Assembly (NCBI RefSeq): GCF_025151215.1
Contig: NZ_CP102286.1
Location: forward strand, 2,542,001 to 2,606,000
Reading direction: 5' to 3'
DNA length: 64,000 bases
Source of the DNA: Parabacteroides merdae ATCC 43184
GTDB taxonomy: Bacteria > Bacteroidota > Bacteroidia > Bacteroidales > Tannerellaceae
Part shown: piece by piece, positions 1-64,000 of the stretch
How positions within the stretch are numbered: position 1 is the stretch's first letter
Layout: each line of letters begins with the position of its first letter
Notes under the pieces: generated by a model
Database searches by the model: none
Told to the model about the DNA's origin: nothing
The model's input: the letters and a program-made list of their open reading frames with translations, nothing else
Position numbers and translations under genes: made by a program

Positions 1-1648
1 GTGACGTAACGGATAATATCTTGCCCTTGGATAACAGATTGTCAGGTAACAATTCGGCCAGATCCATCGAGTAGTCATCGTCATAATCATGTATATGTTC
101 AAGGAAGTAGATCAGCCACGTGCGGAAGTCAGCCCCGGCAGCCTTGCAGCAGCCGAAGAACGAGTAGAGCACCGCCGCATCTTCAGCGGCATCATTATTG
201 CCACAGAACAGGTAATTACGTCTGCCGCACGCGACAGGCCGCACTTTATTTTCTATCTCGTTATTATCCGGTCTGTAACGACCGTCCAGATGGTACCTGG
301 AGAGTTTGTCGAACCTTCCGTATGTATATTTTATGGCTTTTCCGATCGGACTGTCTTTCATTACTTTGGGATATTCATTGACCAGCCATTTCTCGAAGCG
401 CACAAGTATGGGATATGCAAGACGTGCCCTAAGTTCAGCCCTCTGTTCGTAAGTCAGGCGTTCATCGTCAGCCTTACGCTCCACGTCATAAAGCAACTGT
501 ATCTGTGCGAGCGCATAGTCGGCACGCTGCATGTCATTCTTTCTTGCCTCCCAAAAATGTCTGCGTGCATGGGCCCAACAGCCAAGAAGGATAATACCTT
601 TCTTGGCGTCCAGCATCTCGTACCTTTCGTATCCGTCCGTCTGTATGGCTCCCCGGAACTTGCCGAAGAGTTTCAGCACCACCTTTCCACTTCGGGAACC
701 CTTGTCATAGTAAAAGAACTGACGTCCGGTCATGACACTGCGCACAAGCCAGATATAACCTTTGACCGTCTTGTGTCTCTCGTCATTCATCACGGGGATT
801 GTCGTTTCATCCGACTGTATGTAGTCAGTCTGCATCACCAGCTCCCATAATCGGAAGTAAAGGGGCCTTAGCAAATCCGCCACATCCTTGAACCAGTCGT
901 TGACCGTTGACGCGGGGAGATGTACCCCCACACGTTTGAACTGTTCCAGTTGCCTGTGGAACGGTATGTGATCCACATATTTCCCTATCATCATGTCTGC
1001 CAGCAATGAGGCAGAGGCATAGCTCTTTGCTATTGGCATGACGGGAAGCGGGCCGGTCTTGAACTCGTTTGTACCCTTCCGTTTGGCTGTATGGCGCACT
1101 ATCCTGCGGATATAGAACTTCTCGGGCTCGTGCATAAGGATCTCGGTCACTTCCTCTCCGGGAAGGAGCGTCCACTCTTCCGGATTATACCCTTCGGGAT
1201 ATATATGGACCACCTCACGCTCAAGATTCTCCGGAAGGGATTTTCTCGCAGGATGCTGCTTCCCCGCTTTTTTACGGGCGATGATCGCTTCTCTGGTAGC
1301 CTTCAACTCCTTTTCTGCTTCTTCTGCGGCTTCAGCCTCCTGGGGAAGCATGTCAAAGCCTTCAAAATCCAGCCAGCGGTCCTGGGCGTCAGGCTTTATG
1401 AACTTTTCCGCCTTCTTACCGTACAACTGCCGTTCAAGATAGGATACACGTTGCTCCAGACTGTTGATTTTTGCTTCCTTTTGGGCGATTATGGCATCCT
1501 TGTCAGACAATAAAGCCTCATACACCTCTTTGTCCGCAGCTTTAAGGGGCTGCGTGGACACCATCTCCTTCAACCGGCTGTTTTCTCTATACAGACAGTC
1601 GCATTTGTGCATGAGATCCTTTATCAGTAATTCCTTATCGGTTGGCAT
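1..1648 (-). CDS. tnpC: IS66 family transposase TnpC (3' end outside the window)
   Basis: This is the DDE transposase that catalyses movement of the IS66 element. The frame is open from an ATG at 1648 (MPTDKELLIKDLMHKCDCLY) to base 2, 549 codons, with no stop before the edge. An N-terminal coiled-coil/leucine-zipper stretch (about residues 1-60) precedes the catalytic core. The acidic residues are visible in QSDETTIPV, QTDGYERYEML and NNEIENKVRP, and the conserved GCWAHARRHF zinc-region motif lies between the second and third. It follows tnpB by about 75 bp. The gene looks intact as far as it can be read; only its last residues are missing from the window. Confidence 0.93.
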   Translation of the reverse strand, partial: MPTDKELLIKDLMHKCDCLYRENSRLKEMVSTQPLKAADKEVYEALLSDKDAIIAQKEAKINSLEQRVSYLERQLYGKKAEKFIKPDAQDRWLDFEGFDMLPQEAEAAEEAEKELKATREAIIARKKAGKQHPARKSLPENLEREVVHIYPEGYNPEEWTLLPGEEVTEILMHEPEKFYIRRIVRHTAKRKGTNEFKTGPLPVMPIAKSYASASLLADMMIGKYVDHIPFHRQLEQFKRVGVHLPASTVNDWFKDVADLLRPLYFRLWELVMQTDYIQSDETTIPVMNDERHKTVKGYIWLVRSVMTGRQFFYYDKGSRSGKVVLKLFGKFRGAIQTDGYERYEMLDAKKGIILLGCWAHARRHFWEARKNDMQRADYALAQIQLLYDVERKADDERLTYEQRAELRARLAYPILVRFEKWLVNEYPKVMKDSPIGKAIKYTYGRFDKLSRYHLDGRYRPDNNEIENKVRPVACGRRNYLFCGNNDAAEDAAVLYSFFGCCKAAGADFRTWLIYFLEHIHDYDDDYSMDLAELLPDNLLSKGKILSVTS

Positions 1649-1723
1649 AATCGTTTAAATATGATGCTAAGATACTAAAAAACAGCCGGAATACGGCATT
1701 GTATATGTTATAATTTGTTACAA

Positions 1724-2089
1724 CTACAACCCATGGAAACCACTCCTTTTATAACGCCTGACCTTGCTGCCGTCCATTCCTTGAACCATCATCACAAGGT
1801 CATTCCAGAAGGTTTCAATCGCTTTAATCCGACCTTCCTCCGTATTTATGACCGGCAGATGGAAGTGCCCATGTTCCAGCCTCATATGGTATATCACCAG
1901 ACCACCATATTCCATATGGAGGATTTTCATACAGGTACAATTCGCATTGATAAAAATGAAAGCGTCACCGTCCCGTACATTCTTTCCCATCTGGTTGGTC
2001 ACGATGCCGCTAAGCGTATAAAAACTCTTACGCATGTCTGTCGGATACGGGTAAAGATAATATCTGTTGGATTCATTCAAAGAAAACAT
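1724..2089 (-). CDS. tnpB: IS66 accessory protein TnpB (Orf2)
   Basis: A 121-residue IS66 Orf2 protein that is required for IS66 transposition but is not itself the DDE enzyme. The N-terminal motif YPTDMRKSFYTLSGIV followed by a GDAFIFIN stretch and a C-terminal KRSGFHGL is typical of the family, and the length is normal. It begins 3 bp after the tnpA stop, which suggests translational coupling. No frameshift is visible. Confidence 0.9.
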   Translation of the reverse strand: MFSLNESNRYYLYPYPTDMRKSFYTLSGIVTNQMGKNVRDGDAFIFINANCTCMKILHMEYGGLVIYHMRLEHGHFHLPVINTEEGRIKAIETFWNDLVMMVQGMDGSKVRRYKRSGFHGL

Positions 2090-2092
2090 AGG

Positions 2093-2449
2093 CTAACGGT
2101 TTGAATTCAAAAATATCAGGGTTTGCAATACCTCCGGTGACAAAGGGCTGTTCAAGCGGACTGTGACGCCATTGGGATAGGAGATCTCACATAGCGGCTG
2201 GGGAATTGGCGACGGGCTGACCGGAGGGGCAGACAGCAGGGATTTCTCCTTATGGGGAAGACTGACCTGGCCCTTACTGTTTACCTTTACCGGGATAAAG
2301 CCGCCTTTGCGCAACAGCTTGGAACGCCACTCGTAGAAACGTTTGGGACGAATACATTCATTCGAACAAAAATCCATAACTGACAGTCCGCTCGACTTGA
2401 AACGGGAATAAATAGATTCAAAATCTTCCATGGTCCATTGATGTGACAT
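2093..2449 (-). CDS. tnpA: IS66 accessory protein TnpA (Orf1-like)
   Basis: A 118-residue protein in the first position of the IS66 operon. Its N-terminal half (about residues 5-50, MEDFESIYSRFKSSGLSVMD then RPKRFYEWRSKL) resembles the helix-turn-helix region of IS66 Orf1 proteins and probably binds DNA. The C-terminal part (EISYPNGVTVRLNSPLSPEVLQTLI) matches the usual conserved tail. About 80 bp lie between its start and the element end, where the IS promoter should be. Confidence 0.82.
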   Translation of the reverse strand: MSHQWTMEDFESIYSRFKSSGLSVMDFCSNECIRPKRFYEWRSKLLRKGGFIPVKVNSKGQVSLPHKEKSLLSAPPVSPSPIPQPLCEISYPNGVTVRLNSPLSPEVLQTLIFLNSNR

Positions 2450-2531
2450 AACAATTGAGCTTTTTTACTTTGATTACAAAAGTAATATCACATTTTTAGA
2501 ATGAAAGGGGGAGTTTATCGAATGCTTACTC

Positions 2532-3686
2532 TTAATTTACCTTTACCCGGTTCATCAGCTGCCCCGATATTTCATGCAGTTCCCGGCAGCGTTCCGGCTG
2601 CTGTTCCCTTGCAAAGGCGGTGATTCCCTGTGTCAGTTTCCAGAGCGTGGCCCCGCCTGTCACTCCGTCGTCAGGATTGTTGTTCATCAGCAGTTTTTCC
2701 ACCTCGCGTCCTTCGTTTTTCAACAAGGCTCCTTTCTGCACCAGATTCTTCAGTTCCTTGTCGAAATCCACGTCAATTTCCGATGCGCCTTGAATTTCGA
2801 TGGCCTTCTGCATGATGGTATCTTTGCTGTACAGCCCTTTGGTCAGGTCGGAAACTGCCGATACGGTGGTCTGCGTGTCCAGTTCATAGGTCTTTTGGGA
2901 AAGGGATAGGGAATCCGGCAGTCTGCCTCCAAGGTGCACCTGCCGCATGACGGATTCCCGGACCATCCCGTTCAGGCACGCCCCGTTGAGCAGGAACGAC
3001 CGCATGTCCACCGAGCCGTTGCCATAGTCGGATGTGGAGAAGCGTGCTCCTGCGAAGATGATGACCGTCCCGTTCTTACGGGTGGGTATCTCTATCGGAG
3101 TGGGCAGGATCGTTTCGCACCATACTTTCGTGTCGTTCATATAGGCGTCGGACACGACCGCCCCCTGTCCTCCCGCCTCACGGATGAAAGCGGTCAGGAT
3201 GTCCACTGAGTTGAGCCGGCGGTAGGAGTCCGACAACACGCCCCGGACCTCCATGCCCACCGCACGTATCAGTACCCGTGTGCGCTCGGTCCATCCCGAA
3301 TGTTCGTTCAGGATGGTGGCACACAACTGTTTCTGCCAGACATCTCCGGCGGAAAGCTCGCGCAGGTATTTGGCGGGAATGCCCATCTTCTCCGAAATCT
3401 GGCTTATGGCGTTGCCGTGCAGGTTGAAGTTCCCTTCGGGCATTGCCATCTGTACCCTTCCTTCCGCTTTGAAAGAGATAACGGGGCGTTCCTTGCTACG
3501 TTGGCTTACCCCGATGGGAGCGATGAAATCCTGCGCGATCCGTCCCTCACTGAGCAGACGGTTGATGGTGTCCATGACATCCCCCTGCCTGCCTTCTATC
3601 ATTCGCCGTACCTTGTTGATGACTACCTGGTTGAGTCCCTGCTGTTTCTGTACCGGTGCAGTGGCCGGCATGACTGTTGCTTCCAT
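2532..3686 (-). CDS. DUF932 family phage/plasmid-like protein
   Basis: A 384-residue protein of the DUF932 (phage/plasmid-like, TIGR03299-type) family, common on plasmids and integrative elements of Bacteroidetes; its biochemical role is not established. Family features are the conserved LHGNAISQISEKMGIPAKYL block, the GVLSDSYRRLNSVDIL block and a C-terminal helical tail. The frame is open further upstream to 3968, but that part overlaps the peptidase gene, so the ATG at 3686 (MEATVMPATAP), 28 bp after the neighbour's stop, is preferred. It is the last gene of the co-directional accessory block, and the IS66 element sits directly beyond its stop codon. Confidence 0.82.
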   Translation of the reverse strand: MEATVMPATAPVQKQQGLNQVVINKVRRMIEGRQGDVMDTINRLLSEGRIAQDFIAPIGVSQRSKERPVISFKAEGRVQMAMPEGNFNLHGNAISQISEKMGIPAKYLRELSAGDVWQKQLCATILNEHSGWTERTRVLIRAVGMEVRGVLSDSYRRLNSVDILTAFIREAGGQGAVVSDAYMNDTKVWCETILPTPIEIPTRKNGTVIIFAGARFSTSDYGNGSVDMRSFLLNGACLNGMVRESVMRQVHLGGRLPDSLSLSQKTYELDTQTTVSAVSDLTKGLYSKDTIMQKAIEIQGASEIDVDFDKELKNLVQKGALLKNEGREVEKLLMNNNPDDGVTGGATLWKLTQGITAFAREQQPERCRELHEISGQLMNRVKVN

Positions 3687-3714
3687 ATTTCTTGTTTTTA
3701 AAGTCGTTGATAAA

Positions 3715-4596
3715 TTACAATCTGTTCTTATGGCTTGTCCTGCTTGTTTTAGTAAATTCAGATCTGTACTCTTCTGACAGACGGATATAATCCTTTTCGC
3801 TATATCCGGCCGTTCCGAACAGTTCATAATATCCGGGGAAGGGTTTTCTTTCCGTTTCCGGTATATGCGTGCTGGTTTCCTTATGGCAACAGATGATGTG
3901 CCGGACAAACCGGTAGCACTTGCAAAGATCCGCCAGGATGGTGTACTCGTTGTCCGTATGAGGTTCATAATATCCGCAGGAGAGATTGACGCAGGATACT
4001 TCCAGCCCGTTCCTTTTCAATGCCGCCACATCCGTAGCCAGCCCCTGTGCAGGCTTGTAACCGTACCTCCGGGGATCTACTGCCGAAATGAACTCATTGG
4101 AGCAGAGCCTCATTCCGTTGATTTGTGTCACCATGTCCCCGTTCCCTTTCCGGTCGCACTGGATGACGAAACGGCAGTCGGAAAAGAAGGACATGTCGGC
4201 ATGGCCGCTGCCTATGCATCCTATCTCCTCCTGTACGAAGAAGGCGCATTTCACCGCCTTGAAATCCTCCAGGCATTTCAGGCAGATCCAGATGCCGTTC
4301 TTGTCATCCGCGCCGATTCCGGCCATCCGTTTACGCTTGCGGTCATAGCCGACAATCATCGAGTCCGCCACAAGATGGGCTGCATAGGTGCCTGTCTTGC
4401 GCCGGTGTACCTCGTCCATGTGCGCCACGACACAGGGGTAGCTTTTCCGGTTGCCTTTGACCGCGTAGATGTTTCCGTGCCGGTCTTGCCGGAAAGGAAT
4501 ACCCATCCGCCTGAGTTCCCCGATGATGAACCCGGCCATCTTCCCCTCCTTGCCGGAGGGGGAGGAGATGTTGTAAAGAGCCATTAATTTTTCCAT
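3715..4596 (-). CDS. M20/M42-like zinc aminopeptidase on a mobile element
   Basis: A 293-residue metallopeptidase of the M20/M28/M42 clan (peptidase T or M42-like). Expected metal ligands are visible in order: His in AHMDEVH (about residue 59), Asp in GADDKNG (about 97), the catalytic/ligand Glu pair in QEEIG (about 122), an Asp in IQCDRKG, and His in EPHTDNEY. The family uses these for two zinc ions, so an active enzyme is likely. There is no signal peptide, so it should act in the cytoplasm. It lies 12 bp downstream of the zinc-ribbon protein gene and 28 bp upstream of the DUF932 gene. A peptidase is an unusual passenger in this type of block; the substrate is unknown. Confidence 0.7.
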   Translation of the reverse strand: MEKLMALYNISSPSGKEGKMAGFIIGELRRMGIPFRQDRHGNIYAVKGNRKSYPCVVAHMDEVHRRKTGTYAAHLVADSMIVGYDRKRKRMAGIGADDKNGIWICLKCLEDFKAVKCAFFVQEEIGCIGSGHADMSFFSDCRFVIQCDRKGNGDMVTQINGMRLCSNEFISAVDPRRYGYKPAQGLATDVAALKRNGLEVSCVNLSCGYYEPHTDNEYTILADLCKCYRFVRHIICCHKETSTHIPETERKPFPGYYELFGTAGYSEKDYIRLSEEYRSEFTKTSRTSHKNRL

Positions 4597-4608
4597 GATA
4601 CTGACTTT

Positions 4609-5844
4609 TCAGGAGATGAACAACTTTTCGATTTGCAGGTACCGTCTGAACTCCGGTACGGGACGTCCCTTCTTGAAGAGGAAGGACGGATATTTCTTTC
4701 CCTTGTATTCCGCGGACGTGCCTTTCAGTACTTTTCCGAATACGGTGGATATATAGAACATGTCCTGACAATTCTTGCAGAATGCCGTATCCGGAAAGGA
4801 ATGTATCTTTCCGCATTTGGGACATACATATTTTCTCCTGTTTGCGCGCCCTTCCGTGCTCCGGCAGGTGGCTATGCTCGTGTCGCCCTCCGTATTTCTC
4901 AGTTCCAGGTTACCGTCCGTCAGATGGAGGCTGTAGAACGTGTCGAGGTAAGGCACCCCTTTCTTGTGCCACCTGCAGGCGGGCACTTTCACCGTCAATG
5001 AAACCTGTATATTGTCTCCGGCCGCCCATTCCTGCCCCTCAATGGGATTCAGTACGGTGAAATCCGTTGTATGTGTATAATCGTTGTATCTGCGTCGCAA
5101 CAGGATGCCCGCCTCCTGCGCCTGCTTGCGGATCAGTTCGGCGACGAATGCGTGTGAGGAATAGATGCGGTCCAGCAGGGAGGCGGCAATCGGTGTGTTT
5201 ATTGATTTCCACAATGTTACCTCGTTCCATACGACAGCCCGTCCGAGTATGTTGTTGCTCTCGTCCCTTGCCACAAGGATTTTAGCGCCGGCGAAGTTGG
5301 TATAGAAGTCAGCGGCGTTGCGTGCCTTGTCCTCATACCGCATACAGGAACTGTGCAGGCTGGATGTGTCACTGTCGGAGATGGGGCTGTAGTTGCTTTC
5401 CAGATAGGCTTCCATGAAGTCGTTCATGCTTTCATGCAGCCTGACCGTGACTTTGCTGTCCAATGAGAGAGAACTACAGAAATAATTGATTTCGTCGGGT
5501 GAGTACTTGGGCAGGTTCTTGAACAGTTCCACAAACGTGGAGGGTTCCAGGTCTGTCCGGTTCTCCGGGAACCAGGGTGCCTGCGGGTTGTTCCGGTCCG
5601 GGAAACTGGGATGGGCCAGATCCTTGCTGCAGGCCGTGAACACGATTCGGATTTTCTTGAACGTGCCCGCTTCCGTCCGCTTGCGCTTGGTGGAGAAGCA
5701 GTTGTAGGTACCGCGTATGATCTCTTCCACCGGTACGTTCTTTTTTACTTCCGAAAGGATGTCTTTGGCTATCACACTTCCGTTTTCCGCCGCATGCACC
5801 AGGCGGGATTTCAATTCATTGCTAACATTCAGTTTCATAATCAT
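4609..5844 (-). CDS. Uncharacterised protein with C-terminal zinc ribbon
   Basis: A 411-residue protein that I cannot assign to a named family. A C-terminal motif CPKCGKIHSFPDTAFCKNC (about residues 341-359) is a four-cysteine zinc ribbon. The central part carries scattered cysteines, including SSCMRYEDKARNAADFY (about 166-182), and the sequence around LVARDESNNILGRAVVWNEV looks like an acyl-acceptor or nucleic-acid-processing fold, but no catalytic motif is clear. A second ATG lies two codons downstream (5838). The gene sits between the methylase-like gene and the peptidase gene on the same strand. A nucleic-acid-related role is a guess from the zinc ribbon only. Confidence 0.65.
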   Translation of the reverse strand: MIMKLNVSNELKSRLVHAAENGSVIAKDILSEVKKNVPVEEIIRGTYNCFSTKRKRTEAGTFKKIRIVFTACSKDLAHPSFPDRNNPQAPWFPENRTDLEPSTFVELFKNLPKYSPDEINYFCSSLSLDSKVTVRLHESMNDFMEAYLESNYSPISDSDTSSLHSSCMRYEDKARNAADFYTNFAGAKILVARDESNNILGRAVVWNEVTLWKSINTPIAASLLDRIYSSHAFVAELIRKQAQEAGILLRRRYNDYTHTTDFTVLNPIEGQEWAAGDNIQVSLTVKVPACRWHKKGVPYLDTFYSLHLTDGNLELRNTEGDTSIATCRSTEGRANRRKYVCPKCGKIHSFPDTAFCKNCQDMFYISTVFGKVLKGTSAEYKGKKYPSFLFKKGRPVPEFRRYLQIEKLFIS

Positions 5845-5876
5845 TCGTTTTATTGTTTATAAATTCTGCCATGTTT

Positions 5877-6617
5877 TTATGGCAATTGTTTCTTGTCCGG
5901 CTGCATTTGGCGCAATTTCTCTTTCCGCTTTCTGAGCAGGTCAACGGACATGTTCCTGCTTGTCCGATATTCCTCCTCGCTCATCCGGCGAATGGAAGGA
6001 ATGCCCGTCTGGGTCAGTGTATGGTTTACCATCCAGCCGTCCATGAAGTTTTCGGTGCAGAGGCTGTCATGGTGGATGACTTCCCCCACGCAGCCGTGAA
6101 TGAGCATATTGCATATGGTCATCAGGCAACAGGTACGGTTGACATCTTCCGCGACAAGATAATTACCCAGGTGGCGTACATGATATGCCAGCAGGAGACG
6201 CCCACTTCCGCAGGTAGGGTCGTTTATCCTCTGCCCGGTCTTTTTTCCGTCCGTTTCCGTACACATTACCATCAGGTCGCAGATATGTACGGGAGTGAAG
6301 AACTGCCCTTGCGCCTGTTGTCCCTTTCTGGAACTGAGCGCCATGAAAAGGTCTCCTAACGCGTCATACCAGGATGCGGCCTCCAGCTGCTTCTGCATGA
6401 GCCGCACCCATTCCGCAAACATTTTCATGAATGCGGCATTCTGCTGCCGCTTGTACCTCCAGTCTTTCAGCGGAGGAGCGCCCGGTGAGAATCCGTGTAT
6501 GACGTAACGCAGGAAATCTGTGAACACGTTCATCGGATCGTACCCGTTCAAGCCTGCAAACTCACAGATTGTCTTTTCAAGTGGCCGGACTTCTGGGGAT
6601 GTCTCATAGCGTGTCAT
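5877..6617 (-). CDS. Orphan N6-adenine DNA methylase-like protein lacking the NPPY motif
   Basis: A 246-residue protein with the SAM-binding part of type I (HsdM-like) N6-adenine methyltransferases: QGQFFTPVHICDLMV (about residues 104-118) and the motif I loop DPTCGSGRLLLAYH (about 133-146), followed by AEDVNRTCCLMTICNMLIHG. In active family members an NPP(Y/F) tetrapeptide should follow the IHHDSL region; here the sequence reads DGWMVNHTLTQTG. The specificity subunit and nuclease are absent. The protein is short for HsdM (usually about 500 residues). It overlaps the upstream gene by 14 bp. It may be a SAM-binding antirestriction or regulatory protein rather than a working methylase. Confidence 0.7.
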   Translation of the reverse strand: MTRYETSPEVRPLEKTICEFAGLNGYDPMNVFTDFLRYVIHGFSPGAPPLKDWRYKRQQNAAFMKMFAEWVRLMQKQLEAASWYDALGDLFMALSSRKGQQAQGQFFTPVHICDLMVMCTETDGKKTGQRINDPTCGSGRLLLAYHVRHLGNYLVAEDVNRTCCLMTICNMLIHGCVGEVIHHDSLCTENFMDGWMVNHTLTQTGIPSIRRMSEEEYRTSRNMSVDLLRKRKEKLRQMQPDKKQLP

Positions 6618-7425
6618 ATTGTTCTGTTTTTTTATAGAAGGTTACTGTATGTCCGTTATGGTCTGTCCGTATCTTGACGGGGGAGACGCCAAGGAAAAAG
6701 AGGTGCGTTTCCGCTTTCAGCATGTTCCATTCCCATGTGGGAAGTTCCTTCCATTCCATACGGTATGCCCAGAGTATGAACAGACCGGGACGGAATCCGT
6801 TGAAAAGTTCTCCGTGCAGAATCCCGACCAGCCGCTCCAGTTCTTCCCGCGAGTAAAGGGTGAATGACTCATTCCGATAGATAAAGGCATCAGCCGGTTC
6901 AATATCCGGCTGACACTCGATGATGTATCTCGTCCATTCTTTTGTGGTGTACTTTCCGTACAGAGGATCGGGTTCCGTGTATTTCCATGCCCTGACGAAT
7001 GTGTGGAAGAGGACGGCACCGTTCCTGTGCCTTCCGGTATGCCCCCACATCCGGAACTGTTTGCTGCGTATGCCATCGGGAAGCAGCAATTCCGGACCGG
7101 TTATAACCCAAGGGCCTCCTTCCGTATTGTAACCGGTACACTTTTCATTTTCATGGCAGAAAGGTGTCTGTGGGAGAAGGCAAATATGGACTTCCCGGTC
7201 ATCGCCCCTTTCAATGTGTGCCTGCGGATAATAGTCACCGCCACGGGTAGTATAAGTGACGACATCCCCTGCGGTCGGTAAACTGACTCTTTCCCTGTCC
7301 TCCCGCATCCTTGAAATCAGCCGGTTCACCTTCTCCACGTCGCACTCCTTTATGGAACAGGCACACCCTTCATGCCTGTTGAGCAGAGTCAGGCTTTCCA
7401 AATCATAAAAATTACCGTACTTCAT
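6604..7425 (-). CDS. DUF4121-like protein of Bacteroidales mobile elements
   Basis: A 273-residue protein of unknown function that resembles DUF4121 proteins from Bacteroidetes mobile elements; the family name is from memory of similar sequences. The start MKYGNFYDLESLTLL at 7425 is chosen over longer versions because it overlaps the upstream stop by 14 bp, as do neighbouring junctions. Notable are a CACSIKECDVEKVNRLISRMREDRERV segment, an FCHENEKCTGYNTEGG cysteine-containing loop and a WGHTGRHRNGAVLFHTFVRAWKY core. The paired cysteines could bind metal. It ends 14 bp inside the methylase-like gene, so the two are likely translated together. Confidence 0.6.
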   Translation of the reverse strand: MKYGNFYDLESLTLLNRHEGCACSIKECDVEKVNRLISRMREDRERVSLPTAGDVVTYTTRGGDYYPQAHIERGDDREVHICLLPQTPFCHENEKCTGYNTEGGPWVITGPELLLPDGIRSKQFRMWGHTGRHRNGAVLFHTFVRAWKYTEPDPLYGKYTTKEWTRYIIECQPDIEPADAFIYRNESFTLYSREELERLVGILHGELFNGFRPGLFILWAYRMEWKELPTWEWNMLKAETHLFFLGVSPVKIRTDHNGHTVTFYKKTEQYDTL

Positions 7426-7690
7426 ATTGAGAGCGTTTTTGTTGGTACAATTTGACCTGGCGGGCAACCATATCACAGAACTTCTGTCCGTTCTCCTTCT
7501 CGCTTCTGAAATAGGCAATCATGTCCCAGAGATTCTGATTGAAGTAGCCGGTCCATTTTTCGTAGCAGTGACTTCCATAGACCTTTCCGAACGTTTCCTC
7601 GAAAAGTGCGGGAGTCAGCCCTTCATCCCCATGGTGGTTGTATTGCCACAGAGAGACAAGCAGCAGCCGGTTATAATCCAGTGTTTCCAT
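7412..7690 (-). CDS. Small uncharacterised protein (92 aa)
   Basis: A 92-residue acidic and aromatic protein (METLDYNRLLLVSLWQYNHHGDEG) with no recognised domain, signal peptide or membrane segment. It is the first gene after a gap that contains copy A of the branched inverted repeat, so it probably has a structured leader. A short hairpin (7718-7733) lies about 28 bp upstream of its ATG, with an A-rich stretch just before the start. Its stop overlaps the next gene by 14 bp. Confidence 0.6.
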   Translation of the reverse strand: METLDYNRLLLVSLWQYNHHGDEGLTPALFEETFGKVYGSHCYEKWTGYFNQNLWDMIAYFRSEKENGQKFCDMVARQVKLYQQKRSQYEVR

Positions 7691-7760
7691 ATCCGTTCTT
7701 TTTTAAGTAAAACATCGGCCTACATGGGTAGGCATTTTTATTTCTTGGTGTCTTTCCGGC

Positions 7761-7884
7761 CTGTTTGCCGGGGATTGCGACAAGGCTTGGCGAAAGAAAA
7801 TACCGGAGCGAAGCGAGGATGATTTTCTTTCAGCCAACCCAGCCCCTGAAAGGGGCCGCCTTGCGCAATCAGCCCGGGAAACGG
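7761..7884. repeat. Branched inverted-repeat element, copy A
   Basis: A three-armed palindromic element. The outer stem pairs 7761-7785 with 7858-7884 (ATTGCGACAAGGC-type arm against GCCTTGCGCAAT). The second stem pairs TTGGCGAAAGAAAAT with ATTTTCTTTCAGCCAA around the conserved loop ACCGGAGCGAAGCGAGGATG. The third is the hairpin AGCCCCTGAAAGGGGC. Two more copies occur at 8336-8454 and 15841-15960. A separate short hairpin at 7718-7733 lies between this element and the start of the minus-strand gene at 7690. See findings for the covariation argument. Confidence 0.85.
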
Positions 7885-7971
7885 CTATCTTTACAGCAAG
7901 AAATGAAAAAGCAGACCTCGGATTCTCTGTTCTGAAGTCTGCTTTTCGGTCATTGTCGAGTCTCATGTTTT

Positions 7972-8262
7972 TCAGGTATGTATCTGCCATCCGTGGAACG
8001 GCTGCAATGTTACGGCAAACGATCTGTCAGGTATTCCATGATAGAGCAGACCTCCCACGATACCTGTCCTTCCGTCGGGATAGCGCTGTGTAAAGCCGAA
8101 CGAGTACGGGGCATGGTCGTAGTAGAGTGAGATTTCGCAGGGACAGTCAGGGTTTTCTTCCCAGCTTTTCAACCGTTCCAGACATTTTTGGAGCGAGGTG
8201 TCACCGATGGATTCGGCATAGCGCCTTACATTCTCGAAATGTTCTTCATTCAGGATTTTCAT
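7972..8262 (-). CDS. DUF4120-like small protein
   Basis: A 96-residue protein (MKILNEEHFENVRRYAESIG) resembling the small DUF4120 family found on Bacteroidetes mobile elements; the function is unknown and the name is from memory. The frame is open far upstream to 8874, but that part crosses copy B of the branched repeat and a plus-strand gene, so the ATG at 8262 is the sensible start. The C-terminal half (YYDHAPYSFGFTQRYPDGRTGIVGGLLYHG) is rich in aromatic and glycine residues. It lies downstream of repeat copy B and upstream of copy A. Confidence 0.6.
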   Translation of the reverse strand: MKILNEEHFENVRRYAESIGDTSLQKCLERLKSWEENPDCPCEISLYYDHAPYSFGFTQRYPDGRTGIVGGLLYHGIPDRSFAVTLQPFHGWQIHT

Positions 8263-8335
8263 GACTTTTGTATTTTTATCTGTTAAACACGTCCGGCTCC
8301 GGGAGCCGGTATTTTTATTTCTCGCCTGCCTGACA

Positions 8336-8454
8336 GTCCCGTGGCCGTACCCGCAAGGTTTGGCGAAAGAAAATACCGCAGCGAAGCGAGGATGATTTTC
8401 TTTCAGCCAACCCCGCAGGGGCCTGACCTTGTACGGGTACACAGGACACGGGAC
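8336..8454. repeat. Branched inverted-repeat element, copy B
   Basis: Same three-arm design as copies A and C but with different arm sequences. The outer stem pairs 8336-8359 (GTCCCGTG, then CCGTACCCGCAAGGT) with 8426-8454 (ACCTTGTACGGGTAC, then CACGGGAC). The second stem is the shared TTGGCGAAAGAAAAT/ATTTTCTTTCAGCCAA with the loop ACCGCAGCGAAGCGAGGATG. The third is CCCC-GCA-GGGG. A GC-rich hairpin (8293-8309) lies between it and the minus-strand gene at 8262. On the plus side a TACCTTTG sequence follows at once. It sits between divergent genes. Confidence 0.85.
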
Positions 8455-8564
8455 TACCTTTGCAGGGTGGGAAATAAAATATGCGGTTGTTCCTTGTTGC
8501 GGGATCTTGTATGGCTTCCGGAGATAATCTTCCTGATTTGTTCGCCATTGCCGGACAAATGGTG

Positions 8565-8572
8565 TATTTTTG
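8565..8572 (+). promoter_or_regulatory. Bacteroidales-type -7 box (TATTTTTG)
   Basis: TATTTTTG matches the TAnnTTTG -7 consensus of Bacteroidales sigma-ABfr promoters and lies 20 bp upstream of the ATG at 8593, so transcripts would have a very short leader. A TTTG lies 24 bp further upstream, slightly beyond the usual 19-21 bp spacing. Confidence 0.5.
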
Positions 8573-8592
8573 CAGTTTCTAATTTCAGGATC

Positions 8593-8937
8593 ATGGAAAA
8601 CTATATAAAGAAAGCGGCGGATGCTTTCCTTGTGGAGCGTCCGTATGGTATGCGTGTGGATTACAGGAAGAAAGGATTCGTGCTGTTTAACCGCAACCTG
8701 AACGTATTGGGCAATGCGGAGCATGCCCGTCTGGAAGAGCTGCCTCTGGAGCGGTTCAATGTGGAGGAGATTCCGTTGGATGGTGAAATTGTGGAGGAAC
8801 ACGCGGGATTTACCGATGTATTCTTCTATACCGATCTGACCAGCCCCTATGCCGGATATGCGCTGAATTTGCAAAAGCTCAAGGCCTATAACCGGTTTAT
8901 GTTTCCGTTGGCGATGGCGCTGAACCGTAAGTTGTGA
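8593..8937 (+). CDS. Small uncharacterised protein, only plus-strand gene of the block besides the membrane gene
   Basis: A 114-residue soluble protein (MENYIKKAADAFLVERPYGM) with no recognised domain. The sequence reads as a compact alpha/beta protein with the run DGEIVEEHAGFTDVFFYTDLTSP near residues 63-85. The ATG at 8593 is chosen because the longer frame to 8341 runs through repeat copy B. It is transcribed divergently from the DUF4120-like gene and has its own -7 box. Its opposite orientation within an otherwise minus-strand run suggests separate control. Confidence 0.6.
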   Translation: MENYIKKAADAFLVERPYGMRVDYRKKGFVLFNRNLNVLGNAEHARLEELPLERFNVEEIPLDGEIVEEHAGFTDVFFYTDLTSPYAGYALNLQKLKAYNRFMFPLAMALNRKL

Positions 8938-8995
8938 GTCCGGAAGCCGGCAACGGTAACAGCCGCATGGAGCACGCCGTTACCGCCAGGTTTTA

Positions 8996-9706
8996 TTATT
9001 TGCCCTTTCTTGTTGTTATAAATGCAAGATAATCGCCCACGGCCTTATGGCATCCGGTAAAGTCCGGAGTCCGGTGACCTTTGATTTTCCGGTAACTGAC
9101 GGTTCCGTTCCTGTCAATGCCTCTTACATGCCTGTTGAATGTCCCTTTGGTTCTGATATGGATGTCAAAACCGTCCCTTCCGGTGATTTCAAGGAACATT
9201 CCTCCCGTGATCCGTTCCCCGTCCAGGAATTTCTGTTTCTGTTCATCGAGCAGCCGCTGATGTTGCTCTTCCCGCGCTCTGCGCTCTTCCGCCTCTTTCT
9301 CCTCCTGTTCCCTGCGTTTCTGTTCCTGCCTCCTTTTGTATGCCTCACGGGCTTGCACCAGGGGGGTGGTGTCAAGTCCGAGAGCCTCGAACACGCGGAC
9401 TGAGATCAACCTGACAAAGGCTCCTCTTTCCGCGCCCTGAAGCGTATCCGCGATCCAGTTCCTGCAATAGGCGGCAGTTTCGTCCCTGCGGTTTTCTCCG
9501 TTGAGGAACCGGCGTGAATACTGCCCGCTGGAGAAATAAACGTTTTCAATCCGGCAGACCACATGGAAACAGTCATCGTCCTCATTCCCATATTCGTTCT
9601 TTCTAGACAGGGAGAGATATACATTCTCGGCGTACGGCTCCAGTTCCATATAAGGAGCCACGACGGTATTCCCGTCAGACCTGTACTTGAATACTTTTGC
9701 TTTCAT
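8996..9706 (-). CDS. Uncharacterised protein with charged coiled coil
   Basis: A 236-residue protein starting MKAKVFKYRSDGNTVVAPYM. The ATG at 9706 is preferred to one at 9742 because it follows the upstream stop by 1 bp. A highly charged helix of about residues 125-165 (YKRRQEQKRREQEEKEAEERR and on) should form a coiled coil. The flanking parts, including FDIHIRTKGTFNRHVRGID near the C-terminus, look globular. I recognise no family. It probably belongs to the same transcript as the genes to its right. Confidence 0.6.
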   Translation of the reverse strand: MKAKVFKYRSDGNTVVAPYMELEPYAENVYLSLSRKNEYGNEDDDCFHVVCRIENVYFSSGQYSRRFLNGENRRDETAAYCRNWIADTLQGAERGAFVRLISVRVFEALGLDTTPLVQAREAYKRRQEQKRREQEEKEAEERRAREEQHQRLLDEQKQKFLDGERITGGMFLEITGRDGFDIHIRTKGTFNRHVRGIDRNGTVSYRKIKGHRTPDFTGCHKAVGDYLAFITTRKGK

Positions 9707-9707
9707 A

Positions 9708-10409
9708 CTATCGTTCAGTTTGTCGGTTGTTGCATATTTCATCTATAATCTCTTTCCCGCTTCTTTCACCCTTCAGGAAGGCAAGGAAGCGCCTCAAAAA
9801 GAGCCGGGCACAGTCAGTTCCCAGCTGGGAGCTTTCACCGTCTTTGGTAGCGCATACCGCAAAACGCCCCAGTCCGAAACTGTCCTGTTGCGGTACGATG
9901 TGGTAAGACAAGTCCTCGCTTGCGTTGATGTGCAACCCACGACGGAAAACATAGAAAGTTTTCGGGATTCTTCTGTCGGTATCGATTTCCATACGCTTGT
10001 AACCGTGATGTTCCAATAACCGGACCAGTTCCCTGTTTGTCGGAATTGTATGTCCGATCCAGTCCGGCCAGCTTATATTTTCTATTGTATGTCCGTAATT
10101 GTCATATAATATGTCGAACTGTTCCTGGTATTCATCGTAAAATTCCCCGTTCCCGTTGCACATTTTCTCCAAAGCGATGCCGTTTTTACGGACAAGGGCA
10201 AGGTCGCCCAGTCCGCACGCGATTTCATTGAGCAGCGTGCGTTCCTCATCCCTGTCCTTTGCCGTTCCGTAAATTCTAAGCCGGGAATACCGGTGTAGCG
10301 CCGAACGGGACGGCATATCCAGTTTTTCCCATATCCCATCGTTTCCTATAGCCTGTCTGGTGTTTTCCGGAAGTCCGTACCACCACTTGTCCAAATTGTT
10401 TGTATCCAT
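9708..10409 (-). CDS. Uncharacterised protein (233 aa)
   Basis: A 233-residue protein (MDTNNLDKWWYGLPENTRQA) with no family I can name. The N-terminus NLDKWWYGLPENTRQAIGND resembles short conserved openings of proteins on Bacteroidetes conjugative elements. The middle is acidic, and the C-terminal helix LFLRRFLAFLKGERSGKEII is basic. There is no signal peptide. It sits 10 bp downstream of the DnaJ-LPD29 gene and 1 bp upstream of the coiled-coil gene. Confidence 0.58.
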   Translation of the reverse strand: MDTNNLDKWWYGLPENTRQAIGNDGIWEKLDMPSRSALHRYSRLRIYGTAKDRDEERTLLNEIACGLGDLALVRKNGIALEKMCNGNGEFYDEYQEQFDILYDNYGHTIENISWPDWIGHTIPTNRELVRLLEHHGYKRMEIDTDRRIPKTFYVFRRGLHINASEDLSYHIVPQQDSFGLGRFAVCATKDGESSQLGTDCARLFLRRFLAFLKGERSGKEIIDEICNNRQTER

Positions 10410-10419
10410 AATTCCTGAA

Positions 10420-11445
10420 TCAGATTGTTTTTAAATTCTGTTTTGAGTACCATGCCTGATACGCGGCGGCATACTCCTGACGTTCCCGTTCCAGGGAATT
10501 TCTCATCTCAGGGGTGTATCCGAGCAGGCGGATGTATCCTCCGTTATAGCCGGTGAGTTCGCACCTTATTCCGGCTTCCTCCAGTTTGTCGATGCGTTTT
10601 TGGGCCATTTTTGCGCTTGAATATTCCTTCGGCCAAAAATAGACTTCGCCCCGTGAGCCGAAACAGTCTTCCCCCAGAATTATTTCCCCGGCATACTTCC
10701 GGCTTTCGATGAAGCCGAAACGCGCTTTGCCCAATGCCCGGCGCATTGCCTTGTGTGCCGGACCTTCCGGATGCTTGAATACCTCCGGCTTGTCTTTGCT
10801 GCCGAGTTTGGGCGGTTCCACCTTGTACGGCTGTTTGTAACTTCCGATTCCGAGCGTCAGGTAAAAGTTGGTGTGAAAATAGTCCGTCATGGGGTCGCTG
10901 TCATCGAAATTGTACGACATGATGAAATCGCAGATATTCACCATTACATCCTTTGCCCTGTCCGTCAAGGATTTGTCTGAATGGATATGATGGTGGTTGA
11001 CATCGCCTTGAACTTTTCCGGACTCTTTGGTGAACGCCTCGAAATCCGCTTTCATCAACCGGATATGGATGGAGTGGCAATTCTCCCGTCTGACAGAGAA
11101 CTTGTATCCCGGATAGGTCTCCTTGAGCCATGCCCGTACCAGTCCCACAATTTCAGGAGCGTGCTGCCCCTTGTAATTGCGGCCTTTCCAGCGGTATTCG
11201 TTATACACATACTTGGTGTATTCCTTTGCCGTGGCTCCCGGATAGTCATATTCATATCCGGTTGAGGTCGAGGGAATATCCGGTTTTTCTTTCCAAGCCT
11301 CAAAAAGCCTTCCAAACTCGGTGTTCACCTGTTGCATGATTGCGGTGTCACCACCCTTGTCCGGGTGGTGCTCCAATGCCAGCCGGCGGTATTCTTTCTT
11401 CAAGTCCGTCAGAGAGTGTATGTTCTGAAAATAAGTCATAGCCAT
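10420..11445 (-). CDS. DnaJ-domain / LPD29-domain polyvalent protein
   Basis: A 341-residue two-domain protein. Residues about 3-45 form a J domain with the diagnostic HPDKGGD (its HPD tripeptide stimulates DnaK ATPase in this family). Residues about 90-170 (PEIVGLVRAWLKETYPGYKF then VRRENCHSIHIRLMKADFEAF) look like the large polyvalent protein-associated domain LPD29, known from mobile-element proteins. The start at 11445 (MAMTYFQNIHSLTDL) lies 7 bp after the upstream stop; longer starts enter the neighbouring gene. A plausible role is recruiting host DnaK for element replication, transfer or protein remodelling, but this is inferred from domains only. Confidence 0.75.
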   Translation of the reverse strand: MAMTYFQNIHSLTDLKKEYRRLALEHHPDKGGDTAIMQQVNTEFGRLFEAWKEKPDIPSTSTGYEYDYPGATAKEYTKYVYNEYRWKGRNYKGQHAPEIVGLVRAWLKETYPGYKFSVRRENCHSIHIRLMKADFEAFTKESGKVQGDVNHHHIHSDKSLTDRAKDVMVNICDFIMSYNFDDSDPMTDYFHTNFYLTLGIGSYKQPYKVEPPKLGSKDKPEVFKHPEGPAHKAMRRALGKARFGFIESRKYAGEIILGEDCFGSRGEVYFWPKEYSSAKMAQKRIDKLEEAGIRCELTGYNGGYIRLLGYTPEMRNSLERERQEYAAAYQAWYSKQNLKTI

Positions 11446-11452
11446 AAGTTTT

Positions 11453-11662
11453 TTATGCCCCTGCGAGGCGGTTGATAAAATATTCCCGGTAGTCAAGGTC
11501 AAGACCGAGGTTGAGACAGGCCGTTTCCATGTCATCTTCTCTCAGGTCGTCCGCCTCCTGCAATTCGCGCAGGTACCGGATTTCGGAGTCCAGGTATTCC
11601 TGTGCTTCCGTTTGACCGCAACCGCATGAGTTGCAGATCAGACTGATAATGTTTCCCTGCAT
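11453..11662 (-). CDS. Small uncharacterised protein (69 aa)
   Basis: A 69-residue acidic protein (MQGNIISLICNSCGCGQTEA). The N-terminal CNSCGCG cluster could bind metal. The rest is helical and acidic. The longer open frame to 11890 is a shadow of the upstream gene; the ATG at 11662 gives a 25-bp overlap with that gene's 3' end. No family is recognised. Confidence 0.5.
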   Translation of the reverse strand: MQGNIISLICNSCGCGQTEAQEYLDSEIRYLRELQEADDLREDDMETACLNLGLDLDYREYFINRLAGA

Positions 11663-11937
11663 GCTGTTTGATTTTTTATGTTTCTGTTCCTGTTTCTGAG
11701 GCCTCGTCCGTCGTATATCGAGACGGCCCGTTCCACCAAAAGCCTGCGGTTGTCTTCCGAAAGTTCCAGATAGAACCGTTCCGCCGCGCCGAATGTGCCC
11801 TTGTCTGTCGCCACGCACCATTTTTCCCAGAAATGCGGGTACATGCCGCCATACACGGTTTTGCATTCCTCCTCGCTCCAGGCGTTCCACATGTAGTAGA
11901 AGAAACTGGAGACGGTATTTTCCGCTTGATATTTCAT
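11638..11937 (-). CDS. Small uncharacterised protein (99 aa)
   Basis: A 99-residue protein beginning MKYQAENTVSSFFYYMWNAW. The ATG at 11937 overlaps the upstream stop in an ATGA arrangement, a classic sign of coupled translation. The sequence WSEEECKTVYGGMYPHFWEKW is rich in aromatic residues and could be a protein-binding module. No domain is recognised. Confidence 0.55.
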   Translation of the reverse strand: MKYQAENTVSSFFYYMWNAWSEEECKTVYGGMYPHFWEKWCVATDKGTFGAAERFYLELSEDNRRLLVERAVSIYDGRGLRNRNRNIKNQTACRETLSV

Positions 11938-12533
11938 GGTTCTTCTATTTGTGATTCTACATTGTTTGTTTCTCTCAGTTGATGCCACACAGCCTCATAC
12001 ATCTCATAAAGCCAGTCTATGTTCTTCGCGCCGAGTTCAAACGGGCTGTGACACTGCACCTCGTCACCGCTTTCTTTCTCTTCGGCAAGGACGGTCAGGC
12101 TGTCCGCTGTTACCCGGAGTCCTGTCACCCTGCATTCATATGGTTCTCCGTTCTTGCCAAACCATATCACCCAGACCGGATCATAATCCTCTTCCGGAAG
12201 ACGAATTTCTTTCACGCAGTGAGCATGGAGCAACTGCCGTATCGCGTCGATGATGTCCCCCCGCAGTTCCTTGATCCTGCCGCTGAAATCAACGGCTTCT
12301 GACGGTAAACTTCCTTTTCCGCCTCTTTCCTGCAAGGAGAGAATCCGCGTGTCGGGATGGATACAGAAATCCCAGTCCAACACTTCATCGTCATCGCGTG
12401 TCGTGTGGATATCGCCGCCCAAAACAAGACCGCAATCGTCATTTACCATTCTTTTTGCTTCATCGCGGTCTTCTGCCGCTACCGTGTAAGTGCCCTCGAA
12501 GGAATACCTTACTCTTATGTCATATCTTTTCAT
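11934..12533 (-). CDS. Uncharacterised protein (199 aa)
   Basis: A 199-residue acidic protein starting MKRYDIRVRYSFEGTYTVAA. The start at 12533 has GGAAAG about 6 bp upstream, a better ribosome binding site than the one at 12545. The first 70 residues (TYTVAAEDRDEAKRMVNDDCGLVLGG) resemble small beta-alpha-beta domains with a repeated-strand look, followed by a second region ending in IDWLYEMYEAVWHQL. No family is assigned. Confidence 0.57.
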   Translation of the reverse strand: MKRYDIRVRYSFEGTYTVAAEDRDEAKRMVNDDCGLVLGGDIHTTRDDDEVLDWDFCIHPDTRILSLQERGGKGSLPSEAVDFSGRIKELRGDIIDAIRQLLHAHCVKEIRLPEEDYDPVWVIWFGKNGEPYECRVTGLRVTADSLTVLAEEKESGDEVQCHSPFELGAKNIDWLYEMYEAVWHQLRETNNVESQIEEP

Positions 12534-12580
12534 GATTCTTTCCATTTGATTGTTGATACCAGATTCATTGCCCGGAAGGA

Positions 12581-13078
12581 TTACCGGATATTCAATATTG
12601 CGCTAAAGGCATGTGGGTCAAGCCTGTAAAACGTCGGAAGGTTAAGTGTGACCATCGGGTAGCTTACCCGGCCGCTCTGACGTCTATAACCTGTATCCTC
12701 AGCCAATTTGTTAGACAGAAGGAACTCCATGGCATCAGGATTGTTGTTGATGTCCACGAATGCCCTGTCAGGCAGTGAGAATGCCGCCTTATCTTCTAAG
12801 TTGACCGTCAGGACCGTGTATATCTCATGGGTCACGGGATCTTTCAGAGACAATGCCGGCCAGCCGTTATGGTACATTTCAATCACGATTGAGAGACGGC
12901 TTTCCTGATACAGGAAAGTCTCTTCCATGGACGGATGGTCGCATTTGACAATTTCAAAATCATCCTCCCCTTTGGTAAATGTCACCATCGGATAGGATAC
13001 ATCGACAAAACATTCCTCTTCCCGGTAGCAGAGATGTTCTTTTCCCTCTGAACGGATTATAGCCAATCGGGTGTTCAT
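12581..13078 (-). CDS. Uncharacterised protein (165 aa) with internal sequence repetition
   Basis: A 165-residue protein (MNTRLAIIRSEGKEHLCYRE). The phrase VSYPMVTF near residue 27 recurs as VSYPMVTL near residue 140, suggesting a duplicated beta unit. The start at 13078 is preferred because the extension to 13132 overlaps the upstream gene and reads unlike protein. It has no signal peptide or membrane segment. It lies about 50 bp downstream of the small coiled-coil gene. Confidence 0.57.
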   Translation of the reverse strand: MNTRLAIIRSEGKEHLCYREEECFVDVSYPMVTFTKGEDDFEIVKCDHPSMEETFLYQESRLSIVIEMYHNGWPALSLKDPVTHEIYTVLTVNLEDKAAFSLPDRAFVDINNNPDAMEFLLSNKLAEDTGYRRQSGRVSYPMVTLNLPTFYRLDPHAFSAILNIR

Positions 13079-13128
13079 ATTCGTAACTGGTTTTAAAATT
13101 ATTGACTTGCAAGTTAATTGGCCGGCAT

Positions 13129-13380
13129 TCACCTGCCTGTTTCTTTAAACGTGTGATTGTCACCGCCTGCGGACATTTGGAAGAGTTGCTGTCTCACCGC
13201 CTTGATTTTCCCGATCAGTTCGTCCTCCCTTCGGAATGAGGGGGTACATTTGGTACGCCTCATCCCGGCTCCCCAGGGGATGCCGCCGCATACTTTTCTC
13301 AGGCGTGCCTTTTCGCTTTCCAGGGCCGACTCCAGACGGGCCAGCCTGCGTCGCAACGATTCTTCGGTCACAGTTCTCAT
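13129..13380 (-). CDS. Small basic coiled-coil protein (83 aa)
   Basis: An 83-residue basic protein. Residues 1-30 (MRTVTEESLRRRLARLESAL and on) form a predicted coiled coil, and DELIGKIKAVRQQLFQM near the C-terminus is a second helix. The central segment GGIPWGAGMRRTKCTPSFR is basic and could contact nucleic acid. No family is recognised. Confidence 0.5.
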   Translation of the reverse strand: MRTVTEESLRRRLARLESALESEKARLRKVCGGIPWGAGMRRTKCTPSFRREDELIGKIKAVRQQLFQMSAGGDNHTFKETGR

Positions 13381-13449
13381 GATTTCATTGTTTTTTTAGT
13401 ATGGTGACGGGTCGGAAAGACAGTCACCATACCGTCGTTATGTGTCACG

Positions 13450-14337
13450 TTATATTTTAGCTTTTTCCCTTTTGATGCCTCTCAGGACGTACAACAGGTG
13501 CAGGAACAGCTCCCTGTCGTAAATCCGGAAGAAGAACGGCTCGCCTGTTTCCCTGACCGTTCCGGTAAAAGACACGGACTCCCGGTTCACGGGATATTGG
13601 AGGAAGTTGCCGTTTGCCAGCAGGGTGTGCTTTTTCTTCATCACTTCGCCTAGGAACTTGTCCATATCGTCGTTTCCCTCATAGCCGGAGAAGTAGAGGA
13701 AATGATGACGGCGCAGGCTTCGCAGGATTTTGGCGGTTTCCAGCCTTACATCCCTGCCTGACGATTCGTCCGTTCCTCTCATCAGGTTGCAGATGAACTT
13801 CTTCTCGCCATTTATGTCAAGAAACAGATAAGGAACTATAATTATAGAGGCATGCCGTGCGTGGCCGGAGATGACCATCGGCTTTTCTTTCAGGATGTCT
13901 CCTTTGAAGGTAATGTTCCGGTAATGGTTGTCCATCTGCCGTTCCAGCTCCTTTCTTGGCGTGGTAACGGAGCGGAGTCCCGTGAAGTAGCGTCCGCCCG
14001 CCCGGAAGCAGAACCGGTAGATGTCCGCATGATAAGGCTCTCCCAGGAAAAAGAAATTCCGGGTATGGCGGATGGGGGGCAAGACATCCATGTAGTCGAA
14101 ATATCTTTCTTCCGTAATCTCACTGAACGGGGCGCAGAGGGATTGCAGGTGGATGCGTATCATCTTGCGGACGGTATTTCCGGACACGGCTGTGAGGTAC
14201 GGGTTCTTTTCCCTGTCCCTCAGTTCCTCCAGTGTCTCATGATGGTAGTCGCCGTGTATTCCGTCAGACATGGTGGTCACGCAGCTGCCGTCAAAACTGC
14301 GTGAATCGACTACGAATTTCAGTTTGTCGTTATTCAT
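13450..14337 (-). CDS. Uncharacterised protein (295 aa)
   Basis: A 295-residue soluble protein (MNNDKLKFVVDSRSFDGSCV) that I cannot assign. It is rich in aromatic and basic residues, with segments RHTRNFFFLGEPYHADIYRF and GHARHASIIIVPYLFLDING that look like buried strands. It starts 3 bp after the stop of the 380-residue gene, so the pair is very likely co-translated. Confidence 0.58.
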   Translation of the reverse strand: MNNDKLKFVVDSRSFDGSCVTTMSDGIHGDYHHETLEELRDREKNPYLTAVSGNTVRKMIRIHLQSLCAPFSEITEERYFDYMDVLPPIRHTRNFFFLGEPYHADIYRFCFRAGGRYFTGLRSVTTPRKELERQMDNHYRNITFKGDILKEKPMVISGHARHASIIIVPYLFLDINGEKKFICNLMRGTDESSGRDVRLETAKILRSLRRHHFLYFSGYEGNDDMDKFLGEVMKKKHTLLANGNFLQYPVNRESVSFTGTVRETGEPFFFRIYDRELFLHLLYVLRGIKREKAKI

Positions 14338-14340
14338 GGT

Positions 14341-15483
14341 TCAGATGTTTTGAAGGTTCAACACTCTCTTGGCGGCACTGAGGGCATTGGAGGTGAGCTG
14401 CCGTTGCCATGCCTTGTTTCTGGGTGACCAGCGGAATCCGGAGGATTTCAGTTCCTTTCGTCTGTTGTCTTCGGGAATCCTGTCAAACAGGATCTGAAGG
14501 CGGTCTTCCCCATAGTTCCATACAAGTGTCCCGCCCTCGAACGGCACTTCCTTGTTTTCCCGGCTTTGCACCGCTTTCAGCCTTTCGCGCATCCGTTCCG
14601 CAAGTTCCGGCAATTGGAAGAATTTGTTTCTCGGGGTGATGACGGGTTTCCTTAGCCTTGCGTTATATTCGGAAATGAAGTCCACGGCCCTGCGGACGAT
14701 TTCCACTTCCCCGTGATTGGCGAAGGTGGATACCTTGTTCAGGATGCTGCTGACGAACAGGGCACGGTTATAACCCCGGCATTGTCCGGTGTCAATCCCG
14801 TGGATGGTGTCGGCGCTGCTCTTGATGTCGCGTTTGAGCGTCTGCCATGCCTTTTCCAGTTTTTCTTCCTCCGGTCGTGCGGCTTCCTTTTTTCGTCTGA
14901 CGGCTTCAAGAACCTTTTGCCGCCAATTGCGGAACTCCTCGTAGCGGTTCTGATAGCTTCTGTTCGTATTCTCCTGCCTGTGGTAATCAAATCCGCCTCG
15001 TCCCGTCACCATCGGGTTGGCGCAGCGTGAGAGGGCCGAGAGCTGGGCGGATAGCTTTTTCCGGTAGGCGGCGATGTATGTATCCCGTTCCTCTTCCTGC
15101 ATGAGTTGCAGGTCGTTGTGCAGCTCCTCCCCGTAAATCATGATGTCCGTCTCGCCACGAATCTCCGGGTCGAAGGAACTCCAGGCGTATGCGTCGCAAG
15201 CCTGTTTCCACATATCCTCCAGATAGCCAGGATGTTTGAACGCTACGGCTTCCCAGTCTTTGAAGTCCCTGGAATGCAATTCATTCCGATCTTCCGGATT
15301 TCCGTACAGGTGTACATAGTTGCCCGTTCCATGATGCTCCTTTCTGAAATGGAACGGTACGGGAGGATGGTCCGTACCCTTTTCCCGGATCATCGTGACC
15401 CGGTGCGCATTCTCTGCGGTAAGGCCCGTTACTTGTTCTTCCCGGACCTTTGCTGTTGTTGTTTCAGTCATAACCGTTGCCAT
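14341..15483 (-). CDS. Polyvalent-type mobile-element protein with GFRWSP-KAWQR C-terminal module
   Basis: A 380-residue protein. The C-terminal module, about residues 310-378, contains LQILFDRIPEDNRRKELKSS then GFRWSPRNKAWQRQLTSNA, a pattern I have seen in multi-domain proteins of phages and conjugative elements, often beside antirestriction or methylase domains; I cannot give its formal name. The middle holds a long charged helix (FRNWRQKVLEAVRRKKEAAR). Two starts are possible: 15483, or 15471, which gives an ATGA overlap with the upstream stop. A role in helping the element establish in new hosts is inference. Confidence 0.62.
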   Translation of the reverse strand: MATVMTETTTAKVREEQVTGLTAENAHRVTMIREKGTDHPPVPFHFRKEHHGTGNYVHLYGNPEDRNELHSRDFKDWEAVAFKHPGYLEDMWKQACDAYAWSSFDPEIRGETDIMIYGEELHNDLQLMQEEERDTYIAAYRKKLSAQLSALSRCANPMVTGRGGFDYHRQENTNRSYQNRYEEFRNWRQKVLEAVRRKKEAARPEEEKLEKAWQTLKRDIKSSADTIHGIDTGQCRGYNRALFVSSILNKVSTFANHGEVEIVRRAVDFISEYNARLRKPVITPRNKFFQLPELAERMRERLKAVQSRENKEVPFEGGTLVWNYGEDRLQILFDRIPEDNRRKELKSSGFRWSPRNKAWQRQLTSNALSAAKRVLNLQNI

Positions 15484-15764
15484 TCATAAATTATTTCTAC
15501 CAGTTCTTCGTCCGCCAGTTTTTGGATTTCCTCGTCCGAGCAATAGCAGGCGATTTCCTCGTCCAGCTTGAAAGCTGCCGGGTCAAGGCTTCTGATGCCG
15601 TCCAGCAGTTCCGGCACCAGGCTGTCTGCGGCAACCGTATAGCTTCCGTCCCTGCCTTGCACCTTCCGTGCGGGATAGCTCCTTTCCCGATAAACCAACA
15701 TTCTCATTTTCGGATTGGCACCCTGCTGTCCTTTGTGGACTTTGCTTGTTGTCTCTCTGTTCAT
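15468..15764 (-). CDS. Small uncharacterised acidic protein (98 aa)
   Basis: A 98-residue protein (MNRETTSKVHKGQQGANPKM), first gene of the long minus-strand run. Its C-terminal half is acidic (DEEIACYCSDEEIQKLADEELVEIIYEW). Upstream lies copy C of the branched repeat plus a separate hairpin (15796-15812), then an A-rich stretch before the ATG, the same arrangement as for the genes starting at 7690 and 8262. Confidence 0.58.
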   Translation of the reverse strand: MNRETTSKVHKGQQGANPKMRMLVYRERSYPARKVQGRDGSYTVAADSLVPELLDGIRSLDPAAFKLDEEIACYCSDEEIQKLADEELVEIIYEWQRL

Positions 15765-15840
15765 ACCTTCATTTTTTTAGTTTGTTTGACATGATCGGCT
15801 CCGTGGAGCCGGTTTTTCGGTTTCTTACTTGCCGGACTGT

Positions 15841-15960
15841 CCTTTGCCGGGGATTGCGCAAGGCTTGGCAAAAGAAAATACCGCAGCGAAGCGAGGATGA
15901 TTTTCTTTTAGCCAACCAGCCCCTGAAAGGGGCCGCCTTGCGCAATCAACCCGGCAAAGG
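15841..15960. repeat. Branched inverted-repeat element, copy C (best preserved)
   Basis: The outer stem pairs 15841-15864 (CCTTTGCCGGG then GATTGCGCAAGGC) with 15935-15960 (GCCTTGCGCAATC, AA, CCCGGCAAAGG), 24 bp with a 2-base bulge. The second stem pairs 15865-15879 with 15900-15915 around the loop at 15880-15899. The third stem is GCCCC-TGAAA-GGGGC at 15919-15933. TATATTTG follows on the plus side at 15963. It lies between divergent genes: the minus-strand gene at 15764 and the plus-strand membrane gene at 16177. Confidence 0.88.
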
Positions 15961-16176
15961 GCTATATTTGCAGGTAAGAAATTGAAAGAATGGCTGGGAT
16001 TTTCAATTTGTCGGATACAACATGTAATAAGTGTAATGAGCAAATTTAAAAGCATACAACGAAGGTTTTTCAAATATTTTCCAAACTATCGGATATCAAT
16101 ATCATATCGTAAAACAAGCGAAGGCGTGGCATTCCGGAATAAATACATGTCTTCGCGTCAAAGGTGATTGATTGAA

Positions 16177-16584
16177 ATGAATATATTCTCTGCTTTTGAT
16201 ACGGGTGTCATGGTAGCTCTCTTGCTGGGTATTGAGTTTCTTAGGAGTGATATCCAAACAATTCTCTATTGTAAAAGAAACGATCCCGGGATTTTTAAGA
16301 GCTGCCTGTATACATTATTTATATTGTTGGCAAGTCTTTATTCCATTGTGGCCGGAGCCATGCTTAACCCCGAGCCCGTACCCGTTTATGAATTGATGCC
16401 CGGTTTTCAAATAGGAGTTTATGGTTCTTGTTTTTTGTTTATATTTCTTGTTATCGCCGGTCTTTACCGTAAAATATTACCTCTCGTCCTTTTGGGGTAC
16501 GCTATGGTATATGTAATCGGTGTACTGATACCGTTACTTGGATATGTAGTGTCCATGATGAATTATTTCGCCAGCGTAGGATGA
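16177..16584 (+). CDS. Small integral membrane protein, unknown function
   Basis: A 135-residue protein with four predicted membrane segments (about residues 6-22 VMVALLLGIEFL, 46-64 LFILLASLYSIVAGAML, 83-101 GSCFLFIFLVIAG and 105-128 LPLVLLGYAMVYVIGVLIPLLGY). The ATG at 16177 is used; the frame opens slightly earlier at a TTG. Before the composite transposon inserted, this gene and the integrase gene faced each other, separated by a terminator. It may be cargo of the integrative element. No family is recognised. Confidence 0.6.
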   Translation: MNIFSAFDTGVMVALLLGIEFLRSDIQTILYCKRNDPGIFKSCLYTLFILLASLYSIVAGAMLNPEPVPVYELMPGFQIGVYGSCFLFIFLVIAGLYRKILPLVLLGYAMVYVIGVLIPLLGYVVSMMNYFASVG

Positions 16585-16636
16585 TTATGAAGATCAAAGA
16601 TGTTTTCCAGAGAAAATGGATAACAGACAGTATAAC

Positions 16637-16666
16637 AAAAAGAAGGTATCCTTTTCAGATACCTTC
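16637..16666 (-). terminator. Intrinsic terminator of the integrase gene, now 6.7 kb away from it
   Basis: On the minus strand GAAGGTATC, a 7-base loop, GATACCTTC and then TTTTTG form a rho-independent terminator. It once lay just beyond the integrase stop codon; the composite transposon now separates them. Confidence 0.7.
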
Positions 16667-16984
16667 AATGACGGGCCGGTTGCATATTTACCCTAATTTC
16701 CGCAAGCGAATGAAATCAGAGATTGCCATGCATTTTTTAGTGAGTTTATTATCTTTACATTGTGTTTTAGTGAAACGAAGGTGCCAAAGGTCCACTCTTT
16801 TGCATAACTTCCCCTTACCCCATGAAGCGACTTGAGGCAATACGCATTACCCACCATTAGAATAAGGATTAGCCAAAATCCTGTTGAAAGGCTATTTTAT
16901 ACGCTGGATTCTCGGTATAGATGTTTAGCACGTACGTCCTTGAAGTCCTAATCCACTTTGCGGCAATCGAGATGTATTTGAAAA

Positions 16985-18428
16985 TATTGGTGTCCGGTAA
17001 AAGTTTGACCGAATCAAAAATACAAGGCTGAATCCCCTCTCGGAGGTCCAGCCTTTTTCGTTACCTTTGTTTCTGCTAAAAAATAAATCAATAACGATGA
17101 ACAAAGGTAGTCATTTCAACGGACAGCCGGCATATGGTCAGCTGATAAATTTGCTGGACAAGTCAAAAATTCTCCAAATCAGTCAAGAAAAGGGCGGCGA
17201 ACGGTATGTCAAACACTTTGACGCTTGGCAGCATCTGCTGATAATGTTGTATGCCGTGATCAAACGGTTCGATTCGCTGCGGGAAATCACGGACTCGATG
17301 TTCCCTGAAGCGAGAAAGCTTGCCCATCTTGGGATAAGCATGATGCCCCGGCGCAGTACTCTGTCTGACGCAAATGCACGCAGGTCAGAGGGAATCTTTG
17401 AGGCAATCTATCGCGACCTGTACAAGACATACCGCAACGAACTTTCATCGGACAGCCGAAACAATCCATCTTCCAGTTGGATAAACCGGCTGCAGATTAT
17501 CGATTCGACGACAATCAGCCTGTTCTCCAACCTTATCTTCACGGGAGTCGGACGCCATCCGAAGACGGGGAAGAAGAAAGGCGGCATAAAGGTCCACACC
17601 AATATCCATGCAAACGAGGGAGTTTCTTCAGATATCAGGTTCACATCTGCCGCCACTAATGACAGTTTCATGCTCAAGCCGTCAAATTACACAAGCGGAG
17701 ACATCGTTGCCCTGGACAGGGCCTACATCGATTACGCCAAGTTCGAGGAGCTGAGCCGGGCAGGTGTCATATATGTCACCAAGATGAAGAAGAATCTTGT
17801 CTATGAGGTTTCTGCTGATACGATATACATGACAGAAAGTGGGTTGATGGCACTTCGGGAACGCCATGTGACATTCACGAAGAAGGTCAAAGATGGCGAC
17901 GATATAAAGCACCATGCACGCATAGTCACCTACGTCGACCAAAAGAAAAGAGGGGCCAAGCTCATATCCCTCCTCACAAACGACATGGAGATGAGCGCCG
18001 AGGATATTGTGGCAATCTACCGGAAACGCTGGGAGATAGAGCTGTTGTTCAAGCAGATAAAGCAGAACTTCCCCCTTCGGTACTTTTACGGCGAAAGCGC
18101 CAATGCCATCAAAATCCAGATATGGATAACCCTCATCGCCAACCTTCTACTGATGGTGCTGAAGAAACGCATCAAACGCAGCTGGAGCTTCTCGGGATTG
18201 GCAACAATGGTCAGAATCATGTTAATGTATTACGTCAACCTCTACACCTTCCTCGAAGAACCCGACAAAGACTGGTCAAAACTGGTAGCCGAGGCAGAAT
18301 CGCCACCCAAGGAACTCCTGCTCTTTGGATAGAGGGGCTTACCAGACAAAACAAACACCCGCAATGCCTATCAAGTGACACTGCGGGTAGGCGAATCGTA
18401 CTACACTAAACTTTAGCGGACAGCAATG
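16985..18428 (+). mobile_element. IS4-type insertion sequence inside IS1380
   Basis: A 1444-bp element with imperfect terminal inverted repeats: ATTGGTGTCCGGTAAAAGTT at the left and ATTGCTGTCCGCTAAAGTTT on the reverse strand at the right. The 9-bp sequence ATTTGAAAA is directly repeated at 16976-16984 and 18429-18437 and occurs once in the uninterrupted right IS1380 copy, which proves the insertion and its boundaries to within a base. Confidence 0.9.
17097..18332 (+). CDS. IS4 family transposase (DUF4372 N-terminus)
   Basis: A 411-residue DDE transposase. An N-terminal DUF4372-like region (GQLINLLDKSKILQISQEKG through the HFDAWQHLLIMLYAV block) precedes the DDE_Tnp_1 core: the first Asp in QIIDSTTISLF, the second in DIVALDRAYIDYAKF, and the YREK-like signature in YRKRWEIELLFKQIKQNF, where the Glu is the third catalytic residue. 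Length is normal and no stop interrupts it. The ATG at 17097 (MNKGSHFNGQPAY) follows a TACCTTTG -7 box at 17062-17069. It looks functional. Confidence 0.9.
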   Translation: MNKGSHFNGQPAYGQLINLLDKSKILQISQEKGGERYVKHFDAWQHLLIMLYAVIKRFDSLREITDSMFPEARKLAHLGISMMPRRSTLSDANARRSEGIFEAIYRDLYKTYRNELSSDSRNNPSSSWINRLQIIDSTTISLFSNLIFTGVGRHPKTGKKKGGIKVHTNIHANEGVSSDIRFTSAATNDSFMLKPSNYTSGDIVALDRAYIDYAKFEELSRAGVIYVTKMKKNLVYEVSADTIYMTESGLMALRERHVTFTKKVKDGDDIKHHARIVTYVDQKKRGAKLISLLTNDMEMSAEDIVAIYRKRWEIELLFKQIKQNFPLRYFYGESANAIKIQIWITLIANLLLMVLKKRIKRSWSFSGLATMVRIMLMYYVNLYTFLEEPDKDWSKLVAEAESPPKELLLFG

Positions 18429-19745
18429 ATTTGAAAACGAAAGTCTTAATACGACTCGATATGGATAGGCCAAAATCCTTAACGTTTAATTTTCGGATGA
18501 TTGTTTTGTAGAAGTTCCTTATCAATGCAGTCATCAGCAGGTATACTGCATTTTCTGCCATGAATGACTTTGGCAAATGTTTCCATCCAAACCCGTTGTT
18601 CATGTCATCGAGGATTCTTTCCTTCCCACCGCACAGGTTATAGAACTCTACGACATCCCTTATGTCGGATTCGAAATCATTGGTAAGGATACACCGGTAG
18701 GTATATTCTCCTTCCCATAGCTCCCGTATGTCATCTGTTCTTCTTTGTCTTTGGATGACAAGACGGTATGGTTTCCCCTTCCACTTTTCTACGACAATCG
18801 AATTCAGCTCGAACCTGATTCCGTTGATCTCCTCAGCCTTCCATCCCCTGAGGGCGAACATGTCATCGTAAAAAGCGGAGCATCTGTTGGCTCTGATATA
18901 GAAGTACTTGCAATGGGCCTTGACGGTATCTACAATCTCTTCGGAGCACGACCCACAATCCATACGAGCTCTATTTATATGAATGCCGTTACATTCCAGC
19001 CTGGTGAAGATTCTTTCCAATGTACACTGCTGGCAGAACCGGACATTCGTGTTGCCATCCCGATTTTCAATGCCGACAATATGGTCACCTATAACGGCCA
19101 CTCCCGGGCTGTATCCTGTGAACTTCTTGTATGTACGTTTGGCATCATACTTCTCCGTTTCAATGAACTGGTGGTCAAAATCCAGATCGTAACCCTGCTC
19201 CTGACATAATTCTCCGGTAGCAATGAGAGACTTGACCAACAATTCGTTCATTGTGTCAGCTGTATTGAAGTCATATGATTTACCTGAGTCTGGAGATGAA
19301 TACGTTATGTTGTCTGTAGTCAGTTCTTTTATGGCGCGAAGAATCGTGTCTGCGCTGCAGGTTTTAAGTTTGGGATGCAGGGAAAGATGGGGCATGAGAT
19401 GAGTGGATATGTCTTCAATGCACGAGCCGCCACAGAAGAATACGCACATGAGAGAACGGATGATTTCACTGTATTGGTAACCATAGGTTCTGCTACGCAG
19501 TCCTAATGTGGAGTCGATTACGTCCGATAAAAGAGCATCAAATTGCTCCATGATTGAAAATATTCCGCCAAAAGGTGTGATTGAATCGAATTTTATTTGT
19601 ACTTTAGCCATGTCTGCTGAAGATTGGTTTGATTTTTATTGCAACACGAAGTTAAGTGAATCTTCTGACATGACAAAGCACTGGGTAATACATTACTACT
19701 CAGTGCTTTAAATTATTCTTGTACAAAAGTGTTGCGGAAATTAGG

Positions 19746-19878
19746 TATATCAACAATTGAGGAAGCGTTATGCTTGTTTTGTTGTGACTCCACTCAAAAT
19801 GCGGTGTTCCGGTTTCACGCTTCCATGTATTATCAGGTTCTTCCAAGAAACCTGGAAGGCGTAAAATAATCCACATTT
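19746..19878 (+). promoter_or_regulatory. Leader region between IS1380 end and lipoprotein gene
   Basis: This 133-bp stretch separates the inner end of the left IS1380 from the cargo gene. Related Bacteroides IS1380 elements are known to carry outward promoters that drive neighbouring genes, so the element may express the cargo. No perfect TAnnTTTG box is visible here, so the promoter is inferred from the family, not seen. Confidence 0.25.
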
Positions 19879-21246
19879 ATGAAGCAGTATTGGTCTTTTT
19901 TCAAATCGGGCAAGTTTGCTTTTCTTGCCTTGTTCTTCGTATCACTTACGGTAATATCTTGTGACAACGATGACGATAACAATGTTTCTCCCGATCCGCC
20001 TATTGAGAAAGGCGAAATTGAGCTTGCAGAAAATGCCCAAGCTCTCAACTATTTTGATTTTATCAATCCGAACGATGTGGAGATCTTAAATGCTGACACA
20101 ACACAGATTCGTGTGAGCCAGGCATACCTGGATAAGATAAAGACAAAGGTAAACAAGAACGATGTGTTGTCTATATGGCGCAGCATTGACACGCCACCTT
20201 TCATTCGGAAGGTATCAAATGTATCGGCAAACGGAAAGGATGCTATTCTGACGACAACCCAAGGTACATTGGCAGACCTGATAGAGCATGGCGACTTCAA
20301 GCTGAGCACGGAATTGTATGTTAACTACGGCGAGAAAGGCTTGAAGAACCGTTATTCCAAAGACGGCGTTTATCATCCCAGCGTGGTTATCTTCAGCGGT
20401 ACAGAAGACAATGGCAAAAAGTATGCAACAGCCGAAGAGCTGCTGGCCCAAGAAGCTACATGGCATATTTTCAACAAGGATGGAATAACCAATTATTCAT
20501 ACGAAGAAAAAGGCTTACGCATTGGACTGAAGGATGTACAGACCCACACAGCATTAGACCTTGAAATCGGCATCAACATTTCCTGGTTCAAATTACGTAA
20601 CTTTGATTGCTACTTCACAGGTGAGTACAAACTGGATGGTCCTCTGTTCGTTGAATGGGATGTGAAGGATAAATCAAGCGGCGGTGAAGTCCCATTAGTC
20701 TATTATCCTCCTATTGTAGTTGTATTCCCGATAGCAGGTCCCATTCACATTTCGGTCATGGTTATACCCACTTTAACTATGGACTGTAATGCACATGCAA
20801 AAGGCACGATAGGCATAACTCTGCCCATGACTTTTGATTCTTCCTTTAAGCTGGGTCCTTCCTATGCAAGAGACAGAGGCTGGGTCTTTTATAAAGAATA
20901 CAACCATTCGTTTAACTGCTATGTAGATCGAACCAACATCACTTACTCTGGTGAAGTGGCTGCAAGCCTGGGTGTATATTTCAAGACGGAAGTCAATATA
21001 GCCTATTGCGGAGGTCCTTTCGTTAAAGTAGGTCCTTCTGTTTCAACAGATCTGTCTGCAAGTGTAGTAACGGGTTCCGACTATCAGTTCAAGGTCAACA
21101 CCAGCGGCAAGTTTAAGCTGGCCGGTAAGACAGGAGCCGAATTGCATATAGTGGGATATTCGTTAGGCAAGTGGGAAACGGAATATGTTTTAGCGGAGAA
21201 AGATGCCTGGAATAAAGAATTTATAGTAGATATGTGGCCTAAGTAG
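19879..21246 (+). CDS. Secreted lipoprotein of unknown function, transposon cargo
   Basis: A 455-residue protein with a type II signal peptide: basic start, hydrophobic stretch (FAFLALFFVSLTV) and lipobox VIS-C at about residue 29, followed by an Asp/Asn-rich linker (DNDDDNN). The acidic residues after the lipid cysteine resemble surface-export signals in Bacteroidetes. The body looks all-beta, with repeated short strands such as IAGPIHISVMVIPTLTMD and later GEVAASLGVYFKTEVNIAYC. No known domain, protease motif or resistance function is recognised. It is the only intact gene between the two IS1380 copies. Confidence 0.72.
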   Translation: MKQYWSFFKSGKFAFLALFFVSLTVISCDNDDDNNVSPDPPIEKGEIELAENAQALNYFDFINPNDVEILNADTTQIRVSQAYLDKIKTKVNKNDVLSIWRSIDTPPFIRKVSNVSANGKDAILTTTQGTLADLIEHGDFKLSTELYVNYGEKGLKNRYSKDGVYHPSVVIFSGTEDNGKKYATAEELLAQEATWHIFNKDGITNYSYEEKGLRIGLKDVQTHTALDLEIGINISWFKLRNFDCYFTGEYKLDGPLFVEWDVKDKSSGGEVPLVYYPPIVVVFPIAGPIHISVMVIPTLTMDCNAHAKGTIGITLPMTFDSSFKLGPSYARDRGWVFYKEYNHSFNCYVDRTNITYSGEVAASLGVYFKTEVNIAYCGGPFVKVGPSVSTDLSASVVTGSDYQFKVNTSGKFKLAGKTGAELHIVGYSLGKWETEYVLAEKDAWNKEFIVDMWPK

Positions 21247-21834
21247 GGCTTTTAGCGGATAAACCTCAATCAGTCATTAGAACGAGAAAAGTAAAGCGAC
21301 TGACTATTTTTATTCGTTCTAACGACCGAATTGGGTTAAAAGAGACAAAATGGGCGAGGAAGACCACTGAGCTTTCAGCCTATTTTGTGACTTTCACTTA
21401 TAGTCTAAAACGATATAGCATTAATGAATTGTCTTCCTCGTCCATATTGGGTATGATATACGAATAATAATAGGGTGCCATATATCCCATTACTCTAAAA
21501 TTCGTAGGAACGGATACATCTGCAATGAGCTTACCTTCTTTATAAATTTGCAGCCCATCTTTTTCTATATCCTTCTTTTTATACGATCTGAATAAAGATT
21601 GATTGCTGATTACGTGTGTTGAAAATAGTTTAGGATATCTTTTGTCCGCCTGACTACTCTAATGCTATCCACTTTCTATCCACCCTTATTTTTGTGACAG
21701 ACTGTTGGCTGGATGCTCGTGGAAAATCGTTACTTTTGCAGCCGTTTTCAGGCAGGATAGGTTCATGTAATTGGGATAAAGTGGCATTAGCCGTAGGAAT
21801 TCCTGCATCAGAAAGTGATTATTATCAACATAAA
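21247..21834. other. Cargo intergenic region
   Basis: Apart from the 3' gene fragment described separately, this stretch holds an imperfect inverted repeat (TTAGAACGA at about 21278 and TCGTTCTAA at about 21313) just beyond the lipoprotein stop, which may act as its terminator. I see no other gene up to the IS1380 end at 21835. Confidence 0.4.
21398..21655 (-). pseudogene. 3' fragment of a 6-bladed beta-propeller / DUF4221-like gene
   Basis: The minus strand has an open stretch ending at 21398 that reads VISNQSLFRSYKKKDIEKDG, then IYKEGKLIADVSVPTNFRVM, then YMAPYYYSYIIPNMDEEDNS and the terminal LMLYRFRL. It resembles the C-terminal end of Bacteroidetes 6-bladed beta-propeller lipoproteins (similarity from memory). 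Upstream, stops appear in frame near 21660 and no start is present, so only the 3' remnant survives. It was probably carried along when the IS1380 pair trapped this piece of DNA. Confidence 0.55.
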
Positions 21835-23434
21835 CCTAATTTCCGCAACACTTTTGTATAAGAATAATTTAAAGCAGTGAGTAGTAATATATTACTCAGT
21901 GCTTTGTCATGTTCGAAGATTTACTTAACTTCGTGTTGCGTAAAAATCAAACCAATCTTCAGCAGACATGGCTAAAGTACAAATAAAATTCGATTCAATC
22001 ACACCTTTTGGCGGAATATTTTCAATCATGGAGCAATTTGATGCTCTTTTATCGGACGTAATCGACTCCACATTAGGACTGCGTAGCAGAACCTATGGTT
22101 ACCAATACAGTGAAATCATCCGTTCTCTCATGTGCGTATTCTTCTGTGGCGGCTCGTGCATTGAAGACATATCCACTCATCTCATGCCCCATCTTTCCCT
22201 GCATCCCAAACTTAAAACCTGCAGCGCAGACACGATTCTTCGCGCCATAAAAGAACTGACTACAGACAACATAACGTATTCATCTCCAGACTCAGGTAAA
22301 TCATATGACTTCAATACAGCTGACACAATGACCGAATTGTTGGTCAAGTCTCTCATTGCTACCGGAGAATTATGTCAGGAGCAGGGTTACGATCTGGATT
22401 TTGACCACCAGTTCATTGAAACGGAGAAGTATGATGCCAAACGTACATACAAGAAGTTCACAGGATACAGCCCGGGAGTGGCCGTTATAGGTGACCATAT
22501 TGTCGGCATTGAAAATCGGGATGGCAACACGAATGTCCGGTTCTGTCAGCAGTGTACATTGGAAAGAATCTTCACCAGGCTGGAATGGAACGGCATTCAT
22601 ATAAATAGAGCCCGTATGGATTGTGGGTCGTGCTCCGAAGAGATTGTAGATACCGTCAAGGCCCATTGCAAGTACTTCTATATCAGAGCCAACAGATGCT
22701 CCGCTTTTTATGAAGACATGTTCGCTCTCAGGGGATGGAAAGCTGAGGAAATCAACGGGATCAGGTTTGAGTTGAACTCGATTGTCGTAGAAAAATGGAA
22801 GGGGAAACCATACCGTCTTGTCATCCAAAGACAAAGAAGAGCAGATGACATACGGGAGCTATGGGAAGGAGAATATACCTACCGGTGTATCCTTACCAAT
22901 GATTTCGAATCCGATATAAGGGATGTCGTAGAGTTCTATAACCTGCGCGGTGGGAAGGAAAGAATCCTCGATGACATGAACAACGGGTTTGGATGGAAAC
23001 ATTTGCCAAAGTCATTCATGGCAGAAAATGCAGTATACCTGCTGATGACTGCATTGATAAGGAACTTCTACAAAACGATCATCCGAAAATTAAACGTTAA
23101 GGATTTTGGCCTATCCATATCGAGTCGTATTAAGACTTTCGTTTTCAAATACATCTCGGTTGCCGCAAAGTGGATTAGGACTTCAAGGACGTACGTGCTA
23201 AACATCTATACCGAGAATCCAGCGTATAAAATAGCCTTTCAACAGGATTTTGGCTAATCCTTATTCTAATGGTGGGTAATGCGTATTGCCTCAAGTCGCT
23301 TCATGGGGTAAGGGGAAGTTATGCAAAAGAGTGGACCTTTGGCACCTTCGTTTCACTAAAACACAATGTAAAGATAATAAACTCACTAAAAAATGCATGG
23401 CAATCTCTGATTTCATTCGCTTGCGGAAATTAGG
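21835..23434 (+). mobile_element. Right IS1380 copy, intact
   Basis: A 1600-bp element with inverted ends CCTAATTTCCGCAACACTT and, on the reverse strand, CCTAATTTCCGCAAGCG. Size and transposase resemble the IS612-IS615 group of Bacteroides IS1380 elements (comparison from memory). It is the probable source of transposase for the composite unit. Confidence 0.88.
21968..23257 (+). CDS. IS1380 family transposase, full length
   Basis: A 429-residue DDE transposase of the IS1380 family. The first acidic motif is in DLDFDHQFIETEKYDAKRTY (about residues 140-159). RMDCGSCSEEIVDTV (about 215-229) carries the second conserved Asp. The region IRDVVEFYNLRGGKERILDD (about 317-336) contains the YxxRGxxE-like signature with the third acidic residue. 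The N-terminus MAKVQIKFDSITPFGGIF is typical. No internal stop is seen. Compared with the split copy it has Arg instead of Cys in the signature (LRGGKE versus LCGGKE), so only this copy carries the canonical residue. Confidence 0.92.
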   Translation: MAKVQIKFDSITPFGGIFSIMEQFDALLSDVIDSTLGLRSRTYGYQYSEIIRSLMCVFFCGGSCIEDISTHLMPHLSLHPKLKTCSADTILRAIKELTTDNITYSSPDSGKSYDFNTADTMTELLVKSLIATGELCQEQGYDLDFDHQFIETEKYDAKRTYKKFTGYSPGVAVIGDHIVGIENRDGNTNVRFCQQCTLERIFTRLEWNGIHINRARMDCGSCSEEIVDTVKAHCKYFYIRANRCSAFYEDMFALRGWKAEEINGIRFELNSIVVEKWKGKPYRLVIQRQRRADDIRELWEGEYTYRCILTNDFESDIRDVVEFYNLRGGKERILDDMNNGFGWKHLPKSFMAENAVYLLMTALIRNFYKTIIRKLNVKDFGLSISSRIKTFVFKYISVAAKWIRTSRTYVLNIYTENPAYKIAFQQDFG

Positions 23435-23435
23435 T

Positions 23436-24671
23436 TTACCATTCCAGACGTTCCTTCACATTGTTCATCGCCTCTTTCAGGCTGCTGTTCATGACCCGCG
23501 CATAATGCTGCGTCATGCGTGTGGAGGCATGTCCGAGCATGACGGACACGTCCTGCAAGGGTACATTGTTGGCGAGCGTGACGGTGGTCCCGAAAGTGTG
23601 CCTGGCCACATGCGTGGTCAGATTTTTCTTTATGCCGCAGAAATCGGCGATTTCCTTGAGGTAGCTGTTCATTTTCTGGTTGCACATGACAGGCAGGCAG
23701 CATCCTTTCTTTACGCAGATCGGATGTTCCCTGTATTTCTCCAATATGGCCAGTGGAACGGGCAGCAGCGGGATGTTGCTGATGGAAGACGCTTTTCTGC
23801 GGTGTTCCAACTTGACCCTTCCCTTCCTTATCCACCAGTCACCGAGATTGTCCTGTACCAGGTTTTCACCACTCAGAGTGGCGACATCGGAGAACGCCAG
23901 ACCGGTGAAGCACGCGAAGACAAATATGTCCCTGACCAGCTCGAGCCGTGGGATGGTGAATTTCTTTTTCATGACGGCCTGCAACTCGTCGTAGGTCAGG
24001 AATACCGGATCGGTCTCGTCCTGTTCCATCTTGTAACCGTAAAAGGGATTCTTACGCATCCATTCCTTTGCCAATGCCATGTTGGTGAATTTCTTGAAAC
24101 ATTTCATGTAGCGGACTATCGTGTTACGGCACAGTCCCCCCTCCGTTTTCAGGTAAATGTCAAACGCGCGGATGAACTCCGGTGTCAGCTCATGGAAGGT
24201 GATATCCTCCTTGCCGTAATAAGAGGGGATAAGCCGCTGCAATTTCTTCACCACGTTCTTGTACCGGTTGATCGTAACGGGAGAGTAGTCTATGCCTGTC
24301 AGTGTTTCCATTTCCTTGATGCCATCCTGCATGGTACCGAGCAATGTACGCATTTCGGTGTCTTTCCCGAAAACACGTTTCAGGATCAGTTTCGGGGTAA
24401 TCAGGGCCTGTTCCAATACCAGTTCCTTGTGTTTCTCGAGGGCACGTGCGTGTAACTCCGCAATATAGGTATTCAATGCGATGGATGCCCTGTCCCTGCC
24501 CTTGCTGCATCCTTTGGCCGCATTCCATAAGTTCAGAGGCACGCTTCTTTGGATACGGGCATCGTCGTAGCTCCCGTTGATGGTTATCCGCATCAGTACG
24601 GGGGCCTCACCGTTTTTCAACAATTTCGTTTTGAGCACGAAAAAAAGAATGTTCATTGTTCCTTGTTTCAT
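23436..24671 (-). CDS. Tyrosine recombinase (integrase) of the integrative element
   Basis: A 411-residue site-specific integrase of the Bacteroidales type. It has an N-terminal arm-binding region (MNILFFVLKTKLLKNGEAPV through RIQRSVPLNLW), a SAM-like core-binding region (about 110-210) and a catalytic domain. The catalytic domain shows HVARHTFGTT (His-x-x-Arg), LGHAST (His) and the nucleophile Tyr in MTQHYARV. The usual first Arg position reads TGLAFSDV, with Ala, as in many Bacteroidetes integrases. The start at 24671 (MKQGTMNILFF) is chosen because upstream residues do not look like protein. It reads away from tRNA-Phe. The TTTAC duplication of the composite transposon covers its stop codon but leaves the protein intact. 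Confidence 0.9.
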   Translation of the reverse strand: MKQGTMNILFFVLKTKLLKNGEAPVLMRITINGSYDDARIQRSVPLNLWNAAKGCSKGRDRASIALNTYIAELHARALEKHKELVLEQALITPKLILKRVFGKDTEMRTLLGTMQDGIKEMETLTGIDYSPVTINRYKNVVKKLQRLIPSYYGKEDITFHELTPEFIRAFDIYLKTEGGLCRNTIVRYMKCFKKFTNMALAKEWMRKNPFYGYKMEQDETDPVFLTYDELQAVMKKKFTIPRLELVRDIFVFACFTGLAFSDVATLSGENLVQDNLGDWWIRKGRVKLEHRRKASSISNIPLLPVPLAILEKYREHPICVKKGCCLPVMCNQKMNSYLKEIADFCGIKKNLTTHVARHTFGTTVTLANNVPLQDVSVMLGHASTRMTQHYARVMNSSLKEAMNNVKERLEW

Positions 24672-24804
24672 CACTTTTGTTTTTTTAGAGGTGTTACATC
24701 CAATTGTTTCGTCAAAACCGGATGGCATGAGGACGTGAAACGAAATGTTAAATTCGGTGGCTTTTTTGAGGGACTTGTGGAATAGCCATAAAAATCCCAT
24801 TTTT

Positions 24805-24860
24805 ATCAGGTTCGAATTGCCTTTTGTATCCCGGGTTCGATTCCTTTTTTTATCCCGATG
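24805..24860. repeat. Imperfect tandem repeats upstream of the integrase, candidate arm sites
   Basis: Two imperfect units (TATCAGGTTCGAATTGCCTT and TATCCCGGGTTCGATTCCTT) and a third partial TATCCCG lie between integrase and tRNA-Phe. The second contains GGTTCGATTCC, identical to the T-arm of the tRNA but on the opposite strand. Integrases of this class bind short repeated arm-type sites near att, so these are candidates; no direct proof is visible. Confidence 0.35.
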
Positions 24861-25072
24861 GGAAATACCGAATTTTTAAATTTATTTCACATTTTCAACT
24901 CCATCCGGTCATGTGTGCAAAATTACTTTTTCACACCGGAGATTGAAATTGTCAAACAGTTGAAAAACAATGAAGTATGATACATATTTATGGCTTTTTC
25001 AAAAGCCTTAAAAAAAGCCACTGAACTGGCAAAATCCAACTTCACAAATATGTAATGAAATGCGTAGCGAGG

Positions 25073-25113
25073 GTAAAAAAAGAACCCTTGAACTATCTCT
25101 AATTCAAGGGTTT
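25073..25113 (-). terminator. Intrinsic terminator of tRNA-Phe
   Basis: On the minus strand an AACCCTTGAA stem, 9-base loop and TTCAAGGGTT arm are followed by CTTTTTTT, about 20 bp beyond the tRNA 3' end. Confidence 0.8.
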
Positions 25114-25133
25114 TCTAAAATTGAAAAGCTTTT

Positions 25134-25209
25134 TGGTGGTGCCACCAGGAATCGAACCGGGGACACAAGGATTTTCAGTCCTTTGCTCTACCAACTGAGC
25201 TATGGCACC
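25134..25209 (-). tRNA. tRNA-Phe (anticodon GAA)
   Basis: The minus strand folds as a standard tRNA: acceptor GGTGCCA/TGGCACC, D-arm AGCTCAGTTGGTAGAGC, anticodon arm GGACTGAAAATCC with anticodon GAA, T-arm CCCCGGTTCGATTCCTGG region and an encoded 3' ACCA. It is transcribed alone from a promoter at 25230-25260 and ended by its own hairpin. The integrase lies directly on its 3' side, so the 3' end probably serves as attachment site. Confidence 0.95.
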
Positions 25210-25229
25210 CTTGTTTTGTTTAACGGGTG

Positions 25230-25260
25230 CAAAGATATGAATCTTTTTTGAGTCTTGCAA
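25230..25260 (-). promoter_or_regulatory. tRNA-Phe promoter
   Basis: The minus strand has TATCTTTG at 25230-25237 (-7 box, TAnnTTTG) and TTG at 25258-25260, 20 bp upstream, the right spacing for the Bacteroidales -33 element. Confidence 0.7.
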
Positions 25261-25286
25261 TAGGCAGAGCTACTTTTTACTGATTT

Positions 25287-26318
25287 TTATTCTTCCAAAG
25301 AATTCCAGCCTTGTGCTTTTAGTTCGACTTCGCCTCCATCACGACCTACCAAGTAGTTACCGAGATCGGGTTTTGTAATATGACCGATTACTTTAACACC
25401 TTTCATTTCAGATACTTTATCATGATCAGTGAGAGGAACAGTGAAAAGTAATTCATAGTCTTCACCACCATTTAAAGCTGCAGTTACCAAATTCATATTA
25501 AATTGTTCAGCCATTGCAGCCGTTTGATAATCGATAGGAATTCTATCTTCATATACGCGACATCCGACATTACTTTCTTTTGAAATATGCAAAAGTTCGG
25601 AAGACAGACCGTCTGATATGTCCATCATTGCTGTAGGGATAATCCCCGCATGACGAAGCATCTCTATAATATCTTTACGAGCTTCCGGCTTCAATTGACG
25701 TTCCAACAGATATTCTTTGCCTGTAAAATCCGGTGTGAAATCTTTTTCACCTTTAAATATCCTTTTTTCGCGTTCTAATAATTGCAATCCCATATAAGCA
25801 GCTCCTAAATCCCCGGAAACACATATCAAATCCGTTTCTTGGGCTCCACTGCGAAGAACAACTTTGTCTCTTTCTCCTTCCCCAATACAAGTGATACTGA
25901 TGCAAAGCCCTGTTAAAGAAGCAGAAGTGTCTCCTCCGACAATATCGACTCCATATACATCACAGGCCAACTTTAGCCCAGCATAAAAATCTTCTACATC
26001 CTCAACAGAAAAACGTTTGGAAATACCAAGTGATACAGTGATCTGCTTAGGCTGGCCGTTCATGGCATAAATATCGGAGAAATTTACAACAGCCGATTTA
26101 TATCCGAGATGTTTTAAAGGTACATAAGTCAAGTCGAAATGAATACCTTCCAATAATAGATCGGTGGTGACAAGCACTTGTCTATCCTCATAGGAGAGGA
26201 TTGCCGCATCATCGCCTACGCCCTTTATCGTACTATTATTCTTTATTTCAATCCTGTCAGTTAGGTGGCGAATCAAACCGAATTCGCCTAATGTTGATAT
26301 TTCTGTCCTGTTACTCAT
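25287..26318 (-). CDS. thiL: Thiamine-monophosphate kinase
   Basis: A 343-residue ATP-dependent kinase of the PurM-like fold that converts thiamine phosphate to the cofactor thiamine diphosphate in the cytoplasm. Family motifs are KGVGDDAAIL (about residues 32-41), TTDLLLEGIHFD (52-63), NFSDIYAMNGQP (79-90), DIVGGDTSAS (metal-binding), MDISDGLSSELLHI and NGGEDYELLFTV near the C-terminus. Length is normal. Its start overlaps the lpxK stop by 8 bp, so the two genes form an operon although their pathways are unrelated. Confidence 0.95.
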   Translation of the reverse strand: MSNRTEISTLGEFGLIRHLTDRIEIKNNSTIKGVGDDAAILSYEDRQVLVTTDLLLEGIHFDLTYVPLKHLGYKSAVVNFSDIYAMNGQPKQITVSLGISKRFSVEDVEDFYAGLKLACDVYGVDIVGGDTSASLTGLCISITCIGEGERDKVVLRSGAQETDLICVSGDLGAAYMGLQLLEREKRIFKGEKDFTPDFTGKEYLLERQLKPEARKDIIEMLRHAGIIPTAMMDISDGLSSELLHISKESNVGCRVYEDRIPIDYQTAAMAEQFNMNLVTAALNGGEDYELLFTVPLTDHDKVSEMKGVKVIGHITKPDLGNYLVGRDGGEVELKAQGWNSLEE

Positions 26319-27423
26319 ATTTGTTTTGTAATATATTATTTTTGGGAAATGTGATAATATGTTTTTTTATTGTCTCATTAAAACTCTGCTCATTGTAAAA
26401 CCTGATTACAATCGGTAGATAATATAAATATTTCTTCCAACTTTCCGGAACAAGAGGACTGTTTTTTAAACGTGCTGCATCTTTTTCTGTTACTAAAATC
26501 AATTTTCCAGGTGAAGTCATCTTTTCGAATATCACATCCAATTTCTTGAAATCTGACTTGCTAAACGTATGATGATCAGGAAAAACGACCGGCAACACTT
26601 TATTTGAATACTTTTCTGCCTCACGAATAAATGGAGTGGGAACTGCAATACCTGATATCAACAATATATCATCTTCTTTTCCAATATTTTTATGGTTTAA
26701 GAAACGAGCTTCCGAGGGGAATACAGGTTTGACTTCTCCATAAACGATGCTGGTAAAAAAAAGTAACTGGTGAGCCCGCAACTTCATATTTTCTTCAATA
26801 ATACGAAAATCGATCGGCTTCATATCTTCGTCGCATTTAGTAACAACCACGATATCTGTTCGGTTTATATTACTTATCGGTTCTCTCAGGTGTCCGGTAG
26901 GCATTAGTTTATCATTATAAAATAAACGATGGTAGTCACTCAACACGATCGAAAGGGAAGGGTGCACATATCTATGTTGATATGCATCATCTAACAGAAT
27001 TACTTCAGGTCTGTCTTTTTCAGGGAGGGATAAAAGATTTTGAATCCCCCGGCGGCGATTAGCGTCGACAGCGACAAGTATATCCGGAAATTTATTTTTC
27101 ATTTGAAAAGGTTCATCTCCGATCTCCAAACTGGAACTTTCAGAATCAGCAAGAATAAACCCCGATGTTTTTCTTTTGTACCCTCGGCTTAATACTGCAA
27201 TGCGATATTTATCTTTCAGTAAACGTATGATATATTCTGTATGGGGAGTTTTACCCGTTCCTCCTACAGATAAGTTTCCTATGCAGATCACAGGAATAGA
27301 ATATTGTTCGGAATGTAAAATACCCCAATCAAAAAGTCGATTTCGCAACCATATCCCAATTCCATATAAAAAGGAAAGGGGAGCCAGGTAGGAATTAAGT
27401 TTTATTTTGTCATTTTTTTGCAT
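26311..27423 (-). CDS. lpxK: Tetraacyldisaccharide 4'-kinase
   Basis: A 370-residue membrane-associated kinase that phosphorylates the 4' position of the lipid A disaccharide precursor. The P-loop is at GNLSVGGTGKTPHTEYI (about residues 48-64), preceded by the amphipathic N-terminal membrane-binding helix (LSFLYGIGIWLRNRLFDWGI). VILLDDAYQHR and VVVTKCDED are further family motifs. Length is normal for Bacteroidetes LpxK. It is the first gene of a two-gene operon with thiL. Confidence 0.95.
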   Translation of the reverse strand: MQKNDKIKLNSYLAPLSFLYGIGIWLRNRLFDWGILHSEQYSIPVICIGNLSVGGTGKTPHTEYIIRLLKDKYRIAVLSRGYKRKTSGFILADSESSSLEIGDEPFQMKNKFPDILVAVDANRRRGIQNLLSLPEKDRPEVILLDDAYQHRYVHPSLSIVLSDYHRLFYNDKLMPTGHLREPISNINRTDIVVVTKCDEDMKPIDFRIIEENMKLRAHQLLFFTSIVYGEVKPVFPSEARFLNHKNIGKEDDILLISGIAVPTPFIREAEKYSNKVLPVVFPDHHTFSKSDFKKLDVIFEKMTSPGKLILVTEKDAARLKNSPLVPESWKKYLYYLPIVIRFYNEQSFNETIKKHIITFPKNNILQNKYE

Positions 27424-27442
27424 GTAACTTCTTATCTGCTGA

Positions 27443-27450
27443 CAAATATA
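27443..27450 (-). promoter_or_regulatory. -7 box of the lpxK-thiL operon
   Basis: The minus strand reads TATATTTG, a perfect TAnnTTTG box, 20 bp upstream of the lpxK ATG. Confidence 0.6.
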
Positions 27451-27620
27451 GTTAACTTATCGGTGGCTGTCTGTTTTTTATTTGTTTATTTCAAAAAGAA
27501 GATACAATTTGAATCTCTTTGAAAGATAAGTTTGCGTTTATTCTGAAATATTTTCAGGGAGTTTGTGACTATACACATTTATTGTAGAATTAAGTCAATA
27601 TCCGGATAAGATATCCGTCG

Positions 27621-27628
27621 TATCTTTG
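27621..27628 (+). promoter_or_regulatory. -7 box of ung
   Basis: TATCTTTG matches the Bacteroidales -7 consensus 66 bp upstream of the ung start. A second, looser box (TATACTTTTGC) lies at about 27658, so either could be used. Confidence 0.5.
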
Positions 27629-27693
27629 TTGTCTTCTTGATAATCTCTTGTAAATTATATACTTTTGCATTGTCCCAATTAACATGCTATGCC

Positions 27694-28356
27694 ATGAATG
27701 TCAAAATAGAAGAAAGCTGGCGAAAACGCCTTCAGGAAGAATTTGATAAACCATACTTTGAGCAGTTGGTCACATTTGTCAAGAACGAATACAGAAGCGC
27801 CCATGTGCTTCCTCCCGGACACCAGATCTTCCATATTTTTAATGCCTGTCCATTCGAGAAAGTGAAGGTTGTTATACTTGGACAAGACCCTTATCCCAAT
27901 CCGGGGCAATACTACGGAGTCTGCTTCTCCGTCCCGCAAGGAGTTCCCATTCCTGGATCACTGGCCAACATATTCAAAGAAATACACCAAGACTTAGGCA
28001 AACCGATCCCCACATCCGGCAATCTGGACCGTTGGGTAGAGCAAGGCGTGTTTCCTATGAACTCGGTCCTGACTGTACGGGCTCACGAAACCGGCTCACA
28101 TCGGAATATGGGATGGGAAACTTTTACAGATGCAGTGATAAAGAAATTGAGCGATGGACGTGAGAATCTGGTATTCATGCTGTGGGGAAGTTATGCAAAA
28201 GAGAAGATCGCCCTTATCGACACCCATAAACACTTGGTGCTGACAACCGTGCATCCGTCTCCACGCTCTGCTGACCATGGTTTCTTCGGCTGTAAACACT
28301 TCAGCAAGGCGAATACTTTCCTCCAAAGCAAAGGTATTCAAAAGATTGACTGGTAA
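27694..28356 (+). CDS. ung: Uracil-DNA glycosylase, family 1
   Basis: A 220-residue DNA repair enzyme that removes uracil from DNA. Motif A is GQDPYPNPGQYYGVCFS (about residues 62-78, with the catalytic Asp); most family members have His after GQDPY, here Pro-Asn. The C-terminal loop HPSPRS (about 187-192) contains the catalytic His. NSVLTVRAHETGSHRN matches the conserved NxxLTV region. The start MNVKIEESWRKRLQ at 27694 is chosen over the longer frame because it aligns with family N-termini. Confidence 0.94.
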   Translation: MNVKIEESWRKRLQEEFDKPYFEQLVTFVKNEYRSAHVLPPGHQIFHIFNACPFEKVKVVILGQDPYPNPGQYYGVCFSVPQGVPIPGSLANIFKEIHQDLGKPIPTSGNLDRWVEQGVFPMNSVLTVRAHETGSHRNMGWETFTDAVIKKLSDGRENLVFMLWGSYAKEKIALIDTHKHLVLTTVHPSPRSADHGFFGCKHFSKANTFLQSKGIQKIDW

Positions 28357-28366
28357 GAAGTACGAG

Positions 28367-28432
28367 TTCCGGACATCCGGGTGTAGCCATTCCGGACATC
28401 CGGGTGTGGAGAGCGGTAACATCCGGGTGTAG
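28367..28432. repeat. Three short direct repeats after ung
   Basis: TTCCGGACATCCGGGTGTAG occurs at 28367-28386, again with one change at 28390-28409, and as the shortened ACATCCGGGTGTAG at 28419-28432. Gaps are only 3-9 bp, so this is not a CRISPR array. It begins a few bases after the ung stop. Confidence 0.8.
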
Positions 28433-28710
28433 AAAGGCGGAAGATGGGCATGTTACCAAACTTTTCTGCTTGCTTTTCGTTCTTTTCCTACTTGTTTTAG
28501 TAAAAAAGGACCTTTATGTTGAGGGAACTATCTCCACACAGATGTATATCGGCACGGTTCCCTGCGTTTTTGTAAACAATACCGGCTACCCGTTTCAACG
28601 GCAGGTAGTGATACAAGTGTGATACAGGAATCCGGTATGTATCACTCCTTGCACACCATGTTTGTCAATGCTTGCAAAACAAAGTGTGATAGAGTGATAG
28701 AGAAACTGGA
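28433..28710. other. Intergenic region between ung and sprA
   Basis: No convincing gene is seen. It contains short repeated phrases (GTGATACA several times around 28608-28650) and a small open frame on the plus strand that lacks a plausible ribosome binding site and family resemblance. Confidence 0.4.
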
Positions 28711-31700
28711 TTATTGTGCAAGAGAGAACCGCAAACTGATACCGTAGTTTGAGTTTGAAGTCGGATAAGATGCACTCGATATCAACGGTTCATTGATCTG
28801 AATATCATAGAATGCACGGACCGTCAACGCACGGCTCAAACCGTAATCAGCCGAGAAGGAGATTGTCTTTGCGATGTTACCGCTAGTAGCCTGCGTCAGT
28901 TGAGTGTCGATTTTACGAATCAACGACTGCATCTTGTTGAACGAGAAATCGAGGCGAACGGTGAGGTCATTGCTGAAATCACGCGTTTTCTTCATCTTCA
29001 AAACCTTGTTGAACTCGGCATATTTGTAACCCAAACCGATCGTCACTTTCTTGGAAAGTGCTTCGACCAATTGGTAGGATGTCGTGTTCAGGCTTAAATT
29101 GCGGGTAGTCGAATAGTCCGCCCGAACCGTCACGTTATTCAACAGCGTCGCATCTGCACCCAACAAAGGACTAAACGCTTCGGTAAGGCTGACAGACGAA
29201 ATCGAATAAGGAGACGATGGTGTCGGGTTATCGTTCAGAATCGACTGGATATATCCCAGTCCGTCCTGCCCGGCATCCACCCAATTCAAGAAGGATGTGA
29301 AAGCACCTACCGAATAAGAACAACGGTACTGGTGACTCAACGTCAAGCTCTTGAAATATTTCTTGACAGCCGGAATCTTGATCAAGCCGTCGTAAGTAAC
29401 GCGCCAGTTAGGCAACATGCTCTTCAACGAAGGGAAAGCCGTCAAGCCTACCTTCTTCGGGTCCTTACCGGTATAAGCGGCCAGAAATGCAGGAATCAGG
29501 ACATCCGCCGAATTCCGGTTGACACCGTTCACATTACCTGTTCCCGGATTATAAGGCATTCCTCCCAAGCCTTTATCATGGATAAAGCCCACATCCGGAT
29601 ATTTCAAGCCGGAATACTTGCTTTCGATACGTTGGGCAATGATCTCGCGGTTTGCCAACAACTTGTCAAAGGCTTTCGAAGAATAGTTATTCATAGCATT
29701 GCCACTGCCTCCGAATGCGCTTCCCAGCGCGATTGTCGTCATGGTAAAGTTTCCCCCCATAATCTCCGGCATACCTTCATACATAAATTGTATTTCCGTA
29801 TTACGCGTATCGTTGCGAAGAGCCGTCAAGTCGATCTTCAATCCAGTGATCGGTTCGAGGTTCGCCCGTATATTCAGATTTTTCGTACTGGTCATGACTG
29901 CGGCATTCACGTCTCTCTCGGTATCCGTAATCAACCAGCCTTTTTCATATGCCTCGTCTATATAGCTACGACGCACGTCACCGAACGCAAAACCGATCCC
30001 CGGGGAAAGTCCGAATGAAGAACGTCCCTGGCCAAAGATATCACCGATCTCCGGACGGAAACCGGGCAGCATCATACCGGCAGAGTTCGTAAACTGAATA
30101 TTGAAACGGCGCACCATCATCAAAAAGCGGGCACTATGTTCAACCGCCTTGTAAAGAAAATCCTCAGTAGGGGCCGGTCCCGGTATGATCGTCAACTTCA
30201 AGCGCACCGTGTCTTGGTTCAAAATCTTAACCTGTGCGAAGTTGATCGGCTTGAACTTGACTTTGTAGACACGCCCGTCCGTTCTTCTGGCCGTGATTTG
30301 CACCTTTTTCGTAAACATTCCATGCTCGACAACCGTAGCGCTGTCCGGACTCAAGACAATTTCTTTTTCCAATTTCGGCTTTTTCTTCTTCTCCGTTTTT
30401 TTAGCCGTAGTCCGGGTATTGTTAAACTTCTGGTTGATCTTCTTCAAATATTTGTTTTTGTTGTAGAGAGATAACAGGTTCAAGTTCGCCTGCAAATCGA
30501 ACTGACGCTGGTTCTTGATCGTATTACCCATCTCGATATCTTCGCTTACCGTCGCTCCACGATCCCAGTTGTAAGTAGCATTGTAGCTCAAAGAAGCATT
30601 GGTCCAATCCAGAACCGGGATCAGCTGCAACGGCAACTGCCAGGTCGCCATAAACTGCTGGTCATACTTCATCGGGGTTCCCAGGTCAGCGATGCTCTTC
30701 TTCACGGAATCTTTCCATAACTGGTAACCGTCCGGGTTCAGTTCCTTATTCACCTGCACATACGGTTCTTCGATACGGGCATTCGTACCGGAACTGAACG
30801 TTATGTTCAGGTTATTCGTAAAAGCCCAGTTCAAACTGAAAGCACGGTCCCAATAGAAGTTCTGGCTGAATGTCACTGGTATATCGTTGGGGACACCTGT
30901 TGCCGCTCCTGTCAGGTCGCGTAATTTTATTTCGTAATAATTCCGCATCATGGCCGTCTGGAAGTTGATAGACGGGGCCACATTAAACGCCAGTTGTTTG
31001 GCATAGCGCGTATAGCCGTTGTTTTTCTTCAATAACTTATCGAATGGCTTGATCGGCTTGACATAAGGCACATAGCTATAGGCAAAATTAGCACGATAGT
31101 CTTTCGTCGTTTCATATTCCGTTTCCGGATTTTTCTTATCATTAATACTGTACGAATATCCGAGTGTAAAGTTTGCCGGATCATAAGGCATCGGATTCTT
31201 ACTCTTGATATTCACACGCACATTATTAAACGAAACACTCTTGATAACCGTCCTATCTTGAGAATAATCACGGATCGAATCCTTCTCAGCCTTTGTTTCC
31301 GCCTTATCGATAGCATCCTTCAGTTTGACATCCTGATCCAGCGGATTGTATTTCGGATCATATGTTTCTTTCGAATAGGCATAATAGAACGGGATGCTGA
31401 CTTGCGCCTTTTCCGGGAACAGCTTACCCAATTCGATAGAGGTCGCCACGTTATACTGTTTGAAGTCCTCCATCCGGCGTTCATTCAAAGACTGGTCAAG
31501 AGCACCAAAGCCGGCCGTTTCGATACGTCCGCCCACATTCACCGTTCCCAAGTCGGAAAGCGCAACATTCAAATTCGCATTAGCAGCCCACCCACCTTCT
31601 TCATTGAAGTCGGTCAGGCGCAATTCGTTCACCCAAACTTCCCCGCTCTTCAACTTATTACGCACGTTACGCACACCGATCATGACTGTCTTCACTTCGG

Positions 31701-34700
31701 AAAGACTCGGATTGCCTTTGACACGGATCGTATTGCCATCGTTGTCCGGATCCCTACCAGAATAGACAGTCTGGAAAGACACTCCATTCGTACCGGACCG
31801 TTTTTCCCGGTTACGCTCCAGTTTTAGGTCCGTCAAAATCTCCAAACGGAAATTCAACATGTTTTCTGCCGGCCAAACGATTTTCTGGTGTTCCGAATTG
31901 TTATAGTTATACTCCCCGTGCGGAGTCAATTTCAACGGTACTTCATATTCGTAATAGTTATTCTTATAGTCCGATCCCAGGCGGATAAAAACAGCGAGAT
32001 CGCCATCTGCAAGATCGTTTACATCCAATTTCGGAGCCTCGGCATGTGTAAACAGTTGCAAGCGCTTATACTGCCGCAAATCATAATTCGTATTCTTATA
32101 CACGGCACGTGCATCTTGAGCGGCAAGGTCCGTTATCTTTAAAGAAAGCGCCTGTTCGTTCTCCTGACGGATCTGAGGCTGGCTTGGATCCAGTACACGG
32201 CTGACGCCCGGGGGCAATGTATAGCTGACCGGATCCCTGTCACTGTTTTCCTCGATATTGACAGTCGAGACTTCCAATTTACCCTTCACTGCGGGCGGCA
32301 TCTTCGGATCGGACAAATCCTGCTCGTAGGATCGCCATTCTCCGCGTACCAATTGCAGAGTACCGAAGCGCAACACGACCGATTCCTTAAATCCTGTCAT
32401 ATACATACGCATGAAACGAATCGTCTTGAAATCATTGATTGCCCCCACACGACGCTGGTATTGTTTTACCGGAATCTTAAATTGATACCAGGTAACGGAT
32501 TCTGTCGTACCATCCGCCAATCTTACTGATGAAGTACGTTTATCCGCAATGAAGTTTTCACCGACAACCGTATCCTGCGGAGTTATCCTGACTTTGTATT
32601 CGAAATATTTTTCATTTTTATTCAGAGTATTGTCCTGATTGATGTCTTCTACATCAGGCACGGTCTTGGAAGAAGTGCTGTAGCGCTCGCCCGAATCGTT
32701 GATATCTTTCGAGTTTCCTTCCGTTCCATTATAGCGTTTGTAACGTGTTAAGATATCCACCTCCTGAGAATCATAGTCCGAACCACGAAAATAGTGGAAC
32801 TTGTCACCGGCCGGATCAAAGAAAGGGGACAGCTGTAACGGATCGTTCTCCATCTCGGTTAGGGTTACCGCATTCAATTTCTGGCGTAATTTATTCAGAT
32901 AATCCTGGTAAGCCGGATATTCCTTTTCTTCATCCGAGGATAAACCGTTCAGGCCGACATCCTGCAACAGACGTGCACCTGCCGTATTGTCGAAGGCATA
33001 AACTGTACTCTGCTGTTTTGGAACCTTACCCCAAACAGTATAATCGACCTTAGACGTATCGCCATCGATTGGCAATCCGTTTTCGAAGAACTTCTTTTCA
33101 TCCTTCAATATGTCTTCCGATATCTCACCCAAATTAAAATACAGATCCCCCCCTGTTGTCTGACGATCATAAATGAACGGATCGAGCATCCAAAATTCGA
33201 TATATTCGACATTCGCCGTCTCAAAGTCACTCTGGTCTATCTTTCGCATCATTCCACCGAAACGCTTTTCCGGGTTTTGCAATGTTCCGTCAGGATTAAT
33301 ATTATCGGCATCCAAGTTATACGGTCCGCGTTCCTGCGGATAGTAAGCCATGTTCAGAACTGTCAACGTATTACTTTCACTCATGCTTTGCTGCCGTTGC
33401 GGGAACAACTCTCTCGTCTCGATAGCACGGACATAATGGTTGGACAAATCTTTTGTCGTAATATATTTCGGACGCAAAGAAGAATTTTTACGCGTGAACA
33501 ATCCGTCGATCGTGTACCAAGCGAGCAAAGCACGACTTTTCCCGTAATCGATATTATTGGTCAGCCCGGCTTCCGGGAACAATTGGGGCGTACCATCGTC
33601 ATAAGGCACACTGGACAACTGCCAGGGATAAGGGTCGGAGAGGTCGAAATTGCTCTGTGTCGACTCGAAGTCATCCAGATACGAATATCCCCCCGTGTTC
33701 TTGTTTTCGTAATGCCCGGCAATCAAATGAGCGAACTCCGCATTGAAAGATATCTGGCTGGGTTTGCTTAGGTTCAGCAACGGCAGCTTGTCGAACATAT
33801 TGGTAAGCCACTGACTCTCGCCCTTATAAGCCATATTGACACCCCAGAGCGTATTCTTTATCGCTTCGTCGCCCATCGTCGTCTTGGTGGTCAACGGCAT
33901 TTCGGACATGTGCATGATGGTAGCGCCTACCATCAGATTCGGGTTGAACTGATAGTTCAAGTCCAATCCCATCATGGTCTTACGCTGCATGTTATAGGCT
34001 GTCTGGTTTTCCAGCGAGACACTGACCGGCGTGCCTGCAGAAATAATACTTTCGTTCAGGATCGTTACCACGCCGGAAGTATAGTCAACAGTATAATCTA
34101 CATTCTCGGTTAATATCGCTCCGCCAGCCGTTACTTTCACTGAACCTCGCGCTACGTTGGAAGCTCCCAACTGTATCTCGGCACCCGAAGAGGCTTTGTA
34201 TTCCCCCTCCAGTTTGAACTTATTCTTTTCAGCAATCTGTCTGGCGACAGTCAATGTCGAGTCGTAGAGTTCCTGGAATACATATTTGTCAGCAATCGCA
34301 TCATTGTTAATCTTTTTACGCAGATAGGAGCCGAATGGTTCCACACTTGGAAAAATAATTTTCCCATTATCGGCAAGGACGGTCACACCTTCAATAAAGT
34401 CGTATATACCATCCGGATGCGGCTGATTGTTGGAATCATAGCTATCCAGGTTCAGCACTCGTAACAAGATTTGGTTGGCAATCGCCCCTTCCGGCAAATA
34501 GTTGACATACGTACCGGTTGTATCGCTTTGATACATGATATTCAACTTGAACTTCTCTTTTTGGACAGAGTAAGCTCCTAATGAATAGATATTTTTCATC
34601 ATCAGGTCCCAAAAAGGCATATCAGGCGACATGGTAATTCCTTTCAACAACTTCACATACAGGCAAGAGGCAGCCGATGAAGGATTGTCAGTCGAGAACT

Positions 34701-36162
34701 CACCAACCTGATAAGTCTTTCCATCCGAATAAGTATAATTGTAAGCGACAGCCAATACCTCATCTGCCTGCAACTGTGTTTTCAGCGAGATATACCCCAA
34801 CTTCGTATTGACCGTATATTCGGACGCATCCAGCAAACGAGCACTTTCCACTTCTTCATACTCCGTACCGTTAACAAAAGTTCCTCCCAACGCCTGATTT
34901 ACCGTGCTGATATCACGAGCACCGGTAAATTGCTGGTTAAGGGTATTATATAATGTATTCGTATTATTATAGGGGATAGACAGCGCCCCCGAAGGAGAAA
35001 CGACCGTCGTATTCGAAATATTATCATGCTCGGCCAGATCAGCAAAAGCGACCACGTTACGCGCCTGGTCATAAGTAGCCCGTTTGTTTGTCACCCAAAC
35101 TTCCACCTTGCTAATCGTGACGGGAGAGGAAATCGTATTCAGGTTCTTCACCGCCTCATCATAGCGGTCGCGAAAATAGTGTGACAGGAAAAAGTGACGA
35201 TTCTCGTCATACTGGTCAATCGTCAATTCGAAAGGTTTTGTCTGCACGCCCCCTTTAGAACTGACCGTTTTCGATTCCGACTCCTGCTGTGCAAACAACG
35301 CATTGACTCGCAGCTTCCCGAACTGGAGATCCGCTTTCATACCGAACAGGGCTGCTCCTCCGTTGATTAGGGAGTTACTGGTTGTCATACTTACATTTCC
35401 GGCTTCCAGCGACTTGATAATTTCATCTTCCTCCCCGGTATAAGCTAATTTCAGTTTTTTGGAGTCGAAATCAAAAGAGGTTTCGGTATTATAGTTCATA
35501 TCGAAATTCACTTTGCTACCAACCGATGCCTGTACATTCAATTGAACATTCTCATCGAAATTAAAGAAGGTACGGTTACGAGCACGTTCCGGCAAAGAGG
35601 GATTTTTGGTTTTATTCTGCTTCAAGCCTAACTCCACTTCGGCCGAACCTTGCGTTTTCACCCGGACACCGCCCGGCCCAAAGATACGTTCCGCCGCACC
35701 GATATTGAACTGCATATCAGCTAAGTTGAACTGCTTATTAGCCGCCTTTTGAAATTCTTCCTCGTTTTTCTGGCGATAGTAGGATTGAACGGATTTTTGG
35801 AAACTATAATCCTGGTATTCCTCAGGGGTCAACGAAATAGGAGTAGTCAGATCGGCATCACCTAACTTGGTACGGACTACATACGTCCCGGTTCTGATAT
35901 CATATTCGACCACTGATTTCACGTTATCCGGCGTCTTCAAGTCAGCAGGTGATTGCTTGGTAAGATCCTGATATTCTTCAGGGACCGTCTTAGCTACCGG
36001 AAAGCGGGTGCGCACCTTCGGCACCGTATCATCCGGAACGACCGGCTGTTCAGTATCCGGCAACGACATCTCATAGGCCAGAAAATCCGTATTCATAGAA
36101 TACAGACCTGCACCAAACAGTAGAATTGTTATCCAGAGTATAAATTTCAGTGTCCTTCTCAT
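28711..36162 (-). CDS. sprA: SprA, outer-membrane translocon of the type IX secretion system
   Basis: A 2483-residue protein. SprA is the very large outer-membrane barrel through which type IX secretion cargo leaves the cell. An N-terminal signal/anchor (LKFILWITILLFGAGLYS) is followed by a periplasmic region with repeated acidic segments, then long beta-rich SprA/Sov-like repeats (for example FNIGAAERIFGPGGVRVKTQ near residue 165 and NFDMNYNTETSFDFDSKKLK near 230). The C-terminus ends in an aromatic-rich barrel strand SNYGISLRFSLAQ. Length fits SprA (about 2400-2500). The start at 36162 (MRRTLKFILWITILL) is preferred over 36207. It follows ruvA by about 80 bp. Other secretion genes are not in the window. 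Confidence 0.93.
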   Translation of the reverse strand: MRRTLKFILWITILLFGAGLYSMNTDFLAYEMSLPDTEQPVVPDDTVPKVRTRFPVAKTVPEEYQDLTKQSPADLKTPDNVKSVVEYDIRTGTYVVRTKLGDADLTTPISLTPEEYQDYSFQKSVQSYYRQKNEEEFQKAANKQFNLADMQFNIGAAERIFGPGGVRVKTQGSAEVELGLKQNKTKNPSLPERARNRTFFNFDENVQLNVQASVGSKVNFDMNYNTETSFDFDSKKLKLAYTGEEDEIIKSLEAGNVSMTTSNSLINGGAALFGMKADLQFGKLRVNALFAQQESESKTVSSKGGVQTKPFELTIDQYDENRHFFLSHYFRDRYDEAVKNLNTISSPVTISKVEVWVTNKRATYDQARNVVAFADLAEHDNISNTTVVSPSGALSIPYNNTNTLYNTLNQQFTGARDISTVNQALGGTFVNGTEYEEVESARLLDASEYTVNTKLGYISLKTQLQADEVLAVAYNYTYSDGKTYQVGEFSTDNPSSAASCLYVKLLKGITMSPDMPFWDLMMKNIYSLGAYSVQKEKFKLNIMYQSDTTGTYVNYLPEGAIANQILLRVLNLDSYDSNNQPHPDGIYDFIEGVTVLADNGKIIFPSVEPFGSYLRKKINNDAIADKYVFQELYDSTLTVARQIAEKNKFKLEGEYKASSGAEIQLGASNVARGSVKVTAGGAILTENVDYTVDYTSGVVTILNESIISAGTPVSVSLENQTAYNMQRKTMMGLDLNYQFNPNLMVGATIMHMSEMPLTTKTTMGDEAIKNTLWGVNMAYKGESQWLTNMFDKLPLLNLSKPSQISFNAEFAHLIAGHYENKNTGGYSYLDDFESTQSNFDLSDPYPWQLSSVPYDDGTPQLFPEAGLTNNIDYGKSRALLAWYTIDGLFTRKNSSLRPKYITTKDLSNHYVRAIETRELFPQRQQSMSESNTLTVLNMAYYPQERGPYNLDADNINPDGTLQNPEKRFGGMMRKIDQSDFETANVEYIEFWMLDPFIYDRQTTGGDLYFNLGEISEDILKDEKKFFENGLPIDGDTSKVDYTVWGKVPKQQSTVYAFDNTAGARLLQDVGLNGLSSDEEKEYPAYQDYLNKLRQKLNAVTLTEMENDPLQLSPFFDPAGDKFHYFRGSDYDSQEVDILTRYKRYNGTEGNSKDINDSGERYSTSSKTVPDVEDINQDNTLNKNEKYFEYKVRITPQDTVVGENFIADKRTSSVRLADGTTESVTWYQFKIPVKQYQRRVGAINDFKTIRFMRMYMTGFKESVVLRFGTLQLVRGEWRSYEQDLSDPKMPPAVKGKLEVSTVNIEENSDRDPVSYTLPPGVSRVLDPSQPQIRQENEQALSLKITDLAAQDARAVYKNTNYDLRQYKRLQLFTHAEAPKLDVNDLADGDLAVFIRLGSDYKNNYYEYEVPLKLTPHGEYNYNNSEHQKIVWPAENMLNFRLEILTDLKLERNREKRSGTNGVSFQTVYSGRDPDNDGNTIRVKGNPSLSEVKTVMIGVRNVRNKLKSGEVWVNELRLTDFNEEGGWAANANLNVALSDLGTVNVGGRIETAGFGALDQSLNERRMEDFKQYNVATSIELGKLFPEKAQVSIPFYYAYSKETYDPKYNPLDQDVKLKDAIDKAETKAEKDSIRDYSQDRTVIKSVSFNNVRVNIKSKNPMPYDPANFTLGYSYSINDKKNPETEYETTKDYRANFAYSYVPYVKPIKPFDKLLKKNNGYTRYAKQLAFNVAPSINFQTAMMRNYYEIKLRDLTGAATGVPNDIPVTFSQNFYWDRAFSLNWAFTNNLNITFSSGTNARIEEPYVQVNKELNPDGYQLWKDSVKKSIADLGTPMKYDQQFMATWQLPLQLIPVLDWTNASLSYNATYNWDRGATVSEDIEMGNTIKNQRQFDLQANLNLLSLYNKNKYLKKINQKFNNTRTTAKKTEKKKKPKLEKEIVLSPDSATVVEHGMFTKKVQITARRTDGRVYKVKFKPINFAQVKILNQDTVRLKLTIIPGPAPTEDFLYKAVEHSARFLMMVRRFNIQFTNSAGMMLPGFRPEIGDIFGQGRSSFGLSPGIGFAFGDVRRSYIDEAYEKGWLITDTERDVNAAVMTSTKNLNIRANLEPITGLKIDLTALRNDTRNTEIQFMYEGMPEIMGGNFTMTTIALGSAFGGSGNAMNNYSSKAFDKLLANREIIAQRIESKYSGLKYPDVGFIHDKGLGGMPYNPGTGNVNGVNRNSADVLIPAFLAAYTGKDPKKVGLTAFPSLKSMLPNWRVTYDGLIKIPAVKKYFKSLTLSHQYRCSYSVGAFTSFLNWVDAGQDGLGYIQSILNDNPTPSSPYSISSVSLTEAFSPLLGADATLLNNVTVRADYSTTRNLSLNTTSYQLVEALSKKVTIGLGYKYAEFNKVLKMKKTRDFSNDLTVRLDFSFNKMQSLIRKIDTQLTQATSGNIAKTISFSADYGLSRALTVRAFYDIQINEPLISSASYPTSNSNYGISLRFSLAQ

Positions 36163-36243
36163 GTTAATTGACAATTGACAACAGACAATGACAACCGACA
36201 ATTCCAAATTCTCCTAAATTGCCAATTGCCAATTATCCATTGC
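36163..36243. repeat. Short GACAA-type repeats between ruvA and sprA
   Basis: The 81-bp gap contains repeated TTGACAATTGACAAC, GACAATGACAACCGACAATT and CCAATTGCCAATTAT phrases. Similar simple repeats occur upstream of the trkH stop side at 38381-38440 (TTAACAATTGACACATTG, TTGTCCATTGACAATTAATT). Their role is unknown; they may be decayed repeats or weak terminators. Confidence 0.45.
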
Positions 36244-36837
36244 TTAAAGCATTCTTAGGGCTGTTTTAATGACCTGCTCGACAGCCAGTGCAGGCGAACC
36301 TTTCAATATCAAGTTAACCGCCTTTTGCGAAGCGGCCTTCTGGAATCCAAGCATAACCAATGCCGCCACTGCTTCTTCTGTGACAGCACCACTGGCAGCG
36401 ACAGAAGAGGAGCCACCTGTCACTGTCATTCCCTCTATCGGCTTTACCTTGTTTTTGAGATCAACTAGAATACGTTGAGCTGTTTTCAATCCGATTCCTT
36501 TGACTGACGTCAGAGCTGTTTCGTTCTTATCTGCAATCACCCGGATCAATTCGGATGGTGACAGGGAAGAAAGGATCATCCGGGCAGTATTGGGACCGAC
36601 TCCCGACACGGAAGTCAACATCAGAAACAGTTCGCGCTCATCTTTTCCTGCAAAGCCAAAAAGCAAATGGGCATCCTCACGTATCACTTCGTACACGTAA
36701 ATCTTCCCGGTCGGTTTCCCATTATAAAAAGTATATGTATTCAAGGAGATATTCAGTTCATAACCGATTCCGGCACATTCCAAGATCATCCTGGCCGGTG
36801 TCAGTTCTACTATCTCTCCCTTGATATATTCTATCAT
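36244..36837 (-). CDS. ruvA: Holliday junction ATP-dependent DNA helicase subunit RuvA
   Basis: A 197-residue protein that binds four-way DNA junctions and loads RuvB during recombination repair. It has the OB-fold domain (MIEYIKGEIVELTPARMILE), paired helix-hairpin-helix motifs (LTSVSGVGPNTARMILSSL and LTSVKGIGLKTAQRILVDL) and the C-terminal RuvB-binding three-helix domain (EEAVAALVMLGFQKAASQKA). Length is standard. It lies between trkH and sprA on the same strand. Confidence 0.96.
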   Translation of the reverse strand: MIEYIKGEIVELTPARMILECAGIGYELNISLNTYTFYNGKPTGKIYVYEVIREDAHLLFGFAGKDERELFLMLTSVSGVGPNTARMILSSLSPSELIRVIADKNETALTSVKGIGLKTAQRILVDLKNKVKPIEGMTVTGGSSSVAASGAVTEEAVAALVMLGFQKAASQKAVNLILKGSPALAVEQVIKTALRML

Positions 36838-36874
36838 GTATCTTACGTCTTTATGATTCGCACCTATTATAACG

Positions 36875-36882
36875 CAAAATTA
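36875..36882 (-). promoter_or_regulatory. -7 box upstream of ruvA
   Basis: TAATTTTG on the minus strand, about 38 bp before the ruvA ATG, matches TAnnTTTG. It could drive ruvA and sprA independently of the trk genes. Confidence 0.45.
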
Positions 36883-36917
36883 GACAAAAGCGTATATCCG
36901 AACTATCTTTTTTGGTA

Positions 36918-38372
36918 TTATTGTTTCCAAAACCCCGGCAACAAGATTGTCAGCACCGTAAAGATCTCCAAACGTCCGACCATCATCAGAAAAGACAAGA
37001 ACCATTTCGATACCACCGGAACATCAGCATAGTTTCCGACCGGTCCCAGACTACCAAGTCCCGGTCCAACGTTACTGATCGAAGAGATAGTAGCCCCGAT
37101 CGTCTCCTCAAATCCTACCCCATCGATCATCAGCACCATACAGCTGACAAATATTAAAGCAATATAGGCAAAAGCGAACGCCAATACCCGGTGGACGATA
37201 TCACCAGAAACAGCATGCCCGTTCATTCGTACCGGAATAATGGCATGTGGATGCGTCTGCTTCTTAAACTCATTAAAGAGGTTCTTGGTCAAAATCACAA
37301 AACGGCCCATTTTCAAACCTCCACAAGTAGAGCCAGCACAACCACATACCACCATCAGAACTAGCGCTAACAGCCAGAAAAACGGTCCCCACGGAATATA
37401 ATCGACCGTTGCAAACCCACATGTAGACACCAATGTCACGACCTGGAATACCGTTTGCCTAAAAGCTGTACCAAAATCGTCCACAATTCCTTTATACATG
37501 ATCCAGACTGTCGATATTGCCGTAATAATCAGTACGAACCAGAAAAACCAGCGTGTTTCTTCATCCGCAAATAACTTCTTGGGCCTACCGTTAAAAAAGA
37601 AATATATCAAAGTAATATTGGTCGCACCGATAAACATAAAAATCGTAATTGTATATTCGATATAGGCAGAGTCCCAGTAAGCGATACTGGCATTTTTCGT
37701 GGAATAGCCACCTGTAGAAATACAAGTGAGCGCATGATTGACAGCGTCATACAAGTCCATTGGACCCGCCCATAAAAGACCAATAAGGATAATGGTCAGG
37801 AACAAATAAACTCCCCACAGGCGCTTGGCCACCTGGGTAACACGCGGACGGAAACGTTCGTGCGTGATACCCGGAGTCTCGGCATTGAACATCTGGGTAG
37901 CCCCACCTCCGATAATAGGCATCAGCGCTACGGTAAACACGATCATTCCAATACCGCCCTGCCATTGCGTAAGGCTCCGCCAAAACAATATCCCGTGCGG
38001 AAGAGCTTCGATATCGGTCAATATGGTAGAGCCTGTCGTCGTAAAACCAGACATCGTTTCGAAATAAGCATCCGTCACATTATCTATATAGCCACCTAAA
38101 TAGAATGGTAACATCCCCAAAAGGGAGAAAAGAGCCCAAGTTAATGTAACAGTCAGCATCCCTTCCCTGCGCCCGGCCGTATGTTCATTGGCTCGTAGTC
38201 CGATCAGCATAAAAAGGACTCCCGTTCCGAACATGATACCACTCGACTGAAGAAGCGGATAGAAGTCATTTCCTTCATATAAGAAAGCGACTGCCGTTGC
38301 AGCCAGCATAAACAACGTCTCAAGGATGAACATCATCCCTAACATCTTAATTATAAAACGAATGTTCAGCAT
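36918..38372 (-). CDS. trkH: Potassium uptake protein TrkH
   Basis: A 484-residue inner-membrane channel subunit for potassium import. It has about ten hydrophobic helices and the four degenerate selectivity-filter loops of the TrkH/KtrB family, recognisable as MSGFTTTGSTIL (about 106-117), CISTGGYSTKNASI (about 222-235), VSTCGFATVDY (about 322-332) and SSISNVGPGLGSLG (about 447-460). It works with the RCK regulator TrkA encoded directly upstream; the gap of about 66 bp suggests one operon. Confidence 0.95.
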   Translation of the reverse strand: MLNIRFIIKMLGMMFILETLFMLAATAVAFLYEGNDFYPLLQSSGIMFGTGVLFMLIGLRANEHTAGRREGMLTVTLTWALFSLLGMLPFYLGGYIDNVTDAYFETMSGFTTTGSTILTDIEALPHGILFWRSLTQWQGGIGMIVFTVALMPIIGGGATQMFNAETPGITHERFRPRVTQVAKRLWGVYLFLTIILIGLLWAGPMDLYDAVNHALTCISTGGYSTKNASIAYWDSAYIEYTITIFMFIGATNITLIYFFFNGRPKKLFADEETRWFFWFVLIITAISTVWIMYKGIVDDFGTAFRQTVFQVVTLVSTCGFATVDYIPWGPFFWLLALVLMVVCGCAGSTCGGLKMGRFVILTKNLFNEFKKQTHPHAIIPVRMNGHAVSGDIVHRVLAFAFAYIALIFVSCMVLMIDGVGFEETIGATISSISNVGPGLGSLGPVGNYADVPVVSKWFLSFLMMVGRLEIFTVLTILLPGFWKQ

Positions 38373-38438
38373 AATATGCTATTAACAATTGACACATTGA
38401 ACAGAGAAAAGAGACAACCCAGAGTTGTCCATTGACAA

Positions 38439-39776
38439 TTAATTAAAGTAGTCCTCCAATTTACGCATAGCCGTATCCAAACAGAACACCACAACGTGGT
38501 CATAAGCTTGGATATGTGTATCACCCTTGATCATCATAGGCTCACCGTCACGAATCAATCCGCCCAACGTCAAATCTTTCGGAAGATTCAGATCTTTTAC
38601 CTGCTTACGGGTAATTTTCGAATCGGGACGGGCAACAAGTTCCGCCACATCTGCATTGGCAAAAGTTAAACACTTCACGTTCGACACGTCTGCATCCAAC
38701 AGGAATTGGTAGATATGGCTGGCAGCAATCAGTTTCTTATTGATAACCGAGCCGATGTCCATGCTCTCCGCTAAAGGTATGTAGTCGATATTTTCGATCT
38801 TAGCGATAGTCTTGAATACTCCGGCGCGTTTAGCAGCCAGACAAGCCAAGATGTTCGTACTCGAATTATCCGTCAGTGCGATAAATGCCTGTGCATCTTT
38901 GATCCCTTCCTGCATCAACAGATCGGTATCGCGTCCGTCTCCATTGATGATCAAGACATTTCCAGGGACAACCTCAGCTATACGGTGACTCTTTTCTTTG
39001 TTAGTCTCGATTACTTTTACACGGATATTGTTCGGAAGGTACTGGCAGGTACGGATCGCAATACGGCTTCCACCCATAATAATGACTTTCTTTACTTCGG
39101 GGTCTCGCTTGCCCGCATGCAACCGGACGTCTTCGATATGGCTTTTAGTCGTTGTAAAAAAAACGATATCTCCCGATTCTATACGATCCGTACCACGGGG
39201 AATAATGGTCTCGTTCTGCCGTTTGATGGCAACGATATGATAGAGTTTCTGTTCGTTCAGTAATTCGGACAGATGTTTGTTCACAAGTCGGGAATTATCG
39301 CGCACCTTTACACCGATCAGAATCAGAGCGCCTCCGAACAACTCCCAGTATTGCCGAGTCCACGGGCGTCTGACAGCCGTAACAATTTCTTTGGCTGCCA
39401 GCATTTCCGGGTAAATCATGGAATCGATCCCCATTTTTTCAAACAGTTCCTTGTTTTTAGGGAGCAAATATTCGTAATTGTTGATACGCGCCAACGTCTT
39501 ATGTGCTCCTAATTTAGAAGCCAGAATGCTGGCTGCCACATTGGTCGTTTCTTCCGGCGTGACACTGACAAACAGGTCGGCCTTTCTGATACCGGCTTCT
39601 TCCAGGTCCCGAATGGATGTCGGATTACCCACCATAGGAAGGATCTCCATGCTTGAATTCGTGAAATTCAAACGTTCCTCATTCGGATCCATCAGGATAA
39701 TATCCTGCTTCTCCTGTGATAACATTTTTGCCAGGTGGGTTCCTACTTCACCGGCTCCGGCTATAATAATTTTCAT
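38439..39776 (-). CDS. trkA: Trk potassium system regulatory protein TrkA
   Basis: A 445-residue cytoplasmic protein that gates TrkH in response to NAD(H)/ATP. Two tandem RCK units are visible: the first nucleotide-binding motif IIAGAGEVGTHLAKML at residues 3-18 with a RCK_C domain around 140-215, and the second IIMGGSRIAIRTCQYL around residue 232 followed by another RCK_C (about 370-445). The double arrangement is typical for TrkA paired with TrkH. It lies 30 bp after dxs. Confidence 0.96.
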   Translation of the reverse strand: MKIIIAGAGEVGTHLAKMLSQEKQDIILMDPNEERLNFTNSSMEILPMVGNPTSIRDLEEAGIRKADLFVSVTPEETTNVAASILASKLGAHKTLARINNYEYLLPKNKELFEKMGIDSMIYPEMLAAKEIVTAVRRPWTRQYWELFGGALILIGVKVRDNSRLVNKHLSELLNEQKLYHIVAIKRQNETIIPRGTDRIESGDIVFFTTTKSHIEDVRLHAGKRDPEVKKVIIMGGSRIAIRTCQYLPNNIRVKVIETNKEKSHRIAEVVPGNVLIINGDGRDTDLLMQEGIKDAQAFIALTDNSSTNILACLAAKRAGVFKTIAKIENIDYIPLAESMDIGSVINKKLIAASHIYQFLLDADVSNVKCLTFANADVAELVARPDSKITRKQVKDLNLPKDLTLGGLIRDGEPMMIKGDTHIQAYDHVVVFCLDTAMRKLEDYFN

Positions 39777-39806
39777 TTTATATAATAGATTAATTATAAG
39801 GATATA

Positions 39807-41714
39807 TTATCCTCTGATAACCATCTTTTTTATTTCTCCTGCAATACTTTTGGCATCCATACCACACAGTTTATACAGTTCGGGAATCGATCCATGTTCG
39901 ACAAACTCATCCGGCACACCAATCCGTTTTACCTGAGGAGCATATCCGTTATCAGCCATAAATTCCAAAACAGCACTGCCCAGTCCACCTTTGATTACGC
40001 CGTTTTCAACAGTGATGACACGACTGAACCTCTTACCGACTTCATGCAGCAGTTCTTCATCCATCGGTTTTAAAAAAATCATATCATAATGGGCAATCGA
40101 TATACCATCACTTTCAACCTCCTTTATGGCCTTTATCACTTCGTTGCCAATAGGTCCAAGTGACAAGATCGCAATATCATCCCCATCACGAAGTTTCTTG
40201 CCTTTCCCGATCGGAAGGATATGCATCTCATTCCTCCAATCTGCCATCTCTCCCTTACCGCGTGGATAACGGATCACAAAAGGGCCGTTACATTCCTTAT
40301 ACCCGGTATACATCAAATTCCTTAAATCCAGTTCGTTCAAAGGAGATGAAATAACCAAGTTCGGGACTGGACGCAGATAAGCGAGGTCGAACACCCCGTG
40401 ATGGGTCGCCCCGTCTTCGCCTACTAGACCGGCACGGTCCAGACAAATTACCATATGAAGATTCTGAAGTGCAACATCGTGTATCACCATATCGTATGCC
40501 CGCTGCATGAAAGAAGAGTAGACATTGCAGAATGGGATCATTCCCTCTTTGGCAAGTCCGGCAGAGAAAGTTACCGAATGCCCTTCGGCAATCCCGACAT
40601 CAAACGCCCGTTTCGGAAACGCTTTCATCATATAAGTCATAGAACAACCTGTCGGCATAGCAGGAGTGACCCCCACGATCCGTTCGTCCTGTTCAGCCAG
40701 CTCGACAAGGGTATGTCCGAAAACATCCTGATAAAGTTGAGGTTCGTTCAACTTATGGACAATGATCCGTTCTCCTGTTTCTTTATTGAACAGCCCTGGT
40801 GCATGCCATTCCGTTGCCGACTTTTCAGCAGGCTTGAATCCTTTGCCTTTTTTAGTTTTGATATGTAATAGTTTCGGACCTTCCATATCCTTTATATCAT
40901 TCAGAACCTTGATCATATAACCGACATCATGCCCGTCGATCGGACCAAAGTAACGGATGCTGAATCCCTCAAACAGATTATGTTGTTGAGTAAGCAATGC
41001 TTTCAGACTATTGTTAAAACGAAGGATATTTCCCCGACGGTCATTATTGATCAGTTTCATCTTCCGCAATCCGCGGTACACATCATAACGCATTTTATTA
41101 TATGCCTGACTGGTTGTGATATCCACCAAATACTGACTCAACCCACCGACCGCATGATCTATTGCCATATCATTATCATTGAGAATGATAAGTAGGTTGT
41201 TTGGATTAGCCGACGCATTATTCAGACCTTCGAACGCCAACCCACCCGTCATGGCTCCATCGCCGATCACGGCTATCACGTGTCTGTCTTTTTCTCCTTT
41301 TAGAGCAGAAGCGACCGACATACCCATAGCCGCCGAAATGGAATTTGAAGCATGTCCGGCAACAAATGCGTCATAAGGGCTTTCCAGAGGATTAGGAAAT
41401 CCACTGATTCCTTTAAATTTTCGGAGCGTATGAAAAGCCTCTCGACGTCCAGTCAGTATTTTATGACCATACGCCTGATGCCCCACATCCCATACAATAC
41501 GATCATAGGGAGTATTAAAAACATAGTGTAGTGCAACCGTCAGCTCTACCGTACCGAGACTTGCCCCAAGATGTCCCGGATTCTCCGATAGTACATCTAT
41601 TATATATTGACGCAACTCTGCACATACCTCTCCCAATTTATCGGGGGACAACTTGCGCAAATCCTCCGGGTAATCAATGGAATTTAATATGTGTTCATCC
41701 TTGCATTCTGTCAT
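39807..41714 (-). CDS. dxs: 1-deoxy-D-xylulose-5-phosphate synthase
   Basis: A 635-residue thiamine-diphosphate enzyme that makes DXP from pyruvate and glyceraldehyde 3-phosphate, the first step of the MEP isoprenoid pathway. The ThDP site is [19 protein letters not shown] and [12 protein letters not shown] (about residues 148-185). [14 protein letters not shown] carries the catalytic-domain motif and [20 protein letters not shown] is a further hallmark. A C-terminal transketolase domain (about 500-625) completes the fold. Dxs uses the cofactor that thiL, 16 kb away, completes. Confidence 0.97.
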
Positions 41715-41733
41715 AATCGCTATAATTTTGTGG

Positions 41734-41741
41734 CAAATGTA
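41734..41741 (-). promoter_or_regulatory. -7 box of dxs
   Basis: TACATTTG on the minus strand, 20 bp upstream of the dxs ATG, matches TAnnTTTG. It probably drives the dxs-trkA-trkH group. Confidence 0.55.
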
Positions 41742-41893
41742 AAGAATTAACGGGAGATAAAATAGTTTTAGTATGTCATTCTTTAGCAGTATGACACAAT
41801 TAAACCGCTTCTTCTCCTTTCCCTATAATCAAATTTAATCCTGTTTTGCATTTTCGTATGTAACACAAACAAACTCATTTGCCATAAAAACAA

Positions 41894-41924
41894 AAAAGCA
41901 GTCACAAATAATTGTAACTGCTTG
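41894..41924 (-). terminator. Intrinsic terminator next to the tRNA-Phe fragment
   Basis: On the minus strand AGCAGTTACAA, a 4-base loop and TTGTGACTGCT are followed by TTTTTTG. It sits just beyond the tRNA-Phe 3' fragment exactly as a tRNA terminator would, and insulates dxs from upstream transcription. Confidence 0.75.
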
Positions 41925-41931
41925 ATTTTCA

Positions 41932-41954
41932 GTGGTGCCACCAGGAATCGAACC
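41932..41954 (-). other. Candidate att site: 23-bp copy of the tRNA-Phe 3' end
   Basis: These 23 bases are identical to 25136-25158, the T-arm and acceptor 3' half of tRNA-Phe, in the same orientation. The sequence to the right (41955 on) is not tRNA-like, so this is a displaced 3' end, the usual scar left at the far side of an element integrated into a tRNA gene. No integrase is beside it in this window. Confidence 0.65.
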
Positions 41955-42215
41955 TTTTATTTCGGTTTATTCTAAACCCCTGATTGACTGCACATTTACT
42001 ACTTTATCTTTTATGAAAGCCATTGAATTAACACTACACTAAATTCATCGCTTTTCGTAATTGTCTTTACAATCATCATCTCTTTGACAATGTAAAGGTA
42101 GATAAAAAGTTCGATTTCCGCAAATGTCAATAGGGATTTTTATGAAATATTTTTTGCTCAAACCTGATAATGTTCCTAAAAGATGGCTAAGAGCCTGTCT
42201 AAATCTTACTCAATT
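41955..42215. other. AT-rich intergenic region after the att scar
   Basis: No convincing gene is visible between the att-like repeat and the AbiEii stop. The stretch marks the change from core to accessory sequence. Confidence 0.45.
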
Positions 42216-43091
42216 CTATTTTGAGAGTTTTATCCAATATCTTTCAGCCATAGGCTGTAGCCTGTCTCTTATTACCTTCATCACAGTATCGAAATCAAGC
42301 GCCTCTTTCCATTGAATTTTTCTAAGAAAAGCCTTCCAACAGCTTATGCGTGCCCCGTCTGTAGCAAAACTATCCGTAAACAGTTGCAAATCGGGGTTGT
42401 ATGCAAGTCCTCGATTGTCGAACGTCGCTTCGATGGCGTCATACAAAGCGTCGTCATTCAAATTTCTCTTCGTCAGGAGCTGATAACAGTCAAAGAAATC
42501 TTTCATGCGACTGTTGAGAACATCACGATCTATCATCGTATGGAACTTCTCGGCAATAACGGTTTCTAAAGAATATGCCTGTATATTCACAGAAGGGATA
42601 TCCGATAAAAGCAGAGGAAAGTCTATAGTTGTTGGATGTGGAATGACGACATCACCAAAGCCAATATCTACAGACATATTATAAGCTATGGTATCCATAT
42701 GGGCAGTAAAATAGAATCTTGTACCAGGATATTTCTTTTCGACTGTGATCGGTTCTATTTTGATACTTCCTGCGTCAAATGACACCCCATCTTCATGGCA
42801 TACGATACCCAGGATTTCTTGGAAGACACGAGCCAGGAAATCCCTGTCACGACTGATCCTGTCTGCCATAAAATCCACATCAACCGTAGGACGAGCCTCA
42901 AGTCCATTCATGGCATAAAGCAAAGAGCCGCCTTTCAACAAGAATTTGTCCTTGTACTGGCTTACAGAAACCCTGTAAAGCAGTCTCTCGTTGAAGTACC
43001 TTGCCAGAAGATACATGTATTTATAGCCTGTCTCATTCATGAGGTTGAGCAAGCGTGTCTTTACAGACTTGCCATAGTTTTTCTTTCCCAT
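42216..43091 (-). CDS. abiEii: AbiEii/AbiGii family nucleotidyltransferase toxin
   Basis: A 291-residue toxin of the type IV AbiE toxin-antitoxin/abortive infection system, a nucleotidyltransferase whose relatives block growth during phage attack. The conserved core is FLLKGGSLLYAMNGLEARPT followed by VDVDFMADR (about residues 49-77), giving the G-S...D-x-D signature. A C-terminal helical region includes ETVIAEKFHTMIDRD and SRMKDFFDCYQLL, as in the family. It begins 4 bp after the antitoxin stop. A frameshifted 3'-truncated copy lies at 62245-62637. Confidence 0.9.
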   Translation of the reverse strand: MGKKNYGKSVKTRLLNLMNETGYKYMYLLARYFNERLLYRVSVSQYKDKFLLKGGSLLYAMNGLEARPTVDVDFMADRISRDRDFLARVFQEILGIVCHEDGVSFDAGSIKIEPITVEKKYPGTRFYFTAHMDTIAYNMSVDIGFGDVVIPHPTTIDFPLLLSDIPSVNIQAYSLETVIAEKFHTMIDRDVLNSRMKDFFDCYQLLTKRNLNDDALYDAIEATFDNRGLAYNPDLQLFTDSFATDGARISCWKAFLRKIQWKEALDFDTVMKVIRDRLQPMAERYWIKLSK

Positions 43092-43095
43092 TATC

Positions 43096-43704
43096 TTATT
43101 CTATTGCGATTTCGAGATAATTTTTCAACGTGTTAAACACTCTTAGGCGCTTGGCGTAATCCTGCAAACGGGCGAGATTACGGTTCGGCTTTTTCAGATA
43201 AGTACGTATTACTTCCGCGCAAACGTCCAGACCAATCTTGTTCCGATACTTCACCGCATCACAAACACTTCGTTCCATATCAGTAATATGAACTTTATAT
43301 CCCGATATATCCGCATCCATAATCCCAAACTCCAAGTTCTCTTTTTTCCAATAATAAAGTTCTATAGGCAGGACGTGTGGAAGCACTACTTTCCTTTTAT
43401 TGGCAATGGCTATGCAAAAAGCAGGCGGGACTGTCGTAGACACTTGATGATATGTCCAGGCATTGTATAGGCATACAACACCATTCGGTATTATCCTCTC
43501 CACGTCTATCATCGTGTTTAGCAATGCCTCGGGAGCTGCATATACCCCATGACGCAATCTTATCAAATCGCCACGTTCTTTAGCTCGCAACACCTGTTTA
43601 TATTCCGACAGGTGAGATATATCCGTTGTGGATATAGTCCCTCCGAGAGACGCAACTTTATTAATTATATCATTCATATAATCCACCTTAGAAGTTCTTT
43701 TCAC
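43096..43704 (-). CDS. abiEi: AbiEi-type antitoxin (DUF6088-like)
   Basis: A 202-residue antitoxin and likely transcriptional repressor. The N-terminal winged-helix (INKVASLGGTISTTDISHLS through LRAKERGDLIRLRHGVYAAP, about residues 14-60) should bind the promoter; AbiEi proteins repress their own operon this way. The C-terminal part (IMDADISGYKVHITDMERSV) neutralises toxin in known systems. MNDIINKV nine residues in is an alternative start. A frameshifted copy lies at 62642-63249. Confidence 0.87.
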   Translation of the reverse strand: MKRTSKVDYMNDIINKVASLGGTISTTDISHLSEYKQVLRAKERGDLIRLRHGVYAAPEALLNTMIDVERIIPNGVVCLYNAWTYHQVSTTVPPAFCIAIANKRKVVLPHVLPIELYYWKKENLEFGIMDADISGYKVHITDMERSVCDAVKYRNKIGLDVCAEVIRTYLKKPNRNLARLQDYAKRLRVFNTLKNYLEIAIE

Positions 43705-43708
43705 ACTA

Positions 43709-43716
43709 CAAAAATA
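43709..43716 (-). promoter_or_regulatory. -7 box of the AbiE operon
   Basis: TATTTTTG on the minus strand, only 5 bp before the first AbiEi ATG, so the second ATG may be the real start or transcripts are nearly leaderless. The same box precedes the decayed copy at 63254-63261. Downstream inverted sequences are candidates for AbiEi binding. Confidence 0.5.
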
Positions 43717-44068
43717 CGATTATTTTCCGAATAATAGGTAATATTCTACGGTTAATTCGTAAAAACACCGTATAATACTACCAGTATCCGTTTTTCATAT
43801 AAATCATATCTATAGAAGAAGCCCTGTGTCATCTGATGACACTGTTTTTGCTGTCTCGGATATAAAGTGGTTCTAGGAATTACTGCCGGATGATGGAGAA
43901 AATAATCGGGACAGTTCCGGGAAAATGCAGGAATAAACAGGAAAAAGCGAGACTGCCACTCAAAAACAACCCTGAGACAAGTTGGTATATGAAAATTGAT
44001 ATGTACTTACAATGGAGTGCATCTTACTGATAAATCGAATGTACAAGATGTAGTTGAGCAGTCGATTA

Positions 44069-44296
44069 CTATAAATCTATCTTATAGATAAGTCTGCCGG
44101 TGAATTTATCAAGTTCATGGGTAGGCTTTATTTTCATCAAAAGAGAAGATGGCTTGTTCGAAAGTTGGTTGTGTGTTAACTGATGAAATAGCGCATTGTC
44201 AGGATATATACCCAATAGAACGAATTTGACAAGATCAAAGACTATTTTATCGTGAAACTCCGAATAAAGATAAACCAAATATCTCGGGAAAATCAA
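44069..44296 (-). CDS. Small hypothetical protein or gene remnant (75 aa)
   Basis: A 75-residue frame reading MIFPRYLVYLYSEFHDKIVF near its start and PTHELDKFTGRLIYKIDL at its end. The C-terminal half looks like real protein, but the start is uncertain and no family is recognised. It may be the 3' end of a larger lost gene. Confidence 0.3.
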   Translation of the reverse strand: MIFPRYLVYLYSEFHDKIVFDLVKFVLLGIYPDNALFHQLTHNQLSNKPSSLLMKIKPTHELDKFTGRLIYKIDL

Positions 44297-44582
44297 TATT
44301 CTTAATATACTTTCTTGAAAAAAACAGTAAAAGAACAGGCATCATTCCGCAAAATATTACTTTATTCATTTTTACCATTTATTAAATAGTCATATCGTAT
44401 AATAGAAAACACATCATACAACAGTAAACCACATTCCAATATAGAAGCAAAGTTAGTAATATATTTAAATAGGAAAAAGAAAACGAAACAATACGGAAAC
44501 TTGCTTGAAGCAAAAAACACAAAAAAATGATTTTTCACCAATAATACCGTAATCCATGCCAAAATGCCTTGACTGAAATTAG

Positions 44583-44590
44583 TATCTTTG
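44583..44590 (+). promoter_or_regulatory. -7 box of the porin-like gene
   Basis: TATCTTTG matches TAnnTTTG, 28 bp upstream of the ATG at 44619. Confidence 0.55.
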
Positions 44591-44618
44591 TATTATAATG
44601 CTATTTATTTAACATAAA

Positions 44619-45296
44619 ATGAGAAAAGCTATTTATCTGTTATTTTTTTTAGTTTGGTTATGTCCTGCTGCTTGTATGGCTCAAGGTCTCCATTTTGGAT
44701 TGAAAGCCGGTGTGCTTGGAAACAAAGCTGATATTCAAGGTATAAGCAACCGGGTTAAAACAGAGAATATGACTGGTTTTCAAGTAGGTCCCATGCTACA
44801 ATATCAGACCGGTTTCTATGGACTAACCTTGGATTTTTCCCTATTGTATGTACAGCGTGGAGTGAAATTGACAAACACCTCCAATGACGTCAGTGCCGAT
44901 ATCAAGACACAAAGTATCGACATACCCATAGAATTAAAATGGGAAATGGGGTTGTCCGACAACTTTGACTTGTTTTTAGGAATAGGACCTTCTTTTTCCT
45001 TTTTAGTAAATGAGGACAATTGGGGACGCAAACTAGTCCATATAGCCGTAGATGCCATAGACAAGGATCTTTCTTCTATGGGATGGCGTTCCACTGAAGT
45101 CGGTCTGAATCTCGGAGGTGGCGTGAAGATAATGAAACATCTGATGCTGAGCTGCTACTATAACATCGGATTAACGGAATCCGCCAGACACCATATCGGA
45201 GGAGACAAGCATGACGCCATAGACCAGATTTTCGATGGTGATATTTTCAAATCAAGAAACAGATATTGGCAATTGTCCCTTGCTTATATTTTTTAA
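44619..45296 (+). CDS. Outer-membrane beta-barrel protein (PorT/OmpW-like)
   Basis: A 225-residue protein with a signal peptide (MRKAIYLLFFLVWLCPAACM then AQG as cleavage site) and a series of alternating amphipathic strands: LHFGLKAGVLGN, GFQVGPMLQYQ, FYGLTLDFSLLYVQRG, SIDIPIELKWEM, FDLFLGIGPSFSFL, and the C-terminal aromatic strand RYWQLSLAYIF. This matches the small outer-membrane beta-barrel (porin family) proteins of Bacteroidetes, usually 8 strands. The ligand is unknown. Confidence 0.78.
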   Translation: MRKAIYLLFFLVWLCPAACMAQGLHFGLKAGVLGNKADIQGISNRVKTENMTGFQVGPMLQYQTGFYGLTLDFSLLYVQRGVKLTNTSNDVSADIKTQSIDIPIELKWEMGLSDNFDLFLGIGPSFSFLVNEDNWGRKLVHIAVDAIDKDLSSMGWRSTEVGLNLGGGVKIMKHLMLSCYYNIGLTESARHHIGGDKHDAIDQIFDGDIFKSRNRYWQLSLAYIF

Positions 45297-45324
45297 TTAA
45301 GTAAAACAATAAAGTCCTATTTAT

Positions 45325-45513
45325 ATGGAGCATACATCCGCTTTTACTTCCATTATTGATTCGCAGCTTTTACCTATGAGAGTCGGAATTGTATTTTTAA
45401 TGGGATGTTGTATTCTTGCCGCTTACTGTACCAATAAGCGCAAGAATATTGAAAAGAAAGAATATCCAATGCTTCTCAAAGGCTACCCGGAACATTGTAA
45501 AGGAAGGCTATAA
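45325..45513 (+). CDS. Small membrane protein (62 aa), low certainty
   Basis: A 62-residue frame 28 bp after the beta-barrel gene: one membrane helix (MRVGIVFLMGCCILAAYC, about residues 18-35) followed by a basic tail NKRKNIEKKEYPMLLKGYP. It could be a real small protein in the same transcript or the damaged start of the lipoprotein gene that follows. Confidence 0.4.
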   Translation: MEHTSAFTSIIDSQLLPMRVGIVFLMGCCILAAYCTNKRKNIEKKEYPMLLKGYPEHCKGRL

Positions 45514-45554
45514 AGGTAAAATATACAATTCTGGTAACTTTTAGACTCTACAAA

Positions 45555-46475
45555 TGACAATCATAAAATATTTACTCTTTACATCATTAGTACTATTTAA
45601 TTCTTGTCATTCTTACCCTTCCAAGAATGGACAAGATGATAAAACAGACGGCATTCGTTTGTAAGAGGAATTATGCTCTTTATGTAGACAGCATTATTAA
45701 ATCCGATACCACCCTGCAACAGCGTTTTCATTGTTTAGAGGCGATGTTGGGCACGAATAAAGTATCTGTTTATTCCAGATATACCGACAGCCCCTTTTGA
45801 AATCAGCATTCAAAAAAGACGTTTTTGATTCTCCGTTATGAGAATTAGATATTATATCAGATATCACATTTAGTCCTGAAATCATTCCAATAAATAAAAA
45901 TTCTTTCGAACGGCCTGTAAATATAGTACTGAGTCCTATACCACGGGATATTCCGCAAGGAGAAGCCTTAAATTCTGATTCTCTATCATTACGAACTGAA
46001 TATGACTATCATCCTTTATCGGTAACAGGATACTATTGAAGTATTATTAATGAACAATTCACAGCATTTTCAAGAAATGTTCAGACGAAAAGTTGTTAAT
46101 TATTCGGCAGTCAATCATGGAAGAGTTCAGCCAGCAACACCTTTTACGGCACCTGCATTCTTGGATACTCTGCAAATATCTATGAAAACAGACAAAGCTT
46201 TTTATCCGATAGACACAAAAAGCGTGTCGATGAGTCTGAATAATAATAATTCCAAAGTCCTGTTTTTGGGAGAGGATTATATGGTAGCACGTAAAGAAGA
46301 CAATCAATGGCTACTACTGAATGGCAACAATGCATGGACTGATATAGGTATTGAAGTTAGACAAGGGAAAAAATATCAATTTGCAGCAAATCTTTATCCC
46401 CTTTTTAATGACAACAAGCCTGGATATTATAGGGTGTATAAGGAAATAGTTTTTTATAATTCTAAAGAAAAATAG
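45555..46475 (+). pseudogene. Decayed lipoprotein gene with C-terminal Ig-like domain
   Basis: The first ATG (45555) reads MTIIKYLLFTSLVLFNSCHS, a clear lipoprotein signal with lipobox FNSC, but stops at 45661. Open pieces continue in shifted frames: KRNYALYVDSIIKSDTTLQQ then RFHCLEAMLGTNKVSVYSRY, and PEIIPINKNSFERPVNIVLS then RDIPQGEALNSDSLSLRTEY, each broken by stops. From 46050 an open frame of 141 residues (below) looks like the last domain. At least two frameshifts and two stops are needed to explain it. Confidence 0.65.
46050..46475 (+). CDS. Ig-like-domain protein, probable surviving 3' part of the decayed lipoprotein gene
   Basis: A 141-residue frame without signal peptide. The region from KAFYPIDTKSVSMSLNNNNS through VLFLGEDYMVARKEDNQWLL to PGYYRVYKEIVFYNSKEK resembles the small bacterial Ig-like domain (Big_14-like pattern, from memory) found in Bacteroidetes lipoproteins. 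Because it directly follows decayed lipoprotein sequence in the same orientation, it is probably the C-terminal domain of that former protein rather than an independent gene. Confidence 0.5.
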   Translation: MNNSQHFQEMFRRKVVNYSAVNHGRVQPATPFTAPAFLDTLQISMKTDKAFYPIDTKSVSMSLNNNNSKVLFLGEDYMVARKEDNQWLLLNGNNAWTDIGIEVRQGKKYQFAANLYPLFNDNKPGYYRVYKEIVFYNSKEK

Positions 46476-46846
46476 TTTATGGTAGCGGTATTCCGAATAA
46501 ATTAGGGATAAAGGAATTGGATACAGTTTTCGCTCATTAGATTTTTAAATTCAAATAAGATTTTTTTAAACCTAACAAGGGACATTCAGTAAAAAGATCG
46601 CAAAAGGATTCTGTATGTATAGTCAATCCGAATAAATAAACAAAAAAACTTCTGTATAACGAATAAAAGAGGCTGTGTCGTGTAACATGTTACGATACAA
46701 CCTCTTTCACTATATTTTTTGAAAGGTTCTGTAACACTTTCAAACAGATAATTCTAACTACCGATAATCATTCATCGATCCAAATACGCCCAAAATCAAA
46801 CTATAGAAACAGACTATCTTCGCTAATATTGGATAAGACGAGATTT
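46476..46846. other. Intergenic region with terminator and a short repeat
   Basis: No gene is seen. It holds GGGACATTCAGTAAA at 46579-46593, which recurs at 61189-61203, and the strong hairpin at 46666-46707. Confidence 0.5.
46666..46707. terminator. Bidirectional intrinsic terminator
   Basis: AAAGAGGCTGTGTCGTGTAA and its near-complement TTACGATACAACCTCTTT form a stem of about 17 bp with A/T runs on both sides. It can end transcription of the PHP gene from the right and of plus-strand genes from the left. Confidence 0.75.
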
Positions 46847-48667
46847 CTATTCAACAAAAAGACATGAGGCAGAGACAGTTTCCCCATAGGTTTGTTTAGG
46901 ACAAATCCACTCCATCAGCAAATACTCGCCACTATACCCGTCAAAGTAACGAAGCTTCAAAGGATGACACCCTTTTTCTAGATAGACAAACCCATTTGCT
47001 TCCACATAGCCGACAGCCCGATCATTGTCAACTACACGAACGCCTCCAATAAACAGGTCCGAACCGTCATTACTTTTCAAGGAGAAACCATAAGCTCCTG
47101 AAACAGGGACGGACAAAAAGCTTTCATACACATAGCCAAAATGATCCTCGTTTCTGAAATCATCCTCAAATTCTAAATAAGATTTCACTCCCTTTGCCTT
47201 CATTTCACCAATCTTCTCCAAATCACTCACAGATTTGAAGTTACCTTCATAATAGCGATAAGATACCCCCTGTCGCCTTCCTTTACATTTGATAGCACGT
47301 GAGAAACCGATATAACGTTCATATACACGACTGGGCTTTCCATCCTTATAGGTACAAGCTTTCAATTTACAAGGAGCATCCAGTATGATCGCACCTTCAC
47401 AACGGGAAGCACTACCAAATTCAGGCTCAGTTCCATCCAGTGTATAATAGGTATCACCTTCACCGCAAGACAAAACTATTGACAAGCCTTCTTTGACAAA
47501 CGAGACCTTCCGCTCATCAACATATGGCATTTCTGGCATTTCCTTTGAAGCCAACAGATAGGACACTGGTATTTCTAGACGTTCAGTAGACGAGATATAC
47601 ATATTTGTCACACGGAAAGGCTGTGTCAATTGAGAAAGAGGACGAGTCATATCACAAACAGCATGTGCCGGAATACGAATACGATCACTTAAAACGCCGT
47701 TATCTAATAGATAAGGAATATCACTTTCATTCAATAGACGGACATGGAACTTTCCATTCCTTTCCTCATAAGAAAGTACTTTCAACGAAGAACGTAAAAA
47801 CAATTTCAACATGTTCTCTTTTCCTGCCAATTTCTGATCAGCATAGGCGATTGAACGACCCGCATAAAGGGCCTCCTTAATGCTTTCTGGCGTATTTTCT
47901 TTTGCAAAAACAAACGTCAATGTACGGAATTTCTTTTTCAAGTCAAACAGGAAATCCATTGGATAATGAGCATCCGTTGCTCCAATATAAGCCAAGTTAT
48001 ACTGGTCTGCATAATCGATAGCACGCGGATAAAACTCTTCGTTATTGAATATCTCAATACCCTGAATCCGCTTTTGCTCGATATGACGAACAATATAAGC
48101 AGGCAATTCGCTGTTCTTATCTGGCCACCCAGGATGATTCGTTGTAATGTAAGCGCCCTCCGCAGCAGCTTTTTCAATCAGGCTGTCAGCTTCAGTCTCT
48201 GAAAAATTTCTTTTTTTCGGCATATAGTCATTACAGTCTTTGATAAAAAGGACATTCAAGTGTCCAACAGGATCGCTCCCTGTAATCTCCAACCCCTTTA
48301 TCAGCGTAATTCCTTTACTTTCAGCCATTGGGAAGGCTTTATTGTAAGAGACATTACAATCCTTCGTTTCCGTGTGAGAACGAGGCACTGGCTGATGATC
48401 TGTGATTGAAATAGCGTCTAGTCCTTCAGCCCAAGCCTCCAATACACGCATTTCAGGAGTGACATGTCCATCCGAATAATAGGTATGCAAATGGAAATCA
48501 CATTTCAGAGTTTTATATCCTGGCAAATCTGGCACTGCAATGTGTTTCGGATTAAAAGCACGAGAGGAAGAATATCCCTCCAGCAGTTGATACTGTACAT
48601 TTTCATTTTGTGCGGACAAAGAGACACCCCACAATGTACATCCTAATATAAATACAGACTTCTTCAT
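46847..48667 (-). CDS. Exported PHP-domain phosphoesterase with PA14 domain
   Basis: A 606-residue protein with signal peptide (MKKSVFILGCTLWGVSLSAQ). The PHP metal-dependent phosphoesterase domain spans about residues 55-290: motif I CDFHLHTYYSDG, motif II ITDHQP, the Glu in GLEITGSDP, TTNHPGW, and motif IV GATDAHYP all keep their ligands. Residues about 395-455 (GDTYYTLDGTEP) form a chitobiase-like C-terminal beta-sandwich, and 465-605 a PA14 carbohydrate-binding domain (GYVYESFLSVPVSGAYGF and FIGGVRV). It probably cleaves a phosphorylated sugar or similar ligand in the periplasm or at the surface. It is transcribed towards the terminator, on the same strand as the SusC/D genes. Confidence 0.85.
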   Translation of the reverse strand: MKKSVFILGCTLWGVSLSAQNENVQYQLLEGYSSSRAFNPKHIAVPDLPGYKTLKCDFHLHTYYSDGHVTPEMRVLEAWAEGLDAISITDHQPVPRSHTETKDCNVSYNKAFPMAESKGITLIKGLEITGSDPVGHLNVLFIKDCNDYMPKKRNFSETEADSLIEKAAAEGAYITTNHPGWPDKNSELPAYIVRHIEQKRIQGIEIFNNEEFYPRAIDYADQYNLAYIGATDAHYPMDFLFDLKKKFRTLTFVFAKENTPESIKEALYAGRSIAYADQKLAGKENMLKLFLRSSLKVLSYEERNGKFHVRLLNESDIPYLLDNGVLSDRIRIPAHAVCDMTRPLSQLTQPFRVTNMYISSTERLEIPVSYLLASKEMPEMPYVDERKVSFVKEGLSIVLSCGEGDTYYTLDGTEPEFGSASRCEGAIILDAPCKLKACTYKDGKPSRVYERYIGFSRAIKCKGRRQGVSYRYYEGNFKSVSDLEKIGEMKAKGVKSYLEFEDDFRNEDHFGYVYESFLSVPVSGAYGFSLKSNDGSDLFIGGVRVVDNDRAVGYVEANGFVYLEKGCHPLKLRYFDGYSGEYLLMEWICPKQTYGETVSASCLFVE

Positions 48668-48747
48668 TTATTGATAATAAAAATTTATAGATAAAAAATA
48701 ATTTCCTGATTTTTGAAAAATTGTCACGAACATAAATAATAACGTTT

Positions 48748-49045
48748 CTATCCAGGAACGTTAGCGCTCACATTCTTAAATGTTCTATTGTGCACATCAT
48801 CAAGGACAATCGCAGGACGATAGTCTTTTTCTTTTGCGGACAACTTCACATTTTGTTACACCTAATTTCAGATAGATCAAGCCTGTCACAAAATCACCAA
48901 GAGTAAACGCAACACGACCTCCGCCCTGTTCATGGGAGAAATCAATAACTTTCTGAATTGTCGCCACATTCAACGTAATTCCATCCGCTTTCGCCCCAAA
49001 GTCTCTCACTAAAAAATCTTTTGTCCTGAACAAAAAACTCTGCAA
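48748..49045 (-). pseudogene. Remnant of a family 28 glycoside hydrolase gene
   Basis: The first 60 residues (FLVRDFGAKADGITLNVATI, then DFSHEQGGGRVAFTLGDFVT and GLIYLKLGVT) match the N-terminal pectate-lyase/GH28 opening. The frame then shifts; in the next frame KDYRPAIVLDDVHNRTFKNV and SANVPG, then a stop, resemble a late GH28 segment. The catalytic core between them is deleted, so the gene is inactive. It shows that the locus once had a polygalacturonase-like enzyme. Confidence 0.6.
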
Positions 49046-49538
49046 AAGAAAAAAAGAGACAACTCAATTGAATTGTTTTCCAAATTATTTCCATATCATT
49101 ATATATTATTCAATGGCATTAGTAACATTACAGCCAAAATTATCCACAATATTCCACAGTTCGCCTTATCCTTTTGATACTAATCATTACATTTCTGGCA
49201 AAAAGAGACCTCCTTCATGTCTATATCGAATGACATAAGCGAAACAAGCAAGTACCAATTATATGCCGTCACCCAATCCCCAAAATAGGAAACCACTCTA
49301 CCGATGTCTAAAGAGGCGGATCTTATAACCGCATTTTTCTCTCTATGTCTGCCATTTCAGCATCAATGCTGCAAAGGACAAAGAAATGAGTGTTTGTCAA
49401 TTACAAAGTTCCATATTTGCCTTCTTCATTGAAACGAAACTCCTGAACAGAGCCATATTATTCACTACAAGAAATTTTCTCCGAAGCAAGCACGGCATTT
49501 ACAACTATATTCGCCCAAACACTCCACCGATTCACTTA
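49046..49538. other. Gap with probable decayed coding sequence
   Basis: No intact gene. The minus strand has a short open piece around 49180-49340 reading GRVVSYFGDWVTAYNWYLL that may be the remains of another enzyme gene; no family can be assigned. Confidence 0.35.
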
Positions 49539-51011
49539 TCACCTCAAATTTGATTTCTTTCCGCTTCTCAAACAACCGGCTAGCCGACAGGCGTCCACTG
49601 TGACTGCTGACCGCATCAATTCCGGTATATTATACGAAAACATTAACGCGTCATAGTAGGTTAAAGGATCCTTCTGGGGCAGCAAAAACGGTTTATGCCC
49701 CACCCCTTCCGAATCAACATAGCCAATAAAAAGACGTGTATAAAGTCCATCAATCCGCCTGCTGCTGAACACCATCCAACGACCATTACCGCTCCAAGAA
49801 TGATAGCTCTCCGCCTCTTCCGAATTGAAAACATCCAAAGGATATTTTCTGGAAGTAAGCAAATCAAGCATATACAGGTCAGCTTCCTTATGCCAAATAG
49901 AAAAATTACCAAAATCATGAAGTGTAAAAGCCAAGAAACGTCCGTCAGGAGACAAACGCGGAAAAGAAACACTTTGTCCTTCCATACGCGCGTTGTAAAG
50001 CGTGTCGACAACTTCTCCCAAACGTTCGTTTTGGAAATCGAACGCTATCCGGCAAAGACTGTATTTCACTTGCCTGCAATTCTGGGGCAGCGAATCGACC
50101 GCAACCGCTGAACAAAAATATAAAAAATGCCCATCCGGTGAAAAAGTCGGAAATGTTTCAAAAGCACAAGTAGATCGTAACAAAGGAGAAGTCATTATTT
50201 TATGATCTTTCACACTATATATCACCACATCCGAGGCTGTATCATAGACCTCCACCCTATCGGGATCATGGCTATAGAAATTTTGGCGAGTCTTGTTCAT
50301 GGAAAAAGCAATATAATCACCCGAAGGATGCCAATACGGATAAACAAAAGAACCCATTTGCTCTGTTTGCACATCTAGCTTTTCAACCAAACCGTCCTGC
50401 AGAATCAACGTACCAGCCAAATCCGCACGCGCATGGAACATCATACGTGACGGATCACGCTCACAATAGGCATGACAGTTCACGCAATTACCTTTTGTCA
50501 GACGATTTTCCAAAATAGGACGTTGTTCATAATCAGAAAGGTCACGCTGGTAGATTCCCATTTCCCTCCAACCTTCGTATCCAGGAGGAACTAATCGATA
50601 AGAAAGATAAGAATCTATTGAATCTGGGGCTATATAGATTGAAAAAGAGCGGTAACGCTTCCACTGATCCGACTGATACGCTAAAACAGTCAGACGAAGC
50701 GAGTCACCAGCGTATCGACCCATCCAATCCTTCCAATCGGAAACCGGAAATGAAAAAAGCCCTCGTCTGCCCTCCATCTGCATCAGCTCATGCCCTGCCA
50801 CTTCAACGACCAACCGGCAAGGTTCATTCCCTAAATAGGAGAAATTCAATGGGGCGATATTCATCGGAACCGTCACACCCTTATAATCCGGAAATATATC
50901 AGGGTCAGCCTCCAACACTCCTTGTATTTGTACGGGTCTGTTTCCACTACAGGCTCCAAACAACAGTCCTGCAAGCAGACATATCATCCAATTAATCTTT
51001 GTTTCCATCAT
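49539..51011 (-). CDS. Lipoprotein with CxxCH motif and TolB/PD40 beta-propeller
   Basis: A 490-residue lipoprotein (lipobox LLFGAC, about residue 20). After an N-terminal beta domain a single NCVNCH motif (about residues 175-180) offers a possible c-type heme site. The rest is a PD40/TolB-like propeller with repeats such as YWHPSGDYIAFSMN, TFSPDGHFLYFCS, RLSPDGRFLAFT and WSGNGRWMVFSS. Similar proteins accompany SusC/D and DUF6057 genes in Bacteroidetes. Its start overlaps the DUF6057 stop by 4 bp, so the two products are translationally coupled and probably work together at the membrane. Confidence 0.78.
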   Translation of the reverse strand: MMETKINWMICLLAGLLFGACSGNRPVQIQGVLEADPDIFPDYKGVTVPMNIAPLNFSYLGNEPCRLVVEVAGHELMQMEGRRGLFSFPVSDWKDWMGRYAGDSLRLTVLAYQSDQWKRYRSFSIYIAPDSIDSYLSYRLVPPGYEGWREMGIYQRDLSDYEQRPILENRLTKGNCVNCHAYCERDPSRMMFHARADLAGTLILQDGLVEKLDVQTEQMGSFVYPYWHPSGDYIAFSMNKTRQNFYSHDPDRVEVYDTASDVVIYSVKDHKIMTSPLLRSTCAFETFPTFSPDGHFLYFCSAVAVDSLPQNCRQVKYSLCRIAFDFQNERLGEVVDTLYNARMEGQSVSFPRLSPDGRFLAFTLHDFGNFSIWHKEADLYMLDLLTSRKYPLDVFNSEEAESYHSWSGNGRWMVFSSRRIDGLYTRLFIGYVDSEGVGHKPFLLPQKDPLTYYDALMFSYNIPELMRSAVTVDACRLAGCLRSGKKSNLR

Positions 51012-52852
51012 CCAATCTCAGCAAAAAGTAAATAATACCAAAATGTATGCTTGAAACCATCCAACAAGGAACGAGGAGCTCCTTGTCGTACTTGTTCATA
51101 TCCTTTCTTAAACTGCACAAACCGATCCAATGTGGACGATTCGACACCATGTGCCTTGCAGTATTCCCAATCAACCTGTTGGTAAGCGGATAACTGCTCA
51201 TTCGAGATACCATGTCGGAGAGCATAGTCCTCCTCCAATGTATGATAATAATCTGAAAAGAAAAGCAGGGCCTCCTGTACCGGTTCGGCCAAATACTGAA
51301 GAGCCGGAGTTCCATAATAAGTATCGACGAACGATTGCACATGATTAAAGTCTTTCGCCAAAAGCAAATAAGCAAGTGCATATTGCATCGCATTTGAATT
51401 CGCAGGATTAACCGCTACGATTTTATAAAGATCGTCCATAGGAGACGCCAAAAGAACAAATGAATCATCCAAGGGGAAAGAGGCACGTCCAGTGCCTAAA
51501 GAAGGATCTTGCTCCACAGCTTCATCATCAAACAAAAAACGACGTTGAGCAGTGGCCCAACCGGCATAATGCACTGTTTTTTCCAACAAGGTTATATACT
51601 TCAACGCAACCAGATAATTCCCTCGCATCAGTTCAATCCGCACCAACATCTGAAGCATGGTCGGATTATATCCATTCAACGCGAATAAAGAGTTAAAAGC
51701 CACATTCTGAGCAGCAGCTATATTTCCCATCGCAAACCACAAATGAGCCAAACGGACATCGGCTGATTTATTATTCGGGATATAAACAAGCGATTGCGGA
51801 CCATATTGAGGATAAGTAAACAAATGGTCAAGCAGCACTCCCTGCTCTGCCAAAGAGAGATTCAAATAATTCGCATCATGATAGTGCATAATACGCTTAG
51901 AAGCTTCCCGTTGCAGATCTTTCCATTGTTTCATAACAGTATAATATTCATATCGATATTGTTCAAAAGAAACTCGAACCTGATTCATCCTCCGATCCTG
52001 CAAGAAGGAAAAAAGTCCTATTTCGCTTGTCAAAAGCAACAAGAAAACAATCCTTTGCAACCATTTACCATGCAACAGCGACATTCGCCCCACCACAACC
52101 CCAAACGGAAGAAGCAACAGTGCCACCCAACTGATATGATGGAAAACAGGCATTTCTAATGTCCATTCATAATAATTGGCAGAAGTACATCCTCGTTCCA
52201 TTTGAGCCATCACGCCGCTGCGCACAGCTCCCCAAGCCAATAACAATGTAAATGGAACATAAGACAGCGAACAAAGACTTTTTTTGCTCTTTCCAGCCAA
52301 ATCACAGCAAAAGGCACAACATGCGAACAAAGAGGCAACCGCTCCTGCCAACCCAAACAGAATAAACGCAATCGCCCCCCCCAGACACAATCGCATTCGC
52401 AAAGTTTCTCTGGCTGTAGACAAATAAAGATAAAGGCCAACCATAGCCATAGCATAGGCAATCAGCCCTTCATAAAAAAAGCAAGGATCAAACAAAGACA
52501 AAATCAAAGTCCCCGCCGGACAAAACGCAAGAGGGGCCAAAAACCATTTTCCTCCCAACTTACGCAAAATCCCCATACTTGCCAAGATGATAGAAAGAAG
52601 CAAAAGCGCAGTCAAAGAGACACTCCAAACAGTTGAATAAAAAAACTGGACAAGAAAACGGGACAAGCAAAGTGCCACCCCACCTGGCTGCAAAAGCAGG
52701 CCCGATACATAATCGGAATCAAAAAGAAATAATTGTTGCTGTTCCCGATTAAAAAAAGCATACTGAAAAGTTTCTTTTAGATACAGGCTCAGCAAGAACA
52801 AACCTATTGCAATAAATCCTATCCTTCCAACAATTATTTTTTTTCGCTTCAT
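51008..52852 (-). CDS. DUF6057-like membrane protein with TPR-type C-terminus
   Basis: A 614-residue inner-membrane protein. The N-terminal half has about nine hydrophobic helices (first: IIVGRIGFIAIGLFLLSLYL). From about residue 300 the protein is soluble and helical, with repeated units such as DVRLAHLWFAMGNIAAAQNV and MLQMLVRIELMRGNYLVALK that look like tetratricopeptide repeats. This matches DUF6057 proteins (name from memory). Function is unknown. It is co-expressed with the CxxCH propeller lipoprotein and lies downstream of SusD. Confidence 0.7.
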   Translation of the reverse strand: MKRKKIIVGRIGFIAIGLFLLSLYLKETFQYAFFNREQQQLFLFDSDYVSGLLLQPGGVALCLSRFLVQFFYSTVWSVSLTALLLLSIILASMGILRKLGGKWFLAPLAFCPAGTLILSLFDPCFFYEGLIAYAMAMVGLYLYLSTARETLRMRLCLGGAIAFILFGLAGAVASLFACCAFCCDLAGKSKKSLCSLSYVPFTLLLAWGAVRSGVMAQMERGCTSANYYEWTLEMPVFHHISWVALLLLPFGVVVGRMSLLHGKWLQRIVFLLLLTSEIGLFSFLQDRRMNQVRVSFEQYRYEYYTVMKQWKDLQREASKRIMHYHDANYLNLSLAEQGVLLDHLFTYPQYGPQSLVYIPNNKSADVRLAHLWFAMGNIAAAQNVAFNSLFALNGYNPTMLQMLVRIELMRGNYLVALKYITLLEKTVHYAGWATAQRRFLFDDEAVEQDPSLGTGRASFPLDDSFVLLASPMDDLYKIVAVNPANSNAMQYALAYLLLAKDFNHVQSFVDTYYGTPALQYLAEPVQEALLFFSDYYHTLEEDYALRHGISNEQLSAYQQVDWEYCKAHGVESSTLDRFVQFKKGYEQVRQGAPRSLLDGFKHTFWYYLLFAEIG

Positions 52853-52994
52853 TTTCTAATATTTTTAACAGGGAGAACGAGTCCCAAAGAAAAACATACC
52901 GATATTCCAAAAACTCTTTTTTCCTATTCTTTATCCACAACATCCACATATACATCTCCCACTTGTATTCACTTTTCCGATGTTCAACATAAAC

Positions 52995-53027
52995 AAGAAA
53001 GGGCAGCATTTTTACCACCCTTTCTTT
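52995..53027 (-). terminator. Intrinsic terminator after susD
   Basis: On the minus strand AGAAAGGG, a 14-base loop and CCCTTTCT are followed by TGTTTATG. It lies about 25 bp beyond the SusD stop. Expression of the DUF6057 and propeller genes may therefore be lower than that of susCD or may need their own promoter. Confidence 0.55.
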
Positions 53028-53052
53028 TCTAATATTATTATTTTCCAATTTA

Positions 53053-55017
53053 TTAATATCCAGTATTCTGCGGATATTCAATACCTGTATTAGACTGAAT
53101 TACCTGCGTCGGAATCGGATACTGATAATTATACGGATGGAAGTTGGAAATATACCGTTTTTCTACTGGATCCCATTCGCGCGGTTGATTAGAACCAGAC
53201 AAGTTTTCATACCCGAAAGCATATTTGCGAGCGCGATCATACATCGTATTACCCGTCGTTTCATCCTGAATCGGATGACAATCGCTAATATACGTTGCAT
53301 TCGGATTGACAGATAAACGATTCAACGTGATCCAACGGTTTTCCTCTCCCAACAACTCACGAGCACGTTCATCCAAAATATAGTCAATATCGATATCGGC
53401 AGCTGTACAATAAGATGCATTAGCACGATCACGCAATACATTGATATCAGCAGCAGCTTTCGACTTTTCTCCCAATGCCAAATAAGCTTCTGCACGAATC
53501 AGATAAGTTTCAGCTATACGCAACATATACCAATCACAGTCATAGGCTTTGTTGTCACCGTTCGGATGTCTGTCATCAGAAAATTTCCAAAAACGAGGGA
53601 AAATTTCAACTGTATCAGAAGCCGTAATAGCATAAGCCGCCTCATCGGCCGTGCCTCTAGCCTTTTCTGCCCGTGCATAAGCAGCAGCTTTTTCATCCAG
53701 CCAACGCGTTCCCCCCGGCGTATACCAGTTTCGCTGAATCATGACCTCAGAACCACGAAAATCTACCTTACCATTTTTGCAAGACTCTTCCCATAAACGA
53801 TCCCGTACATAATAGGTTGGAATAATACCGGTTCCTTGATAAGCCACATTCCCCCCCATCGAGTCACGGGCAATATTCGCTTCATAGCGATCTTTCGCAC
53901 TCGGTACATTCGATTTCGCACTACCCATAATACCTGGTTGAAAACAAGCCACATTGTCACCCCATAAATATATCTGAGTTCCATTTGACAAAGTGCGTTT
54001 TTTCGTATCATTCCGAACAGTCGTAGACATCCAAACCGACTCGATATTATTGGCATTAATACGCCACCATTCATTACCGCCGCCACCGGTAGAGTAAGTT
54101 CCATAATTATATTGGCAAACCCAAATAGCTTCTTTGTTATCTGTTGAGTTCTGGTTGCCACCTTCACGGAAAAGATCCCAATAAGCACCAGCGGGAGCAG
54201 CCAATGAATTACCATAACGATCGGTGGCCTCTCCAGCACGAGAACCAAAACGAGTCGTCATCAAGTGATAATCTCCGTCCGTACCATCGATAACACGAGT
54301 AGAGGCAGCCACAGCATTATCAAAATCCCCTAATGCTAAACTAATTTCCGCCAAATAATGATCAGCGGCAGCTCGTGTAAGCTTGCCCGGTTTAGAGGCT
54401 GTCTTTGGCAGATTAACTGCAGCATATTCAAAATCCTTCTTACAGAATTCCCATACAGTTTGACGATTACTTGGTGTATATCCCGTAGTAATTTCTGTCG
54501 CATGGTGTTCCAGAATAGGCACATTGCCATACATACCGGCCAATACACGATACGCCCATCCCCTGAAAAATACAGCCTCTGCACGGATAGCCAGTTTCTT
54601 CTCTTCAGAAGAATATTGGATATTAACACGTTCGTCTATCATATCAATGACAGTATTGGCCCGGTTGATCAACTTGAACAAATTATCATACCAATGACGT
54701 GTATATCCACTTTCAGAAGTCAATGTATTCCAATTTGAAAAATGATCATTTCCTCCTTTTTGACTATATGTGTCCAATCCGATTCCCCCAATCATCCAAG
54801 AGTGAGATCCATGCGTCTGCCCCATCATCAAAGACTGGATCTGGCGATAACAACCGTTAAGAGCCAATTCCATATCTGATTCTGATTGATAAAATGTCTG
54901 GTCATCGAATTTATAAGAATGCTCTTCCAAAAATTCATCTTGGCTTAAACACCCGGTCAAACCGGTTGCCAATGCTGTACTAACAGCTACTACAAAAAAA
55001 TATCTCGTGAGTTTCAT
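53053..55017 (-). CDS. susD: SusD/RagB family nutrient-binding lipoprotein
   Basis: A 654-residue surface lipoprotein (lipobox TGLTGC, about residue 23) that binds ligand over the SusC channel. TPR-like helices near the N-terminus (YQSESDMELALNGCYRQIQS, WYDNLFKLINRANTVIDMID) and the late segment WYMLRIAETYLIRAEAYLAL followed by DILDERARELLGEENRW-like sequence (YILDERARELLGEENRWITL) are standard SusD features. Length is in the upper normal range. It follows susC by 23 bp. Confidence 0.93.
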   Translation of the reverse strand: MKLTRYFFVVAVSTALATGLTGCLSQDEFLEEHSYKFDDQTFYQSESDMELALNGCYRQIQSLMMGQTHGSHSWMIGGIGLDTYSQKGGNDHFSNWNTLTSESGYTRHWYDNLFKLINRANTVIDMIDERVNIQYSSEEKKLAIRAEAVFFRGWAYRVLAGMYGNVPILEHHATEITTGYTPSNRQTVWEFCKKDFEYAAVNLPKTASKPGKLTRAAADHYLAEISLALGDFDNAVAASTRVIDGTDGDYHLMTTRFGSRAGEATDRYGNSLAAPAGAYWDLFREGGNQNSTDNKEAIWVCQYNYGTYSTGGGGNEWWRINANNIESVWMSTTVRNDTKKRTLSNGTQIYLWGDNVACFQPGIMGSAKSNVPSAKDRYEANIARDSMGGNVAYQGTGIIPTYYVRDRLWEESCKNGKVDFRGSEVMIQRNWYTPGGTRWLDEKAAAYARAEKARGTADEAAYAITASDTVEIFPRFWKFSDDRHPNGDNKAYDCDWYMLRIAETYLIRAEAYLALGEKSKAAADINVLRDRANASYCTAADIDIDYILDERARELLGEENRWITLNRLSVNPNATYISDCHPIQDETTGNTMYDRARKYAFGYENLSGSNQPREWDPVEKRYISNFHPYNYQYPIPTQVIQSNTGIEYPQNTGY

Positions 55018-55040
55018 ACGTAATTCTTTTTTATTTACTA

Positions 55041-58000
55041 TTAGAATGTCAAGTTAATGCCGGCTGTGAATGTACGATAGGTTCCTTTACTACCCATACT
55101 GCTGGATGTAGGGCCACCCGCAATCGTACCCCCATCTTCAGGATCCAAACCTGTCCAGCCTGTGATTGTAAACAAATCTGTACCGGAGACATACAAACGA
55201 AGGCCTTCGATTCCATAAGGTTTAATCAATTTTTGATCAAAATTATAAGAGAATACCAAGTCTTTCAATTTTAAGAAGGAACGCGGACTCCAGTACTGAT
55301 AGTTCAAAGAGTTATTGTATCCATAACGAGGATAATCGTTGGTATGATTTGTCGGGGTCCAAGGATCAACTGCATCCAGCTGGGCACCACTACCACCTAT
55401 ACTGTAAGCGTGCGGATTATAGCCTAAGAAATGAGTATCATTGCCCTGCATCCAACGAAAGTTGAAATACAAAGAGAAGTTTTTATAACTCAATGTGTTC
55501 CCTAAATTAATTGTGAACAACGGGTCCATTGATCCCAAATACTGACGATCATTGGCATCAATCTTGCCATCCTCATTAAAATCTTCGAACTTCAAATCAC
55601 CAGGAACCGCATTCGGCATGATCTTATTACCATCCTTGTCCACATAATTATCAACTTCTTCCTGACTCTGGAAAACCCCAACTTTCTTCAAATCATATGC
55701 TGCACCGATCGGTTTGCCGATAATTAAAGCATAGTAACTATCAAAACCGTAGGCAACCGCATTGGCCACATCATCCGCTTCTTCACCTTTGTAGTTCTTA
55801 CCATACAAGCTCTTGATTTCGTTACGGTTCAAATCAAATACCACATTAGTTTCCCACCGGAACTTTTCCTTACCATCACCATCAATATTCACAGAATTCA
55901 ATGTGATTTCAATACCTTTATTCGTCACTTTACCAGCATTTGCTTTAGCAGTCTGGAAACCGGTAGGATACGGAACAGAACGATCCATCAACATATCGGT
56001 CGTTTTACCCGCATATACATCAACGGCACCTCCCAAACGACCGGCCAATACATTGTAATCAATACCTACATTAAACTTTTCAACAGTCGCCCATGTTAAA
56101 GAACGGTTCGGCAAGGAAGAAGGAACCAGTCCGAAAGCACTACCGGAAGCAGAATCTCCAAACCAAGTATAAGTGGTTCCAACCGAACCAATCGTCGCAT
56201 ACGGAGAAACGGAGCGACTACCGTTCTGTCCCCAAGAGAAACGGAGCTTCAGATAATCCAACCAATCCGCGTTGTCTTTGACAAAATTTTCGTTACTCAA
56301 CACCCAAGCTGCAGAGGCACCATAGAAGTTACCCCACTTGTTACCAGCAGAGAAGGCTGAATAACCATCACGGCGAAACGTGAAATTCGCATAGTAAGTA
56401 CTTTTATAATTGTAATTAACACGAGTCAATATACCTATGGCAGAACTACTTGTACGTTCACGGCGAATTGTACGTGTATTAGCCAAGTCCTGTTTATAAA
56501 CCCCTAACGTAGTTGGAACAGAAAATCCCTTAAAATCGGTACGGAGCAATTCGCTGTTGGATGCTTCACGTGTATAACCAATCATGGCATCCACATGATG
56601 GTTTTTAAAATCACGCGTATATGTAAAGATGTTATCTACGTTCCAGGTAGAAGAAAGTTGTGTATAGGAATAACCTTCAACATTCACCCCAAATTTATCC
56701 GGATTGTCCATATCAGCAGTATTGTCCGTATTCACCCAAATACGAGGATCATTAAAAACATCACGCATAGCTGAATTACGGCGGGCATTCAATGAAATAC
56801 GATAAGACAACCCTTGTAGAAATGGAAAATCTACCTGTGCATACGCAACACCATTGATGTTATAATTACGCTTCTGATCATCTGTCCACAAATGAGAGTC
56901 ACCAGCACCAGATCCCCAAAACGGACTGGCAGAATTGCCGTCAGGTCTGGAATTCGGCCAATTCTCGTACCCCGGCTGACGCGCATGCGTATAAGAATAG
57001 GGTGTCATCCAAGTGGCGTTCTGAATACGAGCAGGAACTCCCCATTCTTTAGCACCTAAATAATTCCCCTTCAAACCAATTTTCAACCATTCCTTTGCCT
57101 GAATATCCAACTTGGTCATGATGTTATATTTTTCATAATCATCCCCTTTACGAATACCCTTTTGGCGCGTATAATCACCTGAAATATAATAGTTCACAAT
57201 TTTTGAACGACCGGAAACACTCACGTCATACTTTTGGCCAAAACCGGTACGTGAGATTTCATCCAGCCAGTCTGTATAAACACCCTCATTATAAGCATCA
57301 TACTCAACCGTATTCATCAACTGAGCTCTATCAAAATCAGATGACCAGACAGCATCAGAAGGAATACTACCGCCTGCCTGTTTTGCATAGAAACGGTTGC
57401 GGAAGAATTTTTCTTCATCCGTCACCATTTTCGGCATACGAGACCAACCGGAAAAGTTCCAACTCGAGTTCACATTGATTACCGGCCTTTCGCTCAATCC
57501 TCTTTTAGTCGTAATAATGATCACACCATTAGCAGCACGTGAACCGTAAATTGCCGCAGCAGAAGCATCTTTCAGCACGTCTACACTCTGAATGTCATTC
57601 GTATTGATTTCATTGATTGAACCAAAACTAATCACGCCATCGACTATCAACAACGGCTGATTGACACTTTGCTGGCCAGCTGAAACATCAGCAGGAATTG
57701 CATTCTTACCACGGATATTCAGACTACTGAAGTTATCTCCCCCCGCACTATTGGTAGGAGAGTAACGGAAACCTGCCACTTTACTAGATAAGGACCCCAT
57801 TACGTTCGGATTTGGCAGAGCAGCAAGTTCATCTGTCATCTGCACATTTGAAATTGCGCCGGAAAGATCTTTTTTCCGAGCCGTTCCATAACCGATAACA
57901 ACAACTTCTTCCAGTTGCTCGGTATCTTCTTCTAATTTGACATTAATAAACGTCTGATTTCCCACTTTCACCTCTTGGGACCTAAAACCGATAAACGAAA

Positions 58001-58220
58001 AAACCAATACGGCATCTTTTCCACCTGGAATACTTGATAAAGTAAACGTACCATCAGCACCTGTCATCGTACCGACCATCGTTCCTTTAATTGCAATATT
58101 AACACCAGGCATTTCTATTCCACCTGCATCAACTACTTTCCCTGAAACAGAGACTTGGGCAAACATCTGCAATCCTATACAGGATAGAAGACCCAAAAAC
58201 AATAGAATCCGACTCTTCAT
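55041..58220 (-). CDS. susC: SusC/RagA family TonB-dependent outer-membrane transporter
   Basis: A 1059-residue TonB-dependent receptor. Signal peptide (MKSRILLFLGLLSCIGLQMF AQ), carboxypeptidase-like regulatory domain (VSGKVVDAGGIEMPGVNIAI, about 25-100), TonB box region (LEEVVVIGYGTARKKDLSGA, about 105-125), plug with the hallmark DVLKDASAAAIYGSRAANGV followed by IIITTKRG (about 205-232), then the 22-strand barrel ending YRTFTAGINLTF. The start at 58220 is preferred over 58232. No anti-sigma-interacting N-terminal extension (STN/FecR) is seen, in line with control by the AraC regulator. Confidence 0.94.
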   Translation of the reverse strand: MKSRILLFLGLLSCIGLQMFAQVSVSGKVVDAGGIEMPGVNIAIKGTMVGTMTGADGTFTLSSIPGGKDAVLVFSFIGFRSQEVKVGNQTFINVKLEEDTEQLEEVVVIGYGTARKKDLSGAISNVQMTDELAALPNPNVMGSLSSKVAGFRYSPTNSAGGDNFSSLNIRGKNAIPADVSAGQQSVNQPLLIVDGVISFGSINEINTNDIQSVDVLKDASAAAIYGSRAANGVIIITTKRGLSERPVINVNSSWNFSGWSRMPKMVTDEEKFFRNRFYAKQAGGSIPSDAVWSSDFDRAQLMNTVEYDAYNEGVYTDWLDEISRTGFGQKYDVSVSGRSKIVNYYISGDYTRQKGIRKGDDYEKYNIMTKLDIQAKEWLKIGLKGNYLGAKEWGVPARIQNATWMTPYSYTHARQPGYENWPNSRPDGNSASPFWGSGAGDSHLWTDDQKRNYNINGVAYAQVDFPFLQGLSYRISLNARRNSAMRDVFNDPRIWVNTDNTADMDNPDKFGVNVEGYSYTQLSSTWNVDNIFTYTRDFKNHHVDAMIGYTREASNSELLRTDFKGFSVPTTLGVYKQDLANTRTIRRERTSSSAIGILTRVNYNYKSTYYANFTFRRDGYSAFSAGNKWGNFYGASAAWVLSNENFVKDNADWLDYLKLRFSWGQNGSRSVSPYATIGSVGTTYTWFGDSASGSAFGLVPSSLPNRSLTWATVEKFNVGIDYNVLAGRLGGAVDVYAGKTTDMLMDRSVPYPTGFQTAKANAGKVTNKGIEITLNSVNIDGDGKEKFRWETNVVFDLNRNEIKSLYGKNYKGEEADDVANAVAYGFDSYYALIIGKPIGAAYDLKKVGVFQSQEEVDNYVDKDGNKIMPNAVPGDLKFEDFNEDGKIDANDRQYLGSMDPLFTINLGNTLSYKNFSLYFNFRWMQGNDTHFLGYNPHAYSIGGSGAQLDAVDPWTPTNHTNDYPRYGYNNSLNYQYWSPRSFLKLKDLVFSYNFDQKLIKPYGIEGLRLYVSGTDLFTITGWTGLDPEDGGTIAGGPTSSSMGSKGTYRTFTAGINLTF

Positions 58221-58625
58221 AATTACTATCATTAAAGTTAAACATTATTTGCAAATATTCATTTTAAAAAAAAAACAAAACCATAAAGAATGGTATTTTT
58301 ATACAGTTTTTTGACCATTCGAATAAATCAAACTTCTATGACTTTCCTTAGAAAAAATCTTTTTTGTCATTTGTTATTTTTTTTGACATAAATCCTTTCT
58401 TTTTTGACACCACATCCATTTTCTTATCTTAGTGAGATAAGGAAATAATATTTTATAACAAATTATTTTTCAACTATATATATATCATTCACCTCTTAAA
58501 TGTTATTATTGAGTTTATCTTTTCACGTCTATTTTTAAACAAAAGAGAAGAATCCTTTTTATTATCTTTGTTTCATCGTTAACTAAATTTTATATTTTAA
58601 TACAATAACACTAAAAACATATCTT
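58221..58625. promoter_or_regulatory. Divergent control region between susC and the ADP-ribosylglycohydrolase gene
   Basis: This 405-bp AT-rich region must hold both promoters. On the plus strand TATCTTTG at 58563-58570 is a -7 box for the gene at 58626. An inverted repeat CTTATCT-TAGTG-AGATAAG at 58423-58441 lies near the middle and could be a regulator site. Two TTTTTTGACA phrases (58379-58387 and 58400-58409) are also possible direct binding sites. Confidence 0.5.
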
Positions 58626-60170
58626 ATGATGAACAAAATCCTACTCTTTTTAGCAATTGGGTTTGCAACAGGAATGCTTTCTTGCTCACAACAGACATTG
58701 GAAAAAACAGATAGTCTTCCTCAAACCTATACGATTAGCCAAGAAAGGCTATTAGACAAAATCAAAGGTGGCTGGGCTGGACAAACGATCGGCGTAGCAT
58801 ACGGAGGTCCGACTGAATTCCGTTATCGAAGCGCCATGATTCAAGACTACGTCCCGATTAGCTATGCAGATGGGTGTATCAAGAACTATTTCAAGCATGC
58901 TCCCGGATTGTTTGATGACATCTATATGGATTTGACATTCGTAGAGGTCTTCGACCGTTTGGGAATAGACGCTCCAGTCGACTCTTTCGCACACGCATTT
59001 GCTCACGCAGACTATGGACTTTGGCACGCCAATCAGGCAGCACGCTACAACATTTTAAACGGCATTATGCCTCCTGCTTCCGGACATTGGCTGAATAACC
59101 CACATGCCGATGATATCGATTACCAAATCGAAGCCGATTTTGCTGGCTTAATGACACCAGGTATGCCAAATACAGCTTCCGAAATATCAGATAAGATCGG
59201 TCATATCATGAATTATGGCGATGGATGGTATGGTGGGGTCTATATAGGTGCCATGTATTCGCTTGCTTTCATTTCCGATGACATTAACATAGTAGTCCAA
59301 GAAGCCTTGAAAACCATTCCAGAAAACAGCCGCTTCCACCAGTGTATGAACGATGTAATCCAATGGCATCGACAATATCCAAACGACTGGAAACAAACAT
59401 GGGCTGAATGTGAAAAAAAATGGAATCAGGATATCGGCTGTCCTGAAGGGACTTTACTTCCATACAATATTGATGCCGTCATCAATTGCGCATACGTAGT
59501 TATGGGATTGCTGTACGGAGAGGGTGATTTTTATAAAACTATGGATATCTCAACACGCTGCGGACAAGACTCCGACTGCAATCCAGCATCTGCAGCAGGC
59601 ATTCTGGCCACTATACAAGGATATAGCCAGATTCCCGAATACTGGATGAAAAACTTGCGTGAAGTAGAGAACCTCAATTTTGCCTATACAGATATGTCTT
59701 TAAACCAGACCTACCAAACCTCTTTCAAACATGCATTGCAGATGATCAAACGCAACGGTGGCAGCATCAGTGGAGACAATATTACTATTGTCTGCCAGAC
59801 ACCTGTTCCAGTCCGTTTTGAACAAGCATTCGAAGGCATGTTCCCAATTGGCCGTCAGGAAATCCGGAAGGAACTAAGACACCTCGGCTCATTTACTTTC
59901 GAAGGGACAGGTATCGTTTTCACGGGCTACATCCGGGGAGCTAAAAACTATGTTGCTCAAGTAGAAATGTATGTTGACGGAAAAATCATTGAAAGGGCTG
60001 TTCTACCAACCGGGAAAAATCATCGTGTAGACCTGTTCTGGAAATATCAGTTGCCAGAAGGAAAACATATCGTTACATTCAAATGGCTGAATCCCGATTC
60101 CAATGCTCAAATCCACTGTAATGACGCTCTTATCTACTCTAACAGACCGCTCCCGATTCCTCATCAATAA
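58626..60170 (+). CDS. Exported ADP-ribosylglycohydrolase-fold lipoprotein
   Basis: A 514-residue lipoprotein (lipobox GMLSC, about residue 20). Residues about 40-350 form an ADP-ribosylglycohydrolase (ARH/DraG-type) domain: entry motif DKIKGGWAGQTIGVAYGGPT, metal-binding FDDIYMDLTFVEVF and C-terminal metal motif CGQDSDCNPASAAGIL. These residues bind two Mg ions in family enzymes that remove ADP-ribose from proteins, nucleotides or related glycosides. A beta-rich C-terminal domain (about 385-505) may bind ligand. It is divergent from susC and followed by the AraC gene. The substrate is unknown; activity on a nucleoside-like glycoside is inferred. Confidence 0.83.
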   Translation: MMNKILLFLAIGFATGMLSCSQQTLEKTDSLPQTYTISQERLLDKIKGGWAGQTIGVAYGGPTEFRYRSAMIQDYVPISYADGCIKNYFKHAPGLFDDIYMDLTFVEVFDRLGIDAPVDSFAHAFAHADYGLWHANQAARYNILNGIMPPASGHWLNNPHADDIDYQIEADFAGLMTPGMPNTASEISDKIGHIMNYGDGWYGGVYIGAMYSLAFISDDINIVVQEALKTIPENSRFHQCMNDVIQWHRQYPNDWKQTWAECEKKWNQDIGCPEGTLLPYNIDAVINCAYVVMGLLYGEGDFYKTMDISTRCGQDSDCNPASAAGILATIQGYSQIPEYWMKNLREVENLNFAYTDMSLNQTYQTSFKHALQMIKRNGGSISGDNITIVCQTPVPVRFEQAFEGMFPIGRQEIRKELRHLGSFTFEGTGIVFTGYIRGAKNYVAQVEMYVDGKIIERAVLPTGKNHRVDLFWKYQLPEGKHIVTFKWLNPDSNAQIHCNDALIYSNRPLPIPHQ

Positions 60171-60265
60171 AGGGAACAAACTAAAACTGAGGACAGGTGG
60201 ATATTAAATAAAAAAGTTATTCTGAGATTTATGCAAATAGATAAAAAATACTAAAAACAAAAAAA

Positions 60266-61186
60266 ATGAATGTAGACTACAATAAACACAACATTGTCAA
60301 ATACTTAGCAAACAATAAAGATAAAGACATATGGAAAATGTCGGTGAGCAGTATAGGATTCCAATCCACCAAGTTTCTAGACAGCTATCCTCCAAAAGGC
60401 CATCCATTCGGATACACCTTCAATCCCGAACGAGGACGAATCTTAGACGAATTCTCCTTAATCTATATTACAAAAGGGAGAGGAACATTTCAGTCCGGCA
60501 ACTGTTCCGAAAAAAAAATAACTAAAGGAGATGTTTTCCTTTTGTTTCCCAGAGAATGGCATACATACCGACCGGCAAAAGACATCGGATGGAATGAATA
60601 TTTTGTAACTTTCCAAGGAGAATATTTTAATAAATTACTCAATAAGATTTTCCAACCTAATGATCCCATTATCCACATCGGCATAAACGAACAAATAGTC
60701 AAGCATTTTCTTGAAATGCTTGACTATGCCAAGGCACAGTCACCCGGATTTCAAGCTGTCATGGCGGGAATTATGATGCATATGATCGGCGATATCTATT
60801 CGATCAACAAAAACTATGATTGTGAACCAGCTTCTCTGCAGAAGATACAGGAGGCATGCGTACTGATTCTAGAAAACATTTACGACAAATTAACACCGGA
60901 AGACATTGCCGAATCCATCAACATGAGCTATTCCAATCTCAGGAAATCATTCAAGCGATACACCGGAATCACCATCCATCAATACATTTTACAACAAAAA
61001 ATTAGTAATATCAAAAAATTACTGGACAATACGGAAATGTCGGTCCAAGACATTGCAATGAAGTTAAATTTCGGGTCGGCCAACTACTTCTCGTGCTTTT
61101 TCAAGAGTAAAACAGGTATAAGCCCACTTTCCTACCGGAAAAAATTCGAAAAGTTGCAGGAAAAAGCCCCAAAGGCTCTGTATTAA
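60266..61186 (+). CDS. AraC family transcriptional regulator
   Basis: A 306-residue regulator with an N-terminal cupin-type ligand domain (about residues 25-150, including FLLFPREWHTYRPAKDIGWN) and two C-terminal helix-turn-helix motifs (LTPEDIAESINMSYSNLRKS and MSVQDIAMKLNFGSANYFSC, followed by FKSKTGISPLSYRKKF). It lies 95 bp after the ADP-ribosylglycohydrolase gene and on the same strand, so it is likely the local sensor that activates the susCD operon in response to a small molecule. Confidence 0.92.
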   Translation: MNVDYNKHNIVKYLANNKDKDIWKMSVSSIGFQSTKFLDSYPPKGHPFGYTFNPERGRILDEFSLIYITKGRGTFQSGNCSEKKITKGDVFLLFPREWHTYRPAKDIGWNEYFVTFQGEYFNKLLNKIFQPNDPIIHIGINEQIVKHFLEMLDYAKAQSPGFQAVMAGIMMHMIGDIYSINKNYDCEPASLQKIQEACVLILENIYDKLTPEDIAESINMSYSNLRKSFKRYTGITIHQYILQQKISNIKKLLDNTEMSVQDIAMKLNFGSANYFSCFFKSKTGISPLSYRKKFEKLQEKAPKALY

Positions 61187-61322
61187 AAGGGGACATTCAG
61201 TAAACAAACCATTTTATTTTAGCTCATTGACTGAATATCCCGAATTATATCATTCCCTTCATCTGTAATAACGTGAATGCGAAATATTCCGCTATACAGG
61301 TAAAGGAATGCAGGATTATTTT
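61187..61322. other. Intergenic hairpin and short repeat
   Basis: GGGACATTCAGTAAA at 61189-61203 repeats the sequence at 46579. A partly complementary ACTGAATATCCC follows at 61234-61245, so the region can fold into a long-loop hairpin that may end the AraC transcript. Confidence 0.45.
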
Positions 61323-62244
61323 TCAAAAACTTTTGTTGGAGGATGCGATCTCTCCGGCAATCAATTCATATCCTCTGTTATTCGGATGGAGGCCGTCACC
61401 GATAAACAGGCTTTCGTCTATTTTGCCGTCTTGCAGCAATAGGGCAGTTCCCGGATTGGCAAATTCGTAACCTTCCGTTTCCACCATCTCCTTAATATCG
61501 AAGTTAATGTTCCTTACCCATTGTTCCTGATTACGGCGGGGAAGGATGCCGATCACTTTGACGGAGGCTTCCGGTTGTCGCTGACGGATGGCGGAAAGGA
61601 GGAAGCGGAGACCTTCGACGATATCCCTGTCGCTGTTCAGGCCACAGTTGTTCGTGCCGATCATCAAGACGACTTTTCCTGCTTTGTAGCCGTCCAGTTC
61701 TCCGTGGTATACACGCCAAAGCACATTTTCGATGCGATCCCATCCGCAGCCTAGGTTCTGGAAACCGGCAGGTCTCATGACCTTTTCCCAGGCCTCTCGT
61801 CCGTTCTTGTTGCGGTGTTCTGGTTCGCCACCCCAATAGTGGGTGATCGAATTGCCTAAGATTACAGCTTTAGGCGGATGGTTGCGTACCTGCTCCAGAA
61901 AAGCGCGGTGACGAGCCTGCCATTCATACATGTTCGGTTCCCGGCGTTGGGTGACGGGAATGGTTGTTGTCAGGCTGCCTAAAGGAATATGCAGGATTTC
62001 CCGGACCTTTCTTTCTACAGCTGCCGCCTGTTGCTGCATTCCGAAGTCGGACGGGTGCACATAGTCAACCCAACCACCGGATGGTATGTTCAGATCTTCG
62101 CGGGACAAATAATATACATCTTTAATTCCTTCGGACTGAATCTGCTCGTATGCTTTACGGGAAGCACGGTTAACCTGGGTGATTTCGTTGTATTTTATTG
62201 AATCCATATACATATTGCTATAGCCTCCGTGTTCGATCAGCAAG
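61323..62244 (-). pseudogene. SGNH/GDSL esterase gene, 5' end lost at a recombination joint
   Basis: The frame covers the end of one SGNH-hydrolase domain, which keeps only its last block (WVDYVHPSDFGM), and a full second SGNH domain: block I VILGNSITHYWGG (GNS instead of GDS), block III GTNNCG and block V DGLHPNNRGYE. The frame has no ATG or signal peptide at its beginning; it meets AbiEii sequence at 62244/62245. Such two-domain esterases are usually exported enzymes for deacetylating glycans. As it stands it cannot be secreted and is probably not expressed. Confidence 0.72.
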
Positions 62245-62637
62245 ATGGGCAGTAAAATAGAATCTTGTACCAGGATATTTCTTTTCGACTGTAATCGGTT
62301 CTATTTTGATACTTCCTGCGTCAAATGACACCCCATCTTCATGGCATACGATACCCAGGATTTCTTGGAATACACGAGCCAGGAAATCCCAGCCACAACT
62401 GATCCTGTCCGCCATAAACCCACATCAACCGTAGGACGAGCCTCAAGTCCATTCATGGCATAAAGCAAAGAACCGCCTTTCAACAAGAATTTGTCCTTGT
62501 ACTGGCTTACAGAAGCCCTGCAAAGCAGTCTCTCGTTGAAGTATCTTGCCAGAAGATACCATGTATTTATAGCCTGTCTCATTCATGAGGTTGAGCAAGC
62601 GTGTCTTTACAGACTTGTCATAGTTTTTCTTTCCCAT
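62245..62637 (-). pseudogene. abiEii: Decayed second copy of AbiEii toxin, 3' truncated
   Basis: Start MGKKNYDKSVKTRLLNLMNE is preserved, but one extra C near 62558 shifts the frame after GYKYM. A further one-base loss near 62425 and the joint at 62245 remove the rest. Only about 130 codons of sequence remain, so no toxin is made. Confidence 0.88.
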
Positions 62638-62641
62638 TATC

Positions 62642-63249
62642 TTATTCTATTGCGATTTCGAGATAATTTTTCAACGTGTTAAACACTCTTAGGCGCTTGG
62701 CGTAATCCTGCAAACGGGCGAGATTACGGTTCGGCTTTTTCAGATAAGTACGTATTACTTCCGCGCAAACGTCCAGACCAATCTTGTTCCGATACTTCAC
62801 CGCATCACAAACACTTCGTTCCATATCAGTAATATGAACTTTATATCCCGATATATCCGCATCCATAATCCCAAACTCCAAGTTCTCTTTTTTCCAATAA
62901 TAAAGTTCTATAGGCAGGGCGTGTGGAAGCACTACTTTCCTTTTATTGGCAATGGCTATGCAAAAAGCAGGCGGGACTGTCGTAGACAGTTGATGATATG
63001 TCCAGGCATTGTACAGGCATAAACACCATTCGGTATTATCCTCTCCACGTCTATCATCGTGTTTAGCAATGCCTCAGGAGCAGCATATACCCCATGACGC
63101 AATCTTATCAAATCGCCACGTTCTTTAGCTCGCAACACCTGTTTATATTCCGACAGGTGAGATATATCCGTTGTGGATATAGTCCCTCCGAGAGACGCAA
63201 CTTTATTAATTATATCATTCATATAATCCACCTTAGAAGTTCTTTTCAC
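62642..63249 (-). pseudogene. abiEi: Decayed second copy of AbiEi antitoxin, frameshifted
   Basis: It is identical to the left copy for most of its length, but a one-base deletion near 63019 (GCATAAACACC against GCATACAACACC) breaks the frame after RIIPNGV. The first 76 residues, including the winged helix, can still be made, so a DNA-binding fragment that represses the intact operon is conceivable. Confidence 0.88.
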
Positions 63250-63467
63250 ACTACAAAAATACGATTATTTTCCGAATAACAGGCAATATTCTACGGTTAA
63301 TTCACAAAAACACCGTATAATACTACCGGTATCCGTTTTTCATATAAATCATATCTATAGAAGAAGCCCTGTGTCATCTGATGATTTCTGATGACATCTG
63401 ATGCCATTGCTTTTCATGTTTTAGAGATAAAGCGGTTCTTTGCCCAAATCCATGAAAATGAGATGTT

Positions 63468-63695
63468 ATGAACATACAGGAAGCAAAGGACATCAGACTT
63501 GTTGATTTTTTAGCCGGATTCGGATATGAACCGGTAATACAGCGTGGAAACAGCGTGTGGTACAAATCACCTTTTAGGGCGGAAAAGAAGGCTTCTTTCA
63601 AGGTAGACCTTCATAAGGAACTGTGGTATGACTTCGGACTGGCCATGAGGGTTCTGATAATCTCATTCCAATGCATTACATGTATTGCCTATTAA
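63468..63695 (+). pseudogene. 5' fragment of a mobile-element primase (CHC2/Toprim-type)
   Basis: The first 59 residues (MNIQEAKDIRLVDFLAGFGY, VWYKSPFRAEKKASFKVDLH and ELWYDFG) match the N-terminus of primase-like Toprim proteins of Bacteroidetes mobilizable elements. The expected glycine-rich continuation after WYDFG is replaced from about 63645 by unrelated sequence, and the frame soon ends. It is a broken remnant of a replication or mobilization gene. Confidence 0.65.
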
Positions 63696-63833
63696 TAGTG
63701 CTATAATTCTGATATATGATGTCTTGCGCATGGATTTGCCTCAACGAATACGAATCTGTCCTCCGATTACTTGCCAATATTCCACTGCTTGAATAATATT
63801 ATTCCCAATTATAGATGTCCATAATTACTTCTT
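63696..63833. other. Short gap before the right-edge gene
   Basis: No gene is seen. The minus strand shows a short open piece ending in EYWQVIGGQIRIR, without a start. Confidence 0.35.
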
Positions 63834-64000
63834 TTATATTAGCTGTTGCGCCACCTGTAAATTCTCTTTTAATATTTTACCGAGACTTTTTGCAAAGTGT
63901 TTGTATGAATTCTTTTCTTTCTCTTTATCATTATCCGATAAATTACTACTATCAATTTCAGAGTGTACAAAACTGACAATACTATCAATTGCATTATCTA
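63834..64000 (-). CDS. 3' end of a gene running off the right edge
   Basis: The minus strand is open from base 63998 to a TAA at 63834-63836, with the C-terminal residues DNAIDSIVSFVHSEIDSSNL and KHFAKSLGKILKENLQVAQQ. The composition (charged, helical) looks like real protein. No family can be named from about 54 residues. Its 3' end lies about 190 bp from the primase fragment, facing it. Confidence 0.5.
   Translation of the reverse strand, partial: DNAIDSIVSFVHSEIDSSNLSDNDKEKEKNSYKHFAKSLGKILKENLQVAQQLI

Follow-up and report, generated by a model that had tools for sequence, protein, structure and literature searches.

Three branched palindromes beside minus-strand genes

The window analyzed here, a stretch of 64,000 nucleotides from the genome of Parabacteroides merdae ATCC 43184 (NZ_CP102286.1, positions 2,542,001 to 2,606,000), contains three copies (A, B, and C) of a branched palindrome with one design, each with a minus-strand gene on its 5′ side. 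At copy A this is a gene of 92 amino acids without a Pfam match (7412..7690, minus strand), followed by a DUF4121 gene (6604–7425) and an N6-methylase-like gene (5877–6617). Copy B adjoins a DUF4120 gene of 96 amino acids (7972..8262, minus strand; Pfam E-value 4.9e-61), and copy C a gene of 98 amino acids without a Pfam match (15468..15764, minus strand), with a gene bearing a weak PriC match (14341–15483) and more minus-strand genes beyond. From a reading of the sequence, copy A and its gene are separated by a predicted 5′ leader with a short hairpin (7717..7733, minus strand), and similar leader hairpins are present at copy B (8293–8309, minus strand) and copy C (15796–15811, minus strand).

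As single-stranded DNA the copies fold at −51.1 kcal/mol (A; z = −7.91), −44.6 kcal/mol (B; z = −7.92), and −50.8 kcal/mol (C; z = −8.56), with none of 200 shuffled sequences folding as well in any of the three cases, bearing out the original prediction of three copies that share a design. That prediction had located the copies correctly and placed their ends too far inward, as the full single-strand hairpins on the plus strand (A, 7740..7904; B, 8317..8475; C, 15825..15977, where the arms can reach a few bases past both ends) are 16–21 bases longer at each end. The copy A hairpin consists of an outer stem, a conserved AT-rich apical stem and loop (7792..7831, plus strand; GAAAGAAAATACCG..GAGGATGATTTTCTTTC), and the side hairpin of a three-way junction (7842..7856, plus strand). 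The 20-base loop, which had been described as conserved, is not invariant, with ACCGGAGCG in copy A at the place of ACCGCAGCG in copies B and C. The view that no named family fits agrees with the Rfam search, in which no family reached the gathering cut-off over the copies, nor anywhere else in the window apart from tRNA away from the copies; a permissive search of positions 7001–16500 returned only three snoRNA matches, all at chance level and outside the copies.

Covariation, strand asymmetry, and a promoter motif in the 3′ arm

In a wide alignment fitted to the structure (85 rows, 80 of them distinct), 25 of 31 base pairs have changed on both sides, and the covariation score of 0.388 exceeds that of shuffled alignments (0.134; 0/500 as high) and of alignments with the partners slid against each other (at most 0.127). 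The earlier suggestion that covariation among the three copies reflects selection for a fold thus holds on the wide alignment. The two parts of the outer arms also pair far better with their own partners than with permuted ones (−13.15 vs −7.27 and −14.38 vs −7.05 kcal/mol; 0/5000 permutations as good). Wobble pairs in the arms, read on the element strand, are G·T in 65 cases and A·C in 17 (12:2 in one arm part and 53:15 in the other), indicating that the element strand folds and not its complement; the excess is weak among the core pairs fitted by the model (109 G·T, 82 A·C, and 279 other mismatches).

The primary promoter motif of the Bacteroidota, recognized by sigma-ABfr, has the −7 box TAnnTTTG. 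The 3′ arm of all three copies carries CCTTG, with a TTG resembling the −33 element, and 22–23 bases further a box of this type, of which six or seven bases fall inside an internal loop, the rest of the stem being paired. On the plus strand of copy A, a paired CCTTG (7859..7863) precedes the box TATCTTTA (7886..7893; 5/6 match to TAnnTTTG), with seven of its eight bases in the loop. Copy B has a paired CCTTG at 8427..8431 and the box TACCTTTG at 8455..8462, with the six middle bases in the loop, and copy C a paired CCTTG at 15936..15940 and the box TATATTTG at 15963..15970, with the first seven bases in the loop (both plus strand). In the folded strand this promoter aims into the adjoining operon, while in duplex DNA it aims away from it.

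Two covariance models were used, R1, which stops before the box, and R2, which includes it, so that the copies found with R1 provide the sole independent test of the box. Excluding seed copies, near copies of these, and three reverse-strand matches (24 in all) left 20 of 44 R1 matches, near relatives among them, of which 16 have an exact TAnnTTTG in the next 18-base window and 18 a match of at least 5/6, compared to 0.65–0.67% and about 10%, respectively, in controls (shuffles and 595 windows further off). With the model containing the box, 40 of 50 non-redundant copies have an exact −7 box and three score 4/6 or lower, and the spacing from TTG to TA is 20–23 bases in 40 of 47 copies. Across these 47 copies, the mean unpaired probability is 0.43–0.65 for the first seven box bases, 0.15–0.34 for the 10 bases before the box, and 0.06–0.24 for positions 7–24 after it. 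At least four of the first six box bases are open in 24 of the 47, and both flanks are also paired in 18 of these. Windows shifted off the box give counts of two to six, except for 16 and 12 at offsets −16 and −14.

Distribution, neighboring genes, and relaxases

Relatives of the element occur widely in Bacteroides and related bacteria, with copies, for example, in Phocaeicola vulgatus ATCC 8482 (NC_009614.1). A covariance-model search of Bacteroidetes genomes, proposed as a check in the original prediction, detected the element in 84 of 392 genomes from the order of the host and in 40 of 65 from its family. What had been presented as a three-copy element has three copies in the window and 11 in the host genome (E ≤ 0.001), 10 on the plus strand (2463031, 2470920, 2484425, 2549774 [A], 2550348 [B], 2557853 [C], 2614653, 1249057, 3067062, and 1067401) and one on the minus strand (2143901). 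Within a single genome the termini vary from copy to copy and the center is kept. Neighboring copies less than 20 kb apart share an orientation in 45 of 49 cases, and copies more than 200 kb apart in 89 of 195.

The gene on the 5′ side points away from the element, with the element strand as template, for 50 copies, toward it for 10, and four have no such gene (codon-scored calls; 64 of the 70 non-redundant copies had sufficient flanking sequence). Genes on the 3′ side show no preference (leftward for 31 copies, rightward for 24, and absent for seven). Cruder gene calls, which codon scoring replaced because long antisense open reading frames win and make them noisy, agree on the direction, whether based on the longest open run (28 away, eight toward, nine ties; n = 45) or on ORF length (41 away, 19 toward, four none). 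The distance from the element core to the start codon has a median of 85 bases (quartiles, 71–159). In element regions, extending from 80 bases before to 100 bases after the element, an exact TAnnTTTG in the direction of the gene occurs in 1 of 63, compared to 12 of 62 background stretches, and in the direction of the hairpin in 51 of 63.

Among 40 downstream genes scanned are those encoding ArdA, SSB, and RadC, though most have no known function, and a PADLOC search of the 40 returned only a weak Cas11d match. Of nine ArdA genes found in 295 genomes, seven have a correctly oriented element upstream, which in one case is an R2 seed copy, and two have no element.

Elements also show a strand relationship to relaxase genes, being on the opposite strand in 13 of 13 cases within 5 kb and in 61 of 71 within 30 kb of the nearest relaxase gene; by island, 44 of 51 within 30 kb have the element on the opposite strand, six on the same strand, and one is mixed. 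As these counts derive from related conjugative elements, they are not independent. Of the 71 elements, 22 lie downstream of the relaxase, on its lagging side, and for 104 of all 175 elements in these genomes no relaxase is listed at a distance of 30 kb or less. Relaxases are typically lagging, according to PMC11541004, and a position opposite the relaxase strand is as expected of the transferred strand.

Predicted single-stranded promoters and competing explanations

Based on the computed structure and covariation, the motif and its place, the gene orientation bias, the strand relationship to relaxases, and the wide distribution, the copies are predicted to be single-stranded DNA promoters (probability about 0.83) that act like the Frpo and ssi elements of other plasmids, with an unrelated sequence and a different sigma factor. 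Conjugation delivers one strand, the T-strand, to the new cell, and the element strand is presumably that strand. On arrival the element would form a long hairpin with branches, its stem imitating a DNA duplex. In this hairpin the 3′ arm would serve as the non-template strand of a sigma-ABfr promoter, with the TTG of CCTTG at about −33 and TAnnTTTG at −7, the 5′ arm would serve as the template strand, and the AT-rich apical stem would lie upstream of the promoter boxes, in copy A (7792..7831) at a position that, by analogy with Frpo, may be UP-like. With the −7 box in an internal loop, the promoter would already be melted, and RNA polymerase could start near the hairpin base and then use the single strand 5′ of the element as its template. 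The product would be mRNA of the opposite-strand genes (ArdA, SSB, RadC, DUF4121, DUF4120, and others), made before complementary-strand synthesis. Once the duplex forms, the promoter would reverse direction and the 5′-side genes would go silent. Among the three functions initially offered for the palindromes, a DNA–protein site comes nearest, provided that the protein is RNA polymerase and the site a folded single strand.

The elements could instead be single-strand initiation sites, at which the polymerase lays down a short primer for synthesis of the complementary strand, with gene expression as a by-product. This explanation shares the fold and strand logic and fits the strand polarity equally well, and it is nonetheless unlikely, since a primer site has no need of several copies per conjugative element, of oriented genes (50:10 on the 5′ side), of proximity to start codons, or of a depletion of the ordinary −7 box for the 5′-side genes near the element, all of which are observed and count against a primer-only role. 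Primer and promoter roles may coexist.

A cis-regulatory RNA of the adjoining mRNA, one of the functions first suggested, would act from the 5′ UTR of the minus-strand operons as a riboswitch, an attenuator, or an antitermination element, in keeping with strong folds just upstream of operons. Such a leader would carry the sequence complementary to the element, so that A·C on the element strand (G·U in the RNA) should be tolerated, whereas it is G·T that prevails in the arms. In addition, the outer stem can vary freely in sequence, what is both conserved and unpaired is a promoter motif of the other strand, and an exact −7 box in the gene direction is within 100 bases in just 1 of 63 regions, leaving a leader RNA contradicted by the wobble pairs and very improbable. 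Equally improbable is an ordinary duplex promoter that reads rightward into a plus-strand gene or small RNA and has the palindrome for an operator. The regularly spaced TTG and TAnnTTTG on the plus strand would suit such a promoter, but the 3′ side holds no consistently oriented gene, stems of free sequence are ill-suited to a sequence-specific operator, and the box coincides with an arm mismatch in about half of the copies. The remaining early suggestion, a non-autonomous mobile repeat (MITE or REP-like), is the least probable, as the palindromes are multi-copy and spread over many species but have termini that differ within one genome around a conserved center, and favor a particular place and orientation with respect to genes and relaxases.

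The single-stranded promoter reading has precedents in enterobacterial plasmids. Frpo1 and Frpo2 of the F plasmid were reportedly described by Masai and Arai (1997). According to PMC9849209, Frpo is present in two copies on F, each a T-strand stem-loop in which −10 and −35 boxes are re-formed ahead of leading genes. Folded here, the T-strand of F upstream of ssb and of ygeA/B resembles the elements in having an AT-rich apical stem, a branch, a loop near the base, and the gene on the 5′ side; on the ygeA side the fold scan chose another hairpin, and the homologue of the ssb-side hairpin was folded there by its repeat coordinates. R2 returned no match at E-values up to 10 in the 19 kb F leading region holding both Frpo copies (located via the repeat upstream of ssb), and the elements do not appear to be Frpo family members by descent. 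They differ further in their Bacteroidota sigma-type boxes and in the relaxases nearby, which are Bacteroidota proteins of PF03432; F is typed as MOBF. The ssi single-stranded promoters of ColIb-P9 are said to drive early genes (ardA, ssb) on entry (Bates 1999; Nasim 2004). The elements here likewise precede ArdA and an SSB gene, a likeness by description to a system from another phylum with another promoter type. As in the Frpo/ssi class, the single strand folds stably into a hairpin in which boxes for the primary sigma factor of the host are restored, and genes including those for ArdA, SSB, and RadC lie on the 5′ side with the element strand as template.

The concept of T-strand promoters before early genes is shared with the Frpo-like candidates in anti-defense islands (Samuel 2024; PMC11541004), which were found via similarity to Frpo/ssi and sigma-70 boxes; the term "Bacteroid" is absent from its main text. 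The establishment regulons of pLS20 are similarly expressed on conjugative entry, and PMC8708921 argues against such a promoter in pLS20 on the grounds that transfer involves the non-template strand, whereas the element strand here is the template. "Bacteroid" does not appear in PMC8708921 or PMC12826799. PMC3969726, a study of an ArdA of B. fragilis, states in general terms that ardA genes use a single-stranded promoter, and the zygotic induction of PMC5395568 concerns a Pseudomonas insertion sequence. In the literature searched, comprising the accessible parts of papers outside subscription, no description of single-stranded promoters in Bacteroidota elements was found.

It seems fairly likely that conjugative elements of the Bacteroidota have widespread single-stranded promoters, independent of Frpo, that define an entry regulon of genes that lack a functional duplex promoter and are expressed only during the single-stranded phase of the DNA. 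Under such a regulon, DUF4121, DUF4120, DUF6943, DUF6956, and others would be early establishment or anti-defense proteins. If so, single-stranded promoters would not be an enterobacterial speciality and would also occur in a dominant gut phylum, where they differ in sigma factor and are unrelated in sequence, accounting for the expression on entry of ArdA, SSB, and many uncharacterized genes of Bacteroidota conjugative elements. The element would then be a sequence tag for early genes, many of which have no known function, and would mark the transferred strand where the nick site is not yet known.

Fold and folding strand

The three copies of one branched palindrome that had been described are present in the window, which covers positions 2542001–2606000 of a 4.38-Mb chromosome, and the complete hairpins, folded as single-stranded DNA, span 7740–7904 (copy A; z −7.9), 8317–8475 (copy B; z −7.9) and 15825–15977 (copy C; z −8.6). 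The selection for a fold put forward in the original prediction is borne out by covariation in a wide alignment, in which both partners vary at 25 of 31 base pairs and the covariation score is 0.388, compared with 0.134 when shuffled and at most 0.127 when slid (80 distinct model-aligned rows, in an alignment fitted to the structure). An alignment-free test, which set every 5′ arm in turn against the 3′ arms of all copies, used 47 of the 50 non-redundant copies (three with a box score ≤4 were omitted) and gave native arm pairing energies of −13.15 and −14.38 kcal/mol versus −7.27 and −7.05 kcal/mol for the permuted arms, with 0 of 5000 permutations matching the native pairing. The stem of the element is maintained, and its sequence is free to vary. 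Within the arms, G·T exceeds A·C on the element strand (12 vs 2 and 53 vs 15), the excess being weak in the model-fitted core (109 vs 82), and folding is more probably a property of the element strand than of the complementary mRNA leader.

A short GC hairpin lies between each element and its gene (window 7717–7733, 8293–8309 and 15796–15811), with a T run next on the plus strand; the arrangement looks like a terminator acting rightward, or like a hairpin in the leader of the predicted mRNA. By eye, short hairpins of this kind were also seen at three other element-carrying loci (L042, L043 and L044).

The box in the 3′ arm

The motif TAnnTTTG sits at the 3′ end of the originally predicted stretch and past its end, 22–23 bases 3′ of CCTTG in copies A–C and 20–23 bases in 40 of 47 copies. 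PMC7366714 gives TAnnTTTG as the −7 box of the sigma-ABfr promoter, with TTTG near −33. Among the 20 non-seed copies found with R1, a covariance model built from 11 sequences and restricted to the core, without the box, 16 carry the exact motif against a background of <1%, some of the 20 being near relatives. In each of the three window copies the stem is continuous apart from an internal loop, and six or seven of the box bases lie within that loop. Across the 47 copies, mean unpaired probability is 0.43–0.65 on the first seven box bases, 0.15–0.34 on the ten bases before the box and 0.06–0.24 on positions 7–24 after it; the box is open in 24 of the 47, 18 of which have both flanks paired. A second, smaller peak of unpaired stem bases occurs ~11–16 bases before the −7 box, an extra open spot present in at most 16 of the 47 copies (16/47 at offset −16).

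Neighbouring genes and conjugation geometry

Codon-scored gene calls were made for 64 of 70 non-redundant copies (six had insufficient flank). The nearest 5′-side gene is directed away from the element, with the element strand as its template, in 50 of them and toward the element in 10, no gene being called in the other four; the median element-to-start distance is 85 bases. On the 3′ side of the non-redundant copies, genes are leftward in 31 cases, rightward in 24 and absent in seven. All 179 hits with flank, redundant copies included, divide similarly on the 5′ side (153 away, 16 toward, 10 none). Close to the element, an ordinary −7 box seems to be missing for the adjacent genes, since exact TAnnTTTG occurs in the gene direction in 1/63 element regions versus 12/62 control stretches; in the hairpin direction it occurs in 51/63. 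This lack and the oppositely pointing hairpin box are best explained by the folded strand serving as template, whereby polymerase would read down the 3′ arm and then onto the 5′ single strand.

Downstream genes were scanned for 40 of the 47 copies, taking for each the longest ORF with a start no more than 450 bases away, which is sometimes the second gene (five copies had no ORF, and two with ORFs of ~50 amino acids were omitted). Pfam matches were to DUF4121 (four), DUF6943 (four), RadC (two), DnaJ-like (two) and, once each, ArdA (locus L050), SSB (locus L079), DUF4120, DUF6956, DUF6266 and, weakly, PriC; NCBIfam added weak sigma-70 matches in two. ArdA and SSB belong to the early genes known from F and ColIb-P9 (PMC9849209, PMC3969726). 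A gene-first search of 295 genomes returned nine ArdA matches; in seven of these an opposite-strand element lies upstream, at ~220 bases or less in six and at ~845 bases in the seventh, which has a weak second match nearer; one of the seven elements is a seed copy of R2, a second covariance model (26 diverse sequences, core and 3′ tail).

Among the matches listed (281 places in 100 genomes), copies ≤20 kb apart share orientation in 45/49 cases, compared with 89/195 for those >200 kb apart. Relaxases were sought in the host and 39 further genomes chosen among element carriers, at least 35 of the 39 having one. Among the matches listed, 71 of 175 elements have a PF03432 gene within 30 kb, 61 on the opposite strand and 10 on the same (counted by relaxase: 44 opposite, six same, one mixed), with 49 elements on the upstream side of the relaxase gene and 22 on its downstream side; within 5 kb, 13/13 are on the opposite strand. 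Relaxase genes are usually the last to enter (PMC11541004), and the element strand is therefore the expected T-strand (transferred strand). In the host chromosome, a relaxase gene with its neighbours (2520565–2524421, minus strand) and an operon at 2531996–2541516 (plus strand) precede the window's minus-strand operons and copies A–C. Window 17067–24800 holds genes for three DDE transposases and one tyrosine integrase, close to a tRNA gene (25137–25209), perhaps an element boundary; a minus-strand reading frame of 2498 amino acids stays open across 28711–36207.

Distribution and relation to known promoters

The apical motif is matched exactly in 63 stretches from named genomes, including Phocaeicola vulgatus ATCC 8482, several Bacteroides, Barnesiella and Muribaculaceae. 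R1 (E ≤ 0.01) matched 12/198 genomes of the order, and R2 (E ≤ 0.001) matched 40/65 of the host's family, 84/392 of the order and 22/392 of a phylum sample, 18 of the latter from the same class outside the order; these samples overlap, and search filters lose weak matches. Four plasmid records carry copies (three Parabacteroides distasonis, one Phocaeicola massiliensis); together with the apical-motif matches they point to a host within the Bacteroidales. Copy C and its neighbouring genes (window 13450–15979) occur again ~57 kb off at 2612250–2614779 of the host chromosome with a nearly identical element, pointing to a duplication or to a pair of related elements. Four element-carrying contigs filed as viral in IMG/VR (L024–L027) may be pieces of conjugative elements and not phages; two of them (L025 and L026) hold three copies at the spacing seen in the window. 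Copies on contigs labelled Clostridiales and Eubacteriales (L174, L220) may reflect assembly contamination or inter-phylum transfer.

On the F plasmid, the T-strand fold upstream of ssb, and that in its repeat, has an architecture similar to that of the element, and an R2 search of 19 kb of the F leading region found no sequence relation. The class of single-stranded promoters is already known; in the literature searched, no description was found of such promoters for Bacteroidota and its promoter type. The element may also be a priming site for complementary-strand synthesis, a function that could coexist with the promoter role. From sequence, the family is best read as single-stranded DNA promoters of Bacteroidota conjugative elements that would work like Frpo/ssi, unrelated in sequence to the Frpo of F and built for the Bacteroidota promoter.
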